A stretch of 64,000 bases of DNA, from the NCBI GenBank assembly GCA_015660865.1, contig JACTUA010000006.1, positions 1-64,000 on the forward strand. The letters run 5' to 3'. The notes below the pieces were generated by a model. It did no database searches. It was not told the DNA's origin and saw only the letters and a list, made by a program, of their open reading frames with translations. This document shows positions 1-64,000 of the stretch, one piece after another. How positions within the stretch are numbered: the first letter of the stretch is position 1; every line of letters begins with the position of its first letter. Source of the DNA: Methanomicrobiales archaeon. Its GTDB lineage: Archaea; Halobacteriota; Methanomicrobia; Methanomicrobiales; JACTUA01. Position numbers and translations under genes: made by a program.

Positions 1-879
1 CTGGAGAGAGAGATCATTGCCATTTATCAGTTTGTCATGTTCAGTTCGATATTTGTTGGCCTGATATGCGTGGGGATGATCTACATCTCATGCTATATCC
101 AGCAACTGCCATGTTCGATCCCGACGCTTGTCATACCCTTCCTCGTTGTTTTTTCTATCTATAACCTGAACAATAAGACCGATACTGGCGAGGATTCCGT
201 TAACCGACATGACCGGTCAATATTTATAGAACACCACGGCCGTACCCTTTTCATTGCCGCTATCATGGCTATCGTTCTCGCGACATCATTCTCTGCCCTG
301 TACAATCCCCTGACCCTGTTCATTACATTGCTCCCCTTCCTCCTGGGGATTTTATACAGTGCGCGATGGCTTCCGTCTCGATTCCCCTATCGGAGGTTGA
401 AAGAAGTTCCCCTTATAAAAAATATAATTGTCTGCTTCTCCTGGTCATTTCTCCCCAGTCTCCTTCCGGTGTATATGAAAGGGTCTGTGCCTGATGCAAG
501 AACTGCGATCGTATTCCTCCTCTACTTTTCATGGTGCAGCATGGCATCCACCCTTCCCGATATTCGGGACAGGCTGGGAGACGCCCAGGCTGGCGTGAAA
601 ACAATCCCCGTCATCCTGGGTGATCAGAAGACGATCAACCTTCTCTTCTGGAACAACCTCATTTTTAGTCTCATTATCCTTGACATCAGTTATCACCTGT
701 TAAGATCATTTTTAATCGTCATCCTGATAACGAGCATCATATATTCCCAGGGCTGCATCTATTTCATGAGGAAGATAAATTTGAGGAATTTTATCTGCGA
801 TATCCTCTCTGATGGTCAATTTATCTATTTTGCATTCGGGATCTGTATTTTAAATATAGCACATGTAATTCCATCATAG
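1..879 (+). CDS. UbiA-type prenyltransferase, 5' end outside window
   Basis: Integral membrane prenyltransferase of the UbiA superfamily, which moves a prenyl chain onto an aromatic or lipid-precursor acceptor. Counting from the ATG at base 37, the first Asp-rich motif NxxDxxxD is N46/D49/D53 and the second, DxxDxxxD, is D175/D178/D182. About eight hydrophobic helices follow the usual pattern, and the loop after the second motif (GVKTIPVILG) is typical. The frame stays open from base 1 to the ATG, and the first motif lies closer to the N terminus than usual, so roughly 20-30 residues probably lie outside the window. The substrate cannot be read; in methanogens candidates include archaeal lipid (digeranylgeranylglyceryl phosphate) and cofactor pathways. 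Family call is secure, substrate is not. Confidence 0.82.
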   Translation: MEREIIAIYQFVMFSSIFVGLICVGMIYISCYIQQLPCSIPTLVIPFLVVFSIYNLNNKTDTGEDSVNRHDRSIFIEHHGRTLFIAAIMAIVLATSFSALYNPLTLFITLLPFLLGILYSARWLPSRFPYRRLKEVPLIKNIIVCFSWSFLPSLLPVYMKGSVPDARTAIVFLLYFSWCSMASTLPDIRDRLGDAQAGVKTIPVILGDQKTINLLFWNNLIFSLIILDISYHLLRSFLIVILITSIIYSQGCIYFMRKINLRNFICDILSDGQFIYFAFGICILNIAHVIPS

Positions 880-943
880 ACCGGTAGATATACTCTTTTT
901 CGATAGACGAAATGGGCTTACTGTTACGGCGGTTGGTATGATT

Positions 944-955
944 AAATTATATATA
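944..955 (+). promoter_or_regulatory. TATA box of the FilR1-like gene
   Basis: An A/T-only run (aaattatatata) is centred about 28 bp before the ATG at 978. With the usual archaeal spacing of about 25 bp this puts the transcription start almost on the start codon, so a leaderless mRNA is inferred. There is no convincing Shine-Dalgarno sequence. Confidence 0.6.
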
Positions 956-977
956 CTCTCCAGATAATGAATGTATA

Positions 978-1790
978 ATGGAGCCGCTTACAGTATACAA
1001 TAAAACATACAAACTCGTCCAATCCATCTATTCTTCACGGCTAAAAATACAGATTTTACTCTCAGTATTTGAAGGAACGAAAACCCTTTCGGAACTCCGC
1101 GACGTGACAGGGAGCACGTCCCAGGCACTCATCCCAAAGATTCGAAGCCTTGAACACCTCGCGCTCATAGAGGCAAAAGAACATGGATACGTCCTCACGC
1201 CTATAGGAAAAATCATAGGATCCAAAATCCGTGACTTCATCCTAACCCAGGGAGAGCTCATGCAGCACCGGGATTTCTGGGCTACCCATGATCTCGAAGG
1301 GATTCCTCAGCCCTTTCTTCAGGAGATCGGTGATCTGATCAGCTCCGATTTGACCTTTGATACAACAGATAATATCTTTCACGTCTATTCAAATTATTTG
1401 AGCATACTGGCAGAAGCATCCTCTATTCGTGGTATTTCATCGGTGATGAGTGCAGGTCTCGCAGATGCGCTGGCAGGGCGAGTTATTGCTGGCATTCCGA
1501 TCGAGCTCATCGTCAATCGAACCGTTGCGGAATCCCTGATGCAGGAACCCTTTATCAGCAAGCTGCGCAGCCTCGTAGCTTATAAACACTTTCAAATCTG
1601 GATCACCGATGAACCCCTTCGCCTTGGCATTACCGTCACCGATAAAAAACTCTCCTTCGGTCTCAACAAGAAGGAGACTGGTACCTACGACAGTTCTGCA
1701 GACTTGAACAGCAGTGACCCGAAAGCCCTTGAATGGGCGCAACACCTCTTCCAGTATTACAAGGAGCGATCCACCCTTCTCACGCTCTGA
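978..1790 (+). CDS. FilR1-like winged-helix transcriptional regulator
   Basis: DNA-binding regulator of the methanogen FilR1/DUF1724 type. Residues 1-85 form an ArsR-like winged helix: TLSELRDVTGSTSQALIPKI is the helix-turn-helix and the GYVLTPIGKIIG stretch is the wing. Residues of about 120-265 match the FilR1 middle domain, with a short charged C-terminal tail. The 270-aa length is usual for the family. It is monocistronic, starts from its own TATA box and converges on a methyltransferase gene. In the best-known member, FilR1 of Methanosaeta, the family links quorum signalling to methanogenesis genes; the ligand and targets here are unknown. The family is large and paralogous in methanogens. 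Confidence 0.8.
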   Translation: MEPLTVYNKTYKLVQSIYSSRLKIQILLSVFEGTKTLSELRDVTGSTSQALIPKIRSLEHLALIEAKEHGYVLTPIGKIIGSKIRDFILTQGELMQHRDFWATHDLEGIPQPFLQEIGDLISSDLTFDTTDNIFHVYSNYLSILAEASSIRGISSVMSAGLADALAGRVIAGIPIELIVNRTVAESLMQEPFISKLRSLVAYKHFQIWITDEPLRLGITVTDKKLSFGLNKKETGTYDSSADLNSSDPKALEWAQHLFQYYKERSTLLTL

Positions 1791-1795
1791 CCACG

Positions 1796-1816
1796 CCCGC
1801 CGATTTCATCGGGCGC
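1796..1816. terminator. Hairpin between convergent genes
   Basis: The short gap between the convergent regulator and methyltransferase genes holds an inverted repeat, CGCCGAT then TTC then ATCGGGCG with one bulged G, followed on the plus strand by CCCTTT. It could end transcription from both sides. The T-run is short, so this is only a candidate. Confidence 0.35.
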
Positions 1817-2519
1817 CCTTTACAGAATCCGGTTTGTCAACCCGCGCTCTCCTCCCGGTAAAAACACTGAACGATCTGTTCTTGTACACGACATCGACGT
1901 CGATAAACCCTATCCCCTCCAGCCACCCCATCTGCACCGAGAGCTTCTCCATCCGGTCAAGGGCCTTCCGCCGCCCGAACATGGCCTGGATCTCTTCAGG
2001 CTCGAGAGGGCCCCGAAGAACAAAATCATCCCAGTAGGCCAGGTTGCGCCTGTGCTGCCTCGGCGTCTCGCCCTTCACCTGGTCTGCATTGACAAATACT
2101 CCCCCCGGCCTCAGTGCACTGAAGACCTTCCTGTAGAGATCCCGTTTCTCGTCCCGTTCCAGGTGGTGAATGGAGAGGGCAGAGCAGATCGCATCGAACG
2201 GCCCACCCAGATCCTCATGCCGGTAGTCGGCGGCAGCGAAGCGGACACCCTCCCTCCCTGCGAACCGGCTCCTCGCTACCTCGATCATCTTCTCTGAAAT
2301 GTCCATCAGGGTTATGCTGGCACGAGGATAGGCTTCCAGGAGAAGCCCCGAGAGGAGGCCCGTACCCGCACCGACGTCGAGGATGGAAGGCTTCTTCACG
2401 GGCAGGGCAGCCGCCCAGACAGCCGCACCGTAAAACCCCTGGATATCGGGAATAATCCATCCCCTCTGTTCGTCATAGTGCGAGGCTATGGCATCAAAAG
2501 TCTCCTTCACTCCATGCAT
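1806..2519 (-). CDS. Class I SAM-dependent methyltransferase
   Basis: Soluble Rossmann-fold methyltransferase of the UbiE/Methyltransf_25 kind. SAM-binding motif I is ILDVGAGTGLLSGLL at about residues 46-60, an acidic residue ends the next strand (ITLMDIS), and motif IV lies in the FDAICSALSIHHL stretch with its HHL signature. The N terminus (VKETFDAIASHYDEQR) is the usual cap helix. At 237 aa it is a single-domain enzyme. The ATG is preceded by a good GGGAGGGA ribosome site. The gene is alone, converging on the FilR1-like gene. The methyl acceptor cannot be inferred from sequence or neighbours. Confidence 0.85.
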   Translation of the reverse strand: MHGVKETFDAIASHYDEQRGWIIPDIQGFYGAAVWAAALPVKKPSILDVGAGTGLLSGLLLEAYPRASITLMDISEKMIEVARSRFAGREGVRFAAADYRHEDLGGPFDAICSALSIHHLERDEKRDLYRKVFSALRPGGVFVNADQVKGETPRQHRRNLAYWDDFVLRGPLEPEEIQAMFGRRKALDRMEKLSVQMGWLEGIGFIDVDVVYKNRSFSVFTGRRARVDKPDSVKGAR

Positions 2520-2631
2520 CGGGGTCCCTCCCTTCTGGATACCACACCATCCCGTCCGGTGGCCACCATAAAATGATGGGTGCTTTTCGGGTATGAATCA
2601 AACCGGGCCCTCTTCTGGCGCCGGCAGGGGA

Positions 2632-3192
2632 TCATACCGGTTTCCCAACGCGATCGGTCCCGGATTTCAGCTCTGCGAGGTACTCTTCAAGGATCCGGAT
2701 GAGTACCTCCCTCTCAGGCTCGTGATCCGGGTACTCAGTGCTCCAGCCCCGCCAGTGCGGCCTTCTATGGGCGACCTTGTACTTGACCCCCTCCATGGAA
2801 GTCTCGTAGGTATCCTTGTCCAGTTTCCGGACTTTCTGGTGGGCGAGTATGAACCAGTGGTACCCTGTCCCGACAGGGACCCCAGAGCCCTCCGGCGCTT
2901 CACGCGCCCTCCTCTTCAGGGACGAGAAGGTGAAGATCCACCGGTCGGGGGCAACCTTTTGCTCCTGCCAGATCCCGCCCGGATACTCCCATCTATGCTC
3001 TCCCCCAACGGGCATACCAGAGTAGACCTTTCCATCGAATTCCTTCAGGTCGTCAAATGCCACAGTACTTCCCTGTGGATGGCACAGGATGAACCATCCG
3101 TGGACGGAGCGTGAAAGTGGATGGGCCAGAACACTCTCCGTCCATTCCAGGAAAAAACTGGGGAGGTGAAGACTCCAGCGGAGCGAACCCAC
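2632..3192 (-). CDS. Conserved-looking hypothetical protein next to tRNA-Thr
   Basis: A soluble protein of up to 186 aa that I do not recognise. It is rich in Trp, His and Tyr, with charged aromatic stretches such as HRRPHWRGWSTEYP, and has neither a signal peptide nor membrane helices. The composition and codon use look genuine. The only start before the conserved-looking part (HGWFILCHP, about residue 31) is a GTG at 3192, eight bases beyond the end of tRNA-Thr on the same strand. Either the gene is co-transcribed with the tRNA or its 5' end was lost when something recombined at the tRNA. No ATG occurs in frame until about residue 60. No function can be proposed. Confidence 0.55.
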   Translation of the reverse strand: MGSLRWSLHLPSFFLEWTESVLAHPLSRSVHGWFILCHPQGSTVAFDDLKEFDGKVYSGMPVGGEHRWEYPGGIWQEQKVAPDRWIFTFSSLKRRAREAPEGSGVPVGTGYHWFILAHQKVRKLDKDTYETSMEGVKYKVAHRRPHWRGWSTEYPDHEPEREVLIRILEEYLAELKSGTDRVGKPV

Positions 3193-3199
3193 TGAGAAG

Positions 3200-3271
3200 A
3201 GCCTCGGGCGGGGATTGAACCCGCGACCTTCGCCTTACCAAGGCGACGCAATACCGCTATGCCACCGAGGC
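3200..3271 (-). tRNA. tRNA-Thr (GGT anticodon)
   Basis: On the minus strand the acceptor stem GCCTCGG pairs with CCGAGGC. The anticodon stem TCGCC/GGCGA holds the loop TTGGTAA with anticodon GGT, which reads ACC. The T-arm is GCGGG-TTCAATC-CCCGC. The discriminator base is U, as usual for archaeal tRNA-Thr. No intron is seen and CCA is not encoded. An ATAAAAAAG-like box lies upstream on the minus strand. Confidence 0.95.
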
Positions 3272-3309
3272 AGCTATTCTTTTTTATTGGTGGGGGTCCC
3301 TAATAAAAT

Positions 3310-5016
3310 GTGGTGGTTGGGGAATTGAAACCGATCGACGTTCGTTGCAGGAGGCAGGGAGAGGAGGATCTATCCGGCAGGCGATACTCATGGGGGTTCC
3401 CGGGATCCTTCAGTATCCCCATCCTCATTCTGGCAGGCCTGATGGTATCTCCCGCGGGAGCGGTTCTCTCCATGGCACCTGTTACCGCCATCATCAGGGT
3501 GGGGGATACGGTGACCCTCTCGGGGATCAATACGGAAAATTCGACAACCTATCTCTTCCTCACCGGACCCTATCTGGATGAGAACGGCGTGATGCTCACC
3601 AATACATCCCAGCCTGTGGGAGGGGGACTTTTTGACTCTGCCGTCGTGACCGCGGGTTACTCCTGGAACTTCACGTGGAACACCTCGGGTCCGCAGGTGA
3701 ACCTGAACGACGGCATCTACGTTCTTTACGCGGCAACGGCACCTCTCGCACGGAGCGATCTCGCCGGGAGGACCTATACGACGCAGAGTATCCACTTTCA
3801 GGGCCGGCTCTCGCCGGTGACCGTTGCGACGACCTCCACTCCCACACCCGTTCCCGCCTGGACACCCCCCCCTGCAGGGGTTGAGGTCCAGGTGAGCAGC
3901 GGTCCGACGGACGATTATCCCGGCAGGTTTGAAGGGGATCTGATCGTGTACGAGGCCGATCACGGTGGAGGGGACTCGGATATTTATATGTACAATATCA
4001 CGAGCGGGAAGACCACCGCTGTTGCGACAGGCCCTGCTGTCCAGCGTTCACCCGCCATATCCGGGAACAGGATTGTCTATTCGGCGTACGAGGTCCGGCA
4101 GTTCAACCGTTCCGATGCCGACATCTTCATCTACGACGTTACCACTGGCGCTACGACGCGCCTCACGCTGCCCGGGGACCAGCTGAACCCCCGTATCTAT
4201 GGGGATCTCCTGGCATGGCAGGACGAGCCCCCAGGTCACAGCAGCGTGAACGTGGTTCTCTATGATCTCGAAACTCAGGCAAGGCTGAAGGTGCCTGCCA
4301 GGACATGGGCCTATTCGCCCGACCTCTCGGGAGGAAAGGTCATCTGGGTCGATGATCCTACGGCCCCGGCCGTATATCTCTATGATATCCCCGGAAAAAC
4401 CGTCCGCCGAGTCACCAATAAAACAGGGATCAAGAGTTCACCCTCCCTCGATGGTGATCGCATCACCTGGGCCGATACCAGGAATGATTATGCCGAGATC
4501 TATGTTCTCGATCTCGATACCGGAGTCGAGACCAATGTTACGTCGGATGATACAAATCATTTCACCCCGGCCATCTCCGGGGACAGGGTCGTCTGGGTTG
4601 ACTTCAGGAACGGGAACCGGGACATCTACCTCTACGATCTCGCAGCCCAGCAGGAATCGGCGGTCACCACCAGCCTCGGCCAGCAGGTGGACCCCCAGAT
4701 CGCGGGCTGCACCGTCGCATGGGCAGACGACAGAAACGGCTCCTATGACGTCTATTACGAGAAGATCCCCGGCTGCACCCCGTCCACGGCACCCGCTCCG
4801 GTCTCCCTGCAACCGGAGATCACCTCCACGCCGACACCGGAGACCACACTTCCGGCGGCGGCCACCACACCCCCCACCCAGACCAGGACTCCCGTGAGCG
4901 CCACTACGGAGACGCCCGCCATTCCCACAACAAAATCCCCGGGGTTCGAGGCGCTCCCTGCCCTCGCCATCCTGGCAGCCCTGCTTATGATGAGGCGGAT
5001 GGAACGCTTCCCGTGA
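3310..5016 (+). CDS. Surface protein: DUF3821, TolB-like propeller, PGF-CTERM-like tail
   Basis: A secreted surface protein. A hydrophobic signal segment (about residues 34-50) leads into a DUF3821 domain (about 53-165, starting around VTAIIRVGDTVTLSGI), a Thr/Pro linker, then five or six WD40/TolB-like blades of about 45 residues with the recurring theme D-I-Y-(L/M)-Y-(D/N)-(I/L) and 'I-x-G-D-x-(I/V)-x-W'. A Thr/Pro-rich stalk follows, then SPGFEALPALAILAALL and an MRR motif, resembling a PGF-CTERM sorting tail handled by archaeosortase. Several NxS/T sites fit glycosylation. The GTG start is uncertain because the 30 residues before the signal segment are unusually Arg-rich. The propeller resembles that of the large protein at 53184. 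The ligand is unknown. Confidence 0.8.
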   Translation: MVVGELKPIDVRCRRQGEEDLSGRRYSWGFPGSFSIPILILAGLMVSPAGAVLSMAPVTAIIRVGDTVTLSGINTENSTTYLFLTGPYLDENGVMLTNTSQPVGGGLFDSAVVTAGYSWNFTWNTSGPQVNLNDGIYVLYAATAPLARSDLAGRTYTTQSIHFQGRLSPVTVATTSTPTPVPAWTPPPAGVEVQVSSGPTDDYPGRFEGDLIVYEADHGGGDSDIYMYNITSGKTTAVATGPAVQRSPAISGNRIVYSAYEVRQFNRSDADIFIYDVTTGATTRLTLPGDQLNPRIYGDLLAWQDEPPGHSSVNVVLYDLETQARLKVPARTWAYSPDLSGGKVIWVDDPTAPAVYLYDIPGKTVRRVTNKTGIKSSPSLDGDRITWADTRNDYAEIYVLDLDTGVETNVTSDDTNHFTPAISGDRVVWVDFRNGNRDIYLYDLAAQQESAVTTSLGQQVDPQIAGCTVAWADDRNGSYDVYYEKIPGCTPSTAPAPVSLQPEITSTPTPETTLPAAATTPPTQTRTPVSATTETPAIPTTKSPGFEALPALAILAALLMMRRMERFP

Positions 5017-5072
5017 TGCGAGGAAGGCACTGAAGATCAACGGTCAGGGGAGCCGGGATGAGGAGGCCCATC

Positions 5073-5783
5073 TTAGAGCTTCTCCAGTACTTCCCTGCTC
5101 TTTAAAACCCCGTCCAGGGTGGATACCTCGATGATCGCGGAGGCGCGATCCCGTTCCACTGCCCGCTTCACGGGCCCGAAGTCGATGGACCCCTTCCCGA
5201 TCGGATCATGGGTGTCTGCCTTGCCATCATTGTCATGGAGGTGGACATGGGACAGGGCCTGTTCGAGGAAACCCGGAAGGCACCCGTTCAGGTGGGCATG
5301 GCCCACATCGAGGGCGAACCCCTGGCCATCGAGGAGAGGGAGCTCCTCCGGGAACCGGAGGAAGAAGTAGTCCCAGGCGGGCATGTTCTCCAGGTAGAAA
5401 GGAACCGAGAGATCCCCTGCAGCCTGTTTCAGGTCACCGAGAGAGCGCCTGAACTGTCCGACAGCTGCCTCCCGCTCGCCCTTCCATGCAAAGTATCCCG
5501 GGTGCACGACCACGGGGGCGTTCACCTCTGCCGCCACGGCAAAGCACTGGGAGAGGACTTCGACACTTGCACGCCGGATGGGTTCCCGCAGGCTCGCGAT
5601 ATTCACGCCGCGCGACGGGGAGTGGATGAAGTAGCGGAAGGTGTGGCTCCCGAGGGGCTCCGCGGTCTCCAGGTAATGGTTCCCGTCGTCCATGATCTCG
5701 ACGGTATCGGTGAGCCCCTGGAGCCGGTCGAGGGCGGTGGGAAGGGGGAGCTCATGGAGGCAGAAGGTCGAGATCCCAAACAT
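5073..5783 (-). CDS. Sugar phosphate isomerase/epimerase-like TIM-barrel protein
   Basis: A soluble TIM-barrel of the xylose isomerase-like / AP endonuclease 2 family, 236 aa. Candidate metal ligands lie at the expected strands: Glu in FYLENMPAWD, Asp-His in DVGHAHLNG, and the cluster HLHDNDGKADTHDPIGKG followed by IDF. The N terminus, FGISTFCLHELPLPTAL, is the usual first strand and helix. It faces the propeller gene in a convergent arrangement and is not in an operon. Members act on sugars, inositols or abasic DNA. Gene context does not identify the substrate. Confidence 0.75.
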   Translation of the reverse strand: MFGISTFCLHELPLPTALDRLQGLTDTVEIMDDGNHYLETAEPLGSHTFRYFIHSPSRGVNIASLREPIRRASVEVLSQCFAVAAEVNAPVVVHPGYFAWKGEREAAVGQFRRSLGDLKQAAGDLSVPFYLENMPAWDYFFLRFPEELPLLDGQGFALDVGHAHLNGCLPGFLEQALSHVHLHDNDGKADTHDPIGKGSIDFGPVKRAVERDRASAIIEVSTLDGVLKSREVLEKL

Positions 5784-5998
5784 GTGGAGATGGTCTGCAA
5801 CGGTGGGAATAAAGGATGCGCATCCGTGGGTGGCGGCCGGAGGCGGATCAGAAAATTAGGCGAAAGGGGTTCAGGGCCGGCTGCGGCGGAATTGGATCGG
5901 GGCCGGGGCGGCGGAATGGGCCAGCCCCGGGGATTTTAGGATGGGCCCGGGATATCCCGGGCCGTGGGTGTGAGGGAGGATACGTGCAGGTGGTGAGG

Positions 5999-6250
5999 TC
6001 AGGATCTCTGCGTTACCATCCATGTCGTGCTATGGGAGTAGGACCACCGGGTGATCTTCAGATCGTCGCAGATATCCGAGAGGATGCCCAGGTTGGTTCC
6101 CACCTCTTTGGACGAGAGTCCGAGGTCATTTGCGATGTATTTCGACTTGAAGTAGTGCTGGCCCGTTGACAGGTTACCGATAAGGTACCAGAGGATCTTC
6201 TGCTGCGTCTCGTTATAGTGTTCCAGGATCGGGAGCATGAGCATTTGCAT
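5999..6250 (-). CDS. Small winged-helix protein (DUF7123-like)
   Basis: An 83-aa protein with a winged-helix fold. The core HYFKSKYIANDLGLSSKEVG followed by TNLGIL closely resembles the archaeal DUF7123 family, in which that stretch is the helix-turn-helix. There is no ligand domain, so it probably acts as a simple DNA-binding factor. It is transcribed away from a 43-aa zinc-ribbon gene, and the shared 98-bp gap holds two blocks of CATA repeats and a strong TATA region. That layout suggests autoregulation or joint control, an inference only. Confidence 0.7.
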   Translation of the reverse strand: MQMLMLPILEHYNETQQKILWYLIGNLSTGQHYFKSKYIANDLGLSSKEVGTNLGILSDICDDLKITRWSYSHSTTWMVTQRS

Positions 6251-6348
6251 ACCTAATACCCCTTTTGCCTACATACATACATACATACATACATATATAA
6301 ATATATCGGCACCCATATAATCCCAAAATACATACATACATACAAACT
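6251..6348. promoter_or_regulatory. Divergent promoter region with ACAT tetranucleotide repeats
   Basis: Between the divergent wHTH and zinc-ribbon genes lie six tandem ACAT units (6271-6294), an A/T-only block (6293-6306, TATA for the minus-strand gene), a CATATAAT box (about 6314-6321, TATA for the plus-strand gene) and a second run of about four CATA units (6328-6344). The second run lies on the predicted start of the plus-strand transcript. Confidence 0.65.
6271..6294. repeat. (ACAT)6 microsatellite
   Basis: Six uninterrupted ACAT units. A shorter run of the same unit recurs at 6328-6344. Such perfect tetranucleotide runs are otherwise absent from the window. Confidence 0.9.
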
Positions 6349-6480
6349 ATGCTGTTGCAGTGCCAGAGATGCGGGTACCAGTGGGATTACAAGGGAAATG
6401 CAGACTGGTACACTTCATGCCCCAGGTGCAAGACGTCGGTGAAGGTACCAAGAAGGAAAGAGAAGAGAACATCCGGTTGA
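6349..6480 (+). CDS. 43-aa zinc-ribbon protein
   Basis: A very short gene, easily missed. The ATG at 6349 opens a 43-codon frame with two CxxC knuckles: CQRCGYQW at residues 5-12 and CPRCKTSV at residues 24-31. A Lys/Arg-rich tail (VPRRKEKR) follows. The spacing and the YQW...Y pattern fit a rubredoxin-like zinc ribbon that would bind nucleic acid or a protein partner. A CATATAAT box about 33 bp upstream implies a leaderless mRNA. Its divergent neighbour is a winged-helix protein, so the pair may act together. The function is unknown. Confidence 0.75.
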   Translation: MLLQCQRCGYQWDYKGNADWYTSCPRCKTSVKVPRRKEKRTSG

Positions 6481-6651
6481 GATAGGCAGCTCTCCCGGTA
6501 TATACCGCCATTCTGGAGTCCAGTTTTGCAGGATATCCCCCTCTCCCGAAGATCTATCCTTTACCTGTACCGACTTTCACCTGGCGACTCATACCAGGCA
6601 CGCAGTCATGGGATCCGGGAGTGATCTTTCCCCGGGAGGTATGCTTATCTG

Positions 6652-6675
6652 CTTACCGGCGAGATAACTGGTAAG
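6652..6675 (+). promoter_or_regulatory. Inverted repeat over the predicted hypD transcription start
   Basis: CTTACCGG and CTGGTAAG form an 8-bp inverted repeat with one mismatch and an 8-bp spacer, six bases before the hypD ATG. A weak TATA-like GCTTATCT lies just upstream at about 6643-6650. Overlap with the predicted start site fits a repressor operator; no regulator is identified. Confidence 0.4.
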
Positions 6676-6680
6676 ATTTC

Positions 6681-7709
6681 ATGCCCGTCGCTACGGAGAT
6701 CTCCCGGGCAATCCGCGACCTTGCTGACCGGAACTACTCGTTCATGCACATCTGCGGTACCCACGAGGCCTCCATCGCCCGCTCAGGCCTCCGGAGCCTC
6801 CTCCCGCCCAACCTGAAGATCGTCATGGGTCCGGGGTGCCCGGTCTGCATCACTCCCCAGGGCGAGATCGACTGCGCTCTCGAGCTCGCGGAAAAGGATA
6901 TCACACTTGCTACCTACGGAGACCTGCTCAGGGTCCCGGGCAGTAAAGGGTCCCTCGAGTCATGCGGGGGGGACGTGCGGGTCGTCCAGGGCGTCCACAA
7001 GGCAGTAGAGATCGCCCGGGAATGCGAGAATGACGTGGTCTTCATCTCCGTCGGTTTCGAGACCACGGCACCAACGGTCGCGGCGGCACTTCTCGCGAAC
7101 CCGCCCGGGAACTTCTCCATCCTCTCCTACCACCGCCTTGTCCCTCCTGCGATGGGGTGGCTGCTCTCGCAGGGCGAGGCAAAACTCGACGGCTTCATCC
7201 TCCCCGGCCATGTCTGCACGGTGACCGGGTACAGCGATTACGAGCAGTTCCCCGTGCCCCAGGTCGTGGCCGGCTTCTCCCCGGAGGATATCCTCCTCGG
7301 GCTCTTCATGCTCCTGAAGCAGGTCCGATCCGGCGAACACCGGGTCGAGAACGCGTACCCGAGAGCGGTCTGCCGGGAGGGGAACCCGAAGGCGAAGGAG
7401 GTGATGTACCGGGTCTTCGAGGCCTGTGACGCTGAGTGGAGGGGATTTCCGGTCATCCCGGGATCCGGTCTCAGGCTGCGGAAGGAGTTCGAGGCCTACG
7501 ATGCCCTGAAACGGTACAACCTCACCGTCCGGCACGTCGAGAAGCATACGGCATGCCTCTGTGACCGCGTCCTCCGCGGGATCGCCCAGCCCACCGACTG
7601 CCGGCTCTATGGGAAGGGCTGTACCCCGCGGACGCCCATCGGGCCTTGCATGGTGAGCCACGAAGGGGCCTGCAGGATCTGGCACATGTACAGGGTGAAG
7701 ACCGGATAG
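6681..7709 (+). CDS. hypD: Hydrogenase maturation protein HypD
   Basis: HypD is an Fe-S protein that, with HypC, carries the Fe(CN)2CO group while it is assembled for [NiFe]-hydrogenases. The conserved motifs are present: HICGTHE near residue 24, MGPGCPVCITP near 50, GFETTAPT near 115, the GHVCTVTG loop, and the C-terminal cysteine set CLCDRVLRG, CRLYGKGC and GPCMVSHEGAC that binds the [4Fe-4S] cluster. Its 342 aa are typical. No other hyp genes are next to it, which is common in methanogens. Methanogens need it for F420-reducing, MvhADG-type and Ech/Eha-type hydrogenases. A candidate operator overlaps its start. Confidence 0.95.
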   Translation: MPVATEISRAIRDLADRNYSFMHICGTHEASIARSGLRSLLPPNLKIVMGPGCPVCITPQGEIDCALELAEKDITLATYGDLLRVPGSKGSLESCGGDVRVVQGVHKAVEIARECENDVVFISVGFETTAPTVAAALLANPPGNFSILSYHRLVPPAMGWLLSQGEAKLDGFILPGHVCTVTGYSDYEQFPVPQVVAGFSPEDILLGLFMLLKQVRSGEHRVENAYPRAVCREGNPKAKEVMYRVFEACDAEWRGFPVIPGSGLRLRKEFEAYDALKRYNLTVRHVEKHTACLCDRVLRGIAQPTDCRLYGKGCTPRTPIGPCMVSHEGACRIWHMYRVKTG

Positions 7710-7754
7710 CCCCTGGCACTGTTTTCCCCCGCGTTCCTGAAATCTGCGAACCCG

Positions 7755-8777
7755 TTAGGCGGGCCTTGCGACGTAGATATTGTGCTTGGAAGAGACAATC
7801 TGCACCCGGACAGCCCCTTGTTTCTTCGGGCAGTCCAGGACCGAGACGATCCTGTTGCGCCCGACCCCCAGCATCTCCCCCAGAATCCAGCCTGGTGCAC
7901 GGATATCCACCCGGACCTTCTCACCTTTCCGGAAGACCGCTGGGAGCATCGCCCTCTTCTCCATCCCGAAGTCACGAGGGGTGAGAAGGAGCCTCGTACC
8001 AGAGTCCTTCTCCCAGGCCCGGATCGACCGGTTGTAGAACTGCCACCAGGTCTGGAACTTCATGCCGTGGATGTTTCTCCCATAGCGGTAATGCTCGCAC
8101 TTCTGGATCCCCAGCGCGGGCCACCTCTTCCCCGCGCCGATCTCCCGGGCGAAGGCGATGAGCCCGGGAATCTCCCCATCATTGGAACCGGGGAGGTACA
8201 CCGGCGCGATGAGGAGATCGATGGCACTTTGTGCAACCCTTCGTGCCGCCTCTTTCACCTTCTCGACATCATACCAGGAAACACCGGCGAGGGTCCGGGC
8301 AAGAACAGGATCCAGGGCATGGAGGGAGAGGTTCAACCGGTCGAGGCCCGCCGATTCCAGGCTATCGATCATCTTTGATGAAAGAAGGGTCCCGTTCGAT
8401 TGCATGGAGACGACCCTGACTTCGGGGATCCCCTTCAGGTCCTTCACGAGAGGCACGAGATCCGGATAGAGCAACGGCTCCCCGGGCGAGTCGATATGGC
8501 ACTCGACCCCATCGCCCTTGAACTCCGCCACCTGCTTCACCCACTCGACTAGGTATCCGCATTCAACTTCGTAGGTGGTTATCCGTGTCCTTGAGCCAGG
8601 GCCGGCATCCACCGAGCAGAAGGGGCAGGAGATGTTGCACGAGCAGTTCGGCCTCACCTGCAGGAGGTTCGTGCCCCTGTCAATGATGCCAAAATAGAGG
8701 GAACCGACGAGAGGGATGCCGGACTCCCGGGTGATGCGGACGTGGGGCATGGGTGACCATATATTGGAACGCGGCAT
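7755..8777 (-). CDS. Radical SAM protein with C-terminal TRAM domain
   Basis: A radical SAM enzyme. The cluster motif CNISCPFC (CxxxCxxC) lies near the N terminus, and the SPGEPLLYPDLVPLV stretch supplies the SAM-binding GE-type motif. The TIM-barrel half ends around the HYRYG loop. The last 65 residues (KGEKVRVDIRAPGWILGEML onward) look like a TRAM-type RNA-binding β-barrel, as in MiaB-type enzymes and some archaeal radical SAM proteins. The frame is open further upstream to 8912, but that part coincides with the noncoding repeat at 8859-8955. I therefore prefer the ATG at 8777 or 8750. The substrate is unknown; tRNA or another RNA is plausible because of the TRAM domain. Confidence 0.82.
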   Translation of the reverse strand: MPRSNIWSPMPHVRITRESGIPLVGSLYFGIIDRGTNLLQVRPNCSCNISCPFCSVDAGPGSRTRITTYEVECGYLVEWVKQVAEFKGDGVECHIDSPGEPLLYPDLVPLVKDLKGIPEVRVVSMQSNGTLLSSKMIDSLESAGLDRLNLSLHALDPVLARTLAGVSWYDVEKVKEAARRVAQSAIDLLIAPVYLPGSNDGEIPGLIAFAREIGAGKRWPALGIQKCEHYRYGRNIHGMKFQTWWQFYNRSIRAWEKDSGTRLLLTPRDFGMEKRAMLPAVFRKGEKVRVDIRAPGWILGEMLGVGRNRIVSVLDCPKKQGAVRVQIVSSKHNIYVARPA

Positions 8778-8858
8778 TGTAAAAGGTGCCTGATGGAAAG
8801 GAAGCATGCTGGGAAAATCAAGTGGGTTCTTGTGTCGTTCAAGGACAGGGATGAATGG

Positions 8859-8955
8859 TATCCAATATGCGTATTCCGGCCCCCAGGAGCGATAACCCGG
8901 GATGCCGCACACCCATGATACGGACCTATTCCGGCCGACCTTGTGGGGATGGAAA
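8859..8955. repeat. Interspersed 97-bp repeat, copy A
   Basis: This copy aligns to 34759-34855 along its whole length, roughly four bases in five identical with small indels. The strongest blocks are ggcccccagg, gcgataa and tccggccgacc. It lies upstream of the radical SAM gene. No gene or tRNA explains it. It may be a small dispersed element or a structured RNA. Confidence 0.65.
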
Positions 8956-9169
8956 GCCGAGGCAGGTGCAGACCGGCCGTGGGTATCCCCCTGCCCGTGA
9001 ATTTATCGGGTGGTTGCGGAAAATATTCAGAATACCAGAAAGGGAGATCGACTGGAGATAAACACCTCGATCGGGATACTGCTGCCCGCGGGGGTTCTTC
9101 GATCCTTTCCCCGCGCACCTGGTGAAATATATCAAGCGGGGGGGCTCATGTTAGATGACGATATACATA

Positions 9170-10912
9170 TTAAAATTTTTTCTCATTCGGGGTATTATTC
9201 ACAATGAAATTATTTCCCATAATGTTATTTCCAAGATCCCAGAGGCCTATGCCAGTATTATTGGTGATGATGTTATCCCTTATGATATTCCCATTCGTGG
9301 ATTTCACGAGGGCTAATCCATTCATACGATTATTATTGATGCTATTCGAGATAATTTCATTATCACCCGATCTCCCGTCAACCCGGATCCCATTCACGTT
9401 GTTCTCCAGGGTATTCTGGAACAAAGTGCTGTTCCCGGAATTCAACAGGTCAATACCGAACGAATTACCTTTCAAAACATTATATCTCACCAAATTCTGA
9501 GAATTTTTTGAGTAGATTCCATAATTATTGTAACCGATTTCATTATCCTCGATCAGTGTGTTTGAGCGATTCGCGAAAACCCCGTTCCCTTTATTGTTGT
9601 TCACCGTATTATTCGCAATAAAGTTCAGATTGAAGTTATCGAGCGCGCTGATGATCTGGTTTCCACGCAGGGAATCATCAATGAAATCCCTCGTTTCAAT
9701 CCCTGTTCCTGTATTCTTCCCGATAATATTCTCAGCAATATGGTTTTGCCCTCCCTGGGAAAGAAATAACCCGTATCCCCTGTTATTCATCACGATATTG
9801 TTGTCGATATGATTGTTATGAGACAATTTGACGTTGATAGCGTCACCGGTATTATAACTGACGATATTTTCTGTGAGTGATAAAAATCTGGACGTTTCGA
9901 CCGCGATTCCGATCCCGTTATTGACGATGATATTCGATTGAACCTCGGTATTCAGGGAATTTTGAATGGAGATGCCGCAGCGAGAGTTATTGAATATCCT
10001 GTTATAAAGGAGAGTATTTCCTTCGCTTGGAGGCATGAGATACATCCCATACTGGTTGTCCATGATGGTATTGTTGACGATACTATTCCGGTTTGATGAT
10101 ATTTTTATGGCAGATGCATAGGGAGAAGAACCTGAATTCTTCAGTGAGAAGCCATCGACAGTCACGTCATCAATGGTAATTGAGAGAGGACTTCCCGACC
10201 CTTGCCCATCGATGATCGGGTTCCCCTGGCCCCACAAGGTGATGTGTTTGTTCACAATAACATGTTCGGGATAGATTCCCGCCTGCACGATCACGGTGTC
10301 GCCATTTTTGGCTTTATCTACAGTTGCCTGTATGGATTCATTCTGGTGCACGACATGAAGATCCTCCTCGGTGACGCCCGCCGGATAGCCGCGGGGGAGA
10401 ACGACTGGTTTATTGAACGAATCCAGGAAATTTTTTAATGTCATATTAGCGGGATCGGGGGAGATTTCCCTCCCTTTCACCGTGATGAAGAGCGTCTGGT
10501 TTGCGAGGAGGCTCTGGTTCCTGGCGGTCAAATGAATGGCAAATATACCCGATTGGTTCCCCGAGGGCGTCCATGCGATCGTGTCATTTCCTGAATCAAG
10601 ATAAGCCCCGCGGGGAAGTGATCCTGCTTCATACTTCAGTATTCGTCCCTTCAAATCAGTCTTATTCAGGATGAATTCAAAATAATTGCCCTGGATAACG
10701 GTTTGATTCTTCAATGGTCCGAGGACAAGCGGAGGATCCTTGAGCGTTTTTGAGGAGATATTTTGGCTGCCTTTTACGGGCGTTGTGGGTGAAACTGTCG
10801 CATGGGTTCCATACCATTGCGGGATGACGATCATCGCCATGGAAATGAACAGATAGATAAAAACGAGTGAGATAAGGATAAGTCCAAGTTTGATAAGGTA
10901 CTTCATATCCAT
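9170..10912 (-). CDS. NosD-like right-handed β-helix surface protein
   Basis: A membrane-anchored extracellular protein. Residues 5-33 form a signal anchor. An Ig-like putative domain (about 62-150, from PLVLGPLKNQTVIQGNYFEF) precedes a NosD/pectate-lyase-like parallel β-helix (about 190-575) made of many 22-23-residue coils with the theme 'N-x-I-x-x-N-x-G-I-x-(L/V)'. The helix opens with SIQATVDKAKNGDTVIVQAG, the usual start of this domain. Asn ladders are evident throughout and there are many N-glycosylation sites. There is no C-terminal sorting motif, so the N-terminal helix is probably the anchor. Members bind or cut polysaccharide. It is a monocistronic gene and AT-richer than most of the window. 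Confidence 0.82.
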   Translation of the reverse strand: MDMKYLIKLGLILISLVFIYLFISMAMIVIPQWYGTHATVSPTTPVKGSQNISSKTLKDPPLVLGPLKNQTVIQGNYFEFILNKTDLKGRILKYEAGSLPRGAYLDSGNDTIAWTPSGNQSGIFAIHLTARNQSLLANQTLFITVKGREISPDPANMTLKNFLDSFNKPVVLPRGYPAGVTEEDLHVVHQNESIQATVDKAKNGDTVIVQAGIYPEHVIVNKHITLWGQGNPIIDGQGSGSPLSITIDDVTVDGFSLKNSGSSPYASAIKISSNRNSIVNNTIMDNQYGMYLMPPSEGNTLLYNRIFNNSRCGISIQNSLNTEVQSNIIVNNGIGIAVETSRFLSLTENIVSYNTGDAINVKLSHNNHIDNNIVMNNRGYGLFLSQGGQNHIAENIIGKNTGTGIETRDFIDDSLRGNQIISALDNFNLNFIANNTVNNNKGNGVFANRSNTLIEDNEIGYNNYGIYSKNSQNLVRYNVLKGNSFGIDLLNSGNSTLFQNTLENNVNGIRVDGRSGDNEIISNSINNNRMNGLALVKSTNGNIIRDNIITNNTGIGLWDLGNNIMGNNFIVNNTPNEKKF

Positions 10913-11160
10913 AACAGACCCATTCTATGAGGCATCAATTTATCTCACCGGAGATAAAAAATATTGCGAAATACTGGTTATTTCCCATCATTCGCTGAGG
11001 TTCGATTTCCAGTTCTGAAATAAATCGAGATAATTAATTATTGAGGTATTTTCCTCTGGTCCCGTAGCTATGGAGAATTGGACTCCTGAGCACGCCCAGC
11101 AGACTGACATCATACATCATTTTGTGATCCCTCGGAAGAAGAAACTGGACAAGACGGTAG

Positions 11161-11934
11161 TTACTCACTGAGATATTCTCTGACAGTTTCTTCCGTGGAA
11201 CCCGGGAAAATACGAGTATTGTAGAGCAGGCGGATAACTTCCTGGTCGAGAAGAGAATATCCGGTTGCCGTCGTTCCCTGGTACATGATGCTCTCGGGGT
11301 GAGTCGAGTGTCCAAAGAGGCCTATTCCATGGGTGAGCTCATGGCGGATGATAGTGCAACGGAGATCGTCTGTTACGTCGGTGGTTGGCACCCAGATAGT
11401 GCACTTCTGCAGGAGGCCTTTCGTGGATTCGCAGCGGGTGTAACCTTCAGAATTGGCAACATAACCCTTAATCTGACGGGGAAATTCTTTCAAAGGAATA
11501 AAATTCATTTCAATCGCCGGCTTCTCTCTGTCATTCGTATACAGAGAGACTGAGCTCGTGAGATTATTGATCTCGGTTATCGCTTCTGCGAGACATTCCT
11601 TCGATGGCTCATCCGGTCCCCCGGTCACCCCCACCGCGACGGATGGCCTGGCCCATTTGTTCACCGTATGCGAGGAGCCCGGGTCCTTCAGGTCGAGCGC
11701 GAGAGTCATGAACTCGCCCGTAATCTCGGTCTTCGAGGGAGGTGCAATGCCCCCGGATGGTGACGGGATATCGGGCCGGAGGGAAGTTCCGGTATCGGAA
11801 TTGGGAAGGGGAAGGTTCGGTGCGCCGGATGCATTCAGCAGCTGAACCCGGGCTGCAGTGACACTCCCGATCACCAGATAACAGCAGAAAAACGCCAGAA
11901 TAAGACTTTTTGTACCGGTATTCATGCTATTCAC
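11161..11934 (-). CDS. Exported DUF2927-like zinc metalloprotease
   Basis: An exported protein of 257 aa with an N-terminal signal peptide (about residues 7-28) and a Pro/Ser-rich linker. The C-terminal half has a metzincin-like zinc site, HELTHGIGLFGHS, an HExxHxxGxxGH pattern with three His and the catalytic Glu. It is followed by PESIMYQG, whose Met fits a Met-turn. The region around it resembles DUF2927. A catalytic role in processing cell-surface proteins is plausible, and its neighbours are surface proteins. No substrate can be named. No paired gene is seen. Confidence 0.72.
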   Translation of the reverse strand: MNSMNTGTKSLILAFFCCYLVIGSVTAARVQLLNASGAPNLPLPNSDTGTSLRPDIPSPSGGIAPPSKTEITGEFMTLALDLKDPGSSHTVNKWARPSVAVGVTGGPDEPSKECLAEAITEINNLTSSVSLYTNDREKPAIEMNFIPLKEFPRQIKGYVANSEGYTRCESTKGLLQKCTIWVPTTDVTDDLRCTIIRHELTHGIGLFGHSTHPESIMYQGTTATGYSLLDQEVIRLLYNTRIFPGSTEETVREYLSE

Positions 11935-12451
11935 TCTGTTCGAGAAAAAGGGAGGACGGTCATGCTGTCACTGATGGGCGCTGCACCTACAAAGATATTA
12001 TATTGAATTAGTATATAATGATATCCCTTTTTCGAATACTTATTAGAATAGTTTGATAATTAAAATACACAGTTATGAGGCTAATAAAATAATTGTAGAC
12101 TACATATAACATCTTATTGTATAGATAGATTTAATAGCAACAAGTGGATTCTAACTTCCAGAAGCACAAGACCGACGATGAGATCCTTCCTCATGGCTTT
12201 GAGGGAGGGTAAGAGACCGAAGTGGTCCATACGGTAAGTCTTATTGGCACCGATTGCTGGAGACCAGGCGTATCAGGAGTGCCGGTCCTGCCGGAAAGAT
12301 CCTTTTCCGCTCCAGGACCCACCGGTCTTTTTCATGACCTGGTCAGGTTATTCTCAATCCCGGTAATCGCGAAAAAGGTTTAAAAAAGGTCGATTTCAGT
12401 GATAAGGCCCGGTTCTCATAAAATTAAGGCGTATTGATAAAAAATGCAGAT
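11935..12451. other. 517-bp intergenic region, AT-rich, no gene recognised
   Basis: The left part (11990-12130) is very AT-rich and carries the promoter of the metalloprotease gene. The right part (about 12160-12350) has coding-like composition with a very short frame from 12178 (MRSFLMALREGKRPKW) and a possible CxxC pair near 12280, but no continuous frame. I cannot assign it; it may be a decayed gene. Confidence 0.4.
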
Positions 12452-13858
12452 CTACTTCTGTCTCCTGAAGTAAAGGAAGATTCCAGCTCCTATGATCACG
12501 AGCACGACCACAACACCGGGTATGAGAGAACCGGGAATCCAGGATGGAGGCGAAACCGTCACTCCCGGGCTTATCGTAGGTGCAGCCGGGGTTCCTGCAG
12601 TCGTCACCACCTCAGCGACAGGCAAGGTTGGCGCGGCGGTTGTCGTGGTTGCCGTTACATTCGGAATATAGGCTTGTCCCGCGACCTGGGGTATTTCGAA
12701 GTAACCGCCGCCTCCGCCTCCGCCACCGCCTCCCCCTCCGGCCGGTGCTAGTGCTGGTGCCGGGGGTATCGCAGCGAGGATGCCGTAGACTGAGAGGTGG
12801 GTTGAGATGCCAGTGACGATATTATTGACGGCGTCATCTCCTCCGGGAAGGGCTTCCCAGGCGCTCGTGCCAGGGTTGAAGTAATAGACTCTCAGATCCG
12901 CTTCATTCACTCCAGATGCCGCGACCTCGGCATCAGTATAATGGATCGTGATGGTCATCTGAGTGATCTTCCCGCTGAGATCAGCGCTCTCGATGGTAAT
13001 GTACTTCCCCAGCACCTTGTAGGTTGAACTTGAGGGCGTTGTGGAACCGGACGGCGGAGAGCTGTACTTCGTGACCGTGACCGAGGAACCTGCGGTGATG
13101 TCGGTATTCGGAGTGATGTCCAGGGACGTGTCGGCCTGCCCCGTGAAATCCTCTGTCGTAGACGTCCCACTTGTAACGAGAGGAGTCTGCCTGGTGTCGG
13201 ACCCCTCGAACCCCGCGGGGGTGGTCACCGTGAACGTCACGTCCAGGACCGAGGTGGCACCATCGAAGATCTGCACCCGGATATCCCCGGATGTGGCGCC
13301 CTGGAGGAAAAAGTTCAGGTTCGCGGGATCTTGAGGGGCGGGAGTTCCCGAGACGTTGCCCTGAGCCACGAGGGTGACACCTACCGGCCCGATGGCATAC
13401 GGTGTACCCGTGAACTCAATCAGATCATAGACCTTTTCGTGGATATTCTGACTCGAAGTCACGGTAAGATCAGGACCATAACCAGGACCTCCAATTGCGA
13501 CCGTAACGGGGGGGGCCGTCGTTGTTTCTACATGCATGCTCAATTGCTGCACGTTCGTCCCTGTTGCGCTAAGAGAGGTCGTGCCTGCCTGGAACCCGAA
13601 GGGCATGGAGAAGTATTGTATCCTGTAGCCACCCGCGGTGGTATTCACGAGGTTGGTGGAAGAGATCGCGATCTTGAAAACGTCGTTGTTTCCGAGACCG
13701 TAAACTGAGATGCTGATAAGATCGCCGGGTTTGATGCTGGTGGGAGTGTTAAGCGTTGCGCTGAATGCCGATGCCGGCGTGATCATCAGGAGGATCACCA
13801 CCACAAGGAGAACCGGCAGGATAACCCTTTCTATCCTCAAAATTTTTGTTCTTGCCAT
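12452..13858 (-). CDS. Secreted anchored protein with poly-Gly linker and C-terminal helix
   Basis: A cell-surface protein. A signal peptide (about residues 10-32 of the MARTK start) leads into β-rich domains. The first is FSATLNTPTSIKPGDLISIS; a later segment reads VLGKYITIESADL and then the IHYTDAEVAA part of a PGF-pre-PGF-like module. A run of 12 Gly (GGGGGGGGGGGGYFEIP) and a Thr/Pro stalk precede one transmembrane helix and FRRQK. The start at 13858 is chosen because GAGGGAT lies seven bases before it; an in-frame ATG five codons earlier overlaps that site. A strong TATA box is at 13909-13923. The role is unknown, probably envelope structure. Confidence 0.72.
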   Translation of the reverse strand: MARTKILRIERVILPVLLVVVILLMITPASAFSATLNTPTSIKPGDLISISVYGLGNNDVFKIAISSTNLVNTTAGGYRIQYFSMPFGFQAGTTSLSATGTNVQQLSMHVETTTAPPVTVAIGGPGYGPDLTVTSSQNIHEKVYDLIEFTGTPYAIGPVGVTLVAQGNVSGTPAPQDPANLNFFLQGATSGDIRVQIFDGATSVLDVTFTVTTPAGFEGSDTRQTPLVTSGTSTTEDFTGQADTSLDITPNTDITAGSSVTVTKYSSPPSGSTTPSSSTYKVLGKYITIESADLSGKITQMTITIHYTDAEVAASGVNEADLRVYYFNPGTSAWEALPGGDDAVNNIVTGISTHLSVYGILAAIPPAPALAPAGGGGGGGGGGGGYFEIPQVAGQAYIPNVTATTTTAAPTLPVAEVVTTAGTPAAPTISPGVTVSPPSWIPGSLIPGVVVVLVIIGAGIFLYFRRQK

Positions 13859-13908
13859 ATCGATATCCCTCATTCATGAAATGAATACACCTTACCATAC
13901 CAAATCTC

Positions 13909-13923
13909 TTATATATATAATTA
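13909..13923 (-). promoter_or_regulatory. TATA box for the 12452-13858 surface protein
   Basis: A 15-base A/T-only run (ttatatatataatta) about 50 bp before the start codon predicts a leader of about 25 nt, consistent with the GAGGGAT ribosome site in it. Confidence 0.65.
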
Positions 13924-14127
13924 TCTCTTCATCATTCTTCCCCTCTCCAGGAAAGGGCAGGGATATCTCTTCCTTGAGCAATTGTTCCATGAAGAGAGGA
14001 GATTTCCCCAAAGCACGGGATTTTTTCGGCCCCGGGCCACATCTGCAAACCCCGGCCGCCTTTGAGGCAAAAGAACGGACACGGCCTAGGAAACCATTTC
14101 CGGTATCGGCGAGCACGGCTCTCCATT

Positions 14128-14137
14128 CTTTTATAAG
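14128..14137 (+). promoter_or_regulatory. TATA box of the DUF1616 gene
   Basis: CTTTTATAAG lies 25-34 bp before the ATG at 14162, so the transcript should start at or just before the start codon. Confidence 0.6.
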
Positions 14138-14161
14138 AGATCCCGGGCGTACCTTCTGTGG

Positions 14162-15154
14162 ATGGAGAGAGCAGGGCCGGAGAGCAGGGTATTCGATATC
14201 CTGGCAGATGCATTTTTCAAGGAGAAGGTTTCCCTCGATCTGAAGGCCATCTTTCTCTGGGTGATGGCAACGGTCGGTGCCATCTACATCCCGGTTCTCC
14301 AGGATACGCCCGCCAGGGTGCTCCTTGGTCTTCCCGTGATCCTCTTCATCCCCGGCTATCTGCTCATCGCCACCCTGTTCCCGGGGAAGAGAGATCTCGA
14401 TACCATTGAGCGGGTTGCACTCTCATTCGGCCTTTCCATCGCCATCGTCCCCCTCGTTGGCCTTGGCCTCAACTACACTCCCTGGGGGATACGCCTTGAC
14501 CCGATCGTGATCTCCCTCGTTGTTTTCATCCTCGTATTTGCGGTCCTTGCCCATATCCGGCGGGCCGGTCTCCAGGCGAGTGAGCGGTATGCGCCTCCCA
14601 TCCGCGAGGTGCTCTCGGCGGCGAGAAGGGAGCTCTTCCCTGCGGAGTCCACCCGCCCCGATCGTATCCTCTCCGTCCTCCTCGTCCTTGCCATCGTGGC
14701 AGCCATCGGAACCACCATCTTTGTCATCGCGGTACCGAGGGAAGGGGAGAGATTCACCGAGTTCTCTATCCTCGGCGAGAAGGGGATGGCAGGGGATTAC
14801 CCGACAAGAACCCTGGCCGGGAAGAATAACTCGATGTATATCGGCATCGGGAATCACGAATACCGCACCGTGAACTACACCGTGGAGACCTATCTCCTGG
14901 CCATGCACTTTGATGAGGTCCTCAACACGTCAAGGATCGATTCCATGGATATGCTCTACCGGTTCCAGGTACCGGTGGCCCACAACGAGACCACCATCCT
15001 TCCCTATTCCTTCGTTGTGCCCGGAACAGGGTATAACCGGATCGAGTTCCTCCTCTTCAATGAGACCGTTCCGGACGAGAGCATCACAGGAATGGAACGG
15101 ATCAACCGGAGCTACCGGGACCTCCACCTCTGGCTCACGGTGTATCCACGGTAG
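14162..15154 (+). CDS. DUF1616 membrane protein
   Basis: A polytopic membrane protein of the archaeal DUF1616 family. Residues 28-150 hold four hydrophobic helices, including the family hallmark LLGLPVILFIPGYLLIATLF. A soluble charged loop follows, then another helix (about 168-190). The C-terminal outer part (about 195-330) is β-rich with a conserved-looking NNSMYIGIGNHEYRTVNYTV segment. Such proteins are thought to act in the envelope. It starts without a leader. Its last 20 bases overlap the 3' end of the convergent seven-gene MoxR/DUF58 operon, and the two may serve one process. Confidence 0.82.
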   Translation: MERAGPESRVFDILADAFFKEKVSLDLKAIFLWVMATVGAIYIPVLQDTPARVLLGLPVILFIPGYLLIATLFPGKRDLDTIERVALSFGLSIAIVPLVGLGLNYTPWGIRLDPIVISLVVFILVFAVLAHIRRAGLQASERYAPPIREVLSAARRELFPAESTRPDRILSVLLVLAIVAAIGTTIFVIAVPREGERFTEFSILGEKGMAGDYPTRTLAGKNNSMYIGIGNHEYRTVNYTVETYLLAMHFDEVLNTSRIDSMDMLYRFQVPVAHNETTILPYSFVVPGTGYNRIEFLLFNETVPDESITGMERINRSYRDLHLWLTVYPR

Positions 15155-15920
15155 CCGGGCACAAGATCATGGTGACCGAACGCCGGTCTGATGAGGGGGA
15201 ACAGGAACGGACCTCGACAACCTGTCCCATGCTCTCGGCAAGGAGGCATGCAAACATGCTGCACACGGGGCATGGATTCATGGTGCAGCACCTGGGCGAT
15301 TCCTTTCTCATCGCATCGCATCCATCCATGAACCGGTAGCCCTTCATGGTGAGAGTGACGCAATCCCCGCTCCATCCGCCGTCAATGGCATCTGCAATCC
15401 CGAGAACCTCCTCACCGATCTCCCGGGCAAGGACGACCCATTCCTCCACGCTTCCCGAGAGGATAAGCTTTGCATTCTCCCTGGTCCAGGCAAGGAGGGG
15501 TGCTCCCGACGGGACAGTGAGGACACCGTTTGCATCCTCTTCGGAGACAAAGGAATCTCCCGTCGCGGGAGAACGGGAGTATGCGGTTACCGGGATGAAC
15601 TGCATGGTCGATCCCCGGCTCTCGCGCATTCCAGGAATGAGGTAGGAGTTGCCTTTCAGCCCCAGATCTGCGCATACCCTGCAGAGGTTGATGCATCCCT
15701 GCACGGGAAGCAGTCCCGCAATCCGGGGATCTACCGGATCCCCCCTGGAGAGGATGATGAGCATGATGGAGGTGATGATGCAGACCACCGCGGCGAGGAT
15801 GAGAGACGCCGTGGTGAGATCCCCGCGGTTCGTGAGGAGGGCAAGAGAGATGAGGAGCACGGCGGCGAGGGCACAGGCGAGGGATCCCGTCCAGTACGGG
15901 TCAAGGCGGGAAACTTTCAT
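15135..15920 (-). CDS. Two-helix membrane protein with Cys-rich C-terminal part
   Basis: Last gene of the seven-gene minus-strand operon. Two N-terminal helices (about residues 12-30 and 38-58) anchor a soluble part. Cysteines are unusually frequent: GCINLCRVC near 75-83 and CDAMRKESPRCCTMNPCPVC near 200-219, the latter followed by SMFACLLAES. This suggests a metal or cofactor site. I do not recognise the family. The ATGA overlap with the gene before it points to translational coupling. The 3' end overlaps the convergent DUF1616 gene by 20 bp. Confidence 0.68.
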   Translation of the reverse strand: MKVSRLDPYWTGSLACALAAVLLISLALLTNRGDLTTASLILAAVVCIITSIMLIILSRGDPVDPRIAGLLPVQGCINLCRVCADLGLKGNSYLIPGMRESRGSTMQFIPVTAYSRSPATGDSFVSEEDANGVLTVPSGAPLLAWTRENAKLILSGSVEEWVVLAREIGEEVLGIADAIDGGWSGDCVTLTMKGYRFMDGCDAMRKESPRCCTMNPCPVCSMFACLLAESMGQVVEVRSCSPSSDRRSVTMILCPATVDTP

Positions 15921-16384
15921 GAGGATCCCCCGGCAAGGACCCGCTGCTGTTCATGCTCCCGTACCGTGAGGCCAAAGAAGATACAGAGAAGAAAAACCCC
16001 TGTGATAATGCCTGAAACGAGGACGTTCCGGATACCCAGGATCAGTGCAAGGGAGGCAGAGGCCCCCAGGGTGTAAACCCCGAACCAGGCGACATCCTTC
16101 CTGCCCGCGAGAAGGTGCAGCTCTGCCAGGATCACCCCGATGAGGAGGCACTGGAGGGGGAGGATACTCAAGGAGAGCCCGGTTCCTGATACCACCACAA
16201 GGAGTTCGCCGATACAGAGAACCAGGAACTCAGGATCCCCCACCCTTCTTCCGGCCACCATCACGGCAAGGAACGCGATGAACAGGGGAGGTATGAGGTA
16301 CCAGAGGGGTGAGACCGGGAGGGCTGCACCGAGCAGCCCGCCAAAGAGGAGGACGAGGAGAAGGTGAAGGGTGCCCTGGTTCAT
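15917..16384 (-). CDS. Small polytopic membrane protein of the MoxR/DUF58 operon
   Basis: A 155-aa protein made almost wholly of hydrophobic helices, four or five of them (about residues 6-24, 28-46, 52-90, 98-118, 120-142). No motif is recognised. It overlaps both neighbours by 4 bp, so it is translated with them. It probably works in the membrane complex built by the other products of the operon. Confidence 0.68.
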   Translation of the reverse strand: MNQGTLHLLLVLLFGGLLGAALPVSPLWYLIPPLFIAFLAVMVAGRRVGDPEFLVLCIGELLVVVSGTGLSLSILPLQCLLIGVILAELHLLAGRKDVAWFGVYTLGASASLALILGIRNVLVSGIITGVFLLCIFFGLTVREHEQQRVLAGGSS

Positions 16385-17700
16385 GGGAGTGCCTCCACCC
16401 TCTCCCAGAGGAGCCCGTCGCGAGGGAGGAACCGGAATGAATCCTGCCCCCCTGTCCGCAGGGAGACCCGTGCCTTCATCGTGTCGGCGATGGCGGTGAT
16501 GGCGCGGACGTGGCTCACATCCCCCTCGAGAAGGGAGAAGATGATGATCTCTTCCCGGTTGAAGAGCGAGAGCGCGCGGGCCACCTGCCCGTAGAAGAGC
16601 GGGAGGGAAGAATCCTTCAGGTGCGATTCGTAGCGGAGGAGGAGTGCACGCCTGAATGCTTCAATCTCCGGCGGGATCTCTGCAGGCCCACCGGCCCGGA
16701 GCATGCGGATTCTCATCCTGAGATCGCGCCGGTTCAGGACACGGTAGGCGTGAGAGGAACGATCCACGGGATGGAGGTTATCCCGGAGGTTGGCCAGGGC
16801 CACCAATACATGCTTCTCCTCCGAGACCATGGCCAGGATATTCACGCCCGAGATGAGGAGGTATGCGGCATGACCATTGGAACGTATGGAATGTTCGACG
16901 GATCCCGCAACTCCCCTCACCATGCGGTGAAATGCCCGGGGATCGTACGGGACACCCCTGTCCGGGAGATCGATGATGAGGAGCGGGCTTTGCCGCATGA
17001 TTCCCATGTATTCCCGGATCAGGAGTTTCTCGTGCTTTGCCGAGAGCTTCCAGTCGATCTGCCTGAGGTCATCGCCCGCAGAGTACTCCCGGAACCCGCG
17101 TATCCCGAGGCCGGTGATGAATGCGCTCTTCTCAATCTCCCGTGTCCCGAACTCGCTCTGGCGCCTGGAGGTCTCGAAGTCCGGACGGGGCTGCACAAGG
17201 ATCTCCGTCCCTCCGAAACCGGGAGCGGTGAGGAGGATCTCCCTCGCGAAGAACCGGTCCGCGATCCGGAGGGAGATACCCGGGAACTTCAGGGTTCCAT
17301 GGACCTTTGCCATGATCTCGTACGTGAGGGGGATCTCCAGGGGCACCTGCACCTCCGTCCCCGTTACTTCTGCGTCCAGGGTCCCCTGGTGCAGGAAAAT
17401 GCCGGGCGGCAGGATCTCCCTAACGGCCACGGCCACACGGGGAGGTACCGCGAGGGTTACCGTGGTCGCGATGCGGGTGGTGTTCATTTCAAGGATAAGG
17501 TGTCGGTCAAGGGATCGCTCCACTCCGAGGGATCCGGTTACGGTCCTGCAGGCCCGGTCGAAGAGGATTGAGCGTGCTGCAATGACCCAGAGAAGGCTGA
17601 TCCCGATGAAGAGGGGGATCTCACCATCCGTGGCAACTGCCATTGCCACAAAGAGGATGGCAAGGGCAGCGATTCCCTGGGTCAGGCGCGTGCCGGGCAC
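16381..17700 (-). CDS. DUF58 domain protein
   Basis: DUF58 proteins resemble von Willebrand A domains and work with MoxR AAA+ ATPases. Two short hydrophobic stretches at the N terminus (about residues 8-45) form the membrane anchor. A β-rich region follows. The DUF58 signature IRGFREYSAGDDLRQIDWKL lies near residues 197-216, and LLIIDLPDRG follows as the vWA-like strand with a DxP variant in place of a full MIDAS. The gene sits three bases after moxR and overlaps the next gene by 4 bp, the standard order. Chaperone-like assembly of an envelope complex is the usual proposal. Confidence 0.88.
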   Translation of the reverse strand: MPGTRLTQGIAALAILFVAMAVATDGEIPLFIGISLLWVIAARSILFDRACRTVTGSLGVERSLDRHLILEMNTTRIATTVTLAVPPRVAVAVREILPPGIFLHQGTLDAEVTGTEVQVPLEIPLTYEIMAKVHGTLKFPGISLRIADRFFAREILLTAPGFGGTEILVQPRPDFETSRRQSEFGTREIEKSAFITGLGIRGFREYSAGDDLRQIDWKLSAKHEKLLIREYMGIMRQSPLLIIDLPDRGVPYDPRAFHRMVRGVAGSVEHSIRSNGHAAYLLISGVNILAMVSEEKHVLVALANLRDNLHPVDRSSHAYRVLNRRDLRMRIRMLRAGGPAEIPPEIEAFRRALLLRYESHLKDSSLPLFYGQVARALSLFNREEIIIFSLLEGDVSHVRAITAIADTMKARVSLRTGGQDSFRFLPRDGLLWERVEALP

Positions 17701-17703
17701 AAC

Positions 17704-18678
17704 TTACAGCACCTCGACCGATTCCAGGATCCCCTGCACCACATCTTCCGGCGTGAGGCCCTCGATCTCAGCCTCGCTCGTGAGGATGAGGCGGTGCCGG
17801 AACACCGCCCCGGCAATGCCCTTGATATCGTCCGGGACGACGTACGTCCTGCCATGGAGCATTGCCATTCCCTTTCCACCCCTCACAAGGGCGATGGATG
17901 CGCGGGAGGAGGCCCCGAGGTCCACGTCGGCGTGCTCGCGGCTCGCCATGACGAGGTTCCGGATGTAGTGCAGCACCGGTTCCTCCACATGCACCCGGTT
18001 CACGGCTTCGATGCAGGCGGATATGGATTCGGAATTGAGGAGCGGTGCGAGGTTCGCGGAGAAGGTGTCCCAGTTGAGGGTTCCCCCATCCACCTTCCGT
18101 ACGATCTCGAGCTCCTCGGACGCGCCGAGGTGCGTGGATGTGAGGCTGAACATGAACCGATCGCGCTGGGCCTCGATGAGCGGGAATGTCCCCTCGAATT
18201 CGTAGGGGTTCTGGGTTGCCATGGCAAAGAAGGGATGGGGAAGGCCGAGGGTGATCCCGTCGATGGTTGCCTGCCGCTCGCTCATGGCCTCGATAAAGGC
18301 GCTCTGGGACTTGGGGTTGATCCTGTTGATCTCGTCCACGAGGAGGATGTTCGCGAAGATGGGGCCCTTCCTGAGGGTAAAATCCCTCTTTGCCATATCG
18401 TAGATCCGGACGCCGATGATATCTGCCGGCTGGAGGTCGATGGCTCCCTGTACGCGGTTGAAGCTGGACCCGGTGATGCATGCAACGGATTTTGCGATGG
18501 TGGTCTTGGCAGTTCCCGGGACCCCCTCGATGAGGATGTGACCCTCGGAAAAGAGGGCGATGAGGACGAGCTCGATGAGGTGCCGGTTCCCCACGATGAA
18601 CTCGGCGAGCTTTTCCATGATCTTCTGCGAGGTCGACGAGATCCCGGTGATGGTCTTCTCGAACGGTTCGGTCGCCAT
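17704..18678 (-). CDS. MoxR-family AAA+ ATPase
   Basis: AAA+ ATPase of the MoxR group, 324 aa. Walker A is EGVPGTAKTTIAK near residues 53-65 and Walker B is NILLVDEINRINPKSQ near 110-125. Sensor 1 is ATQNPYEFEGTFPLIEAQRD, which includes the family's E-A-x-x-D signature, and the C-terminal lid carries ASSRASIALVRGGKG. It is the energy-giving partner of the DUF58 gene downstream. Position, length and motifs are all typical. It acts in the cytoplasm at the membrane complex encoded by its operon. Confidence 0.93.
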   Translation of the reverse strand: MATEPFEKTITGISSTSQKIMEKLAEFIVGNRHLIELVLIALFSEGHILIEGVPGTAKTTIAKSVACITGSSFNRVQGAIDLQPADIIGVRIYDMAKRDFTLRKGPIFANILLVDEINRINPKSQSAFIEAMSERQATIDGITLGLPHPFFAMATQNPYEFEGTFPLIEAQRDRFMFSLTSTHLGASEELEIVRKVDGGTLNWDTFSANLAPLLNSESISACIEAVNRVHVEEPVLHYIRNLVMASREHADVDLGASSRASIALVRGGKGMAMLHGRTYVVPDDIKGIAGAVFRHRLILTSEAEIEGLTPEDVVQGILESVEVL

Positions 18679-18685
18679 AATTCTC

Positions 18686-19561
18686 CTAGAGCATGCGGCG
18701 CACCCACGCGACGATCAGGACCAGCACGCCGGCGGCGATGATCCCGAAGTTTGCGGCCGGATCCTTCTCCGCGGAGTGGAGGGCAAGGCTCACTCCCTCA
18801 TCATCGGCCGTGCGGGAGTTGATCTGGTCGATGAGTACCGGTGAGGTATTGGTGACCAGGGACGAAATAAATTTCCGGTTGTCCCACCCACTTTCAGGAA
18901 AGTACATCGCATTGATGAAGATGCCTGGATCTGCAAACACGATGAGCTCCCCCCTGCCGACCCGATCCCGGGCCAGAACCCTATGCCGGCCCAGGGGTTC
19001 GCTGGAATCGATCTTCCCGTTGCCGTTCTGGTCGATCCAGCTCATGAAGGAGCTGGTCATGAGGGGCTCCCCCCCTTCGACCGAGGCGGGCTCATTCAGG
19101 ACCATGCGCGACGGATCACCGGGGACAGTCGAATTCTTCACCCTGGTGACAACTACCATACCTGGATCGTCGTATTCCCTGTCGAAGCTCAGAAGGGGGC
19201 TTCCGATGATGACGATACTGCTCCCCACCCCCCTGAGAAGCCCGTTTCCGGTCCCGAAATCGTCAGCAAGGAATATGGTATTCCCATCTTCCAGGTACCG
19301 GCGGTATGCCGCGATCTCATCCGGCCTGTAGGGCCGTCCGGGTGCGATGATGAGGAGCAGGGTGCCGCGGGAGGATTCAAGGGCTGAAAGCCCGGTTACA
19401 TCGATGACCCGGTTCCTGTCGAGATCCGAGAAGAACCGCGAGGTCCCGTTCCACCCGAGGTTGTACCTGCTGAAGTCCAGGGTGTTCGCCGAGAGGTGGA
19501 TGGAGGCGAGGAGCAGCGAGGCGGTGATGAGGAGCCCCACGAACCAGAATACCGGCCTCAT
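18686..19561 (-). CDS. DUF4350-domain membrane protein
   Basis: An N-terminal helix (about residues 4-24) and a C-terminal helix (270-287) frame an outer domain of about 240 aa. It matches the DUF4350 pattern: LNWNG-like start, then DVTGLSALESSRGTLLLIIA, PYRPDEIAAYRRYLEDGNTI, and FLADDFGTGNGLL, a flavodoxin or glutamine-amidotransferase-like fold lacking obvious catalytic residues. It is the third gene of the operon and overlaps the previous gene by 4 bp. DUF4350 proteins accompany MoxR/DUF58 in many archaea and bacteria. The exact role is unknown. Confidence 0.82.
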   Translation of the reverse strand: MRPVFWFVGLLITASLLLASIHLSANTLDFSRYNLGWNGTSRFFSDLDRNRVIDVTGLSALESSRGTLLLIIAPGRPYRPDEIAAYRRYLEDGNTIFLADDFGTGNGLLRGVGSSIVIIGSPLLSFDREYDDPGMVVVTRVKNSTVPGDPSRMVLNEPASVEGGEPLMTSSFMSWIDQNGNGKIDSSEPLGRHRVLARDRVGRGELIVFADPGIFINAMYFPESGWDNRKFISSLVTNTSPVLIDQINSRTADDEGVSLALHSAEKDPAANFGIIAAGVLVLIVAWVRRML

Positions 19562-21405
19562 CGGCCATCCCCCTCCAGGACTGCCCGGGTCTTCTCCATG
19601 GAATCCTCGAAGCCGCCCCGCGCCCTCTCATTTTTCAGCCCGGCGTAGCGTATCCGCTCGTAGCAGCGGACGAACCTGTCAAAGATCTTCCCGTAGGTCC
19701 GGTCGGTGCAGGCGCGGGCCATCTCCCGTGGTGTAAGGAGGGAGGGGTTCCCTATCCCCGCGTGCATGCCGATGATACCGGCGAAACGGCGGTACACCCG
19801 GTGGGCGGCCCCCGAGAGGCCGAACTCCCGCAGGGTCCGAAGATACAGGGCGCGGAGGGGTTCATCCATGGGGAGCGGAAGCGGGACCTCGAGGAAGAGG
19901 TCCATGGATGGAACCGGGGATCCTCCCGGGGCCTCTCCCGGAGGGGAGGAGGGTGACGGACGGGGAACCGGGACCGGCCCACCCCGCACGCCTTTCCTCA
20001 GGTAGCCAAGGGCTGCCACCGCGGCCATGAGGAGGATAAAGGCGATGGGAAGTACCCGGGCAACAGCGCCAACCACGAGATCCGCGAGACCTCCCGGGGG
20101 CTCCCCGGGGCTGACGGGGGTCCCGTTGGCATACCGGGCCCCCGCTGCCTCCCTCACCGACGGGATGCCCTCCCCGGTCGAGGTGACCTCGTAGGTTGCG
20201 CTCACCGACGGGTTGATGGGATAGGTCGCGTTCGCGAACTGCGCGGCAAGACGGTGGGTCCCGGCCGGTAATCGGAGCACGGTCCTGAAGAAACCCGATG
20301 CATCCGTGGCCGTGGCGATGGAATCATGCCCCTCCCAGAGGAGATCAACGGGCGCGCGCCTGACCGGCCGGTTGGCGGTGAGGTATCCCCTGCAGATGAC
20401 GTTGGAGGTGTTCTTCACGGCCTCCACGGTCAGGTTGATGGTGGAATCGACCGGCTCCACCACCAGGATGCGGGGTTCAGCCATGATGCCGGGGGATTCG
20501 GCTCCCATGGAATGGTTCCCTGCAGGGACGAGCTCGACGGTAAAGAGGGTGGAGAAGGCGCCCCTCCCGTCTGTTGCAAGCTCTGCGACGGAACGGTTGT
20601 CCAGGGTGAGGGTGACCGGGCCCCCTTCCCCGGACAGGGACCCGAAGATCCGGATTTCGTCCAGGTACCTGCCCGTGTCGGGATCGAGGATGAGGGTGAG
20701 GGCAGAGCGATTCGAGGGGGTCAACGAAGTGGCCAACTCCTGCGCGCGCATCCCCTGGGTGCGATCGATATCCCCAACGATCCCCGCGAGCTCGGCAACC
20801 GACTCATCGTAGGTACTGTTCTCGAGGCCTTGGCGGGCGCTTATGGACGTGACGGCACGGGACTCGTTCAGGTAGCGCTCCTGGAGGGTATGGATCCTCT
20901 CCCTCAGGGATTCCCCCTGGTAGGAGATGGAGACGAGCGCTCCAGACTGGTTCTCTTCCCGGTACCTGACCTCCAGGGAGGAGAGGTCATTGAAGTAGGA
21001 GGTGGTGTTCGCCAGCTCCCGGAGGATCACGGCCTGGCGCTCCTGGCTGTCGAGGAAATCCCGGATCTCGGTCTCGTTCATGTCAAGGTTGATGATGAGG
21101 TGCTGGAGATCCCCCTGCCTCCGGACGTAGTCCATGATATCCTGGCGTGCTTCATCGAAGTTGTCGGACCGGATGGAGACCATGATGGGGCCGGTATAAT
21201 CGAGGAGGTCCTGCATCACCGGATAGAGGGTCGCATCGCTGGAGAGGACCTTCTCCTTCATGAACTCGATATTCAGCTGGCCCTCCCGGGGATAGGTGAC
21301 ATTCTCCGGGGTAAAGACCACGGGCAGGGGGGCGATCCTCGCGATGGCGATGAATGCCACGAGGATGAGCACGCCGACACTCCCGTAGCGGACCAGGGCC
21401 TTCAT
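19558..21405 (-). CDS. Large membrane protein with C-terminal DUF4129-like domain
   Basis: A 615-aa protein. An N-terminal helix (about 6-24) is followed by a long outer region with helical, coiled-coil-prone stretches (about 90-230), then two Ig-like or carboxypeptidase-regulatory-like β domains (about 235-425; TDASGFFRTVLRLPAGTHRL is a typical CarboxypepD-reg-like turn). A second transmembrane helix lies near 455-475. The cytoplasmic tail (515-610) carries a DUF4129-like domain, with LREFGLSGAAHRVYRRF and LTPREMARACTD as its helices. It fits the archaeal MoxR/DUF58/DUF4129 set. It may sense surface material and pass that inward, an inference. Confidence 0.75.
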   Translation of the reverse strand: MKALVRYGSVGVLILVAFIAIARIAPLPVVFTPENVTYPREGQLNIEFMKEKVLSSDATLYPVMQDLLDYTGPIMVSIRSDNFDEARQDIMDYVRRQGDLQHLIINLDMNETEIRDFLDSQERQAVILRELANTTSYFNDLSSLEVRYREENQSGALVSISYQGESLRERIHTLQERYLNESRAVTSISARQGLENSTYDESVAELAGIVGDIDRTQGMRAQELATSLTPSNRSALTLILDPDTGRYLDEIRIFGSLSGEGGPVTLTLDNRSVAELATDGRGAFSTLFTVELVPAGNHSMGAESPGIMAEPRILVVEPVDSTINLTVEAVKNTSNVICRGYLTANRPVRRAPVDLLWEGHDSIATATDASGFFRTVLRLPAGTHRLAAQFANATYPINPSVSATYEVTSTGEGIPSVREAAGARYANGTPVSPGEPPGGLADLVVGAVARVLPIAFILLMAAVAALGYLRKGVRGGPVPVPRPSPSSPPGEAPGGSPVPSMDLFLEVPLPLPMDEPLRALYLRTLREFGLSGAAHRVYRRFAGIIGMHAGIGNPSLLTPREMARACTDRTYGKIFDRFVRCYERIRYAGLKNERARGGFEDSMEKTRAVLEGDGR

Positions 21406-21674
21406 CGGTTCAGGATCTCCAGGACTTTCTGGGCGACAATGCCACCGAAGATGACGATCCCGATGGCGATCAGGTACTTCATGTACTGCAGGTACCGGGC
21501 CTGCGAGAAGCGGGTGTCAATGAGCTCGACGATGACCAGGATGCCGATGAGCCAGAGGACAAAGAAGATTTCCAGGTCAACCCTTCCCGAAAGGATGATG
21601 AAGGCTATGATAATACAGAGCCAGACGACCAGGGCGATGACGGCAAGCTGGGATTTCCTCATGGCCGGTATCAT
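21402..21674 (-). CDS. Small three-helix membrane protein, first gene of the operon
   Basis: A 90-aa protein with three hydrophobic helices (about residues 5-28, 31-50, 63-84). It overlaps the next gene by 4 bp. As the first gene it lies directly under the operon promoter; ATTAATAAACA about 25-35 bp before its start is a possible TATA box. The mobile element at 21714 inserted just upstream of that promoter. No family is recognised. Confidence 0.65.
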   Translation of the reverse strand: MIPAMRKSQLAVIALVVWLCIIIAFIILSGRVDLEIFFVLWLIGILVIVELIDTRFSQARYLQYMKYLIAIGIVIFGGIVAQKVLEILNR

Positions 21675-21713
21675 GTAAGTCTGAAGATCTGTTTATTAAT
21701 GCTTATCCTCATG

Positions 21714-22115
21714 GGTTCTGTTAAGTTGGTGGGGCTTGAAAAAAGGTGTTAAGTATCGGGATTTCCAATCTTCTTTAAGAGCAGGAAAGAGATGGAGAGA
21801 GAACAATCACGTCGCCACTAGACGGAGTCTAATGACGGATAAGGGGCAACGGCAATGTTCATAAAGTTTTCACTGGAACAAGCGGTTATTGCGCTCATAT
21901 TACTCGAGTTAATTCTGAGCGCGATATTCGTTTTAGTGGGACATCTTATTGGAAGTGCATATTTTCGTGGGGTTGGAGTTGGATTGATAATCTCTTGGGT
22001 GACAAGCGCAATAGCTTATTTTAAAGTGTCACGGCAACCCAAGCCTTGACTTCCTCAACCAAAAAAGACCCGACGGTTAACAGCAGACCTAAAGTCCCGC
22101 CAACTTAACAGAACC
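21714..22115. mobile_element. 402-bp non-autonomous element with IS6-like ends
   Basis: The ends are perfect 16-bp inverted repeats, GGTTCTGTTAAGTTGG at 21714-21729 and its complement at 22100-22115. The match continues to about 24 bp with two mismatches. An exact 8-bp duplication flanks the element. Ends starting GGTTCTGTT and 8-bp duplications are known for the IS6/IS26 family, so a MITE-like derivative moved by an IS6 transposase elsewhere in the genome is inferred. No transposase fits inside. The only frame is a 64-aa membrane protein. Confidence 0.85.
21855..22049 (+). CDS. 64-aa two-helix membrane protein inside the mobile element
   Basis: The frame has two strong hydrophobic helices (about residues 9-32 and 36-55) and ends VSRQPKP. 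AAGGGGC, about 8 bases before the ATG, could be a ribosome site. It fills nearly half of the 402-bp element, starting 141 bp from the left end. A passenger gene in so small an element is unusual. It could also be a chance frame; the two well-formed helices argue against that. No family is recognised. Confidence 0.5.
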   Translation: MFIKFSLEQAVIALILLELILSAIFVLVGHLIGSAYFRGVGVGLIISWVTSAIAYFKVSRQPKP

Positions 22116-22253
22116 TCCTCATGGGAGGATCTCCGCCCCTGCCATGGGCCGGCAGGGAAATCCGGTCTCTTTCATGCTGCCAGAGGGGATTTCTCCCTGA
22201 ATTCAGCCAGAAAGGGGGATATGCTCGATCCAACCCTGCGACAGGGAGGTACA

Positions 22254-22385
22254 TCCGGGCCCCCCGAGACGGTCATCGATAGGGAACGGAGGGGCGACTT
22301 CCTGGGCTCCACGGTCCAGATCATCCCTCATATCACCGACGAGATCAAGGCCTCGATCGGGCGGGCGGCGGGAAAACCCGTCGAT
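22254..22385 (+). pseudogene. pyrG: Fragment of CTP synthase (pyrG)
   Basis: Translation gives [20 protein letters not shown] followed by EIKASI. This is the conserved CTP-synthase stretch normally written [22 protein letters not shown]. About 44 codons are recognisable; the sequence before and after does not continue the enzyme (which should go on with a VGGTVGDIE stretch). A complete pyrG must lie elsewhere, since the enzyme is essential. The fragment lies about 140 bp from the IS6-like element and may mark a rearrangement there. Confidence 0.7.
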
Positions 22386-22486
22386 CACCTCTCCCCATCT
22401 CCCTCCTCAACCGTATCTCCCGTGCTGCGTTTTCCCATCATCCTGAAACTCAATTTTTATGCGTCAGCACTCACTACATATCAAAT

Positions 22487-23023
22487 GTGTTCATCGAGCA
22501 CATCGTGTATTCAGCAGCCATCGCTGTCATCGTGGGGATGATCTTTGTCCGCTTCACGGGCAGGGACCCCTCGTGGATCATCATCCTTCTAACATATTTT
22601 CCGGATCTTGATGAGATTGGGAAGATTCCGTTCATTACAAATGATGTCCTGTTTCCCATGGTGATTCACCACGGCGATTTCCATACCCTGGGAAACCTTC
22701 TCGTCGCATCCCTGGTATTTGCGGTTATCCTCCACTTTGCCGGGATGCGGTACTTTGACGGATTTATCTGTTCGGCGATCGGGCTTGGGGCTCATTTCTT
22801 CGAGGATGCCCTCGTATATAATCCGGCGTATGCGTTTTTCTGGCCGCTTTCTTCCCAAAAGTTTGGAATTGGTTTATTCCCCGCGACACGGAATTTCTTC
22901 GGGGTTGCGAATACGACAACCCTTTTGATTGGTGTTATTTTATTCTTAATTGCGTGTGCGGTCAGGACGTATTTCGAGGGGAAGGGATGGTACCGGACGT
23001 TTTTCCGTTTTGGTAGGATGTAA
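22487..23023 (+). CDS. YdjM-like membrane-bound metal-dependent hydrolase
   Basis: A 178-aa polytopic membrane protein of the YdjM/LexA-binding inner-membrane hydrolase type. The conserved polar residues sit at helix ends: FPDLDEIG near residue 38, [10 protein letters not shown] near 61, and GAHFFEDAL near 99. These His and Asp residues are thought to bind a metal. There are four or five helices. It is monocistronic. The substrate is unknown; relatives are linked to phospholipid or peptidoglycan-like chemistry, or annotated only by fold. Confidence 0.75.
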
Positions 23024-23098
23024 TTACATGGTGAAGTCGGGCTGTTCTTACAACTATGTTTCATGTCGGCATATGCGGTTTTTGGGAAAAAAAGAATT

Positions 23099-24640
23099 TC
23101 AAATCTCATTGTTTTTCACGTAAATGTTATACAATGAAACCAGATCAGGATCAGATTTCACTTTATATCCATAATAGGTGATTAGAACCAGAATTGATAA
23201 AAAGATGATATATATTGCTGGGATTTGAATGATTTCTAAAATAAGAATCAATCCACATCCTGGAAGAGCGCTAATACAGTTGGTCATCAATATTCTTTTT
23301 ATTCTTTGCCAGTTTACTCCGGCTTCATTCATAAGAGAGAATACCATATATCCATAAACAAATATTCCTGATAAAGCAAAGAGAAGGAGAGCAATAAAGA
23401 CACTTCCTATGATACCTCCAATATATATTGAGATTAGGCGGGTGATAAAATTTAACGAATTTACTTTTAATCCGAATTTCTGGTTCTCTAAAACAATCCA
23501 TAATGTACTAATAGGGGATGAGATGAACCAAATGAATGCCCATATGCTTAGAATCTGAACATATATTCCTGCTTCATGCCAAGTAGATCCAAAAACAATT
23601 CCAAAGAGATCTCCACCTATTATTGTTAAAAGGAATATGGGCACTATCCCCAAAATCATAAGTAATTTGAACACTTTTTCAACAATTTCACCCAGTGTTC
23701 CACCAAATCTGGCAAGGGAAGCCCGTTGGAAAAAAACCTGTGCAATAGCACCGCCAATCAGACTCATAGGAAATTGTATCATCATCATGCCAAGTGAATA
23801 GTATCCAACAACTGTGGTAGAAAAGAAATAGGCTAACAGGAAAATTGGGACCTGCCATGAAATCGTATTTAGCAAGGCAGACCAAGTATCATATTTTGGA
23901 AAATTGCTGAACCGTTTGAAAGATTCGATTATTCCTTTCTGGGTTATTTTTTGTTTGAAAAAGGAAAGATGGTCTTTCAAGATGGGGATCCCGAGCGTGA
24001 ATGCTGATGCCATCTGCCCAAGAATATATGCACCAATGAGAACCCCGCCGGATGCGATTCCAGCAAAACCGGCCCCCAATTGCGTTCCTTTTGCTGTGCA
24101 CGAATTTGCCACCTGTGCAATTGATAACCTTTGAAAGTTCTTTGACCTGGTATTCAAGTAATTTAAAGCGAGGAGCGTTCCGCTGATAAAAATTGTCAGC
24201 GGGATTAACCAGAAAAACGGGCTAAGCTGTGGGGTTTTCAGAAACAGGATAACTGGTTGCTGTAGTACAAAAAGGAAAGGGATTGAGATGACACTGATTA
24301 AAATCACGATAATAATACATAAGCAGAAAATATTTGCCGCTTCTTCGTCTGATTCAGGGAGCAGTATAGCAAATTCGTACCGCAAACATGCGACGACACC
24401 AATAATACTCGTAATCGATGTGAAAAGCGCTAGAAGACCAAAGGCTTCAGGACCATATAGCCTGGTGATAAGAGGAGATGTAATGATTGCGATGATCTGA
24501 GCAACAGTAGTGCCAGTAACGAGTGTTAAAACGTCAGCTGCAAAGGGAGATGGGCGAGACGATGCGGGAACTTTGGGTGGCATATGGTCAGTAACTTTAT
24601 TCGGGATTATCAGGTGATTATATATCGATTCTTCTGTCAT
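23099..24640 (-). CDS. Oligosaccharide flippase (Wzx-like)
   Basis: A 513-aa membrane protein of the MOP/polysaccharide-synthesis flippase family with about 12-14 helices. The start GTTVAQIIAIITSPLITRLY then GPEAFGLLALF is the usual N-terminal signature. It would turn lipid-linked glycan units over to the outer face of the membrane. It is the distal gene of an AT-rich glycan cluster containing four GT4 enzymes, one GT2 and a polytopic protein, all on this strand. The products probably make an S-layer glycan or exopolysaccharide. Confidence 0.87.
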   Translation of the reverse strand: MTEESIYNHLIIPNKVTDHMPPKVPASSRPSPFAADVLTLVTGTTVAQIIAIITSPLITRLYGPEAFGLLALFTSITSIIGVVACLRYEFAILLPESDEEAANIFCLCIIIVILISVISIPFLFVLQQPVILFLKTPQLSPFFWLIPLTIFISGTLLALNYLNTRSKNFQRLSIAQVANSCTAKGTQLGAGFAGIASGGVLIGAYILGQMASAFTLGIPILKDHLSFFKQKITQKGIIESFKRFSNFPKYDTWSALLNTISWQVPIFLLAYFFSTTVVGYYSLGMMMIQFPMSLIGGAIAQVFFQRASLARFGGTLGEIVEKVFKLLMILGIVPIFLLTIIGGDLFGIVFGSTWHEAGIYVQILSIWAFIWFISSPISTLWIVLENQKFGLKVNSLNFITRLISIYIGGIIGSVFIALLLFALSGIFVYGYMVFSLMNEAGVNWQRIKRILMTNCISALPGCGLILILEIIQIPAIYIIFLSILVLITYYGYKVKSDPDLVSLYNIYVKNNEI

Positions 24641-24766
24641 GAGTTTATACTATGGTTTAATCAAAAAATTACGATAAGATTCCCGGTGCCCGAAATGGTT
24701 CTTCCATATTTTCGAGATGGCCTTGGTATGGTCGAAGAAACCAGCTAATATGATTATTGAAACCCT

Positions 24767-26008
24767 TTATTTGTTGATTCTGCTAATAATTTTCTGATAC
24801 ACCTCCAATTCTTGTTTTAATCGAAAATCCCAACTTCTTTGTTGAATTATTGTATTTCTAGCATTAAGTCCTAAAAATTCACGGAATTTTTCATTTTGAT
24901 ATAATAATTTTAAATTATCGACAAACCCTTCAATATCTCCGGGTTTCGAAATAAGACAATTTTCTTTATGCGTTAATATTCCCTTATTATTGTGAAAAAA
25001 TATAACAACAGGTTTTGCACATGCCATAGCTTCCTGGATAGATCGATTAATATTGCTGATCAGGGATGTTCCGATGATTACATCCGATGATAACATTTCA
25101 TTCCTTGTATCTTCGATACTAAGGCTACCTAAAAAGAGAACATTTTCTTGGATTCCCATCTCTTTGACAAATTCTTTTAATTGGTCCATTTCACTACCCG
25201 TACCTGCTATTTTTAATTTTAAATTTTTTGGCCGAGTGAGCAATTTGAAAAATTTTTCAAATATAACTATTCCTAGATCAACTCTTTTCGATTGTTCTAA
25301 TCGATGTGGGGATAGTATAATAAATCCATTCTTTTTTTCGACAATATTTAAAGGCGAATATAGATCTGTATCAATGGCATGAAAGACAATTTTGAATTGA
25401 ATGTTATTATTCTGAAGTAAGGCGAATAGTGAATCACTCAAGGTTCCATCGTCAAGAAGTAACACAAAATTTGGCTTAAAATATCTTAAAATACCTTTTC
25501 GAAAAATGATCGTAAACAATTTGGACCGAATTGGTACATCTTCATTTAACGGGTTCCCATGGGTCATTATCACAACCGGAATAGTAATTCGCTCTATTTT
25601 TAAAAATAAATTAATAATTATCCCTAGGTCGAATCTATGGATATGAATTATGTCGATAGATTTATGACTTTTATTTAGTTCGATTATTGCCTTGGTAATA
25701 TTATACGCATAAAAAATAAGATTTAATGTTGAAACACCAGGAATTTTGCTCCATTGTTGATTTTGGATTAAATTATATCTAATTCGCGTGATGGGTACTA
25801 AGAACTCATCATCAAATTTTGAATATTCAGCGTTTTCATATATAGGGCAGATTAGAGTTTGTTTCGCAATAAAAGGATCAATTTTATGAATCAATTCAAT
25901 AACATGAGTAACAGAGCCTCCTTGAATTGGGTAAAAATCAGTGACAATTCGTAATAGTGATATTGGAATTCTTTTATTTTGAATTTCCTTTTCCATTATT
26001 ATCTCCAA
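24767..26008 (-). CDS. GT4 family glycosyltransferase
   Basis: A 413-aa GT-B glycosyltransferase. The N-terminal half begins LLRIVTDFYPIQGGSVTHV, with the usual acceptor-side Gly-rich turn. The donor half starts near IILSPHRLEQSKRVDLGI, and IQEAMACAKPVVIF contains the E-x(7)-like nucleotide-sugar site (here with Q-E-A-M-A-C). SISNINRSIQ before it is slightly unlike the common S-x-x-E-G motif. Codon use is very AT-rich, as in the whole cluster. Donor and acceptor sugars are unknown. Confidence 0.85.
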   Translation of the reverse strand: MEIIMEKEIQNKRIPISLLRIVTDFYPIQGGSVTHVIELIHKIDPFIAKQTLICPIYENAEYSKFDDEFLVPITRIRYNLIQNQQWSKIPGVSTLNLIFYAYNITKAIIELNKSHKSIDIIHIHRFDLGIIINLFLKIERITIPVVIMTHGNPLNEDVPIRSKLFTIIFRKGILRYFKPNFVLLLDDGTLSDSLFALLQNNNIQFKIVFHAIDTDLYSPLNIVEKKNGFIILSPHRLEQSKRVDLGIVIFEKFFKLLTRPKNLKLKIAGTGSEMDQLKEFVKEMGIQENVLFLGSLSIEDTRNEMLSSDVIIGTSLISNINRSIQEAMACAKPVVIFFHNNKGILTHKENCLISKPGDIEGFVDNLKLLYQNEKFREFLGLNARNTIIQQRSWDFRLKQELEVYQKIISRINK

Positions 26009-26054
26009 TCCTTAAACATATTTGATATCATACTAAAACTATCGACAATATGGT

Positions 26055-27896
26055 TCATCCCAAATGAGGATTGAACTCATAAATCTTTAAATCATCATTT
26101 GAATAAATATTGTTATTATTTATACCATTAAAGAATCTTGAAAAATCCTGAGGAGTGTAACTCCATAAGTCTGAAAATTCAGGATTGACACGCTCATCAT
26201 AGAATCTCCCTTGTTTATTGAGAATAAAATAATATCGAGATTCTGAATAGAGTTGATTAAAACTTTCATTGGACTGATAACCGAAATGTTTAGGTAGAGG
26301 ATTTGTTTCATAATAAACAATGTTCACATTCGGTACATCGACCCCATAGAGTGCATCATGAAACCGTTTTTGTGAGAGTCCCAGTTCAAATATTTTGAGG
26401 GCCTCATCACGAAACGAAAAAAAGGTTCCCATACCCTTATAATCACTTTCAGTAACTTGTTGGTTTGAATTGCGGGTTAATGGGGATAAATAGAGGGTAA
26501 ATACAGAAAGATAAGTAAGAGCCATTATTATTCCTATGATAAATAAAATATGCAGCATTTTTTTAAGAGTCACATATTGAATATCCGATATTATATAAGC
26601 AAACCATCCTGCAATAATAAAAAATGAAAATACGACAGCAAAGTTGTAAATTCTTATAAATCCAAAAGATCCATTCACGAAAAGCATTGCTATTGCGAGA
26701 AAAAATAAAATAAAATAACTATATACAATTATTTGCATTATCTGCCATCGTTTCTTTTCGTCCTTATTTTGATTTCGATAAGTTGTGAAAATCCAAAAAA
26801 GCGCCATAAAAAAAAGAATGCCAATAATAATTTGGATTCCATAGGTATAAAATACGTGTCTTATTAAAAGAAAGGGATCTATGCCGTATTCTAAATAACT
26901 CATCTGTCGGGTAAATTCAGAAGTCATCCCACCATTACCTAAAATAGATTGAATAATCGGATTTACAGTCTTTATCAACGTATAAAGATACGAACTCCAA
27001 GAAAGAAAAAGAAGAACGAATATAAAAAATAAAAAGAAGGGAGAGAACTGAAAAGACAACTCTTTTCCTTTCAAATCTTTATAAATTATTAAAATTGCTA
27101 ATAAAATCATCGCAAGAACAGCTACCAATGGATGAAATAATGCCAATAAAACAGTGGTTAGTAAAATTGCAAAATGGAATGATTTTGATATGAAAGGGGA
27201 TATCATTCGGAAAATTAGATACAAGAAAAATGGAAAGAAAAGCAAAATTTGACAAAACGGGGCAAATGCCATAAAATTATTCCCGAAACAGAGAAGGGAA
27301 CCAAAAATAAGAGTAAGAAAAAAAACTTCTCTGCTTTTAGAGATTACCTTTGCCAATGGTATCCATGCAATAAGATAAAAACTTGAAAAATACAGTGGAA
27401 TTACATAGGTAATTTGCTCAATAGATAAATTGGTAAAGTATTGTAGTATTATCCCAAATATGTGATCAAGAGGATAATAATTGGAGCCAAGATTAGAATT
27501 TGTGATTATATCACGCATATATCCGATATGGGTTAAAACATCACCAGATCCATTTATGAAATACCCTCTCATTAAAGGGAGACTAAGAAGAATAAAATCT
27601 GCAGTAAAAATTAGCACAAAGCCAAATATCCAATTATTCTTTGTTTTTTCACTATGAAAAGCTGATAATAATAAAATGCTCTGGCCTGAAAATATAGCAA
27701 TTATGATGAATAACCAGAATATCCAGGGATAAGCATCATACAGAGAGAATTCATAACCTGAAATAGGGGGTGCTAGAAGAATGATTAATAGACAGAGAAG
27801 GATTAAAACAAATCCAAAAAGTGTCAATAATCTACAAATACGATTATATTCAATAGAGCCCCTGAATAAGTTACTCTGCGATTTTTTCAAGAACAT
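26055..27896 (-). CDS. Large polytopic membrane protein of the glycan cluster
   Basis: About 613 aa with 12 or more hydrophobic helices. A loop after the third helix reads FINGSGDVLTHIGYMRDI, with an Asp and His placed as in GT-C enzymes, whose catalytic Asp sits in the first outer loop. The C-terminal 110 residues are a soluble domain. It could be a GT-C transferase or a polymerase-like enzyme of glycan assembly; neither is proven. The start at 27896 is preferred, overlapping the end of the preceding GT4 gene by 26 bp. An earlier in-frame start at 27965 would overlap far more. Confidence 0.68.
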   Translation of the reverse strand: MFLKKSQSNLFRGSIEYNRICRLLTLFGFVLILLCLLIILLAPPISGYEFSLYDAYPWIFWLFIIIAIFSGQSILLLSAFHSEKTKNNWIFGFVLIFTADFILLSLPLMRGYFINGSGDVLTHIGYMRDIITNSNLGSNYYPLDHIFGIILQYFTNLSIEQITYVIPLYFSSFYLIAWIPLAKVISKSREVFFLTLIFGSLLCFGNNFMAFAPFCQILLFFPFFLYLIFRMISPFISKSFHFAILLTTVLLALFHPLVAVLAMILLAILIIYKDLKGKELSFQFSPFFLFFIFVLLFLSWSSYLYTLIKTVNPIIQSILGNGGMTSEFTRQMSYLEYGIDPFLLIRHVFYTYGIQIIIGILFFMALFWIFTTYRNQNKDEKKRWQIMQIIVYSYFILFFLAIAMLFVNGSFGFIRIYNFAVVFSFFIIAGWFAYIISDIQYVTLKKMLHILFIIGIIMALTYLSVFTLYLSPLTRNSNQQVTESDYKGMGTFFSFRDEALKIFELGLSQKRFHDALYGVDVPNVNIVYYETNPLPKHFGYQSNESFNQLYSESRYYFILNKQGRFYDERVNPEFSDLWSYTPQDFSRFFNGINNNNIYSNDDLKIYEFNPHLG

Positions 27897-28998
27897 GACG
27901 CCATCGTTCCACAGTCTTCTCAAACGTAAAATTCTCTTCCACAAACTGCCGTCCATTCTCCGCAATTCTTTCCAGGTCCGAAGAATTCAGGGCTCTAATC
28001 ACATTCGCCGCAATGCATCCCGGTGAGTTATTCTCCATAATAAACCCCGTCTTCCCATCTTGGATAATATCCGGAATCGCCCCAACCGGCGTTGCGAGCA
28101 CCGGTGTTTCGCAGGCCATAGCCTCGAGCATGATGTTCGGGAGACCCTCAGTGTAGGAGGGAAGAACGAGAAGCCGAAGCTGGTTTAGATGCCAGGGGAG
28201 ATTGTCATAGGAAACCCAACCGGGGAGGTTGACATGGGCAGTGAGTTTCTGCGCCTGTAGGAACACCTCAATACTATCTTTCAACGGCCCATCCCCCCCG
28301 ATGAGTACACAGAGATCTGTTCGGTCGTCAAGAATGGTAGGTAGGGACCGGACAAAGTTCTGAATGCCTTTCTCTTCACTCAAGCGCCCGATGTAACCGA
28401 TGAGTGGGGGGCGGGCGGATAAGGGCGTCGTGACGGCAAAGGTGTCGAAATCAAGGAAGTGTTGATGGGCGATGATAATCTTGTGACAGTAAGGTTCAAG
28501 TTTCCACTCAGAAATGAGTCTTGGGGTGTAAACTACAATTTTATCTGCCAATGCTGATTTAATTGCAGATAATATTTTAACTATATTCCTAAAGGGATCA
28601 TGAACGAATGTAGAATCTTTTATTGTTGAACCTAAAATCAAAATAATAACTTTCTTTTTCAGTAATTTTGCAATGAACATAACGATAATTTCACGTTCTC
28701 CACCAAAAATAATCCAATAATTAATTTTTTTCCCAACTTTTATTATTATCAAGGATGCTTTTATCTGACCATATAAATTTCTTATTACTTTCAAAACTGT
28801 ATTCCCAATTTTATAACTGACATCGTACACCTTGAAGCGAGACTCGTTTTTGAATTTTTTATACCCTTCATTACCGGTGACCAATACGAATTCTGTTGAA
28901 ATATTGAATAGTATTTCAACCAGATTTGACAATGGTATTACGCTAGCTTTTGCTATTGGCAATGTTAATATCCCTATTCTTAGTTTTCTCTCCTCCAT
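27871..28998 (-). CDS. GT4 family glycosyltransferase
   Basis: A 375-aa GT-B enzyme. The donor domain is classical: IGYIGRLSEEKGIQNFVRSL near residue 200, IGGDGPLKDSI, then LPSYTEGLPNIMLEAMACET, the EGLPNxxLEAMA motif that binds the nucleotide sugar, and GKTGFIMENNSPG. The N-terminal acceptor half is more divergent and AT-rich, whereas the C-terminal half has clearly higher GC. The base composition changes near 28550, so the gene may be a recombinant of two sources. It overlaps the following membrane-protein gene by 26 bp. Confidence 0.9.
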   Translation of the reverse strand: MEERKLRIGILTLPIAKASVIPLSNLVEILFNISTEFVLVTGNEGYKKFKNESRFKVYDVSYKIGNTVLKVIRNLYGQIKASLIIIKVGKKINYWIIFGGEREIIVMFIAKLLKKKVIILILGSTIKDSTFVHDPFRNIVKILSAIKSALADKIVVYTPRLISEWKLEPYCHKIIIAHQHFLDFDTFAVTTPLSARPPLIGYIGRLSEEKGIQNFVRSLPTILDDRTDLCVLIGGDGPLKDSIEVFLQAQKLTAHVNLPGWVSYDNLPWHLNQLRLLVLPSYTEGLPNIMLEAMACETPVLATPVGAIPDIIQDGKTGFIMENNSPGCIAANVIRALNSSDLERIAENGRQFVEENFTFEKTVERWRHVLEKIAE

Positions 28999-29052
28999 GG
29001 AAACTCTGTTTTATTTTCAAATTAAGTCATAATATCTTACACATTTTTTAAT

Positions 29053-30186
29053 TCAATGCTGTATTTGATTTTTATATAATTTTGAGATGTCTGAGAACAC
29101 TTTAAGATATTGTTCCGAAATTATTTCCCAATCTAAGTTCGTAAGAGTATACATCCTTGCATTCTTTGCGTGATCCGAATGCCCCGACTTCAAATAATTC
29201 AAAATTTCATCTGCGGCCTTTTGAATCTCACTAAAACGAACAACAATCCCGCAATCAGCATCTTGTACCATCTCCAGGTTCGGAATATCTGATACAATAC
29301 AGGGTAAACCCGTTGACATCGCCTCCAGAAGTGTCAAAGGTGTACCTTCATACTTTGAAGTCATAATAAAGTAATCAGAGCACGCATATAGATCAGGAAG
29401 TTCTTGGTTGTCCACATGACCTAAGAATTTGATCTTTTGGATCCCCATCTTCTTTGCAAGTCTCTGGGTAGAATCAAGGAGTTCCCCTTTTCCGGCAATA
29501 CAGAGCATAATCTTATCCAATTGTTTTTCAAGAACAGAAAAAACCTCTAGCATCATGTGGGGCTGCTTTTGCGGAGTCAGTCGTCCGACGCTTAAAAGAA
29601 TTACATCCTCTTCAGGAATCCCAAACTTTTTTCGAATGATATTTTTATTTTCTGAAGGATGGAATTTTTTTATATCGACCCCATTGGGTATGTAAATGAT
29701 TCGGTCTTTATCGATTCCGATTTCCGAAAGTTCACTGCAAACCGGTTGCCCAACACCAGAAAAGATTGTCGAAGATTTCATCCGTAACAAACAATTCCGC
29801 TCAATCAACGCCACGAGTTTTTTATATATACGCAGATAGGCAGAACTGCCTACCTGGAAAAGCGATTCACCATAATATGTTGTATGAATTGTTACAAGAC
29901 TGTGGTGAAAAGGATTTGATATGGTAAAAAATGGATTGTGGAGCCATACTGCATCATAGTTATTTTTTTTAAAAAAACGAGAGACTTGATACCAAAAATA
30001 AAGGAGGCCTATAATCCCCATTTTTTGTATAAGAGAATGACTCCCCAACTGTATATCTGGACCATTTGGTGAACAAACTGTACAATCCACACCGTTTTGT
30101 TTGAGTACTTTGACCACATTATAAACTACGTTGGCAATACCTGAACCATGAGGATAATATTCAGAGGCGCAGACAAGCAATTTCAT
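29053..30186 (-). CDS. GT4 family glycosyltransferase
   Basis: A 377-aa GT-B enzyme. It begins KLLVCASEYYPHGSGIANVV with the acceptor-side Gly loop. The donor half holds LLSVGRLTPQKQPHMMLEVF, IAGKGELLDS, FLGHVDNQELPDLYA, and MTSKYEGTPLTLLEAMSTGL, the EGxPLxLLEAM nucleotide-sugar motif. The IYIPNGVDIKKFHP junction is typical. It is one of three adjacent GT4 genes on the same strand with gaps of 50-90 bp, probably one transcription unit. Its sugar specificity is unknown. Confidence 0.9.
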   Translation of the reverse strand: MKLLVCASEYYPHGSGIANVVYNVVKVLKQNGVDCTVCSPNGPDIQLGSHSLIQKMGIIGLLYFWYQVSRFFKKNNYDAVWLHNPFFTISNPFHHSLVTIHTTYYGESLFQVGSSAYLRIYKKLVALIERNCLLRMKSSTIFSGVGQPVCSELSEIGIDKDRIIYIPNGVDIKKFHPSENKNIIRKKFGIPEEDVILLSVGRLTPQKQPHMMLEVFSVLEKQLDKIMLCIAGKGELLDSTQRLAKKMGIQKIKFLGHVDNQELPDLYACSDYFIMTSKYEGTPLTLLEAMSTGLPCIVSDIPNLEMVQDADCGIVVRFSEIQKAADEILNYLKSGHSDHAKNARMYTLTNLDWEIISEQYLKVFSDISKLYKNQIQH

Positions 30187-30272
30187 TCAATTTTTCACAC
30201 AATGATTTGTTGAGTGATAGTTTTTTATGATTATTATGGCATCGATATTTATTTGAAGCAATGGTGACCATT

Positions 30273-31430
30273 TCAATGGCTATTTTTTTGGATTAAACGC
30301 GTATATAGATCTAAATATTCATCAATTATTTTATCCCAAGTGTAATTATTTATGACCTTCTCCTTCCCTGTTGATGATAATCGATTCGCCAATTCATTAT
30401 CCTTTAACAATCTTATTATTGCATCTGCCAGTGCCTGTTCGTCCTGTGGCGGAACAAGTAAAGAAGACTCGCTAAAGTGATCTTTAATTCCAGGAATATC
30501 TGAAGCAATAACGGGTAATCCAAAATAATATGCCTCAAGTATTACTGTTGGAAGCCCTTCAGACAATGAGGGTACAATTAACATTTTTGAGGATTTATAG
30601 GCTTTAATTAAATCAACAAAAGAAATTTTCTCTAAAAATATAACAGTGTCCTCCATTTTATACTCAATTATAGCTTTTCTTATTGTCTCAAGCTGATCTC
30701 CTGACCCAACAATTAATAATTTTACTTTGCTTCCTAATTCAATCGAATTTAATATTGAAAATGCTTTTATGAGATAAATTATTCCTTTTCTGGCGGATAA
30801 TTCACCAACAAACAAAATTGGAACCGTATTTTCAAGCTTATATTTTATTATAAAATCTGATGTATCAATGGTATTGTGATATGAAAAGTCTTCTACACAA
30901 ATCGCATTAGGAATCACTGAAATTCTATTCCTATCCATTCCAAATGATGCAATAAATTTTGCATCGGAATCTGAAAGAACTACTGCGTGATCTGCATTTT
31001 TCAATAACCAGGAAAATATAAGTTTTTCATACATTCTGACGATAAAATTCCGATAACGATCACCAAATTTCATCTGGCCATGATGTGTTAATATTAGTGG
31101 TTTATTATCAACTTTTTTTAGGATGTGCCCGAATATAGCTGCAGAACTATAAAGCAAATGAACCTGAATAAGATCGAATTTTTTTATCTCATCTTTATGA
31201 GGGAATATAAAAGCGGGCACAAGAGGATTCCTTAATGGTTCAGCAATACTAGTAAATCTTCGAATTTTTGTTCCATCAATAATTTCAATTTTTTTTGTTC
31301 GAGGGATGTTGGATGTATAAATTTCAACATCATGACCTTTTTTCACTAAATATTTACTCAAATTTCCAACATATCGTTCAATTCCCCCAGTATGGGGTAA
31401 AAAATATGGAGTGATTTGAAGGATTTTCAT
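30273..31430 (-). CDS. GT4 family glycosyltransferase
   Basis: A GT-B enzyme of about 385 aa starting MKILQITPYFLPHTGGIERY. The interdomain ISVIPNAICVEDF, the donor-side ILFVGELSARKGIIYLIKAF and IVPSLSEGLPTVILEAYYFG (EGLPTxxLEA motif) are all in place. An in-frame GTG lies two codons upstream of the ATG used here; GAGGTGA sits too close to the ATG to decide. The gene is AT-rich like its neighbours. It is separated from the GT2 gene before it by about 140 bp and may have its own promoter. Confidence 0.88.
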   Translation of the reverse strand: MKILQITPYFLPHTGGIERYVGNLSKYLVKKGHDVEIYTSNIPRTKKIEIIDGTKIRRFTSIAEPLRNPLVPAFIFPHKDEIKKFDLIQVHLLYSSAAIFGHILKKVDNKPLILTHHGQMKFGDRYRNFIVRMYEKLIFSWLLKNADHAVVLSDSDAKFIASFGMDRNRISVIPNAICVEDFSYHNTIDTSDFIIKYKLENTVPILFVGELSARKGIIYLIKAFSILNSIELGSKVKLLIVGSGDQLETIRKAIIEYKMEDTVIFLEKISFVDLIKAYKSSKMLIVPSLSEGLPTVILEAYYFGLPVIASDIPGIKDHFSESSLLVPPQDEQALADAIIRLLKDNELANRLSSTGKEKVINNYTWDKIIDEYLDLYTRLIQKNSH

Positions 31431-31570
31431 AATCACCTCAAAGTTTTCATGAACATGATAGAGGCACTCGAATATTCATAACGGTACGTTTTTTAATTAG
31501 TCAAGTCGTTCCGATGACGATCGCTATCATAGATACTCGTGATGGAACCCATCAATCTTGGTGACTTCCA

Positions 31571-33013
31571 TCATGATCCAGCTATCTTCTGCCGTTTCAG
31601 GATTTGTACCAGGGTATTCAGGATGAGACCCGATATGATGAGCAGCAGCCCGAGTAACAGGAAAATGCCGCTTATAAAAGACGGCCCGTAGGGGAGTTCC
31701 TTCGTCGAATAATATACTGAAAATGCAAAGAATCCGAATATCAGCCCGAGGGTTGTGGCAATTGCCCCGGATATCCCGAAGGTCATCATCGGTCGTTCGT
31801 ACCCGATGAGGTTGATGAGGCTTCCCAGGACCTCGAGGCCATGAGAAAGGGGGTTCTGGCTGGAAGTGCTGGGGACATCGTACCTGACCTTGATCGGGAT
31901 TTCGTGGACTTGAAAGGCATTCACTTGAATACATGAAAGGATCTCTGAACCTGCACTCATACCATGGTTATGGATCCTGATGGCCTGAATTGCTTTCCGC
32001 CCGTATGCACGGTATCCGCTCTGTGAATCGCTGATCTCTGTTCTGCTGGCAAAACTGGTGAATTTATCCAGCACCTTCATCCCGAAACGGCGATAGAGCG
32101 GAATATGAGAACTATTGGCGATGAAGCGTGATCCGATGACGATGTCAGCTTTTCTCTCCTTCAGGGACCTGAGGAAATCGGGGATATATTTCGGGTCGTG
32201 CTGGCCATCTCCGTCCATGATGATCAGGATATCGAAATCATTCTGCCGGGCGTACTCGAAGCATGATTTCAGGGCCGCCCCGTATCCCATATTTTCCGGG
32301 TGGGAGAGGACCTTTGCCCCTGCCCGCTGTGCAACGGCAACGGTATCGTCGGTACTCCCGTCATTGACCACGAGTATCTCGTTGACACAGGACTGGGCAC
32401 GTAATATCAGGGATCCGATGGTCAGGGTTTCATTGAAGCAGGGGATAGCAAGAAGAATCCTTTTATCCGGATCGTTATCCGGCGAATCCTTGAATATTTC
32501 AAGGACCGGCCGTGATATTGCGATATTCTTCTGGAGGGCTTCGATTAATTGCCGGTAATTCGAGGATATCTTCGTCTCCGAAACTGGGATGTTGGCCGGT
32601 AGATCCTTCTCGGTGAGAGGGGGCTTGATCCCGTCATCATGGGAGACCGGGCTCCTCACCTTTGTCAAATCAGCTCTTCCCCAGACGATAGGATCGATGA
32701 GTGACGGGATATACTTCGTATCATGTACGCTCGTTCCATCTATCACCGCAACGACATCCATTTTGTCCTCAATGGCTTTCACGAAGGCGGGTGTGAGGAG
32801 AAAATCACCATTCGTCTTTTCATGGGACCGGAGGAGGGAAATCCGTGGATTGCCGGAGATCACCCTGGAAAAATCGGCAACATCGGATGAATTGCCATTA
32901 CTCACAACATAGACATGATCGACATAGGGGGGTATCGACGAGATTATGTCACTGTTTATTGGTGTCCCGTTATGTGCAGGAAGTATTAGCCCAATCCGAT
33001 TACGGGAATACAT
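31571..33013 (-). CDS. GT2 glycosyltransferase with tandem GT-A domains and membrane tail
   Basis: A 480-aa protein. Residues 1-100 resemble a shortened first GT-A domain (RIGLILPAHNGTPINSDIIS ... VVAVIDGTS). The full GT2 domain follows (about 185-400): LLAIPCFNETLTIGSLI, EILVVNDGSTDDTVAVAQRA, the DxD site IIMDGDGQHDPKYIP, and then FTSFASRTEISDSQSGYRAY. Two C-terminal helices (about 410-465) anchor it. It resembles dolichol-phosphate sugar synthases (Dpm1/GtrB-like), which load a sugar on a polyprenyl lipid. It is higher in GC than the four GT4 genes downstream. The upstream edge borders a broken GT2 fragment. Confidence 0.83.
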   Translation of the reverse strand: MYSRNRIGLILPAHNGTPINSDIISSIPPYVDHVYVVSNGNSSDVADFSRVISGNPRISLLRSHEKTNGDFLLTPAFVKAIEDKMDVVAVIDGTSVHDTKYIPSLIDPIVWGRADLTKVRSPVSHDDGIKPPLTEKDLPANIPVSETKISSNYRQLIEALQKNIAISRPVLEIFKDSPDNDPDKRILLAIPCFNETLTIGSLILRAQSCVNEILVVNDGSTDDTVAVAQRAGAKVLSHPENMGYGAALKSCFEYARQNDFDILIIMDGDGQHDPKYIPDFLRSLKERKADIVIGSRFIANSSHIPLYRRFGMKVLDKFTSFASRTEISDSQSGYRAYGRKAIQAIRIHNHGMSAGSEILSCIQVNAFQVHEIPIKVRYDVPSTSSQNPLSHGLEVLGSLINLIGYERPMMTFGISGAIATTLGLIFGFFAFSVYYSTKELPYGPSFISGIFLLLGLLLIISGLILNTLVQILKRQKIAGS

Positions 33014-33161
33014 GCGGAAAAGCCTCCTTTCGTGTTACGCTTTCGAACCGGCGGCCAGGGAGAATGCCTGACTGCTTCGCGGTAAGAACGATACCTCCAA
33101 TAACGAGCTCTTCATTGTATGCGGGGATGATGACATCGACGCCGTGGAGTCTCCAGTCCAT
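33000..33161 (-). pseudogene. Broken GT2 glycosyltransferase, N-terminal fragment
   Basis: The frame reads HGVDVIIPAYNEELVIGGIV then LTAKQ, an unmistakable first strand and helix of a GT2 enzyme. It then turns into unrelated residues and stops at 33000, overlapping the start of the intact GT2 gene. Only about 25 codons of the parent remain. The intact gene downstream begins with its own GT2 start, so this is the leftover of a second gene, probably lost by deletion. The ATG at 33161 or an upstream one at 33212 would be the original start. Confidence 0.55.
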
Positions 33162-33212
33162 GGGGTAAGTTGATTGGACTGTATCGGATTTGATAGAAAT
33201 AGATAGCGTCAT

Positions 33213-33642
33213 ATGGCATCCGAATTTAATTCTATTAAACTGGATTGATACTGGAGTTTCGGAATCCCAATTATGTTTTAATTGTATTTATATATTCCTC
33301 CATTCTATCGACGGTGAGATATGAATTTCTGCATCAGAGTTTTATTATATGAATCTTTTGTTATTTGACACTCCCAGATTTTTATAATTTAAAAGAAATT
33401 GAGTGGAACCAGCTCGGTAATGAAACTTTTTCCACCTCCTGATCCTGGTTCTGGATTGGACATAGATTTAAGAGCTCATTGTCGCGCGATTAAATAGATT
33501 AGATTATCAATTCGGGAATAGCCAGAGTTTCTTCGTCGACACCCCTCGCCTGGCCAAAGGAATAACCTGGTGAATCCGGGGATGAAAAGATATTCATTGA
33601 ATGCCTGAAAATTGGTACGATTACCTCCGGGCTTCGGTTCTT
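33213..33642. other. 430-bp AT-rich gap in the decaying edge of the glycan cluster
   Basis: No frame is convincing. It lies between two gene remnants (GT2 and wecB), so it is probably decayed coding DNA plus the promoter of the glycan cluster. Confidence 0.4.
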
Positions 33643-33837
33643 TCAGCCCGGTAATCCTTCACAGAAATTCACGATCCGCTCTCCTGCATGTCCATCACCG
33701 AAGGGATTCTTTCAGTTCCGATCCCGTGAGGACATGGTTCGGGAGGCTTCAAGGATCCGGACTGGATCGGTCCCTGCGAGTATGTTGCTCCCCGCATCGA
33801 TGGTCTCTGGCCGCGTGCCAAGAATGATGGTGATCAT
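33643..33837 (-). pseudogene. wecB: wecB remnant (UDP-GlcNAc 2-epimerase), internal deletion and stop
   Basis: On the minus strand the frame starts MITIILGTRPETI, the N terminus of UDP-N-acetylglucosamine 2-epimerases. It then jumps to DAGSNILAGTDPVRILEASR, the C-terminal region (usually xAGTNxLVGTDPxRI). After RDRN an in-frame TGA replaces the usual Trp codon, and KNPFGDGHAGERIVNF, the end of the enzyme, continues in the same frame. Most of the gene is therefore deleted and the rest has a nonsense codon. The enzyme makes UDP-ManNAc for surface glycans, consistent with the neighbouring cluster. Confidence 0.8.
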
Positions 33838-34334
33838 AGGGAATAGGTATGGGTGATGGCGGGTATGCTGATCGCCTCTGAGAAGGTCTCCTCGTATCCG
33901 TCGGGGAACTGGACCTTCGTGACGGTCGGGGAGAAATCAGGGCTTATCAGGGGTGCAAACCAGTAGGATTCAAGAACCCTTTCCGCTGCCGCAAAGGACA
34001 GGGCAGGAGTTGTCAGGGTTGTTACCCCGTCGGATTTTTCTACCCTTGCAAAGGCCTCCACAGTGAGACTGATGGAGTCCGTTCCCGCCGATTGGACATA
34101 GACCGGCCTGTGGAGGTTCTCCTCGAGGACCCGCTGAACCTCAAAGGCCGGATCAGCGATCCTCGTGAAGACTGCAAAGTACTCCAGCCATGAGAGGTGG
34201 TAGGTGAATGCCACATTGGCATTGCCGTCCTGATCAAGAGAGATTGTGAGGGTGTCAGCCTGGAACGCGAGAGCGGGATACGCTACGGTGGAAAGAAGCA
34301 GGAGAGCTGCGAGGATAACGGCGGTTTTCTTCAT
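33834..34334 (-). CDS. Secreted protein, function unknown
   Basis: A 166-aa exported protein. The ATG at 34334 follows AGGTGAT with good spacing and begins MKKTAVILAALLLLSTVAYP, a clean signal peptide ending ALA. A longer frame to 34391 lacks such support. The mature part (about 140 aa) is β-rich with no Cys and no anchor: TLTISLDQDGNANVAFTYHL recalls methanogen secreted domains of unknown function. Its stop lies within 4 bp of the wecB remnant's start codon. No function can be given. Confidence 0.72.
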   Translation of the reverse strand: MKKTAVILAALLLLSTVAYPALAFQADTLTISLDQDGNANVAFTYHLSWLEYFAVFTRIADPAFEVQRVLEENLHRPVYVQSAGTDSISLTVEAFARVEKSDGVTTLTTPALSFAAAERVLESYWFAPLISPDFSPTVTKVQFPDGYEETFSEAISIPAITHTYSL

Positions 34335-34975
34335 GAGGGCATCACCTGGAAAGAGACGCGTAATGGGTAAATAGGATCTCCGCAATATCAAATTATCTGA
34401 TTTGCGAGGAATGTATCAGCTTCGGTCCGTCCTCAAGGATGACAGGGCTTCGAATGGAAAAGATCCAGGAAGCAATAGAATCATGCTGATGAAGATAACA
34501 TTTCCTCCTTTTCCAGGGTATCTTCAAGGTGCGGCCGTCTACCGGGCTCCTTCCAGAGGATCGCTCAGGTGCCCGTCACGCACCTTCCGCCCGAATTCAT
34601 GAAGGCTGCGTCTTCTTGCATCATTTTAACCGTTGAGCGAACCGCATTCAGCGCACGCGGCAGGGCAAAAGGCGGGTAAATCCACTTCCCCCGCTCAAAT
34701 AACCTCAATTGTATCGTTTTTTCATGAGAAGTCCTATGCAATCAGAAATTCCTTTCAGTATCCAGTATGCGCATTATGGCCCCCAGGTGCGATAAACCGA
34801 GATGCAATGCACCTATAATGTGGACCTCTATCCGGCCGACCTGTGAGGCTGGCAAACAGAGACAGACGCCGGTTGCGTGTGGTGCCCGGCATGTGCTCCA
34901 CCGTTAAGAATCTTATAATGGAATATGTTTCCCTGATGGTTTGCCTTAGCCCAGGAAGGTGAAGGGAAGAATCCC
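34335..34975. other. About 640-bp region without a supported gene, holds repeat copy B
   Basis: Short open frames on both strands lack starts, family resemblance or codon bias. The only recognised content is the 97-bp repeat at 34759-34855 and the promoter region of the secreted-protein gene. Confidence 0.5.
34759..34855. repeat. Interspersed 97-bp repeat, copy B
   Basis: Second copy of the sequence at 8859-8955, in the same orientation. Shared blocks include tatcca, ggcccccagg, gcgataa and tccggccgacc. It lies between the DUF5658 gene and the secreted-protein gene. There is no terminal inverted repeat or target duplication visible. Confidence 0.65.
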
Positions 34976-35362
34976 TCACCCGTTGAGGAGACTGAAGATG
35001 ACCGTGAGATTCCACATGACAACCCAGATGGTCGCGAGCGTAATGGATGTCATGACCCAGAAGAATCTGTAAGGACGGACCCCTCTCCACTTCCAGAGGA
35101 TACCGATTGCCCCGCTGATACCTCCAATCGCCATCACCTTGGACGTGAATAACATCGGCGGGCCATAGAGGTGAAGAAGGAGAATCATCACCCGGTTTCT
35201 TTCATGCCCGCCAAGGGAGAGGGTGCTCGCGGTGGTCATCGCGTCAGCCATCGAGATGATGGTGAAGAGGATGAGCATGATGATGAGGTGGCCATTGGTG
35301 ACCCGTATCAGCCTGGGGTTGATGAACTCTTCGATATTCTCCACGGAGATCGCTGATCCCAT
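34976..35362 (-). CDS. DUF5658-like membrane protein
   Basis: A 128-aa membrane protein with three or four helices. MADAMTTASTLSLGGHERNR fits the DUF5658 pattern of a helix with D-x-x-x-T followed by a conserved E-x-N motif. The rest alternates helices and short loops, ending MWNLTVIFSLLNG. The start at 35362 is chosen because AGGAGGTT lies about 8 bases before it; an ATG six codons earlier overlaps that site. Its role is unknown. It is monocistronic. Confidence 0.72.
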   Translation of the reverse strand: MGSAISVENIEEFINPRLIRVTNGHLIIMLILFTIISMADAMTTASTLSLGGHERNRVMILLLHLYGPPMLFTSKVMAIGGISGAIGILWKWRGVRPYRFFWVMTSITLATIWVVMWNLTVIFSLLNG

Positions 35363-35788
35363 ATCCTGGAACCTCCTCATGGCGGTAAAAATAACCGGTG
35401 CAGTGCACGCCCTGGAATTTTTAAGAGATAAAACTTTCGATTTGTGATTTTGATGATGTAAAAACGTTAATTTCTCAATCCATTCTCAATTTTGTTATTA
35501 ATTTGTAATTACCACGTATTTCAGATTGTATGAATCAGGTCATGAAGATGCTTCGTCTCGAAAAACGGCATATCACTACCGGCACTCCCATATCCCCGGC
35601 TCTTCCCGGGGGCAAGATGAGTACCGACGCGGGCAGGACGATGGACCAGGAGCTCGGTTACCATGAAGAGCGGAAGTATACGGGATGTCAGGGTCTGGGA
35701 GAGGGTGAGATGGTCATAGATCGGTACAACCCATCTTTCCCATTCCAAACTATTTTACCCCCTCCCGACAGGTACCGTATGGTACAGT
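35363..35788. other. 425-bp gap before tRNA-Arg
   Basis: The first 100 bp are AT-rich promoter sequence for the DUF5658 gene. The remaining 300 bp have open frames on both strands but no start site, motif or family resemblance. An A/T-rich box (aactatttta, 35749-35758) about 35 bp before the tRNA could be its promoter. Confidence 0.45.
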
Positions 35789-35860
35789 GCCCCGGTAGGG
35801 TAGTGGACATCCTAGAAGCCTCCGGAGCTTTTGACCTGGGTTCGAATCCCAGCCGGGGCG
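35789..35860 (+). tRNA. tRNA-Arg (CCG anticodon)
   Basis: The acceptor stem GCCCCGG pairs with CCGGGGC, with discriminator G. The anticodon arm GAAGC-CTCCGGA-GCTTT gives anticodon CCG, reading CGG. The T-arm is CTGGG-TTCGAAT-CCCAG. There is no intron and no encoded CCA. Confidence 0.95.
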
Positions 35861-35939
35861 TCCCCTTCTTTTCCCTGGATTTTGTACCCCCCATACCATA
35901 CCAACGGGTTTTATTTCGGGCAACAGCGAGAATCCCGGG

Positions 35940-37415
35940 ATGGGTCGCCTGAAACTTCCTTTCAGATTCGATCACGATATCTTCAGGACGCGATCCATCG
36001 GCGATCTCATCGAGGGGTCCAAAGGGGAACATGCCCTCAAAAAAGTTCTCGGGCCCTTTGAACTCATCATGCTCGGCGTGGGGGCAATCGTCGGGACAGG
36101 GATCTTCGTGGTCACCGGGGTAGCTGCGGCGAACTACTCGGGACCTGCCCTCGTCGTCTCCTTTGCCATCGCAGGGTCCGCGTGTGCCCTTGCAGCCCTC
36201 TGTTACGCCGAATTTGCGACCGTCGTCCCCATCGCGGGAAGCGCCTACACCTACGGCTACGCATCCCTGGGAGAGATCTGGGCATGGATCATCGGCTGGG
36301 ACCTGATCCTCGAGTACTCGGTCGCCATCGCCGCTGTTGCCATCGGGTGGTCCGGGTACATGGTAAACCTCCTGCAGGGGGCTGGAATTCAGTTTCCCGC
36401 TTCACTCGCGAACCCGCCGGGAGTCGCGGGGGGCATCGTGAACCTCCCGGCCATCCTCATCATCGGGATCATCACCGGCCTCCTCATCCTGGGCATCCGG
36501 GAGAGCGCACGGGTGAACAACATCATCGTCATCGTGAAACTCTCGATGGTATCCCTCATCATCTACCTGGGGATAAGCCACGTGAACCCTCTCAACTGGA
36601 CGCCGTTCATGCCTTACGGCTGGAGCGGGGTCGTCACGGGAGCGGCGATCGTCTTCTTTGCCTATATCGGGTTTGACGCTGTATCCACGGCAGCCGAGGA
36701 GGTGAGGGACCCGCAGAAGAGCCTCCCGATCGGGATCATCGGATCCCTCATCATCTGCACCATCCTCTACATCGTTGTCTCGGCGATCCTGACGGGTATG
36801 GTCCCGTACCTGGAGTTCAGGGATACGAGCGCACCGGTCGCCTATGCTCTGTCGAGGATCGGGATCACCTGGGGATCATCCCTCGTCTCGGTCGGGGCCA
36901 TCTGCGGGATCACCTCGGTCATCCTGGTCCTCCTCTACGGGCAGACCCGTATCTTCTTTGCGATGGCAAGGGACGGGCTCCTCCCCTGCACCTTCGGTAC
37001 TGTTCACCCGAGGCTGCGCACACCGGTGAAGGTGACCCTCCTCGTCGGCTGTGCCACCGCGGCGCTTGCCTCCCTCCTCCCCCTCACTGCTATCGCAGAG
37101 CTCGTCAATATCGGAACCCTTGCTGCCTTTATCATTGTCGCCGCAGGTGTGCTGGCGATGAGGAGGACACGCCCGGATCTGGAGAGGCCCTTTCGCACAC
37201 CCCTCGTCCCGTGGGTTCCCGTGCTCTGCATCATCGCATGCTTTGGCCTCATCCTTGCTCTCCCCACCGTCACCCACCTGAGGTTCGTCATCTGGCTCGC
37301 ACTCGGCCTCGTCATCTACTTCTCCTATGGCGTGAAGCATGCACGTGCGGCGGGGAGCACCCTTGACGCGTGCGACGGCGGGAGAGAGCCGGGCACCCGG
37401 GATCCCGGGGCCTGA
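35940..37415 (+). CDS. APC-family amino acid permease (CAT-like)
   Basis: A 491-aa secondary transporter of the amino acid-polyamine-organocation superfamily, closest in feel to bacterial YfnA and eukaryotic cationic amino acid transporters. The first helix carries the substrate-binding GVGAIVGTGIFVVTG near residue 46. The sixth helix carries FFAYIGFDAVSTAAEEVRDP, followed by QKSLPIGI, a strong family signature. There are 12 helices. The N-terminal amphipathic leader (FRTRSIGDLIEGSKGEH) is also typical. It probably imports an amino acid. It is followed by a small anchored protein gene with its own promoter. Confidence 0.9.
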   Translation: MGRLKLPFRFDHDIFRTRSIGDLIEGSKGEHALKKVLGPFELIMLGVGAIVGTGIFVVTGVAAANYSGPALVVSFAIAGSACALAALCYAEFATVVPIAGSAYTYGYASLGEIWAWIIGWDLILEYSVAIAAVAIGWSGYMVNLLQGAGIQFPASLANPPGVAGGIVNLPAILIIGIITGLLILGIRESARVNNIIVIVKLSMVSLIIYLGISHVNPLNWTPFMPYGWSGVVTGAAIVFFAYIGFDAVSTAAEEVRDPQKSLPIGIIGSLIICTILYIVVSAILTGMVPYLEFRDTSAPVAYALSRIGITWGSSLVSVGAICGITSVILVLLYGQTRIFFAMARDGLLPCTFGTVHPRLRTPVKVTLLVGCATAALASLLPLTAIAELVNIGTLAAFIIVAAGVLAMRRTRPDLERPFRTPLVPWVPVLCIIACFGLILALPTVTHLRFVIWLALGLVIYFSYGVKHARAAGSTLDACDGGREPGTRDPGA

Positions 37416-37453
37416 CGCCCTCGCCAGGCTCCAGATCTTATTATCCCCTTGGG

Positions 37454-38050
37454 ATGAGTACTTCTGTACCCATGGAGCCCGCTCCCGTGGTAGAAGAGAG
37501 CCCTCCCCCGGTCCCTTCCGACCGGAAGAAATGGGCGATTATTGCCCTCATTCTCGTGATCGCAGGGATCACGGCAGCGGCTTTTCTTCCCGGTCTCCTG
37601 ACGACTTCTTCCGGCGGACAGGCGCACCCGATCTCGGGAACGGTGCTCCAGACACCTATTACGCCGTCGTCCCACAGGACCCCGGGGCCGACTCTCCCTG
37701 TCTCACCCGGGGCAACCGCATCCCCAACACCGAGCGGGCCGCCTGGATTTACCGTGACCGTCTCGCCGACGCAGATCACTGCAGGCAGGGGTGAAACGGT
37801 CACGTACCAGATGATGATCGAGGCCCAGAACGGTTTCTCCGGGGATATCCACATGGAGCTCGTGGCGAGCGTCCTCTTCTTCAGCCACACCTATGATCTG
37901 GGTATCCAGGAGCCCCCATACCCGAAGACCGTTGAGTACCCCTTTACGGTTCCCGATAACCTGCCTTCAGGTGTGACGGTGAACGGTGTCGTCAGTTCGA
38001 CGGGCGGCGGGATCACCCGGGAGGATCAGCTCAGTCTCACCGTACGGTGA
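37454..38050 (+). CDS. Membrane-anchored protein with Ig-like outer domain
   Basis: A 198-aa protein. Residues 1-22 are cytoplasmic and Pro-rich, 25-45 form one transmembrane helix (WAIIALILVIAGITAAAFLP), 46-95 are a Thr/Ser/Pro linker, and 96-198 form a β-sandwich starting FTVTVSPTQITAGRGETVTY, as in archaeal Ig-like or CARDB-like domains. The start at 37454 is chosen over an in-frame start at 37370 because the latter overlaps the permease and has an Arg-rich, unlikely N terminus. TCTTATTAT at about 37434-37442 could be a promoter for a leaderless mRNA. Function unknown. Confidence 0.7.
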   Translation: MSTSVPMEPAPVVEESPPPVPSDRKKWAIIALILVIAGITAAAFLPGLLTTSSGGQAHPISGTVLQTPITPSSHRTPGPTLPVSPGATASPTPSGPPGFTVTVSPTQITAGRGETVTYQMMIEAQNGFSGDIHMELVASVLFFSHTYDLGIQEPPYPKTVEYPFTVPDNLPSGVTVNGVVSSTGGGITREDQLSLTVR

Positions 38051-38075
38051 TTCTCACCCGGTATACGTCGCAGGC

Positions 38076-38741
38076 TCAGGAACTTCTGTCCCGGTGCCCG
38101 GAACCCATGGGCCTCCTCCGTCGCATGAATGCCCAGAGGCCTGTAGCCAGGATAGCCCCAAGGAGTGATACTGCCGGCGATACCGGCTCAGGCTGGGGCC
38201 CCGGGCTGCCGGCAGGGGAGGGAGCACCTGCCCGCTCGGCCGCCTCCTTCCTGTCCGCGGCCTCGAGACCTCTCCGCAGGGCATCTTTCTGGTCCTGGGA
38301 ACGGCCGAGCTTCTCGTAGACCAGGCTCTCGTAGAAGTAGGCATCCACGAAGTCCGGGTCCACGGCCGTGGCATTCGAGAAGGCAAGGAGGGCCTCGTTG
38401 TACCGTCCCAGCCTGAAGAGGGCATCTCCCGTGTAGTACCAGGCATTGAGGAGCGAACGGTTCTGGGAGAGGGCTTTTTCGTAGGCGAGGATTGCCTCGC
38501 CGTACCGCTCCTCGTTCGTGAGGGCAAACCCCTGCTCGTACCAGTCCTGCGCAGCCAGGGTCGGCTCGGCAAACGAGACATTCGGGAGGAAGGGAAGGGA
38601 ACGATTATCGGTCCCGAGGGGGCCCCCCATGGGATTCGGTGACGCATCTTTTCCCGCCACCGGAGCGGCAAACCCTCCCGTCACGATAAAGGGAACGAGA
38701 AGGAGTACAAGGATACCGCCATCCGGGAAGGCGCCTCTCAT
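38076..38741 (-). CDS. Exported TPR protein with C-terminal membrane anchor
   Basis: A 221-aa protein. A signal peptide (about residues 9-30) is followed by three TPR-like units (QDWYEQGFALTNEERYGEAI, AWYYTGDALFRLGRYNEALL, AYFYESLVYEKLGRSQDQKD), a Pro/Ala stalk, and a final helix (SPAVSLLGAILATGLWAF) with MRRRR, resembling an archaeal sorting tail. The TPR domain is therefore outside the cell and probably binds partners there. The start at 38741 is supported by a TATA box at 38767-38774, which predicts a leaderless mRNA. A longer frame to 38867 would start upstream of that promoter. Confidence 0.77.
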   Translation of the reverse strand: MRGAFPDGGILVLLLVPFIVTGGFAAPVAGKDASPNPMGGPLGTDNRSLPFLPNVSFAEPTLAAQDWYEQGFALTNEERYGEAILAYEKALSQNRSLLNAWYYTGDALFRLGRYNEALLAFSNATAVDPDFVDAYFYESLVYEKLGRSQDQKDALRRGLEAADRKEAAERAGAPSPAGSPGPQPEPVSPAVSLLGAILATGLWAFMRRRRPMGSGHRDRSS

Positions 38742-38766
38742 CTCAGGAGATGGTACTCCACCGGCC

Positions 38767-38774
38767 CTATATAT
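38767..38774 (-). promoter_or_regulatory. TATA box of the exported TPR gene
   Basis: On the minus strand ATATATAG lies about 26-33 bp before the ATG at 38741, so the mRNA should be leaderless or nearly so. Confidence 0.55.
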
Positions 38775-38870
38775 CCATGGTGCCAGGTGAATACCCGTGC
38801 TCCACGGAACTTCAGACGGGAGAAAGAGATCATCCAGGCCCGAAGAGATCGCGGATACGACGGCCACAGT

Positions 38871-40664
38871 TTATGTTCTCTTGAAGAGGGCATCCAGGGC
38901 CGACTTTGAGAATGAGACCATGGTGGGGCGCCCGTGCGGGCACGTGTAGGGGCTCTTCGTGAGGCGGAGCTGGGCGACGAGCCTCTCGCATTGTTCCCGG
39001 GTGCAGATCGTCCCTGCCTTGATGGCCCCCTTGCATGCGATGGACCGGCTGATGCGCTCTCCCGTATCCTCGGGCGTGTCAACCTCTTCGGAGAAGATGT
39101 CCCCCAGGAGATCATGGATGGCGGAGGCATCGTCCATCCTGCCGAGGACAGATGGTATCCCCCGGACAAGGAAGCTCTCCTTCCCGAACTCCTCGACGAT
39201 GAACCCCCGGTCCCCGAGGAGACCGGTGATACCCCTGAGGAGCGCCGCTTCACGTGGCGATTCCCGGATGACGACGGGCACGAGAAGTTCCTGGGAAACC
39301 CGTCGGGCATCCCTCTTCTCTGTCACCTGGTCATAGAGCACGCGCTCGTGGGCCGCGTGCTGGTCGATGAGGATGAGATCATCGCCGCGGGTCCGGGCGA
39401 GGATATATGTCCCCCCGATCTGCCCCACCACCTCCATCTCGGGAACAAGGGTCTCCACACTGGATATCCCGGTCGGGAGCTCTGTCTGCCGGAGCCTCAT
39501 ATCCGTCATCTTCGCACTGACAGGGGAGGGTTCGCGTACCGGTGCAAAATCTGCAGGTATTCCCGCCGCCGGCCCGTGCGCGGGAGCAGGAACGGTTCCG
39601 GGGGAGGTCCGGGCCGCTCCGCTCTCCTGGACAGGAGGGGTGAGATCCTCACTCCTGAGGCACTCCCTGACAGCTTCCTCGATAATAGCAAGGATCTCGT
39701 GCTCCTTCCCGATCCGCACATGGCGTTTCGTGGGATGCACGTTCACGTCCACGCGTGAGGGATCCATGAGGAGATCGAGGAAGGCTACGGGATAGGTATG
39801 GGACGGGAGAAGGGTCCCATACCCGCGCCGGATGGCCCTCAGGATCTGCCTTGAGAAGACCGGGCGGCCGTTGATGGAGACGAGGACCCTGGAGGGGGTC
39901 TTCCTGGGTGAGAAAGGGGTGGAGATGTACCCGCTGATCCTGACAAGCGGGTGATCCGCCGAGAGGGGGATGAGATCCCCCGCCACCTCGTTCCCGTACA
40001 GGTCTGTGATGGCCTCAAGGAGGTCGGGGCCCCTCCCGGTTGCAAGGCGTTCCCGGCCGTTGTGGAAGAACTGGAAGACCACCGAGGGATGCGCGATGGC
40101 AAGGGCCTCCAGGGCACCGGTGAGCTGGGCGAGCTCGGCCTGGAGGGATTTGAGGAACTTCTGCCGCGCCGGGGTATTATAGAAGAGATCTTCGACCACC
40201 ACTGTCGTTCCCTGGGGGGCCCCGGCCTCGGAAAGGTTTACGATCTCCCCGCCCCTGGCCTGGACCCGGGTCGCGTTCCCGCACCCTTCACCCCTGCACC
40301 GGGTCACCAGGGTGACCTGCGAGACGGCCGCGATGCTCGCGAGGGCCTCGCCCCGGAACCCCAGGGAGAGGGTATTCCCGAGATCCGAGAGGGTGCGTAT
40401 CTTGCTCGTGGCATGAGGGAGGAAGGCGAGGCGGGCATCGGCCCGGTTCATCCCGATCCCGTCGTCGGTGACGCTTATCCGGGTGATCTGCCGGGGACTG
40501 GAGTTCACCTCGACCCGGATCCTTTTCGATCCGGCATCGAGAGAGTTCTCGACGAGCTCCTTCACCACCGATGCAGGCCGCTCCACAACCTCCCCCGCGG
40601 CGATCTTCATCGCCTCCGAGGGGTCCAGGAGGTGGATGGTCGGGGTGCCCTCGTCAGCGGTCAT
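38871..40664 (-). CDS. mutL: DNA mismatch repair protein MutL
   Basis: A 597-aa MutL. The GHKL ATPase part has IAAGEVVERPASVVKELVEN with the catalytic Glu and Mg-binding Asn, TDDGIGMN, and GFRGEALASIAAVSQ. The C-terminal part has endonuclease-type motifs: DQHAAHERVLYDQV (DQHAx2Ex4E with the last Glu as Asp), ACKGAIKAG and CPHGRPTMV. That fits a nicking MutL as in organisms without MutH. The ATG at 40664 is inside mutS, behind GGTGAGGGG, giving an 11-bp overlap and translational coupling. MutS/MutL pairs are scattered among archaea and are usually considered acquired from bacteria. Confidence 0.95.
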   Translation of the reverse strand: MTADEGTPTIHLLDPSEAMKIAAGEVVERPASVVKELVENSLDAGSKRIRVEVNSSPRQITRISVTDDGIGMNRADARLAFLPHATSKIRTLSDLGNTLSLGFRGEALASIAAVSQVTLVTRCRGEGCGNATRVQARGGEIVNLSEAGAPQGTTVVVEDLFYNTPARQKFLKSLQAELAQLTGALEALAIAHPSVVFQFFHNGRERLATGRGPDLLEAITDLYGNEVAGDLIPLSADHPLVRISGYISTPFSPRKTPSRVLVSINGRPVFSRQILRAIRRGYGTLLPSHTYPVAFLDLLMDPSRVDVNVHPTKRHVRIGKEHEILAIIEEAVRECLRSEDLTPPVQESGAARTSPGTVPAPAHGPAAGIPADFAPVREPSPVSAKMTDMRLRQTELPTGISSVETLVPEMEVVGQIGGTYILARTRGDDLILIDQHAAHERVLYDQVTEKRDARRVSQELLVPVVIRESPREAALLRGITGLLGDRGFIVEEFGKESFLVRGIPSVLGRMDDASAIHDLLGDIFSEEVDTPEDTGERISRSIACKGAIKAGTICTREQCERLVAQLRLTKSPYTCPHGRPTMVSFSKSALDALFKRT

Positions 40665-43326
40665 TCCCCTCACCTTCCTCCCGCACCCTCTTCTGGAGGG
40701 CATAGAGGGCCTCGAGCGCCTGGATTGGGGTCAACCCGTCGGGTTTCAGGTCCATCAGCTCCTTCATGACGGTTTCATCCCGGGGCTCCTGCTCCGGTGC
40801 ATCGACGAAAAGCACCTGGGCGTAGCGCTTCGGCCGTCCACCCTTTCCATCCTCACCCTTCTGGACCGAGGTGAGGATCTCGGCCGCCCGGTCGGTGACC
40901 TTTTTCGGGATACCTGCCCTCCGGGCGACGTGGATCCCGTAGCTCCGATCTGTCGCGCCGGGAACGAGCCTCCTCAAGAAGATCACGTCCTTTCCCGTCT
41001 CCTTCACCGTGAAATGGTAGTTCTTCACCCGCCGGAGCTCGGCCTCCACCCCCACGATCTCGTGGAAATGGGTCGCAAAGAGGGTTCTTGGCCCGGGAGC
41101 CGACTTCCCGTGGAGGAACTCGAGCACAGACCTCGCGATGGAGTAGCCATCGAGGGTACCGGTTCCCTTCCCGATCTCGTCCAGGATGACCAGGCTCTGC
41201 TCGGTCATGCTGTTCAGGATGTTGGCGAGCTCGAGCATCTCCACCATGAAGGTCGACTGCCCGCTTGCCAGGTCGTCGAAGGCGCCCACCCGGGTGAAGA
41301 CCCGGTCGATAATCCCGACGGTTGCATGGGCTGCAGGGACAAAAGATCCCATCTGCGCAAGGATGGCGATCAGGGCGACACCCCTCATATAGGTGGACTT
41401 CCCTGCCATGTTGGCACCCGTGATGATGAGGACCTGGTCCCCGTTCCCGTCCATCAGGGTATCGTTGGGGACGAAGCGCCCCCCGAGGGACCTCTCCACG
41501 ACAGGGTGCCGGCCCTCGCGGATCACGAGCCGGAGGCTCTCCTCCAGGACAGGCCGTGCGTAGCCGTTCGCCTGTGCCACCTCTGCGAGGGCGGCCGTCA
41601 CGTCCAGGTCCGCAAGCCCCCGGGCCATGCCCTGGAACCGGGGAATGTCAGCCTGCAGGGAGCGGACAAGGGCGGTGTAGAGCTCCCCTTCCAGGGCGAG
41701 GATCTTCTCATCGGCAGAGGCGATCTGGGCCCCCTTGTCGGCGAGCTCGTCGATGATGAACCGCTCGCCCCCGGCCGTGGTCTGCTTCCGGGTGTACTGG
41801 GCCGGGACGAGGTGGAGGTTGGCCTTTGTGACCTCGATGTAGTAGCCGAAGACCTGGTTGTAGCCGACCTTGAGGGATCGGATCCCGGTCCTCTCCCGCT
41901 CCTTCTGCTGGAGATCGACGACCCAGTTCTTCGATGTCCGTGAGAGGGCACGGAGCTCGTCCAGTTCCCGGGAGTAGCCTTCGCGGATGATACCCCCCTG
42001 CCGGACCATAGCGGGCGGGTCATCCATGATAGCCCGGGTGATCAGGTCCACGGCCTCATAGAGATCCTGGAGGGTCTCCAGGTTTTCCTGGACAGCCTGA
42101 GCAGGCCGAACCCCGTTTTTCGCAAAGAGGGCCCGTATCTTCGGGACCTGCAGGAGGACGTCCCGCAGGGCGACGAGATCCCGGGGACCCGCGTTCCCGT
42201 ACGCGATCCTCGCCGCGATCCGCTCGATATCCGCGCACCTGCCGAAGAACTCGCGGAGCTCCCGCCGCTTCCCGGCCTCGCTCTGGAAGTACTCGACCGC
42301 ATCGAGCCTCCGGTTGATCGCCTCGACAGAGAGGAGGGGGGCTGCCAGGCGCCGGCGGAGTTCCCTCCTGCCCATGGCGGTTATGGTGAGATCGAGGGTA
42401 GCAAAAAGGGTCCCGTGCTTCTCCAGGGTTCGGATGTTCTCGAAGATCTCCAGGTTCCTGAGGGTGATGGCATCGATGAGCATGGTCAGGGTCGGGATCC
42501 TGACCGAGAGCCCGGTGATATGCCCGAGAGGGGATCGCATCGTCTCCCTCGCGTACTGGAGAGCTGCTCCCCCCGCCCTGACCGCCTCAGGGTACGGATC
42601 GCACCCGTACCCTGCCAGTGTTTCGACGTGGAAGTGATCGAGGAGGGTCTTTGTTGCCGAATCGAGCTGGAAGGCTTCCTCACCCACAGGGGTGAGGATG
42701 ACCCCCTCGGATTCCAGGAGGGCCCTCAAGGGATCGGGAAGGGACGACGGGATCACGGCCTCGGTCGGCCGGTGTCGGACGATCTCGGACCTGAGATCCG
42801 CAAGGCTGCCGGAGGTCCCACAGGCCGAGAGGAAGAACTCGCCGGTGCTCGTATCGAGGAACGCAAGCCCCACCAGATCCTTCTTCTCACCTGGCCAGAT
42901 CCCCATGAGGTATCTGGACCCGGGGGGCTCCCCCAGGCCGGGATCCATGACCGTCCCTGGCGTGACGACCCGGACCACCGCCCGCTTCACAATGCCCTTC
43001 GCCTGGGTGGGTTCCTCCACCTGGTCGCAGACCGCAACTCTGTACCCCTTTCCGACGAGTTTCCCGATATAACCCTCGCCAGCGTCGTGGGGCACACCGG
43101 CAAGGGGGATACGGTTCCCCGAACGGTCCCTTGAGCGTGAGGTGAGGGCGATATCCAGCTCACGGGAGACGAGTTCGGCGTCGGCCCCGAAGGTCTCGTA
43201 GAAGTCCCCGATATGGAAGAAGAGGATGGCATCGGGGTACTGCTCCTTGAAGGAGCGGTACTGTTCCATGGCGGGGGTGAGCCGCTGCCCCTGATCCTCT
43301 CCGCCGAGATCGCCCTCCCGAACCAT
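40654..43326 (-). CDS. mutS: DNA mismatch repair protein MutS
   Basis: A full-length MutS1 of 890 aa. The mismatch-reading Phe-x-Glu is in HIGDFYETFGADAELV near residue 40. The clamp and lever regions span 260-560, and the ATPase domain holds Walker A ITGANMAGKSTYMRGVALIA, Walker B SLVILDEIGKGT, the ST..DG signature GTGTLDGYSIARSV and FATHFHEI. The C-terminal tail ends with a helix-turn region near the mutL overlap. It is followed directly by mutL. The upstream gap is long, so the pair is probably transcribed from its own promoter. Confidence 0.96.
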   Translation of the reverse strand: MVREGDLGGEDQGQRLTPAMEQYRSFKEQYPDAILFFHIGDFYETFGADAELVSRELDIALTSRSRDRSGNRIPLAGVPHDAGEGYIGKLVGKGYRVAVCDQVEEPTQAKGIVKRAVVRVVTPGTVMDPGLGEPPGSRYLMGIWPGEKKDLVGLAFLDTSTGEFFLSACGTSGSLADLRSEIVRHRPTEAVIPSSLPDPLRALLESEGVILTPVGEEAFQLDSATKTLLDHFHVETLAGYGCDPYPEAVRAGGAALQYARETMRSPLGHITGLSVRIPTLTMLIDAITLRNLEIFENIRTLEKHGTLFATLDLTITAMGRRELRRRLAAPLLSVEAINRRLDAVEYFQSEAGKRRELREFFGRCADIERIAARIAYGNAGPRDLVALRDVLLQVPKIRALFAKNGVRPAQAVQENLETLQDLYEAVDLITRAIMDDPPAMVRQGGIIREGYSRELDELRALSRTSKNWVVDLQQKERERTGIRSLKVGYNQVFGYYIEVTKANLHLVPAQYTRKQTTAGGERFIIDELADKGAQIASADEKILALEGELYTALVRSLQADIPRFQGMARGLADLDVTAALAEVAQANGYARPVLEESLRLVIREGRHPVVERSLGGRFVPNDTLMDGNGDQVLIITGANMAGKSTYMRGVALIAILAQMGSFVPAAHATVGIIDRVFTRVGAFDDLASGQSTFMVEMLELANILNSMTEQSLVILDEIGKGTGTLDGYSIARSVLEFLHGKSAPGPRTLFATHFHEIVGVEAELRRVKNYHFTVKETGKDVIFLRRLVPGATDRSYGIHVARRAGIPKKVTDRAAEILTSVQKGEDGKGGRPKRYAQVLFVDAPEQEPRDETVMKELMDLKPDGLTPIQALEALYALQKRVREEGEGNDR

Positions 43327-43893
43327 TTCACCAGTAGTCAGCCCGGGATGAGAAAGGATTACCGATCCCTGCCAAAGGGGTTCTGATGAGTTGACGGGAC
43401 TTTCGATATAAAAATGGAGGATAATAAAGAACTCTGGACGTATTAGTATAAAAGAAGGTATCTCAAGTCCCGAGAAGGAATCAGAATCGTTTTATCTGTT
43501 TTGAGGCAGCCGCTAAACGATATTTTCAGTTCGATCTTAATCCTGTAAATGGGATGAAATCTAGTAATCTGTCCTCTTCCAAACTCCTATCAGAAAATTC
43601 TTCAATCTTTTCGAGCAAGCGCAATTCTCGGACATCAATGAGAGCCGTAATAAACACCCTTGCCGATAGCAATTGACTGATATCAAAAATAGATATCCGT
43701 ATTATAAATAATATAATAAGGAAAAGTTTTTACTGCGATAGATCTTTATAATCAAGATGTCATTATCGATTTACAGCGAGGTTATTTCTTCCTTAAAAGA
43801 AGGGGGGAGGGGACAGACGGGAGATAGAAAACCATATGCTTCGTAATTCAGTAAAGGTATTTTATTGTTCTTTTTAAAATTGGAGGAAAAAAG
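43327..43893. other. 567-bp AT-rich gap between divergent mutS and the CHAT operon
   Basis: This region holds promoters for both directions. Candidate TATA boxes for the CHAT operon are attataaataatataat (43692-43708) and ctttataat (43744-43752). A minus-strand GTG frame at 43526-43657 gives 43 codons (VFITALIDVRELRLLEKIEE ...), protein-like but unassigned, possibly a gene remnant. Composition changes sharply from the GC-rich mutS to this AT-rich DNA. Confidence 0.45.
43882..43886 (+). promoter_or_regulatory. Strong ribosome-binding site of the 351-aa protein
   Basis: GGAGG lies seven bases before the ATG at 43894. This fixes the first gene's start and shows the operon mRNA has a leader, unlike many genes here. 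Confidence 0.75.
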
Positions 43894-44949
43894 ATGACAT
43901 CTGAGACATGGTGGGAGAAGATCAGCAAATCCTCTACTCAATTGCCAACTCGTGTACCGATACCTCGAGAGCATGTGGATGTAGGAGAGAAGTTGGGAAC
44001 TATCAAGCCCAATGAGCACTACTTCCAGGTACTCATCAACGAAATATACCTGGCAAATTATAGAGAGTGGTTCTCAACCTACGATCCGATGTTGTTCATA
44101 GTCTCTGAATTTAACTACGGTCAAAAAAAAGAAACTGTGCCGTATATTGTTGGCCCGAGTATGATCGAGAGTATGATTGAGAAGTATGGGCAGAAGGCCC
44201 CACCAGGAATGATTTTTTCGGACACCCGGGTCACAGGTTTGCATCCCTATCGTGGAGATGGTTTAACCCTCTCCCTGATATTATTCCAAATAAAACGAGA
44301 TGCTTATCCCCGGAAATTCATGCAGATATTTGAAAACGCTGCGAAAGTTTTAGACTTTACCACCATGCTCAGCACATACGTGAAAGTGGCTGGTATCGTG
44401 CTTGATGGGGTGGAATCAATGCTTAATAAAACCGATGTACAGCCGCTCATTGGTTTACGCAAGGAATTTCCTAGTGATGTATTTGAATCGCAGTATTTTG
44501 CATTGGTCAATATGCCTGAGTCCAAGTTCAATCCCAATGAACTATGGGTTCGTAATGGGCAGCTCGTTCACGGTGATAACCTTCCGGATGCCAAACCCTA
44601 CCGTGATTCTGACTACGTGCTTTTCAGCATTAATCGAACATCTGAAAGAGATGATGTGGAAACTCTTCCCTTTTATCCACTTTGGAATCGTGTAGTAGAA
44701 GAAGCTAGGGTCGCAAAGGAAGATAACTGGGAAAGCGCAAAAACTGCCATGTCAAACCTGTACCTGGCCATGAGGCTCAGCCCGGATATAACCGAAAGTC
44801 ATGCGGAAGCATTAGCAGACGATTACATTACTAAAATGCAGGCCATACAAACAACGGCATGCAAGATTGCGAAATTGGGTGATGTAAAAACGAAGCCTTC
44901 CGAATTGGATGGCATAAGGGCCAAATCTCTCTCAATACTTAAGATGTAA
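43894..44949 (+). CDS. Unknown 351-aa protein, first gene of the CHAT/FlhA-C operon
   Basis: I do not recognise this family. It is soluble, with no signal peptide or clear transmembrane helix. The N-terminal 140 residues alternate short strands (MLFIVSEFNYG, TVPYIVGPSM, LTLSLILFQI) and contain the compact segment GLHPYRGDGLTLSLILFQIK. A helical part follows (about 142-190: RKFMQIFENAAKVLDFTTML then STYVKVAGIVLDGVES), mildly amphipathic. The rest is mixed, with a helical C-terminal 70 residues. It lies 34 bp before a CHAT protease gene in one operon. In such systems the first gene is often the protease's target or effector; that is a guess. AT-rich codon use marks it, like the whole operon, as likely acquired. 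Confidence 0.7.
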   Translation: MTSETWWEKISKSSTQLPTRVPIPREHVDVGEKLGTIKPNEHYFQVLINEIYLANYREWFSTYDPMLFIVSEFNYGQKKETVPYIVGPSMIESMIEKYGQKAPPGMIFSDTRVTGLHPYRGDGLTLSLILFQIKRDAYPRKFMQIFENAAKVLDFTTMLSTYVKVAGIVLDGVESMLNKTDVQPLIGLRKEFPSDVFESQYFALVNMPESKFNPNELWVRNGQLVHGDNLPDAKPYRDSDYVLFSINRTSERDDVETLPFYPLWNRVVEEARVAKEDNWESAKTAMSNLYLAMRLSPDITESHAEALADDYITKMQAIQTTACKIAKLGDVKTKPSELDGIRAKSLSILKM

Positions 44950-44983
44950 AGAACCAGAGGGATGGTGACACAAAGGCAGGGCG

Positions 44984-46492
44984 ATGAAGATGAAATATAT
45001 CGATTGCACACTGACCATTCGTGATAATAAGAATATAGAATATGTGGATCATTACAAACGTGATGCTCTTGGAGAAATAAGAATAGATGACCTCACGCTG
45101 AAGACAATCAAAAGATTAAAACATTGGGTGGATCGTGATGAACATTGTAATCGACAAGATCTAGAAATTTTAGGAGAGCAGCTCTATAATCTTATATTCA
45201 GCACTGTTAATCCCGAAAAGAAAATGACAGTAAGAGAAGCTTTTGAGAGAACTTTCGATGTGTTTGAGGAAGAGAAACAGAAGGGTTCTGATCAGCGCCT
45301 GAGGTTGTTTCTCGTCTTCCATAAAGAGGCAGTGGATTGGGCTTCATACCCATGGGAGTTTCTCTTCATGCCCCGTAATGCTGAAGGGTTTTTCCTAGCT
45401 GAGAAAAAAACTGATCTCATCCTAACTCGGTTTGTGCCTGAAGTTGTCATTAAGGATCGGAAGCCTGACTTACCTCTCAAAATTTTAATCGCATTTTCTC
45501 ATCCTCGGGATTTGCCACGTATTGTAGTTGATGATTTTATAAAAGCCATGGAAGCTCTAAAGTCAAAAGATATTGATGTCAAACTTTTAGAAAACCCCTC
45601 CCAATCTCAGCTTAAAAATGAAATGGATGAAGATGGGTTTAAGCCGGACATCCTGCACTTTATCGGCCATGGGAAACCTGGATTTATTGCTCTTAACAAG
45701 GAAGAGGAGCAGCTAAAAGTAGAAAGGAAGTTGAAAAAGAGCAACGAGGAGGTAAAGGATTATTTTTGGATTGATAACAAGACAGTGGTCGAGCTTTTCA
45801 GAGTTCATCATCCCTATTTCGTCTTTTTGCATGCCTGCAAAGGGGCCGAGCAAGATTCGTGGGACAGTTTTAAGGATACCGCGAGAGAGTTAGTCCATTC
45901 CAAGATACCGGTTGTAGTGGCGATGCAGTATGAGATCTCGGAAAATGATGCGAGTATTTTTGCTATAAAGTTTTACCAACAGATTAGTATAGGCAAATGT
46001 ATAGACGAAGCCGTAAGCGAGGCACGCTATGCATTAGGCACCATTGTCGGCCGGCAAGCTTGGGATGATCGTAGTTTCGGTACTCCTGTCGTCTACTTAC
46101 AGTCGGGAAGTGAAACCCCACTTTTTGAACCCAGAAAGCAAGATGGTGAAATCGAGGATACTGTCCGATGTCCTTATTTTTACTATCCCCCTCCCGATAA
46201 TTGTACTGGAAGCGTGCCTAAGAAATTATCACCTCGGGACAAAGCCTGCAGTGCATGTGGGCGGGAAATTATGGAATGTCCGGCTTGCCACCAAGTAATG
46301 GCTAAAAAACGGGGGTTTTGCAGTTGCGGATATAAACTGAGTGAGATCCCGGCCAGAGAAGACAGCAAGCAAATAGATCGGACAAAAGATAAAGAATATG
46401 AATTAGGTGCTAAAGGGGCAGGATTAACTCAGCCTCAGAATGGTATGTTGAAACAGCCCTCCACAAGTGAGAAATCTGCCAAAAGCAGGTAG
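44984..46492 (+). CDS. CHAT cysteine protease with C-terminal zinc-ribbon array
   Basis: A 502-aa protein of the CHAT (caspase HetF-associated with TPRs) peptidase clan. The catalytic dyad is visible: His229 in LHFIGHGKPGF and Cys285 in FVFLHACKGAEQ. The final strand region VPVVVAMQYEISENDASIF-like and RSFGTPVVYLQSG is also typical. Residues 1-160 are a divergent N-terminal domain with WASYPWEFLF. After residue 395 come eight Cys (396, 407, 422, 425, 432, 435, 446, 448) in CxxC and CxC pairs, forming one or two zinc ribbons that may bind a partner or nucleic acid. The tail is disordered. It would cut a specific protein on activation. TPR scaffolds typical for CHAT proteins are in the next gene. 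Confidence 0.88.
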   Translation: MKMKYIDCTLTIRDNKNIEYVDHYKRDALGEIRIDDLTLKTIKRLKHWVDRDEHCNRQDLEILGEQLYNLIFSTVNPEKKMTVREAFERTFDVFEEEKQKGSDQRLRLFLVFHKEAVDWASYPWEFLFMPRNAEGFFLAEKKTDLILTRFVPEVVIKDRKPDLPLKILIAFSHPRDLPRIVVDDFIKAMEALKSKDIDVKLLENPSQSQLKNEMDEDGFKPDILHFIGHGKPGFIALNKEEEQLKVERKLKKSNEEVKDYFWIDNKTVVELFRVHHPYFVFLHACKGAEQDSWDSFKDTARELVHSKIPVVVAMQYEISENDASIFAIKFYQQISIGKCIDEAVSEARYALGTIVGRQAWDDRSFGTPVVYLQSGSETPLFEPRKQDGEIEDTVRCPYFYYPPPDNCTGSVPKKLSPRDKACSACGREIMECPACHQVMAKKRGFCSCGYKLSEIPAREDSKQIDRTKDKEYELGAKGAGLTQPQNGMLKQPSTSEKSAKSR

Positions 46493-46497
46493 AGTTT

Positions 46498-49194
46498 ATG
46501 GCAATTTCCGATGAATTTATTCAATTAATTGCACAGGTGTATTATGAAGCGGCATTGCAAAATGCAGACATGCGAGACGTGACAGAAGCGCTAGAAACCA
46601 TTCGCTCCGCTATTGTAAAGAGAGAGAATAAATTTAAAATATGGGATTCGATTGACCAGTATATCGGACAGGCAGAGAATGAGAGCTTTCGGAAGGTATT
46701 TATTGAATTCCGCAGTCGTTTTCGACAGCAATTTCTAACGAACGAGACTGTTCGCTTGCGTGAGGCGTTTAGCACCAGCCCTGATGAGGGGTGGATAGAA
46801 TGGTTGCGAGCCTATGCCGAGGCTTTTTCCTTTGGGCGATTAAAATGTTGTCTGAAACTTTCTGAAGAGCACTTTCCATTTCAGGCTGATGTCGCACCGG
46901 TAGTAGAGAGAATCCGCCAGTCAACACGATATGCGGTACATGATCGATGGCCAGAAGTGTATGACACTATTATCTACCTTGCAGATCAAGAGTGTATCCC
47001 CAAATCGCTGCGTACCAGCCTGCTTGTTGTAGCTGCTGAGATTCAACTTTATTATTTTTATAAGCTGGATGATGCGAAGGATTTGTTGAAACGCGGCGAG
47101 GAACTTGACCCAGGGAATAGCAGGGTCATTTGTGGCTTTGGAAAGTACTCGTTGCAACAAAACGAATTTGATAAAGTCAAAGAGTATTCCCAAGAAGCCA
47201 TCAGCCGGGACCCACTCCTAACAACGAGTTATACATTAATGGGTGACTCGTATGATCGGCAGAATAAGCTTGATAATGCTGAGGAATGGTATCGCAAAGC
47301 TATAAGTAAAAAAAGCGGCGATTCGGATGGATACCTTGGGCTGTTGCGCCTTTATGGGCGTCCTGAGATGTTTGCAGCCCATGAAGCGGACCTAATGCCT
47401 CTTCTTAATCGAGCCATTTCTGTAGACCCAGCAAGAGAATACAATGCGTATATTGATATGGGTCACATTTACCAGCAAAATCGGCAATATCCGAAAGGTC
47501 ACGACTGGTACGATAGAGCTATCAAGCTTGATGGTACTCGCATTGGAGGCTATACCAGTAAAGGGTATTCATATTTGGAAGAGAAAAACTACGACGGGGC
47601 ATGCGACTCCTTTCAAAGGGCCATCAAATTAGCCCCTGAAGCATTCGATGGCTACTGGGGAATGGCTTGGCTCTATGAGCGGAAGGGGTCATTGGAGGAC
47701 GCTTTGCAGTGGTACGAGCTAAGTCTGCCAAAACGGCCAAACTGGGAAGGGATTATCCGAGGCAAGATAGGCGAAATTAAATTGAAGCAAGGGAAATATG
47801 AAGAAGCTCGAGAGGAGATTGCATTAGCATATCAAGTTGATAAGAATGAAGATGTATATCGAAGGACGATGGCAACTATTTTCAATGCTGAGGGTAACGA
47901 GTGTTACTCTCAAACTGATTATGGCAAAGCCATTGAAAAATATGAGAGAGCAATAGAATTTAATCCAAAAGATGAAATTTTTCACTCTAATCTTGCTGGC
48001 GCCTGGGAAAAGCTCAGTGATCCTGGAAAAAAGGTTGATGCCCTTGGCAATGCGATATCAGCTTTACAGCAGGCTCATGAGCTGAATCCAGATGACCGTG
48101 ATTATATCGAAAAGATCTCCAGATTGCAGAGAAAGAAGAGCATAGCGGAGCATTTTGGCGAAAAAGCTCTCGATAGATTCCTCGTTGTAACCCCAATTGC
48201 AGTTGAGGTCGCCGGCAACCTGATACCTTGCGTGGAATCAGAAACTGAATCAGGACTGCATCCGACTTTAAATCGCTTAATCGGTATAATGCGTAAAGAC
48301 ATCAACAATACAAGCGGAATTAGTATCCCTGGTATAAGGTTCCGGGGTAATGAAGACCTTCCAGCTGGTACTTACAATATTATCATGAATGAGATTCCTC
48401 TCGTCAGTGGAACTATTTTGGAGGAGAAGAGATTATTCCCAGGTCCCATGGCAAATTTGACACCATTGGGTGTTTTCGGAGAGGAGACAGATAATCCTTT
48501 AACGGGAGATAAAGCAGTTTGGATCAAACGAGAGGACTGGAAAAAAGTGGAACTATCGAAGCAAGCCCTTTGGGAAGTTATCGAGTACATGGTACGACAC
48601 CTGGAGGCTGTTATTCGAAGAAACTTGGACGAGTTCTTCGGTCATCAAGAGATTATGACTAAATTATCTCCCTATGATGATATTTACAAGAATATGCAGG
48701 ATACTCCGGCAGATCTTACTGCATGTACCATGGTTATGAAAGGTTTATTAAACGAGGGCGTGCCAATTATCGAGTTCGAAAAACTCGTCGAAAGATTCAA
48801 TGAGTCAAGGAAGGATAAAAAGAATCTTTTAACCATTATCGATACGATTCGTTCCCTGCCTGAAGTCAAAACAACATTACCAGGGAATAATGATCAATAT
48901 TCTTTTTATCGGCTCGGGCAGCGATTTGAAGAAGAGGTTAAAAAGTCTGTATCCATTGAGGATTACCTGCCTTTCTTGGCCACAAAACCATTAATTATTC
49001 AGAAGGCCCTTACAGCCGTGAGACGGAAGATCGGATCTAACCGGAATGTGGCCCTGTTCGTTGAAAATGCAGAATTAAGACCATTCGTCAGACAATTGAT
49101 CGAGATTGAGTTTCCGCTTGTTCCCGTTTTATCCAGAATGGAGTTGCTACCGGATCTTGAAGGTAAAATAACAGGGGAGATTGAATTGGAGTAA
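46498..49194 (+). CDS. TPR protein with C-terminal FlhA/SctV cytoplasmic-like domain
   Basis: An 898-aa soluble protein. Residues 1-150 are helical. Residues 170-545 form about nine TPR units (e.g. TSYTLMGDSYDRQNKLDNAE, GYTSKGYSYLEEKNYDGACD, GYWGMAWLYERKGSLEDALQ). From about 560 the sequence follows the FHIPEP (FlhA/SctV) cytoplasmic domain: TPIAVEVAGNLIPCVE, LNRLIGIMRKDINNTSGISI, PGIRFRGNEDLPAGTYNIIM, a KAVWIKREDW segment, VRHLEAVIRRNLDEFFGHQE, and the later GVPIIEFEKLVERFNESR. In export machines this domain forms a nonameric ring that docks chaperones. Here no membrane part exists. It starts five bases after the CHAT stop. A role as scaffold or sensor of the protease is inferred. Confidence 0.83.
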   Translation: MAISDEFIQLIAQVYYEAALQNADMRDVTEALETIRSAIVKRENKFKIWDSIDQYIGQAENESFRKVFIEFRSRFRQQFLTNETVRLREAFSTSPDEGWIEWLRAYAEAFSFGRLKCCLKLSEEHFPFQADVAPVVERIRQSTRYAVHDRWPEVYDTIIYLADQECIPKSLRTSLLVVAAEIQLYYFYKLDDAKDLLKRGEELDPGNSRVICGFGKYSLQQNEFDKVKEYSQEAISRDPLLTTSYTLMGDSYDRQNKLDNAEEWYRKAISKKSGDSDGYLGLLRLYGRPEMFAAHEADLMPLLNRAISVDPAREYNAYIDMGHIYQQNRQYPKGHDWYDRAIKLDGTRIGGYTSKGYSYLEEKNYDGACDSFQRAIKLAPEAFDGYWGMAWLYERKGSLEDALQWYELSLPKRPNWEGIIRGKIGEIKLKQGKYEEAREEIALAYQVDKNEDVYRRTMATIFNAEGNECYSQTDYGKAIEKYERAIEFNPKDEIFHSNLAGAWEKLSDPGKKVDALGNAISALQQAHELNPDDRDYIEKISRLQRKKSIAEHFGEKALDRFLVVTPIAVEVAGNLIPCVESETESGLHPTLNRLIGIMRKDINNTSGISIPGIRFRGNEDLPAGTYNIIMNEIPLVSGTILEEKRLFPGPMANLTPLGVFGEETDNPLTGDKAVWIKREDWKKVELSKQALWEVIEYMVRHLEAVIRRNLDEFFGHQEIMTKLSPYDDIYKNMQDTPADLTACTMVMKGLLNEGVPIIEFEKLVERFNESRKDKKNLLTIIDTIRSLPEVKTTLPGNNDQYSFYRLGQRFEEEVKKSVSIEDYLPFLATKPLIIQKALTAVRRKIGSNRNVALFVENAELRPFVRQLIEIEFPLVPVLSRMELLPDLEGKITGEIELE

Positions 49195-50828
49195 TGGAGG
49201 GGGAGTTCGAAAACATGGAAGGAATACCAGATATTTTGGGACAAGGAAAAGTCGTTGTTGAATTGACTCCTTCACTGGAACGCTTTACCGATCCAGAAAG
49301 TAGTGATAGTAATGCCTTGAAACAATATCTTCTGCAACTGCTGAATGATCTCATAGCGGATCTTAGGATTCCCGTAGAAATCTCATTACACGTAAAACTC
49401 GGTGACGACAAAAATAGGTTTGGTATAAACTCCTATCAGGTATCCGTTAACGATAGTAAATGCAGGTTACAACTCCCAACTATCTTGGGTCAAGATGTGC
49501 AAGCCAAAGAACTGGCCGGATCTATAGTAAAGGTCATTCATCAAAATCGCGATTTGTTCATCACGATACCATTAGCTGAGAAGATTCGGAAGGAGTGGTC
49601 ATCTGTTAGTGGTGAAACGGATTTGATGGTTTGGCCAGAGAAAGGTTTTCCCGAATTTCTATCGGAGCTCGTTCGTCGTGGATTCAGGATTGATCGAGGG
49701 AAGGCAATTGTTCAGAAATCTAAAGATACGGGGCAAAATATATGGAGCGCTGAGGAATGTTTTGAAGAAGCGGTTTCCGGATTTGATACAACAATAAAAG
49801 TTTTCTTCAACCAGGAGGGTGCAAAAATACAGTCCCCAGCCGACAAAAACTCACTCGAAGAGATGTTTGACCTTATGCAGGACGGCCTCTTTTATGAGTT
49901 AGGGATTATCCTTCCAGGGGTGAAGATCGATACTGATGAGAGCTTGGACGAGAATGAATTCAGAATACAACTGAATGATCTCCGATCTCCACCCGATCAA
50001 GGTCCTGCACAAGATGAGTTTTTGGTGAATGATACATCTGATAGACTGTTCCTCTTAAATTTAACCGGCAAAAAGGCCGTGAATCCTGCAAATGGGACTG
50101 AAGGCGCTCTTGTTCAAGATAGAAATACAGCCTTAAAAATATGTGAAAAAGCAGGGTTGACTTCGTGGGGACCGGCCGGCTTTGTCATCCTTGCACTCAG
50201 TTCTAATGTCAGGAGAAATGCTGGTAACTTCCTGACAACTGAGATCCTCAAATTCAGTCTGGATCGGCTGAATGAGGCTTTTCCTGATCTTGTGGACACA
50301 ACGCTGAAGCGTTTTGATGAAGTGATACTGACCCGGATTTTGAGAGATTTGTTAGATGAAGAGCTCTCCATCAGGGATCTTCGAGGGATCCTCGAAGCGT
50401 TGCTAGAAGTCAGTGGTTCATCCATCGATGATCAGAGTAAAAATCTAGTGTCCTCCCCCCATATTCTCAGCTTATTGCGGAAATCCCTTGATCGATATAT
50501 TTCAAATAAATGTAAAACCAGAGACAACACCTTGGTTGTATATCTTTTAGATAAACTGATAGAGAAGAGAATTATGCAGGAACGGTTATTGAACGATGAA
50601 GAACGTGATCGATTGATAAAAGCTTTCTTCGGCGAGTTTGGAGTTTTGCCTGTAGCATCCCAAAATCCAATTATCTTGACAACTTTAGGGGTTAGAAAAA
50701 AGCTCAAGAATCTAATTGAAAAAGAATTTCCCAGAATTTTTGTGTTGTGCTATCAGGAACTTGGGCCCGATTTAAATATTCAACCGATCGCTCGAATTAC
50801 ATGGGACAGAAGAATTGGAGCTATGTAA
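49194..50828 (+). CDS. Second FlhA-C-like protein
   Basis: A 544-aa soluble protein. From about residue 225 it resembles the FHIPEP cytoplasmic domain: LMQDGLFYELGIILPGVKID, ENEFRIQLNDL, then KRFDEVILTRILRDLLDEEL with SIRDLRGILEALLEVSGSSI (the best-conserved FlhA stretch), LRKSLDRYISNK and VRKKLKNLIEKEFPRIFVLC. The first 120 residues (LLQLLNDLIADLRIPVEISL ... NSYQVSVND) may be a partial duplicate of the same subdomain. The start overlaps the previous stop as TAATG. A GGAGGGGGAG inside would serve an alternative ATG at 49215. It lacks TPRs and membrane helices. Hetero-ring formation with the previous product is a natural guess. Confidence 0.8.
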   Translation: MEGEFENMEGIPDILGQGKVVVELTPSLERFTDPESSDSNALKQYLLQLLNDLIADLRIPVEISLHVKLGDDKNRFGINSYQVSVNDSKCRLQLPTILGQDVQAKELAGSIVKVIHQNRDLFITIPLAEKIRKEWSSVSGETDLMVWPEKGFPEFLSELVRRGFRIDRGKAIVQKSKDTGQNIWSAEECFEEAVSGFDTTIKVFFNQEGAKIQSPADKNSLEEMFDLMQDGLFYELGIILPGVKIDTDESLDENEFRIQLNDLRSPPDQGPAQDEFLVNDTSDRLFLLNLTGKKAVNPANGTEGALVQDRNTALKICEKAGLTSWGPAGFVILALSSNVRRNAGNFLTTEILKFSLDRLNEAFPDLVDTTLKRFDEVILTRILRDLLDEELSIRDLRGILEALLEVSGSSIDDQSKNLVSSPHILSLLRKSLDRYISNKCKTRDNTLVVYLLDKLIEKRIMQERLLNDEERDRLIKAFFGEFGVLPVASQNPIILTTLGVRKKLKNLIEKEFPRIFVLCYQELGPDLNIQPIARITWDRRIGAM

Positions 50829-51296
50829 ATGGAAACAGCAGCCGCTCGTTATTTAGAGTTTATGGTAAATGACTACTATAATCGCCTCATGGCTTTGCTG
50901 GATTTAGAAGATCTTAGCGACGAGGATTTGGAGACGCTCTACGCCCTTGGATACAACTTTTTCACCTACGGTAAATACCAAGCTGCCAAAGACATTTTCG
51001 TCCGTCTGACGGCCATTGCTCCCTACACAGCTTTCTATTGGCGTGCCCTTGGAGCGGTGAACCAACAGATGAAAAACTACGCTGAAGCGATTGCTGCTTA
51101 CAATATGGCCATCGCCAATGATGAGGCGGACATTGTAAGTTACGTTTATCGGGGTGAGTCGCAGATTCTGTCAGGGAACATTGAGGCAGCTTTAAAAGAT
51201 TTCGAGAAGGTTTTAAAGATCGGAGCTAATGATTCACAGACAGAACCTTGGGTGAAGCGCGCTCATTTACTTATTAATATACATAAACAATCCTAA
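50829..51296 (+). CDS. SycD/LcrH-like small TPR chaperone
   Basis: A 155-aa protein with three tandem TPRs: ETLYALGYNFFTYGKYQAAK (about 37-56), AFYWRALGAVNQQMKNYAEA (71-90) and SYVYRGESQILSGNIEAALK (105-124). The order, the LEDLSDEDLETLYALGYN lead-in and the GKYQAAKDIFVRLTAIAPYT spacing match class II type III secretion chaperones (SycD, LcrH, SicA, PcrH), which bind translocators and dock on SctV/FlhA. The ATG follows the previous stop codon directly, with TTGGAG upstream, so it is coupled. Beside two FlhA-C-like proteins, the chaperone resemblance is unlikely to be chance. Confidence 0.8.
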   Translation: METAAARYLEFMVNDYYNRLMALLDLEDLSDEDLETLYALGYNFFTYGKYQAAKDIFVRLTAIAPYTAFYWRALGAVNQQMKNYAEAIAAYNMAIANDEADIVSYVYRGESQILSGNIEAALKDFEKVLKIGANDSQTEPWVKRAHLLINIHKQS

Positions 51297-52044
51297 CGTT
51301 TGAGTATTATTCAGTTCAAATTGCTGAAAAAACACAATTTGGATTTAATTTTTTTAAAAAATTATAAAAATCTCGCCCTTCCTCTAATCTAAAAAAGAAT
51401 AAAGTAAATCACCGACTGCAAAAAAAAGAACAGTCCACATTACCCTCAATCTGGAAAATACACAGCCAATTGTGTGTTATTTAAAAAAATGCATTACCAC
51501 TTGAATTAGCAGGTGTTGGCACGGGTTGTTAATCCTGCCAGAGCTTAGCAGATTATCGTCATTATCACAGGATGAGATCAGTTCTCACATTTATGATGGT
51601 AAGTCCCTCGGGAAGACCATAGGTTAATTCATCTGGAAAAACAGGTTTAGAATTATTTGATGTAGAGTAAAATATCATCTCCGACACAGATAGTATCCGA
51701 GGAATGGGAAACTGATATTTCAAGAAAATCGAACATATTAGCCGAACTTCCTCCCCTATGAATCACCACGTATCGATTAAAAATATAGAAAGTGTTGCAG
51801 AACCTGTCGAAACCTTTATGAATGATATTGGTTCTTTCTACCAAGTAGGGATTCCGGATAAAGGCGCTATTCAGCCATACAGTTCAACCCATCTGGTTGG
51901 TCATTCAGTCATCCAGTGGGGTCTTATCAGGATTACCGGCCTCATAACTCTCATCACCCCCGGAATTCGAGCGGGAAGAATCTGATTATCCTTGGAGCCC
52001 GAGATCAACAGACATAAAAGTGGAACGAAGTGAGGTTGCTCGTT
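51297..52044. other. 750-bp gap after the CHAT operon
   Basis: The first 70 bp hold T-rich tracts (around 51345-51370) suited to ending the operon's transcript. On the minus strand at 51570-51845 two overlapping frames read as protein (GGSSANMFDFLEISVSHSSD and, one base shifted, SKPVFPDELTYGLPEGLTII). They look like a frameshifted gene remnant, family unknown. ACATAAAAGT at about 52011-52020 is a possible promoter for the next gene. Confidence 0.4.
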
Positions 52045-53187
52045 ATGGACGTTGAAATCCGCCAGAATGTAGGTGTGAGAAACCCGTATGCCCTCATGGC
52101 CCTGAAGAGTTCATTGAAGAAGGGCTGGTGGAGGGCGAAGAGCCTTGAGGATGCGAAGAAAGATTTTCAGAAGAAGTTCAACAAGCCCTTCGAGAAACTC
52201 TTTGATCCTATCAACGACTCCCCTCTATACCATGGACTTCCCGGGGTATTCGGCACTGCTGTCCAAGCCCACGTTGGGGCAAAGACGGACTGTACAAATC
52301 TCCTCTCTGCATGGAAGAGAAGGGATGAATGGATCTACTACAATCCCACCCTGGACTGGTTTGATCCTATCCAGGGTTGCGTTGCGAACTGCTTCCTGAT
52401 ATCTGCCCTCTCCTCCCTTGCCTGGGTCTGTCCCGGCCTCATGCCCAGGGTTACAGGGAGGGACTCGAACAATGTCCCCTTCGACCAGTATAAATTCTAC
52501 CCTTCCGGTGGCGCTCAACCCACCTCTGTCACGGTCACGGAGCAGCTCCCGGTGAATGCGAACGAAGAGCTGGTCTATGCAACATCCTATACCCAGAACG
52601 AGATCTGGCCATCGGTATACGAGAAGGCGTATGCGAAATTCTGGGGATGCCCGGTCATAGATGGGGATGGAGACAAGCCGGACATCTCCCAGATGTGCTC
52701 CGGGAACCCCCTCACCGCCCTGGTCAATCTCACCGGCCTGGGAGCTGTTGCTCACCTTACTCAGGAGTTTAACTCGGGCAGTGATCTTTTCGTCGCTTTG
52801 AGCAGTCTCACCGAAGGGTCCAAGTGCAAATTCCCCATGGTCGGGTGGACCCACCCGACCGCTCCAGATGGGAGCGGCATCTCTTTTACAAGCGATCAGA
52901 TCGTGGCGAACCATTCCTACTCCATCCTTGGAACCTATATCGATCCGGCAACGAGCAAGAAGTGTATCGTCCTCCGAAACCCCTTCGGCCCCAACATGGG
53001 AGACCCGAACGTTCCCGGAGTACTATCAGGGACCTGGACATACAACCTTGCCTACTTCAGACAGGGGGGGGTAAGAATTACAATCCCGGTGAAAAGAACC
53101 CTTGATCTCACCTTAGCCGATGGAGTCTTTGCATTCGACTCAGATGAATTCATCAAATACTTCGAGGCCTTCGGGTACGTCACATGA
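52045..53187 (+). CDS. Calpain-like cysteine protease (family C2)
   Basis: A 380-aa cytoplasmic-type cysteine protease. The triad fits calpains: Cys116 in DPIQGCVANCFLISALSSLA (calpain QGxxGDCWLLAAIASL), His290 in VANHSYSILG, and Asn312 in VLRNPFG. The segment EIWPSVYEKAYAKFWG is the calpain WPxLLEKAYAK motif. There is no signal peptide and no C2L or EF-hand domain. The ATG at 52045 is preferred over a GTG at 52030 since GTGAGGT serves as its ribosome site. Its stop overlaps the next start (ATGA), coupling it to a huge exported propeller protein. Archaeal calpains are rare; the substrate may be that partner or a cytoplasmic protein. Confidence 0.9.
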   Translation: MDVEIRQNVGVRNPYALMALKSSLKKGWWRAKSLEDAKKDFQKKFNKPFEKLFDPINDSPLYHGLPGVFGTAVQAHVGAKTDCTNLLSAWKRRDEWIYYNPTLDWFDPIQGCVANCFLISALSSLAWVCPGLMPRVTGRDSNNVPFDQYKFYPSGGAQPTSVTVTEQLPVNANEELVYATSYTQNEIWPSVYEKAYAKFWGCPVIDGDGDKPDISQMCSGNPLTALVNLTGLGAVAHLTQEFNSGSDLFVALSSLTEGSKCKFPMVGWTHPTAPDGSGISFTSDQIVANHSYSILGTYIDPATSKKCIVLRNPFGPNMGDPNVPGVLSGTWTYNLAYFRQGGVRITIPVKRTLDLTLADGVFAFDSDEFIKYFEAFGYVT

Positions 53188-56100
53188 GCATTTCCTGCTC
53201 TCCAGGAAAGACGAGAAGTGCCATGCTCATGCAACGAGGAGGACTGGAGGTGCATATCGCGCGCTTCATCCTCCTCTTTATTCTCTTATCTTTTGTTCTA
53301 TTCTCTCCTTCAGAGGCGCATGAGTGCCTCATCACCGTCAATACCTCAGGATCGGATCAAATCGCACCTGCCATCTCCGGGGATCTCATCGCTTGGCAGG
53401 ATTACCGCAATGGAAATCCCGATATCTATCTCTACGATATTGCCACCGGGAAAGAGACCCGGATAACCCAAGATTCTTTTGAGCATACCTTACCTGCCAT
53501 CAGCGGATCCCTCGTTGCATGGGAAGAGAACCTTGGCATCGCATTCCTTCGGCTTCCCAACCTCGTCGAGGCTCCGCTGGCATCAAGCGGATTTACCCCG
53601 GCGACCTATGGTGACATGGTTGTCTGGGCCGACACTCGAGACGGAGATTCACATATTTACCTGTATAATACCACCGAAGGAGAGGAGGCCCCCATCACCA
53701 GCGAACCCGGTCTGCAGCAGATAAACCCGGCCGTCGGAGAATATGGCATTGTCTGGTTGAATACCTCAATAGACCCTGTCACTTATTTATACGGACCGGC
53801 CGATCTCTACTTCAATGCCACCCCTTCGGGTAGTGCACTTGGGTTCACCAACGGTTCCATCGTTACCGGGACAGCCAGCCCAATGTCTCCCCCGGCTATA
53901 TCCAGGAATCGCATCGCGTGGGCTGATAACCGGAACGGGGTCTCCGAGATCTATCTCTATGATCTTACATCAGGGATGGAGACGAAGATAACAGCGGATC
54001 AAGCAGAACAGATTGCCCCTTCCATCGACGGGACACGGGTCGCCTGGGTGAATACCTCTGACTCTGCAATATACCTCGGCCTGAACATGGCAGGCCTCGC
54101 CTCCCCCCGGTCGGTCATCGGTTCCGGGGGCGTGAACGACCTCCCGAGGATCTCCTCGGACCGGGTGGTATGGCAGAAGTATGCCGGAGGCCACTACGAC
54201 ATCTACCTCCATACCATCAACTCCCCGGAACCCTGTCCTGTTGCCACTTTTATGGCAAATGCAACCTCCGGTATGGCCCCCCTTGCGGTCCAGTTCAGTG
54301 ACATCTCGGGAGACCCGAATACAACCCACTGGTCCTGGGAGTTCGGCGATGGGACCACCGCCGATGGGCAGAACCCGGTCCACACCTATGGGACCGATGG
54401 CACCTACTCCGTCTCTCTCACGGTGAGCAACATGGTGGGGAGGGATTACACCACAAGAACAGATTATATCAGGGTCGGGCCTGTCCCTATCGTATCCTTC
54501 TTGGCGAACCAGACCTATGGGATCGCACCTCTTCCCGTTCAGTTCACCGATACCTCGTCCGGAAATCCAACCAGCTGGTCGTGGGACTTCGGTGACGGGA
54601 ATACCTCCTCGGCCCAGAATCCGATCTACACGTATCCGAAATGGGGAAACTACACCGTGAGCCTCGCTGCGACGAATATCAACGGGACCGGCACGGCGAG
54701 CATGCCGGGTCTCATCCAGGTTCTCAACGGGACCAGCCTCACTGCAACCACGGCTATCGATGGACTCCAGGGCGCTACTCTTGGCAGCAGGGATGTGGTC
54801 ACCCTGGACACCACGGAGAATCCCGGTTATACTTTTGACCCGAACAGCCCCTCCTCCTTCTCCTTCACCCCTCCGGCTTCGAGCGGCTGGCAGAGGATCA
54901 CCTTCTCCTCAACGGACGGGATCGGCTTTGCGAGAGATGCCAGCGGGAACATCACGGGAAACTATACTTCATGCACCCTTGAGAGCCGGGAGATTGTCCC
55001 CACCACCTTCGGGACAGGCGTCGGAAACAACCTCCCCATATCCTACCAGCTCCAGCTCGCCACATACCCCCTCCTCGGCGAGGTGAATGCGACCATATGG
55101 GAGGGGGTGATGAATGCCGATAAATATCCATTCTGGCATACCCTCGTTACCACGAGCACGCAGTTCACGAGCATCATGGCCACGGCATATACCCTTAATT
55201 TTACCACGAACATCACGGGTGCGACAGCGACCCTAAACCTCTCCGTAAGTTCGGATTGGGTTACAAGGAACGGAAACCAGAACAACATCACCGTCATCCG
55301 GCTCGGCGATGATCTGGTGAACCAGACCCTGAACCCCTCCGCCACCTTCACCGATACCGCGAACAACCTCGATTACTTTGTCATCCCATCACCGAACGGC
55401 CTCTCGAGGTTCGCCCTCGTCTCTGCCACAGGCTCCTCCAACCTGATCCAGATAGGGACCAGGCTTGCCACCCAGCTGATCCAAGGCTCGGGTATCGGGT
55501 ATACCAGCGGCGGATCCTCCGGGGGGGAGGCCCCTCCCCAGGAGAAGCCCCCACAGCCGGCGAAGGCGCCGGCCGAACGCCCGGCGGCGACATTTTACGG
55601 GGAGGGGAAAATCGACACCACCCCTGCAGGCATCGTCCGGGACCCTGTCATCATCACCTCCACTGACCATGGCGCAAGCCTCGCCATCGATGCAGGGACA
55701 GCGGCCTTTGACAGCATGCACGTGCCCCTTACCCTTGCCACCGCAAGGGCGGTCACAACCGGGTCGATCCCGGCGATGCCCGGGGGGGCAGGCATCCAGT
55801 TCACGGGGATGGCGTATGATATCGGGCCTGACGGTGCCACCTTCAACCCGCCTGCCACCATCAGCTTCACCGTTCCAGACAACCTGTGGGACACGAACAC
55901 TCAGTACGCTATCCGCAGCTACTCAACAAAGACCGGATCCTGGGATGGCATTTCCACGATGGCGGATCCCGGTACCCGGACCGTGAGCGGCCAGGTCTCC
56001 CACCTCTGCCTCTTCGGGCTCTTCACCGCTCCCCTGGCTGGTCCCGCAACCCCGGCTCCCCCCGTCAGGGCCTCAGCCGGACTGCCCCAAGCACAGCCAA

Positions 56101-56462
56101 AGCCCCTCCCGCGGACCCCCATGGGCACCTTCACCGGCTTGCTGGGATGGATCTATGCCGCTGCCATATCGAATATTCCGGTCTCCTTCACCATCGTTCT
56201 CTCGGGCCTTGCTGCCATCTATGCCTCCACCCGGAGGGCATGGCTCTCCCGGAACCGGACATGGATCACCCTCTACCTCATCAGCCTGACCGGCCTCCTC
56301 TGGGCGCTCTTCCTCGCCGCCTCTGATGGCCCGCCGTGGGAGTCGGCCTGGATCCTCATCACCGTCACCGGGCTGAACCTTATCGTCCATATTCTCCGGT
56401 TCGATCGGATCGATCTCTCCTCCCGTGCCCGTCGCGGCTATGTCGAGATTGGACGCCGCTGA
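53184..56462 (+). CDS. Giant surface protein: TolB-like propeller, two PKD domains, C-terminal helices
   Basis: A 1092-aa protein. A signal peptide (about residues 25-47) precedes a six-bladed TolB-like propeller (50-350) with blades like PDIYLYDIATGKETRIT and SGDLIAWQDYRNGN. Two PKD domains follow (about 352-435 and 437-515; hallmarks WSWEFGDGTT and WSWDFGDGNT). A long β-rich region with NxT sites (520-770) and a second module (800-940, ending VSHLCLFGLF) precede three transmembrane helices (about 975-1070) and a short basic tail. It overlaps the calpain gene by 4 bp. The propeller is closely like that of the protein at 3310. It is probably an adhesion or envelope protein; why it is coupled to a protease is unknown. 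Confidence 0.85.
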   Translation: MSISCSPGKTRSAMLMQRGGLEVHIARFILLFILLSFVLFSPSEAHECLITVNTSGSDQIAPAISGDLIAWQDYRNGNPDIYLYDIATGKETRITQDSFEHTLPAISGSLVAWEENLGIAFLRLPNLVEAPLASSGFTPATYGDMVVWADTRDGDSHIYLYNTTEGEEAPITSEPGLQQINPAVGEYGIVWLNTSIDPVTYLYGPADLYFNATPSGSALGFTNGSIVTGTASPMSPPAISRNRIAWADNRNGVSEIYLYDLTSGMETKITADQAEQIAPSIDGTRVAWVNTSDSAIYLGLNMAGLASPRSVIGSGGVNDLPRISSDRVVWQKYAGGHYDIYLHTINSPEPCPVATFMANATSGMAPLAVQFSDISGDPNTTHWSWEFGDGTTADGQNPVHTYGTDGTYSVSLTVSNMVGRDYTTRTDYIRVGPVPIVSFLANQTYGIAPLPVQFTDTSSGNPTSWSWDFGDGNTSSAQNPIYTYPKWGNYTVSLAATNINGTGTASMPGLIQVLNGTSLTATTAIDGLQGATLGSRDVVTLDTTENPGYTFDPNSPSSFSFTPPASSGWQRITFSSTDGIGFARDASGNITGNYTSCTLESREIVPTTFGTGVGNNLPISYQLQLATYPLLGEVNATIWEGVMNADKYPFWHTLVTTSTQFTSIMATAYTLNFTTNITGATATLNLSVSSDWVTRNGNQNNITVIRLGDDLVNQTLNPSATFTDTANNLDYFVIPSPNGLSRFALVSATGSSNLIQIGTRLATQLIQGSGIGYTSGGSSGGEAPPQEKPPQPAKAPAERPAATFYGEGKIDTTPAGIVRDPVIITSTDHGASLAIDAGTAAFDSMHVPLTLATARAVTTGSIPAMPGGAGIQFTGMAYDIGPDGATFNPPATISFTVPDNLWDTNTQYAIRSYSTKTGSWDGISTMADPGTRTVSGQVSHLCLFGLFTAPLAGPATPAPPVRASAGLPQAQPKPLPRTPMGTFTGLLGWIYAAAISNIPVSFTIVLSGLAAIYASTRRAWLSRNRTWITLYLISLTGLLWALFLAASDGPPWESAWILITVTGLNLIVHILRFDRIDLSSRARRGYVEIGRR

Positions 56463-56559
56463 AGCATCGGGGAGGAAGACCCATCTCCGCACCGCGCAGA
56501 GGAACCCCCCGGGTTGCCCTGGATCTTAACACAACCTTAAAGACCACCTGCAGGGCAAC

Positions 56560-56569
56560 CCACCGGTGG
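56560..56569. promoter_or_regulatory. Perfect palindrome before the HEAT-repeat genes
   Basis: CCACCGGTGG lies ten bases before the ATG at 56580. ACCACC at 56543-56548 also pairs with GGTGGT at 56565-56570. A TTAAAG box near 56537 is a possible TATA, placing the palindrome at the predicted transcription start. Confidence 0.4.
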
Positions 56570-56579
56570 TAGCATCGCG

Positions 56580-57548
56580 ATGCCCCTCCCCTTCCTGATC
56601 CGGCGCCCTCCTGATATCACCTCGCTGCAGGAGGCGAAGGATACCCGGGGGCTCATCCGGCTCCTCACCCATCCCGACCCTGATACCCAGTGGAAGGCGG
56701 CCGCGGCCCTGGGGACCCTCGGGGATCCCGCCCTCGAAGACCTCGTCAGGGGCCTCGATCACCCTGATGTGCGTGTGCGGCTCGGGATCCTCGAGGCTCT
56801 CGGGGAGATCGGGGATGCCAGGGCCGCCCGGCCCCTCCAGGTGATCCTTGCAGGGGACAAGAGCAGCGAGATCCGCTGGGCTGCCGCCCTCGCCCTGGGG
56901 AACCTGGGCGGTGCCGGCGCCATCCCCTCCCTGGTGAAGGCCCTCGGGGATCCGGACAAATACGTCCGGTTCGGTGCAGCCACAGCTCTCGGGAGGCTCG
57001 CATGGGAACCTGGCAGCGGCGAGGAGAGGGCCCTCTCCCTCATCGCGAGGCAGGAGTGGCCCCCCCTCCCGCCTCTGGGTTCGCAGGCTGTCGGGCCCCT
57101 GCTCCGGGCAACGCGGGACCGGGATCCCGCCATCCGCGCCCGGGCTGTCGAGATCCTCGGGGAGATTGGCGGACAGGGGGCAGGGGAGGCGTGCGGTCCC
57201 ATTCTCAGGGACCCGGATGGCGAGGTCCGCTGGAGGGCGACCCTCGCATTCCCGAGGTGCGGTATCCCCCTGATGCACCTCCCCATGGGCCTTGCCCGGC
57301 GGCCCAGGCCGGGGAAGAGCCCGGTGGTCGCAGCCTTCCTGAACCTCCTCTTCCTCGGCCTCGGATACAACTACCTGGGCAGGTGGTACGGGTTCCTCCT
57401 CTTCCAGCTGAACCTGACCGCGATCGTCCTCGCATCCCTCGTATGGGGCCCGCTCCTCCCCTACGCCGTCTCATATACCCTCTCGGCGCCCATCGCCGTG
57501 CAGACCTGGTACCAGGCACGGGGAATGCAGGAACAGGAGCCGGGATGA
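56580..57548 (+). CDS. HEAT-repeat protein with C-terminal membrane segment
   Basis: A 322-aa protein. Residues 15-225 form six to seven PBS-lyase-type HEAT repeats of about 31 residues (e.g. TQWKAAAALGTLGDPALEDL, VRLGILEALGEIGDARAARP, IRWAAALALGNLGGAGAIPS). After PRCGIPLMHLPMGLARRPRP come two or three hydrophobic helices (about 245-310), the first containing AAFLNLLFLGLGYNYLGRWY. This resembles a TM2-like or DUF5683-like hairpin. Its twin follows 14 bp downstream. HEAT repeats bind proteins, and the anchor puts them at the inner membrane face. Function unknown. Confidence 0.8.
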   Translation: MPLPFLIRRPPDITSLQEAKDTRGLIRLLTHPDPDTQWKAAAALGTLGDPALEDLVRGLDHPDVRVRLGILEALGEIGDARAARPLQVILAGDKSSEIRWAAALALGNLGGAGAIPSLVKALGDPDKYVRFGAATALGRLAWEPGSGEERALSLIARQEWPPLPPLGSQAVGPLLRATRDRDPAIRARAVEILGEIGGQGAGEACGPILRDPDGEVRWRATLAFPRCGIPLMHLPMGLARRPRPGKSPVVAAFLNLLFLGLGYNYLGRWYGFLLFQLNLTAIVLASLVWGPLLPYAVSYTLSAPIAVQTWYQARGMQEQEPG

Positions 57549-57561
57549 GGGAGGTACCTTC

Positions 57562-58521
57562 ATGAATCTCTCTTCGATCTTCCGGCCCGGGACCCCCGAT
57601 ATCGACGCAATGAAGAGCCGAAGGGATATCCCGGGCCTGATCGCAGCTCTCCGGCACCAGGATACCGATACCCAGTGGAAGGCTGCAGCAGCCCTCGGCT
57701 CCCTCGGCCCGGATGCCATCAGCCACCTGATCAGGGGGCTCGCGACCAGGAACAGGGCGGCGAAGCTCGGGATCATCGAGGCCCTCGGGGAGATCCGGGA
57801 CCCCCAGGCAGTCGAACCCCTCATAAAGAACCTCCGGGACCCGAGCGCGGAGGTCAGGTGGGAGGCTGCCCTTGCCCTCGGGGAGATCCGGGATGAACGG
57901 GCGATCGGCCCCCTCCTTCCCTGCCTCCGGGACCCGGATCGCTACGTCCGCTACGGGGCTGCCCTTGCCCTCCCGAAGCTGGGGTGGAAGCCGGCGAACG
58001 ATGAGGAGCAGGCCTACCGGCTCCTCGGCCTCCAGGACTGGCCAGGGCTAGCTGCCCTCGGGCCTTCGGCTATACCTGCCCTCAGCTTCGCCCTGAAGGA
58101 CCGGGAGAGGACGGTGCGGAGGAGGGCGGTGGAGATCCTCGGCGAGATCGGGGATACAGGGGCGATCCCGGCGATCATCCGCGCCCTCCGGGACCCCGAT
58201 GACGGGGTGCGCTGGCGTGCCGTCCTGGCAGGGCCGAGGTGCGGGATTGCTCCCATGCACCTCCCCCGCAGCCTCTCGCAGCGCCCCCGGGTGAGGAAGA
58301 CCCCCTCTGTCGCAGCCCTCCTGAACCTCATCCTCCCGGGGCAGGGCTACCTCTACCTCGGGCGGTGGTGGGGGGTCCTCGTCTTCCAGGTCGACATCAC
58401 CGCGACCCTCTGGCTCTTTGCCACGGTGGGGGACCAGCCCACCTACGGCCTCCTCCTCCCCCTCTACGTCATCCTCGCCGCCCATGCATGGTACCTGGCC
58501 GGAAGGATGCCCGAGATGTGA
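57562..58521 (+). CDS. HEAT-repeat protein with membrane segment, paralogue of the previous gene
   Basis: A 319-aa protein aligned with its neighbour from end to end: DTDTQWKAAAALGSLGPDAI, VRWEAALALGEIRDERAIGP, YVRYGAALALPKLGWKP, RCGIAPMHLPRSLSQRP and AALLNLILPGQGYLYLGRWW. A GGGAGGT ribosome site precedes the ATG. Tandem duplication made the pair; they have since diverged by many substitutions, so it is not recent. They probably form a hetero-complex in the membrane. Confidence 0.82.
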   Translation: MNLSSIFRPGTPDIDAMKSRRDIPGLIAALRHQDTDTQWKAAAALGSLGPDAISHLIRGLATRNRAAKLGIIEALGEIRDPQAVEPLIKNLRDPSAEVRWEAALALGEIRDERAIGPLLPCLRDPDRYVRYGAALALPKLGWKPANDEEQAYRLLGLQDWPGLAALGPSAIPALSFALKDRERTVRRRAVEILGEIGDTGAIPAIIRALRDPDDGVRWRAVLAGPRCGIAPMHLPRSLSQRPRVRKTPSVAALLNLILPGQGYLYLGRWWGVLVFQVDITATLWLFATVGDQPTYGLLLPLYVILAAHAWYLAGRMPEM

Positions 58522-58722
58522 AGGGAAGCCGTATCCGGTCCTCCAGCGAGCCCTGCCGGAGGCGATCCGCCATCCCCGGAGTACCGTGTCCCGCAAAAAC
58601 CTGTTTCAGGGCGTTAAAAACCAGGATACCCGCATTCCATCGATATTCATTCCCTGACCCCCGGCACTTTCGCCCCTCCCGCTCTCAGAGCTTTATGTGA
58701 CCGCTTCCCTTCACCCTTGACC

Positions 58723-59259
58723 ATGGAGTTCGAGCTTCACCCGTCGGTCACCCTCGAGAGCGGCACCTTCTCGGTCGTGACGGCACCGGAGGAGCTCGTG
58801 CTCCGGGGGCTGAACGGGACACCGGCCCTCTCCCGCTTCCTCTTCCTCTACGTCTGCGGGAACTACTCCCGGCTCCTCACCGGGATCCGCCGCCGTTCCG
58901 CCCACTTCGAGGTCCGGCGTGCCTTCACCCTCTTCCAGCTCCTCACCATCCTCAGGGAGGCGCACCACACCGTCCTCTTCGTGGAGCATGATCCGGGCCT
59001 GTACGAGGACGCAGGATCCCTCCTCCCCGAGGTCGCCGGGGCCCTCGCCGAGGCGGCGCGGACGGCCCTCGTAGTCCTCTACGCCCCCAGGCAGGACCCG
59101 ACACTCTCGGTCCTCGCACGCCGGGCCGACCGGGTCTTCTGCGTCGAGGCAGGGGAGAAGGGGCTCCGTGCGGCCCGGGCCGGCCGCGGCGGCCTCCCGC
59201 CGGGAGGGGACCAGACCACCCTGGAGGTGTTCGGATGGGCCGCTCCTTCGAGAGCGTGA
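58723..59259 (+). CDS. Degenerate RecA-like ATPase, first gene of the PolB2 operon
   Basis: A 179-aa protein with RecA/KaiC-like organisation: FSVVTAPEELVLRGLNG in place of the P-loop strand, LLTILREAHHTVLFVEHD as the Walker-B-like strand and ARTALVVLYAPR as the next strand. No GxxxxGK[ST] is visible, so ATP binding is doubtful. The ATG at 58723 is favoured over a TTG two codons before it. CTTTATG at about 58691-58697 may be its TATA. It overlaps the following gene by 25 bp. RecA-like partners are known beside archaeal PolB2 and, in bacteria, beside ImuB/DnaE2 (ImuA); a role in damage-induced synthesis is inferred. Confidence 0.65.
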   Translation: MEFELHPSVTLESGTFSVVTAPEELVLRGLNGTPALSRFLFLYVCGNYSRLLTGIRRRSAHFEVRRAFTLFQLLTILREAHHTVLFVEHDPGLYEDAGSLLPEVAGALAEAARTALVVLYAPRQDPTLSVLARRADRVFCVEAGEKGLRAARAGRGGLPPGGDQTTLEVFGWAAPSRA

Positions 59260-59471
59260 GGATGGGGGTGAAGGAGCTCTCCGGGCGCTGGCTCCGGGCG
59301 AGGCGGGCCCTCCCGAAGGAGGACCAGGCCTATGCCGAGAACCTGGCGGAGATGGCGAAGCGCCACGCGAGCGAGGGGTTCTACACCTTCGACGACCCTC
59401 TCGAGGCCGCCGTCTTCTCGGTGCTCATCGAGATCCTGAAAAAGCTGGACGCGGACGATGTGGATCCTTGA
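59235..59471 (+). CDS. 78-aa helical protein between RecA-like and PolB2 genes
   Basis: A small, highly charged helical protein: VKELSGRWLRARRALPKEDQ then AYAENLAEMAKRH, with DDPLEAAVFSVLIEILKKLD at the end. It has no Cys and no known motif. It overlaps both neighbours (25 bp and 14 bp), so all three are made together. It probably serves as a subunit or adaptor of the polymerase complex. Confidence 0.7.
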   Translation: MGRSFESVRMGVKELSGRWLRARRALPKEDQAYAENLAEMAKRHASEGFYTFDDPLEAAVFSVLIEILKKLDADDVDP

Positions 59472-61431
59472 CTCGTCCCCCAGGAGTCCGGTCCTCACCT
59501 GGGGATGCCGGGGGGAGGGGAGCCGGACCCTCCCCGCCATCCCGTCCTTCCTCCTCCACCTTCCCGATCCCAACGAGCACCAGGACCTCCTCGAGGGGCT
59601 TGCGGACAGCTACCCGGTGGAGGAGTGCAGGTTCTCCACGGTCTACGGCCCCCTCGACGGGTACCGGGTCGCGGCGGGGAGGGAGGTCGCTGAACGGATC
59701 GAGGGGCAGACGCACTGCGCCGCGGACCTCTACAACGTGGACATCAGGCTCGACCAGCGGGCCATGGCCGAGGCCGGCCTTGTCCCCTGCAGCTACCCCG
59801 GCGAGTCGCGGTTCGCCCTCGACTTCCCCGTGCCCCTCGCCATTGCGGAGCTGGAGGCACTGGGGAACCCCTACCGCGACGGCCCCCTGCCCTCCATCGA
59901 GGTAAAGGGCGAGAGGGGGGAGGTGCTCGAGGGGACCGAACAGATCCTGCTCGACGACCTCTTCTCCCTCATCGGGAGCCTCGACCCCGATGTGATCCTG
60001 ATGCCCTGCGCCGATATCTGGATCCCGCGGATCGTGGGCCGGGCGAGGGAACTCGGCATTGAACAGACCCTCAGCCGGAGCGGGCGGTTCCGGCCCCTCG
60101 CGGGGAAGTCCTACTGGAGCTACGGGCGGGTGTACCACAAGGACCCGGCCCTCATCCCCGAGGGGAGGGTCCTCATCGACACCGAGCGGTCCTTCGTGTA
60201 CCGGGAAGGGGGGATCCCCGGCGTGCTCATGGCGTCCCGGCTCTCGGGCCTCCCCCCGAACCTCACCGCCCGGTTCACGCCAGGGACCCTCATCTCCTCG
60301 TACGAGATCTACGAGGCGCTCCGGAGGGGGATCGCGGTCCCCTTCCGGAAGAGGGACCCCGAAGTGGCGAGGGGGTCCTCCGAGCTCGCCGCGTGCGATA
60401 AGGGGGGGATGATCTTCCAGCCGGAGCCGGGGGTGTACGCGGACGTCCATGAAATCGACTTCACCTCCCTCTACCCGGCCGTGATCGTGAAGTACAACCT
60501 CTCGCCGGAGGTGCCCGACGGGAAGGGGAGGGAGGGGTTCCTCCCAGCCGTGCTTGCGCCCCTCCTCGGGATGCGGATCCGGTCGAAGCGGCTGAAGAAG
60601 TCGTCGCCCGCGTACGCGGGGGTGGACTCGGTCCTCAAGTGGATGCTCGTCACCTGCTTCGGGTACACGGGCTACAGGAACGCCAAGTTCGGGAGGATCG
60701 AGGTCCACGAGGGGATCACCTCCCGCTCCCGGGAGATCCTCCTCGCGACAAAGGAGATCGCCGAGGTGATGGATCTCTCGGTCCTCCACGGGATGGTGGA
60801 CTGCGTCTGGGTGCAGGGCGAGGGGATCGGCATGTTCAAGGAGCGGGTCGAGGAGGCGATTGACATCCCCACCGAGCTCGAGACCTACGGCTGGCTCACC
60901 TTCCTCCCCCTCGCGGACGGGAACGGCGCCTACAACCGCTACTACGGGAGGATGGCCGGGGGCGGGATGAAGGTGCGGGGGGTCGCGGCACGGAGGGGCG
61001 ATACCCCTGCCTACATCCGGCGGATGCAGGAGGAGATGTTCGGGGTGATGGAGAAGGCGGCGGATCTGGAGGGGCTCCGGGGGCTCGACCCGGAGATCAG
61101 GCGGATCCACCTCCGGTATGCCCGGGGAATCGCCGGAGCCGACCCGGGGGAGATGGTCATCCGGCGGCGCGTGAGCCGGCTCTCCTACAGCCGGAGGTCT
61201 CCCGAGGCCTCTGCCGTTGCAGCCCTCCAGGTCCTGGGGGCGCCCCTCGCCCCGGGGATGGAGATCGGCTACGTGGTGCGGGACGCCTCCCGCTGGCTCG
61301 TGGAGGTCGAGGGGGAGGCGACGGAGTTCGACGTGCCGTACTACGAGCACCTCCTCGAGAAGGCATGGGACGAGGTGGCCTTCACCCTGGACCGGGTCCG
61401 GGAGGGGCCGGCGGGAACGGCCGGATCCTAG
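59458..61431 (+). CDS. PolB2-like B-family DNA polymerase with altered active site
   Basis: A 657-aa B-family polymerase, shorter than replicative PolB. Motif A is kept (IDFTSLYPAVIV, Asp334). Motif B is recognisable (Lys394 ... FGYTG, 394-405). Motif C is degenerate: LHGMVDCVWV, where the canonical YxDTDS keeps only the second Asp (Asp448). The N-terminal exonuclease region (about 85-250) shows only remnants: IEVKGERGE in place of D-x-E, and no Tyr-x-x-x-Asp. This fits archaeal PolB2, long called inactive but with some members reported to act in translesion repair. The two overlapping upstream genes form its operon. Confidence 0.85.
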   Translation: MWILDSSPRSPVLTWGCRGEGSRTLPAIPSFLLHLPDPNEHQDLLEGLADSYPVEECRFSTVYGPLDGYRVAAGREVAERIEGQTHCAADLYNVDIRLDQRAMAEAGLVPCSYPGESRFALDFPVPLAIAELEALGNPYRDGPLPSIEVKGERGEVLEGTEQILLDDLFSLIGSLDPDVILMPCADIWIPRIVGRARELGIEQTLSRSGRFRPLAGKSYWSYGRVYHKDPALIPEGRVLIDTERSFVYREGGIPGVLMASRLSGLPPNLTARFTPGTLISSYEIYEALRRGIAVPFRKRDPEVARGSSELAACDKGGMIFQPEPGVYADVHEIDFTSLYPAVIVKYNLSPEVPDGKGREGFLPAVLAPLLGMRIRSKRLKKSSPAYAGVDSVLKWMLVTCFGYTGYRNAKFGRIEVHEGITSRSREILLATKEIAEVMDLSVLHGMVDCVWVQGEGIGMFKERVEEAIDIPTELETYGWLTFLPLADGNGAYNRYYGRMAGGGMKVRGVAARRGDTPAYIRRMQEEMFGVMEKAADLEGLRGLDPEIRRIHLRYARGIAGADPGEMVIRRRVSRLSYSRRSPEASAVAALQVLGAPLAPGMEIGYVVRDASRWLVEVEGEATEFDVPYYEHLLEKAWDEVAFTLDRVREGPAGTAGS

Positions 61432-61835
61432 AGCTGCCCCCGTCTCGCCAGCCGTTCTTCATCGGGTGTCCATTTCGCTGTCGGGTCCAGCTCCATGATC
61501 CCGAAGATGTTCCCTTCGGGATCCTGGCAGAGAGCATTGTACCCGACACCGGGGACCGCCATCTTCGGGCTGAGGGCCTTCCCGCCGATCTCGACCACCC
61601 TTTTCAGGGTCTCGTCCGCCGAGGCTACGCTGACGGTATTCCTGGTCCCTTCCCGCACGTCCCTTCTCGCGATGGCCCCGTGGATACCCGGTTCGCTCTC
61701 CGGGCCGGTGGCGACGAGCCAGTACTCGACCGGCCCTCCCCAGTTTGTGATCTTCCACCCGAACAGGCGGCGGTAGAACTCTGCGAGCTGTTCCGGATCC
61801 CCTGAAGGGATCTCAAAGTGTATGACGCGAGGCAT
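61428..61835 (-). CDS. VOC (glyoxalase-like) family protein
   Basis: A 135-aa protein with the paired βαβββ fold. VIHFEIPSGDPEQLAEFYRR then LFGWKI is the classic start, and GYNALCQDPEGNIFGIME the end, with His6 and Glu in the expected metal positions. GGGAGGATC is a strong ribosome site. It lies convergent with the PolB2 gene, overlapping its last 4 bp. Members are lyases, dioxygenases or resistance proteins. The substrate is unknown. Confidence 0.85.
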   Translation of the reverse strand: MPRVIHFEIPSGDPEQLAEFYRRLFGWKITNWGGPVEYWLVATGPESEPGIHGAIARRDVREGTRNTVSVASADETLKRVVEIGGKALSPKMAVPGVGYNALCQDPEGNIFGIMELDPTAKWTPDEERLARRGQL

Positions 61836-62027
61836 GAGACGATCCTCCCTGAAACCATCCTTGGGTCGTGTTCACCCCCGATAAGCCTTCCTGTTGGGAT
61901 GGGAAGAATCCGGGCCTTGCACGGGCTCCTGGGGGCGTGATGGGATCCGGGCCCGGGGGGGAGAAAATATTTCACCGCCCCGGATGCACCCTCTCTATAA
62001 AAACCCGAAGGGACCGGGGTGATCAAG

Positions 62028-62516
62028 ATGATGAACCTCTTCAAGGGGGAAGAAGCCCCCTGGGTCAGGAAGGGCTTCGACCTCCTCATGATGAAGAAGC
62101 ACGGCGAGGCGCTCGAGACCTTCGCACAGGGCCTCGAGAAGGAGCCGAAGGACCCCCTCGGGTGGCTCGGGAGGGGGATAGCCCTCTCCTCTCTTGGGGA
62201 CGACCGGAAGGCGATGGAGTTCTTTGACTACGCCCTCCGGCTCGCTCCGCAAATGGGGCGGGGCTGGTTCAGGAAGGGCATCTCCCTCGCCCGGCTCGGA
62301 CGGCATGAGCAGGCCCTCTCCTGCTTCGAGAAGGTCCTGAAGCTCGATCCCGCCCATGCCCTCGCCTGGTACCACAAGGGGATGAGCTGCGAGGCCCTCG
62401 AACGCTGCCGCGATGCCTTCGACTGCTACGAGCAGGCCATGCGGTTCTCGGATGCAAAGGAGATCCGGGAACGCAGGGATTCAGTCCTTTCCCTGATCCA
62501 GCAGGGTAACCGCTGA
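62028..62516 (+). CDS. TPR protein
   Basis: A cytoplasmic protein of about 162 aa with four TPR units: GFDLLMMKKHGEALETFAQG, GWLGRGIALSSLGDDRKAME, GWFRKGISLARLGRHEQALS, and AWYHKGMSCEALERCRDAFD. The TATA-like CTATAAAAA at 61995-62003 and GGGGTGATC before the ATG support starts at 62028 or 62031; a GTG at 62019 is less likely. A hairpin terminator follows. It is a generic scaffold of unknown partners. Confidence 0.8.
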   Translation: MMNLFKGEEAPWVRKGFDLLMMKKHGEALETFAQGLEKEPKDPLGWLGRGIALSSLGDDRKAMEFFDYALRLAPQMGRGWFRKGISLARLGRHEQALSCFEKVLKLDPAHALAWYHKGMSCEALERCRDAFDCYEQAMRFSDAKEIRERRDSVLSLIQQGNR

Positions 62517-62524
62517 ACCGGTCC

Positions 62525-62567
62525 GGGGCCGGGCGGGAGCCCGGCCCCTGATTCTCCCTCTTTTTTT
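62525..62567 (+). terminator. Hairpin and T-run terminator
   Basis: A perfect 10-bp stem, GGGGCCGGGC/GCCCGGCCCC with GGGA loop (62525-62548), is followed by a T7 run at 62561-62567, 12 bases after the stem. It resembles an intrinsic terminator, unusually well-formed for archaea, between convergent genes. Confidence 0.7.
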
Positions 62568-62599
62568 AGTAACCCGCTCTCCCTGCACTTCGGGGTTGG

Positions 62600-63253
62600 C
62601 TACTCCGGGGAGTCCCGGTTCCTCGCGAACTGGATGACACCGGCAAGGATGGAGACGACAGCAACGAGCGAGATGATGATGATGGCCCAGACCACGAGGT
62701 CGAAGTGCTCACGGACGACGGGAATGCCGCCGAAGAAGTACCCCGCGAGCAGGAAGGAGAGGATCCAGGCAAGCCCCCCCATGATGTTGTAGAACAGGAA
62801 CCTCGGGTAGCTCATCCGCCCGACACCTGCCATGAAGGGGGCGAAGGTCCTGATGTAGGGGACGAAACGGGCGATGACGATGGTCTTTCCCCCGTACTTC
62901 CCGTAGAAGCGGCTGGTCATCTCGAAGTACTCCTTCCGGAAGAGGCGCGGGTACCGGCAATGAAGCTGGTCGATGCCGCAGTACTTCCCGATCCAGTAGT
63001 TCAGGGAGTCTCCGGCGACAGCCGCGATGGAGAGGAGGATGCAGAGGGTGAGGATATCGAGCATCCCCCCGGATGCAAGGGCGCCCGCGACAAAGAGGAG
63101 GGAGTCCCCCGGGAGGAAGGGGGTCACGACGAGCCCGGTCTCGATGAAGATGATGAGGAAGAGGATGAGGTAGATCCACAGGCCGTAGGCAAGGACGAGG
63201 GATGCCAGGTTGGTGTCGATATGGAGTAAAAAGCTGATGAACTCAGGTATCAT
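62600..63253 (-). CDS. DedA family membrane protein
   Basis: A 217-aa inner-membrane protein of the DedA/VTT (SNARE-associated) family. The signature FIETGLVVTPFLPGDSLLFV lies near residue 36 and the reentrant-loop residues in FVPYIRTFAPFMAGVGRMSY near 130, including the R-x-x-x-x-x-x-P-x-x-A-G pattern. About five helices. DedA proteins are lipid scramblase or phosphate-lipid flippase-like and matter for membrane potential. Its 3' end faces the terminator of the TPR gene. Confidence 0.9.
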   Translation of the reverse strand: MIPEFISFLLHIDTNLASLVLAYGLWIYLILFLIIFIETGLVVTPFLPGDSLLFVAGALASGGMLDILTLCILLSIAAVAGDSLNYWIGKYCGIDQLHCRYPRLFRKEYFEMTSRFYGKYGGKTIVIARFVPYIRTFAPFMAGVGRMSYPRFLFYNIMGGLAWILSFLLAGYFFGGIPVVREHFDLVVWAIIIISLVAVVSILAGVIQFARNRDSPE

Positions 63254-63437
63254 GAATGCTCACCGGTTGGGTGGCAAGCTATAAATTCCTTCATGGGCGG
63301 GCCGCTGGAGGCTGGACCACCGACGGAATGCAGGACGGGATCGGATCCTCTCTCACCCGGGCAGGGTGAACGGCATCCTCCGGTGTCCCGTGAAGATCGC
63401 AAGCTCCGGAAAAAGGAAGTTGAGAAGATAGGGATGA

Positions 63438-63605
63438 TTAGAATCGCGGCTTCCGGTGCTTCGGAAGGCACTCGCGACAGTAGACGGGCCTTCCCTCGGT
63501 TGGCTTGAAGGGGACCTCGCACTCTTTTCCACAGTCCGAACAGATGGTTTTTGTCATTTCCCTGGGCCCAAAGCTCCTCGGGCCTCTCATTCTTCTGTCT
63601 TCCAT
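63438..63605 (-). CDS. Small CxxC zinc-finger protein
   Basis: A 55-aa protein. CSDCGKECEVPFKPTEGRPV then YCRECLPKHRKPRF is a compact zinc ribbon (CxxC ... CxxC) of the 'CxxC-x-x-VPFKP-x-x-RPVYCxxC' type found widely as small archaeal and bacterial proteins. The start at 63605 gives the MEDRRMRGPRSFGPREMTK leader, Arg- and Gly-rich as in relatives. A later ATG at 63557 would leave only the zinc finger. It probably binds RNA or DNA. A perfect 7-bp inverted repeat overlaps its predicted transcription start. Confidence 0.77.
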   Translation of the reverse strand: MEDRRMRGPRSFGPREMTKTICSDCGKECEVPFKPTEGRPVYCRECLPKHRKPRF

Positions 63606-63615
63606 TGTTTTGCCT

Positions 63616-63638
63616 GTGCAGTCTTCCCAAAACTGCAC
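63616..63638 (-). promoter_or_regulatory. Inverted repeat at the promoter of the zinc-finger gene
   Basis: GTGCAGT and ACTGCAC, perfect 7-bp arms with a 9-base spacer, end 10 bases before the start codon. The palindromic TATA region GACTATATAGTC (63656-63667) lies just upstream, so the repeat covers the predicted transcription start. Either an operator or an mRNA hairpin. Confidence 0.5.
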
Positions 63639-63924
63639 TTAAGGATGGAGAAAATGACTATATAGTCTTTTCTTGTCTGCGGATTCCTGCACCGAAACAC
63701 CGGTGGGGCTGTCGGCCTGTTTGGGTGATACCGGAGTGCCCGTGGCAGAACGCGAGAATATCCCTCACGGTCGTGGAAGACAGATAGGAACCATCATGAT
63801 CGAAAACGACCGGGCGACCTGAAGGTATGGGAACAGTCTGGCCCGGCGTCCGGGAGGATACAGATCCGGAACCGCCGGCCCGAGGAAGAACGGGATGACG
63901 GATCCCTCCATCCCTTAAGACTTC
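63639..63924. other. About 285-bp gap with the zinc-finger gene's promoter
   Basis: Apart from the TATA palindrome at 63656-63667 I see no gene. Open frames here are short and lack motifs. Confidence 0.45.
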
Positions 63925-64000
63925 TCAGGTCTTCTTTGCCGTCTGGTCGTACCGCTGGGTCTTCTCTGAACCCCTCATGCAGAAGGAGACATACTTGAGA
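63925..64000 (-). CDS. C-terminal end of a gene cut by the right edge
   Basis: On the minus strand an open frame enters from the edge and ends with TGA at 63925-63927. It reads LKYVSFCMRGSEKTQRYDQT followed by AKKT. The tail is basic and polar. Too little is present to name a family, and it may also be a chance frame. Confidence 0.35.
   Translation of the reverse strand, partial: LKYVSFCMRGSEKTQRYDQTAKKT

Follow-up and report, generated by a model that had tools for sequence, protein, structure and literature searches.

A pair of soluble SctV/FlhA-type cytoplasmic domains encoded in a CHAT-protease operon of an archaeon

The AT-rich island and its five genes

The window, by which we mean the whole 64,000-nt stretch of DNA analysed from a Methanomicrobiales archaeon, contains an AT-rich island whose five genes, here called P1 to P5, are summarized in Table 1. 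Spacing from P1 through P5 is 34, 5, -1, and 0 nt. The GC content of the operon is 43.0% (GC3 0.40-0.47), compared with 60.1 +/- 4.0% for the host (8-kb pieces drawn from nine stretches elsewhere in its genome) and a GC3 of 0.83 for the neighbouring mutS. The host is archaeal, as indicated by an aCPSF1 equivalog match on contig 9 (7.7e-298), and its genome is 99% complete. Only weak, chance-like repeats were found when the island flanks were examined for repeats and att sites.

Table 1. Window positions of the island and its features, with the evidence for each
Feature	Positions	Strand	Evidence
Five-gene operon/AT-rich island	43894-51296	.	GC content and gene packing
P1, 351 aa, proposed effector/substrate of protease	43894-44949	+	Gene neighbourhood
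P2, CHAT caspase-like protease, 502 aa	44984-46492	+	Pfam CHAT 3.4e-13
CHAT domain of P2, aa 63-350	45170-46033	+	Pfam, 50.1 bits (cut-off 24)
P3, 898 aa, TPR array and SctV-C/FlhA-C	46498-49194	+	ORF, Pfam
TPR array of P3, about aa 190-535	47065-48102	+	Pfam TPR_2 8.1e-29 and other TPR models
P3-type FHIPEP cytoplasmic domain, SD1-SD4, aa 545-886	48130-49155	+	Pfam, PDB phmmer, Foldseek
P4, 544 aa	49194-50828	+	Start overlaps P3 stop by one base
N-terminal domain of P4, aa 1-190, no known family	49194-49763	+	50% identical in G1092
P4-type FHIPEP cytoplasmic domain, second soluble SctV-C	49764-50771	+	Pfam, NCBIfam, PDB phmmer
P5, 155 aa, TPR, SycD/LcrH-like chaperone	50829-51296	+	TIGR02552, PDB, N. 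vulgaris SycD

P1 matches no family in Pfam, NCBIfam, or PADLOC, and a P1 profile search of the PDB was empty. Its AlphaFold model (4-row alignment) has a pLDDT of 50, and Foldseek with this low-confidence model gave no match at E <= 0.001. A gasdermin fold for P1 was considered and drew no support, the model being too poor and the Foldseek output only pLGIC-like noise (E >= 0.025). The His/Cys dyad motifs of P2 (H229 in IGHG and C285 in HACKGA) are kept in two related loci, L008 and L010, described below; the P2 C-terminus has a weak double zinc ribbon match (0.025, under the Pfam cut-off). P5 matches the SycD/LcrH model TIGR02552 at 1.5e-29 (102.5 bits, slightly below the cut-off of 104.8) and PcrH in the PDB at 1.6e-10. 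It is 32% identical (4e-13) to SycD of the type III secretion system (T3SS) of Nitratidesulfovibrio vulgaris, in which small TPR chaperone genes adjoin sctV.

Several other features of the window may be mentioned. Just past the island, in a region of host-like GC (52030-56462, + strand), the gene for a calpain-family cysteine protease (Pfam 3e-20) overlaps by 4 bases that for a 1092-aa beta-propeller/PKD protein (TIGR04275, 1.8e-62). Another AT-rich stretch (22500-33000, 31-39% GC), likely a separate island, includes a polysaccharide flippase-type gene at 23099-24640 (Polysacc_synt_3, 1.2e-21). On the minus strand, a tightly packed operon of host-like GC (15135-21405) encodes a MoxR AAA ATPase (17704-18678), DUF58 (16381-17700), and DUF4350 (18686-19561) proteins. 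The product of 57562-58521 (+) resembles phycobilisome-degradation/lyase repeats (NblB and CpcE/F models, up to 9.6e-21) and in an archaeon probably consists of generic HEAT-like repeats.

The SctV/FlhA cytoplasmic domains of P3 and P4

The Pfam FHIPEP model (PF00771) matches P3 at 4e-37 (128.5 bits, cut-off 29.1), and because the match is confined to profile positions 311-655 of 657, with positions 1-310 unmatched, P3 holds the cytoplasmic half of the family only. The NCBIfam models for FlhA (TIGR01398; 4.9e-32, 111 bits) and SctV (TIGR01399; 1.2e-28, 100 bits) also match, far under their curated cut-offs of 772 and 692 bits, since these are full-length models and P3 offers half a protein. 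In a phmmer search of the PDB, the cytoplasmic domains of YscV (7e-23), CdsV (4e-22), and FlhA (1e-13) were matched over the whole stretch; YscV 378-700 aligns to residues 41-354 of the P3 query stretch and includes SD3 and SD4, which are required for ring formation (PMC9163089). Hydropathy scans revealed no transmembrane (TM) helix in P3, where the sole segment above 1.6 falls in the soluble SD1 strand region, and none in P4; an ordinary SctV, used as control, gives seven TM segments.

These results bear on the original prediction, made from the DNA sequence without database searches, that a FlhA/SctV cytoplasmic-ring domain is fused to TPRs in an archaeal protein without the membrane part. 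All of the peptides that it quoted occur in the P3 reading frame in FHIPEP order, the TPRs and the archaeal host are confirmed, and the membrane half is absent both from P3 and from the rest of the genome. The proposed start at 48178 captures a real domain and loses its first residues, about 16 in number, the domain beginning at aa 545 (48130). Beyond that prediction, P3 is one of a pair, lies within a CHAT-protease operon, and has the SycD-like P5 nearby.

P4 matches the Pfam FHIPEP model at 4.7e-37 over profile positions 325-655 of 657. Among NCBIfam models it matches hrcV/SctV at 8.1e-40, with 137 bits for SctV TIGR01399 and 102 bits for FlhA TIGR01398, both below cut-off, and its best PDB match is CdsV (1.3e-34). 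The protein closes with the signature NIQPxxRI; by this signature of its partner and by the SycD-like neighbour, P3 stands nearer to SctV, the injectisome member, than to FlhA, which corrects the original prediction. Searches with the N-terminal domain of P4 gave no accepted match in the PDB or in plasmids, and a relative was found in one genome only (G1092, below). A weak match of this domain to EscV (0.15) is not believed. A narrow P4 scan of genome contigs gave no match, and the N-domain search in Verrucomicrobiota was blind, because the N-domain of the P4-type protein of G545 (an Opitutales MAG) sits beyond the contig end.

An AlphaFold model of the P3 domain (3-row alignment) has a pLDDT of 69 and a pTM of 0.45. 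The entire top 50 of its Foldseek matches consists of FlhA-C and SctV-C structures (best E 9.4e-18, probability 1.00, about 350 columns), with TM scores of just 0.30-0.39. The D1-D4 layout foreseen in the original prediction is thus upheld for fold and domain order; the relative placement of the domains is not modelled, and the shared geometry is not supported. Taken together with the profile matches, we regard it as virtually certain that P3 and P4 carry a true FlhA/SctV cytoplasmic domain.

Relatives and movement of the cassette

A PF00771 profile search of the entire genome found two partial FHIPEP genes only, P3 and P4. No match was found in 100 sampled relatives, one sub-threshold fragment excepted, in any of 232 genomes of the class, or in any of 394 in the phylum sample. 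Given this absence and the foreign base composition, the cassette was most likely acquired laterally by its archaeal host.

A scan with the P1 core over 85,000 species genomes returned three loci (L008, L009, and L010). Among nine distinct P1 loci, a protease gene adjoins the P1 homologue at eight (raw count), the exception being L005. The protease is of the CHAT family in the window, L008, L010, and L007, caspase-family in L004/L009, papain-like (C1 peptidase) in L006, and EAD8-trypsin in L080 and L081, making P1 an effector-like family common to CHAT, caspase, trypsin, and papain loci. The P1 locus of L004 also holds VMAP-C, MoxR, and STAND genes, and in L009 (Pseudanabaena) P1 has a STAND-type gene on one side and a caspase-like one on the other. 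Loci of the MoxR-vWA and STAND kinds have been described as predicted conflict systems (Kaur et al., PMC7159879; 2021 sequel, PMC8195603). A cyanobacterial cluster at L081:5410-11026 reads EAD8-trypsin, P1, EAD8, MoxR, vWA, which suggests that MoxR-vWA conflict systems include P1 as a component so far unrecognised.

In the archaeon LFW-280_3_2 (L008), P1, the CHAT protein, and the TPR protein are 58%, 52%, and 52% identical to those of the window; the contig ends within the TPR gene, and a search of this genome found no FHIPEP. In the Opitutales MAG (L010) the gene order of the window recurs: P1, CHAT, and then a TPR-SctV-C protein of 1248 aa, whose SctV-C domain is 36% identical (Pfam 1.1e-35). 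A separate contig of this MAG starts inside a P4-type gene (41% identical), which is followed some 2 kb downstream by a papain-like peptidase gene (L014:522-1610, - strand; Pfam 3.7e-7). An archaeal genome of the same order as that of L008, G1092, encodes a 1518-aa TPR-SctV-C protein directly followed by a P4-type protein that is 51.5% identical to the window P4 over its length, N-domain included. No P1 was found in the G1092 genome and no CHAT gene adjoins the pair, whose neighbours are housekeeping genes (NMD3, an epimerase, and arginine decarboxylase). No P5 was seen beside P4 in G1092 or on the Opitutales contig. The G1092 P3-type protein (L070:9014-13570) has an N-terminal TM segment at aa 35-53, unrelated to the FlhA membrane domain, so that SctV-C may there be re-anchored.

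The SctV-C pair was found in three genomes only: that of the window, the Opitutales MAG, and G1092. In a tree of SctV-C domains the P3-type and P4-type sequences each form one clade (support 100/100 each), apart from ordinary SctV and FlhA, and both clades branch alike across the three genomes, window with G1092 and then Opitutales. The deep joins among long branches are weak (79/70) and are not relied on. Sequence identity is 37-57% within types and 22-30% between the P3 and P4 types. The matching topologies indicate an ancient pair that travels as a unit, its two soluble types having arisen ahead of the split between these lineages. As a whole, this evidence makes a conserved, laterally moving SctV-C pair highly probable.

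No relatives of P1, P3C, or P4 were found in the viral contigs searched, and phage records held only ordinary-looking SctV-type matches. The matches listed for a cyanobacterial PF00771 search include ordinary full-length FlhA; because this phylum-level group includes flagellated members, the search says little about soluble forms. Apart from those of G545, the Verrucomicrobiota FHIPEP proteins examined are frames of 690-880 aa, and those inspected start with hydrophobic helices. In the papers searched, FlhA and SctV appear solely as a gate anchored in the membrane, either of the flagellum or of the injectisome. No paper was found that joins FHIPEP with CHAT, and, judged by title and abstract, those on FHIPEP and archaea do not seem relevant.

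Possible function and likeness to known systems

Bacterial gasdermin genes adjoin genes for caspase-like and other proteases (PMC9612521). Being, like gasdermins, the constant partner of unrelated protease classes, P1 is best read as a substrate or effector, and by this analogy and gene linkage it is reasonably probable that P1 is a protease substrate. In the T3SS, complexes of TPR chaperone and substrate dock in the SD2-SD4 cleft of the SctV cytoplasmic ring, and soluble YscV-C nonamers form in a concentration-dependent manner modulated by the TPR chaperone complex (PMC9163089). We propose that the SctV-C domains of P3 and P4 may form a ring, alone or mixed; that the TPR array of P3 and the SycD-like P5 would, by analogy with this docking, present or sense a client; that the CHAT protease P2 would be concentrated or switched on at the TPRs or ring; and that P2 would then cleave P1, the released P1 acting on the cell in defence or suicide. 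We infer each of these elements (ring formation, protease recruitment, P1 cleavage, and the defence role), and the whole chain, in which the SctV-C pair serves in the cytosol as a platform, controlled by a ligand, on which the CHAT protease assembles, is tentative and falls somewhat short of probable. Against it stand the occurrence of the pair in just three genomes, one of which (G1092) has it with neither P1 nor an adjacent CHAT gene; the lack of P5 beside P4 in two of them; the absence of a reliable fold match for P1; and the L008 locus, with its contig-cut TPR gene and no FHIPEP found. A more elaborate, inflammasome-like form, in which SctV-C hetero-rings on a TPR- or chaperone-borne signal activate CHAT and P1 is cleaved, in bacteria and archaea alike, with SctV-C taking the place of the STAND/MoxR NTPase hubs of related P1 loci, is more doubtful.

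Alternatively, the pair could be a general scaffold for docking chaperones and clients, used in protein handling or trafficking, that lies beside a CHAT/P1 cassette by chance; clients would be delivered by its ring or its TPRs, with no control over the protease. G1092, with its pair amid housekeeping genes, an N-terminal TM segment in P3, no P1, and no adjacent CHAT, indicates that the pair need not work with a protease, and docking of chaperone-substrate complexes is the known job of the fold (PMC9163089). The conserved P1-CHAT-TPR/SctV-C order in the archaeon and the Opitutales MAG argues instead for joint working, and we consider this alternative possible without being probable.

CHAT and caspase-type proteases act in signalling too. 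The CHAT-P1 pair might accordingly be a signalling module (for example, one that switches a regulator by proteolysis) in which the SctV-C/TPR part serves as sensor and no killing is involved; P1 is like no known toxin, but it occurs in loci of the MoxR-vWA, EAD8-trypsin, and STAND kinds, which are characteristic of predicted conflict systems, and this makes the signalling reading unlikely. A recent, non-functional import whose reading frames are intact only through recency is less likely still: the foreign base composition and the isolation of this genome among 232 of its class would fit, but the five intact, tightly packed reading frames, the conserved catalytic motif, and the matching systems in two other genomes, at 36-57% identity, speak against it. 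Finally, a cryptic or stripped-down T3SS in an archaeon, which two SctV-C domains together with a SycD-like chaperone gene might suggest, is strongly disfavoured and very improbable: a genome-wide search gave just two FHIPEP matches, both partial, and no SctV/FlhA membrane half, TM helices are lacking in both P3 and P4, and the operon holds no other T3SS part.

Reuse of the ring module outside a secretion system, implied by the original prediction, is supported by the genome-wide absence of the membrane half and by the recurrence of the architecture in two other genomes, and the putative role of the module as scaffold or receptor is plausible. If a conserved, protease-tied soluble pair is real in two domains of life, the ring would be a portable device whose own logic combines client docking with controlled oligomerisation. 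It would also offer a simple soluble system for studying SctV ring assembly, and would extend the prokaryotic protease-effector systems by a scaffold that lacks an NTPase domain.

Among known systems, the closest in fold is the SctV (YscV/LcrD, CdsV, InvA)/FlhA export gate, whose full SD1-SD4 set is likewise present in P3 and P4. The gate has an 8-helix membrane domain with the FHIPEP loop, in place of which P3 and P4 have TPRs or a novel N-domain; the cassette further differs in its archaeal host, its two adjacent paralogues, and its lack of any further T3SS gene. No SctR, SctS, SctT, SctU, or ATPase gene lies within the operon (the genome-wide search was for FHIPEP), and the cassette is not counted as a T3SS member because the defining membrane domain was tested for and is absent. 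The position of P5 directly after an SctV-C gene recalls the SctV-X-Y/SycD docking system and the TPR chaperone genes beside sctV in N. vulgaris; unlike that system, the operon has no SctX, translocator, or needle gene.

Craspase (TPR-CHAT, Csx29; PMC9729208) is a known case of a CHAT protease working with a TPR partner, a pairing also present in the cassette. In Craspase a single protein carries both TPR and CHAT and is accompanied by Cas7-11, whereas the cassette has separate genes and an SctV-C ring domain, and neither Cas7-11 nor CRISPR occurs in the operon. Bacterial gasdermin operons resemble it in that a small protein is encoded next to a protease, caspase-like or of another kind, as P1 is, with the difference that P1 matches no known profile in Pfam, NCBIfam, or PADLOC. 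Cyanobacterial P1 homologues adjoin the trypsin and caspase genes of the VMAP/MoxR-vWA/STAND systems (Kaur et al. 2020, 2021); unlike these conflict systems, the cassette has no MoxR, vWA, STAND, or EAD genes, and SctV-C would by analogy stand in for their NTPase hub. Protease-effector operons are thus a known kind, and the new element here is the SctV-C ring domain as scaffold.

Follow-up and report, generated by a model that had tools for sequence, protein, structure and literature searches.

Secretion gates are known to use the cytosolic domain of FlhA/SctV (FlhA-C) as their docking ring. In YscV, the TPR chaperone YscY is bound in the SD2-SD4 cleft, and the nonameric ring needs SD3 and SD4 (PMC9163089). 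Among protease systems, the Craspase TPR-CHAT of type III-E CRISPR combines a CHAT protease with a TPR partner, while VMAP-C, MoxR, and caspase are components of published conflict systems (PMC7159879). Bacterial gasdermins provide a precedent for a protease-activated partner (PMC9079055), and protease-activated nucleases and caspase-nuclease pairs provide a second (PMC12799240). The operon described here appears to resemble the protease-gated immune switches overall (gasdermin-caspase, caspase-nuclease, and Craspase), with FlhA-C as the putative assembly platform. At its core it is a CHAT-protease operon, which is a known kind; the paired FlhA-C modules are what is new. In open-licence papers we found neither an account that links FHIPEP with CHAT nor one of a free archaeal FlhA-C protein, and FlhA, FHIPEP, and type III secretion go unmentioned in papers on related conflict-system neighbourhoods, PMC7159879 included.

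The operon lies in the window, by which we mean the whole stretch of 64,000 nucleotides analysed, from a methanogenic archaeon with a genome of 1.94 Mb that is 99% complete. Its five genes, all on the plus strand, run in the order gene 1, CHAT protease, a-type TPR/FlhA-C protein (P0002), b-type protein (P0001), and SycD/LcrH-like TPR protein. The spacing is tight: the genes for the two FlhA-C proteins, P0002 and P0001, overlap by 1 base, and the other gaps measure 34, 5, and 0 bases. The features are as follows.

43894..44949, plus strand: gene 1, 351 aa, no known family; proposed protease substrate/effector
44984..46492, plus strand: CHAT protease (PF12770, E 3.4e-13), with catalytic His229 (FIGHG) and Cys285 (LHACKG) and a Cys-rich, zinc-ribbon-like C-terminal tail
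46498..49194, plus strand: a-type P0002, 898 aa, with an N-terminal region without family, a TPR array (matches to TPR families), and a C-terminal FlhA-C
48130-49155, plus strand: FlhA-C of P0002, residues about 545-886 (PF00771, E 4e-37)
49194..50828, plus strand: b-type gene (P0001), 544 aa, two tandem FlhA-C-like modules
49311..49724, plus strand: degenerate compact FlhA-C module (SD1+SD3) of P0001, residues about 40-177 (hhalign)
49824..50804, plus strand: C-terminal full FlhA-C domain of P0001 (SD1+SD2+SD3+SD4), residues 211-537 (VIA-align and alignment)
50829..51296, plus strand: SycD/LcrH-like TPR protein, 155 aa, beginning directly after the P0001 stop (TIGR02552, E 1.5e-29)

Comparison with the SctV/FlhA proteins (YscV, CdsV, FlhA) revealed that residues 211-537 of P0001 contain SD1 to SD4 and that SctV/FlhA-C chains are its best structural matches. 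The earlier note had placed a second FlhA-C-like protein here, and its coordinates proved right: the ORF opens with an ATG at 49194, the last base of its stop codon is 50828, and it encodes 544 aa. The match to FlhA-C is real by Pfam, NCBIfam, PDB, and structure comparison. In the Pfam search, PF00771 (FHIPEP) matched residues 191-526 with an E-value of 4.7e-37, and the NCBIfam families TIGR01399 (SctV) and TIGR01398 (FlhA) gave 136.9 and 101.8 bits. By PDB sequence search, residues 217-535 matched a CdsV chain (6wa6, E 1.3e-34), with CdsV/YscV chains best. The AlphaFold2 model of P0001, built from four sequences, is of low confidence (mean pLDDT 53); its residues 211-536 aligned to Bacillus subtilis FlhA (3mix) by VIA-align with Z 17.8 over 252 residues (rmsd 4.0), and the next unrelated structures were far lower (Z <7). 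The FlhA-C motif that the earlier note had cited, LDEELSIRDLRGILEALLEV, is found at residues 387-406, within SD3. We conclude beyond reasonable doubt that residues 211-537 are an FlhA/SctV cytosolic domain.

Unlike SctV/FlhA, P0001 has no transmembrane domain. Its match to the FHIPEP profile begins only at position 311-325 of 657, and the N-terminal multi-helix membrane domain of FHIPEP was not found in the protein, whose best hydrophobic 19-mer averages 1.28. A hydrophobicity scan of all five operon products gave no convincing membrane helix. P0001 and P0002 also differ from SctV/FlhA in that two lineages occur as separate proteins and P0001 adds an N-terminal compact module. Secretion genes were likewise not found: a genome-wide search for the FHIPEP membrane domain and FliP/SctR gave no match, and FHIPEP occurred nowhere beyond the operon. 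In the phylum, 1 of the 393 genomes searched contains FHIPEP, the host genome itself. The SycD/LcrH-like protein scored 102.5 bits with TIGR02552, just below the curated cut-off of 104.8; a different TPR protein in the window scored 41 bits. The neighbouring genes mark the host as a methanogen: they encode a methanogenesis regulator of the FilR1 type and a B-family DNA polymerase of archaeal type, and a methanogen S-layer family is matched more weakly.

The N-terminal part of P0001 had been proposed to duplicate the opening subdomain of FlhA-C. Both repeated motifs are present (NDLIADLRIP at residues 51-60 and NSYQVSVN at 79-86), and both have C-terminal counterparts (YELGIILPG at 234-242 and NEFRIQLN at 254-261). 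As a single sequence, this part of P0001 scored 14.9 by hhalign, within noise. When the first 200 residues of P0001 and its Ktedonobacteraceae orthologue (locus L012) were combined into a profile of two sequences, it scored 29.5 against the compact FlhA-C (E 4e-4) in a colinear alignment of 120 columns that omitted SD2 and SD4, and 150 column shuffles reached at most 23.4. A profile without these two proteins gave 26.2 versus at most 22.1 in shuffles. When a wider-family profile of the module was used, hhalign gave a score of 37.4 (E 1.6e-5, probability 79%, 132 columns) with 100 shuffles at or below 22.8, and two other choices of master gave 29.0 and 31.9, each exceeding all of its own shuffles. 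Because the profile alignments are colinear to FlhA-C and above the shuffles, we take the repeat to span SD1 and SD3. Thus the repeat itself stood, while its extent had been understated, since it covers SD1+SD3 (residues 40-176) and not the opening subdomain alone. In the low-confidence AlphaFold2 model, the predicted order of helices and strands mirrors that of the C-terminal module. An internal FlhA-C duplication in P0001 is likely but short of certain, because the real-protein controls are single sequences and the fold has no confident prediction. By VIA-align, residues 19-133 also gave matches of middling strength (Z up to 6.8) to small proteins of alpha/beta type, hibernation factors among them, which we took as a common arrangement.

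The operon resembles Craspase in that a CHAT protease with its His/Cys dyad kept accompanies a TPR protein; unlike Craspase, it has no Cas7-11/gRAMP, its CHAT is unfused to TPRs, and FlhA-C proteins and gene 1 are present instead. The CHAT His and Cys motifs are conserved across all related operons; the catalytic residues are intact, and the product is a predicted protease. Zinc-ribbon matches to its tail were weak (E 0.025). PADLOC called no known defence system and gave just a weak SAVED_CHAT match to the CHAT protein (E 1.6e-4). GC content is 0.40-0.47 at 43.0-52.0 kb versus 0.63-0.65 over the 6 kb upstream, a contrast that suggests import. A calpain-like protease gene (Peptidase_C2, E 3e-20) lies on the same strand at 52030-53187. 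It starts 733 bases beyond the end of the operon and precedes a gene for a PKD-domain protein; the island may thus contain two proteases, or this one may have no connection with it.

Gene 1 gave no Pfam, NCBIfam, or PADLOC match. Of its homologues, at 21-46% identity, most of those examined adjoin a protease. CHAT is the neighbour in the window, in loci L012 to L014, and on a Rhizobium plasmid, where an S8 protease is also near; caspase C14 is the neighbour on a Pseudanabaena plasmid, trypsin with EAD8 in cyanobacterial genomes, a papain-like C1 protease on a Sporomusa plasmid, and a C70/C39-like protease in Bacteroidota. Some homologues have no recognised neighbouring protease (for example, L022, L030, and a Prosthecochloris plasmid). 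A constant small protein with interchangeable proteases of unrelated clans is the pattern expected of a protease substrate, and by this analogy the gene 1 product is probably the CHAT substrate. The pairing of a protease with a small, putatively latent effector is shared with the gasdermin-caspase and caspase-nuclease (canu) pairs, and gene 1 pairs with proteases of several clans. Unlike the effectors of those pairs, gene 1 matched neither gasdermins nor nucleases in the sequence searches. Its AlphaFold model has a mean pLDDT of 52, and the best PDB structure matches were meaningless, giving nothing usable. The locus of its nearest plasmid homologue, with VMAP-C, MoxR, and caspase genes, links it to the VMAP/MoxR ternary systems (PMC7159879); unlike these, the archaeal operon has no MoxR, vWA, or VMAP gene at 43.9-51.3 kb. 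Gene 1 is rare, being found in 3 of 301 Chloroflexota, 2 of 297 Acidobacteriota, 4 of 292 Cyanobacteriota, and 2 of 296 Bacteroidota genomes, counts that include the starting genomes; the phyla are those suggested by the names of the loci from which each search began.

A scan with gene 1 returned four loci. In the Ktedonobacteraceae MAG (Chloroflexota, L012), gene 1 is followed by CHAT, an a-type TPR gene, and a full-length P0001 orthologue of 37% identity that includes the N-terminal part and lacks SD2. Both the CHAT and the a-type TPR genes of this locus are frameshifted, through either MAG error or decay. A Terriglobia MAG (Acidobacteriota, L013) has gene 1, CHAT, and a TPR protein of 973 aa with two compact FlhA-C modules at its C-terminal end. 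Chitinophaga silvatica (L014) has gene 1, CHAT, and a TPR protein without FlhA-C, showing that FlhA-C is dispensable for the protease module, and in Pseudanabaena (L011) gene 1 precedes a caspase-like ORF. A search with P0001 added a further Ktedonobacteria genome (L045), in which a 310-aa protein, CHAT, a 1231-aa TPR protein terminating in a compact FlhA-C, and a free 224-aa compact FlhA-C form an operon from which gene 1 is absent. The 310-aa protein (minus strand, 12936-13865), which has no family match, occupies the gene 1 position and is possibly an alternative protease substrate.

SD1 and SD3 are kept in all orphan FlhA-C versions of these operons. P0001 and P0002 keep SD2 and SD4 as well, whereas both FlhA-C of L045 are without them. 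The SycD-like gene was found only in the archaeal operon, where both FlhA-C proteins retain SD2 and SD4; it is absent downstream in L012 and L045, and the L013 contig ends there, so that the correlation between this gene and SD2/SD4 is based on three loci. We infer that SD3, together with SD1, forms the core of assembly and that the docking cleft is optional, because SD1 and SD3 are universally kept and the SycD-like gene tracks SD2/SD4. Two related loci lack SD4, which the YscV nonamer needs, and those versions therefore may not close rings.

Viral contigs gave no relatives of P0001, gene 1, or FlhA. When plasmids and phages were searched by tblastn with P0001 and the FlhA-C part of P0002, those of the matches listed that had an annotation were sctV/flhA genes, and no free FlhA-C operon was seen among them; the N-terminal parts of the two proteins gave no match. 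The stretch examined of a 'Bacteriophage sp.' record with FlhA (MT835480.1) proved to be a normal cluster of bacterial flagellar genes.

In a tree of the shared SD1-SD3, the TPR-linked a-type domains (P0002 and the first modules of L013 and L045) clustered with support of 80/91, and the free or second b-type domains (P0001, L012, and the second modules of L013 and L045) with 87/94. Support is moderate and branches are long, and conclusions are restricted to the a-, b-, and SctV groups; a joint origin of a and b is compatible with the tree (AU p 0.26). The a-type and b-type FlhA-C thus appear, with moderate support, to be two separate co-encoded lineages. The Terriglobia chain fuses one a-type and one b-type module. 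The paired occurrence of the lineages and this fusion are the best evidence for an a-b partnership; they support, without proving, that the two domains may act together as a hetero-oligomer.

Our preferred reading, held tentatively and at somewhat under an even chance, is that a soluble FlhA/SctV-C pair, out of secretion, serves as a cytosolic scaffold gating the CHAT protease. The a- and b-type domains would assemble a mixed ring or arc via SD3, which is retained in every version. Where kept, the SD2/SD4 cleft would bind the SycD-like TPR protein in the way that YscV binds YscY, and the TPR array of the a-type protein may read or hold a different ligand. Infection, proteotoxic stress, or another such trigger would alter the assembly and release or cluster the protease, which would cleave the gene 1 product, a latent effector, leaving the cell harmed or arrested. 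By analogy, the role of the operon is probably defensive. A bolder form of this proposal, in which a mixed ring of an export-gate-derived FlhA-C pair would be an inflammasome-like platform that switches CHAT onto the latent effector in archaea and bacteria alike, we regard as doubtful.

The same proteins could be read as a sensor or decoy, in which the FlhA-C pair would mimic an export gate, catch a foreign TPR chaperone or substrate (of a phage, plasmid, or predatory bacterium), and signal to CHAT. Chaperone-substrate complexes do dock on FlhA-C (PMC9431611, PMC9163089), and a protease output is present in the operon, but several versions have lost the SD2-SD4 docking cleft while keeping SD1+SD3, which suits assembly over ligand capture, and the operon already encodes a SycD-like partner; we consider a sensor unlikely. 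A housekeeping scaffold, with the operon controlling some ordinary process (protein quality control or development, for example) and not acting as an immune switch, likewise seems unlikely to us. It would suit the non-canonical FlhA-C proteins, some HTH_17-fused, in ordinary neighbourhoods of Cyanobacteriota-group genomes and the lack of a PADLOC match to known defence systems. Such a role fits poorly, however, with a sparse, patchy distribution across one archaeon and several bacterial phyla, with the low-GC island, and with the proteases and conflict-system genes that so often accompany gene 1.

The two FlhA-C proteins might instead act separately, each as a homo-oligomer or monomer, and be co-encoded just for dosage. 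Although known FlhA/SctV cytosolic rings are homo-nonamers (PMC9163089), the co-occurrence of distinct lineages and the a-b fusion in Terriglobia make separate action clearly improbable. Least credible, and in our view very improbable indeed, is a remnant or part of a true type III secretion or flagellar apparatus: FlhA-C and the SycD-like protein are both type III secretion parts, but neither the FHIPEP membrane domain nor FliP occurs in the 99%-complete genome, the intact ORFs begin with other domains and not with a decayed membrane part, and the same arrangement is found again in other phyla.

On the preferred reading of a scaffold that gates CHAT, a caspase-like protease, the switch seems to have taken over a component of secretion. 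If this is true, FlhA-C would be a general assembly platform, borrowed by immunity or cell-death systems. The natural versions with only SD1+SD3 let the needs of assembly be separated from those of chaperone docking, a division of FlhA-C parts that has been approached so far via deletions in secretion systems.

Free or differently fused FlhA-C also occurs in the Cyanobacteriota group, where we observed HTH_17-FlhA-C fusions (L094, 5765-7015; L098, 5318-6556), a free 215-aa compact FlhA-C (L095, 6040-6684), proteins of about 490 and 570 aa with other N-terminal regions (L097, 4647-6122; L099, 4867-6588), and a tandem pair of FlhA-C ORFs (L101, 3-2137). ORFs with a length of about 490-510 aa turn up in many of the group's roughly 2-Mb genomes. 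Elsewhere in the window, judged by eye, an adjoining paralogous pair of HEAT-like-repeat genes with hydrophobic C-terminal parts lies at 56580-58521, and another low-GC stretch (0.31-0.42) at 23100-32000 contains glycosyltransferase-like and polysaccharide-transport-like ORFs.
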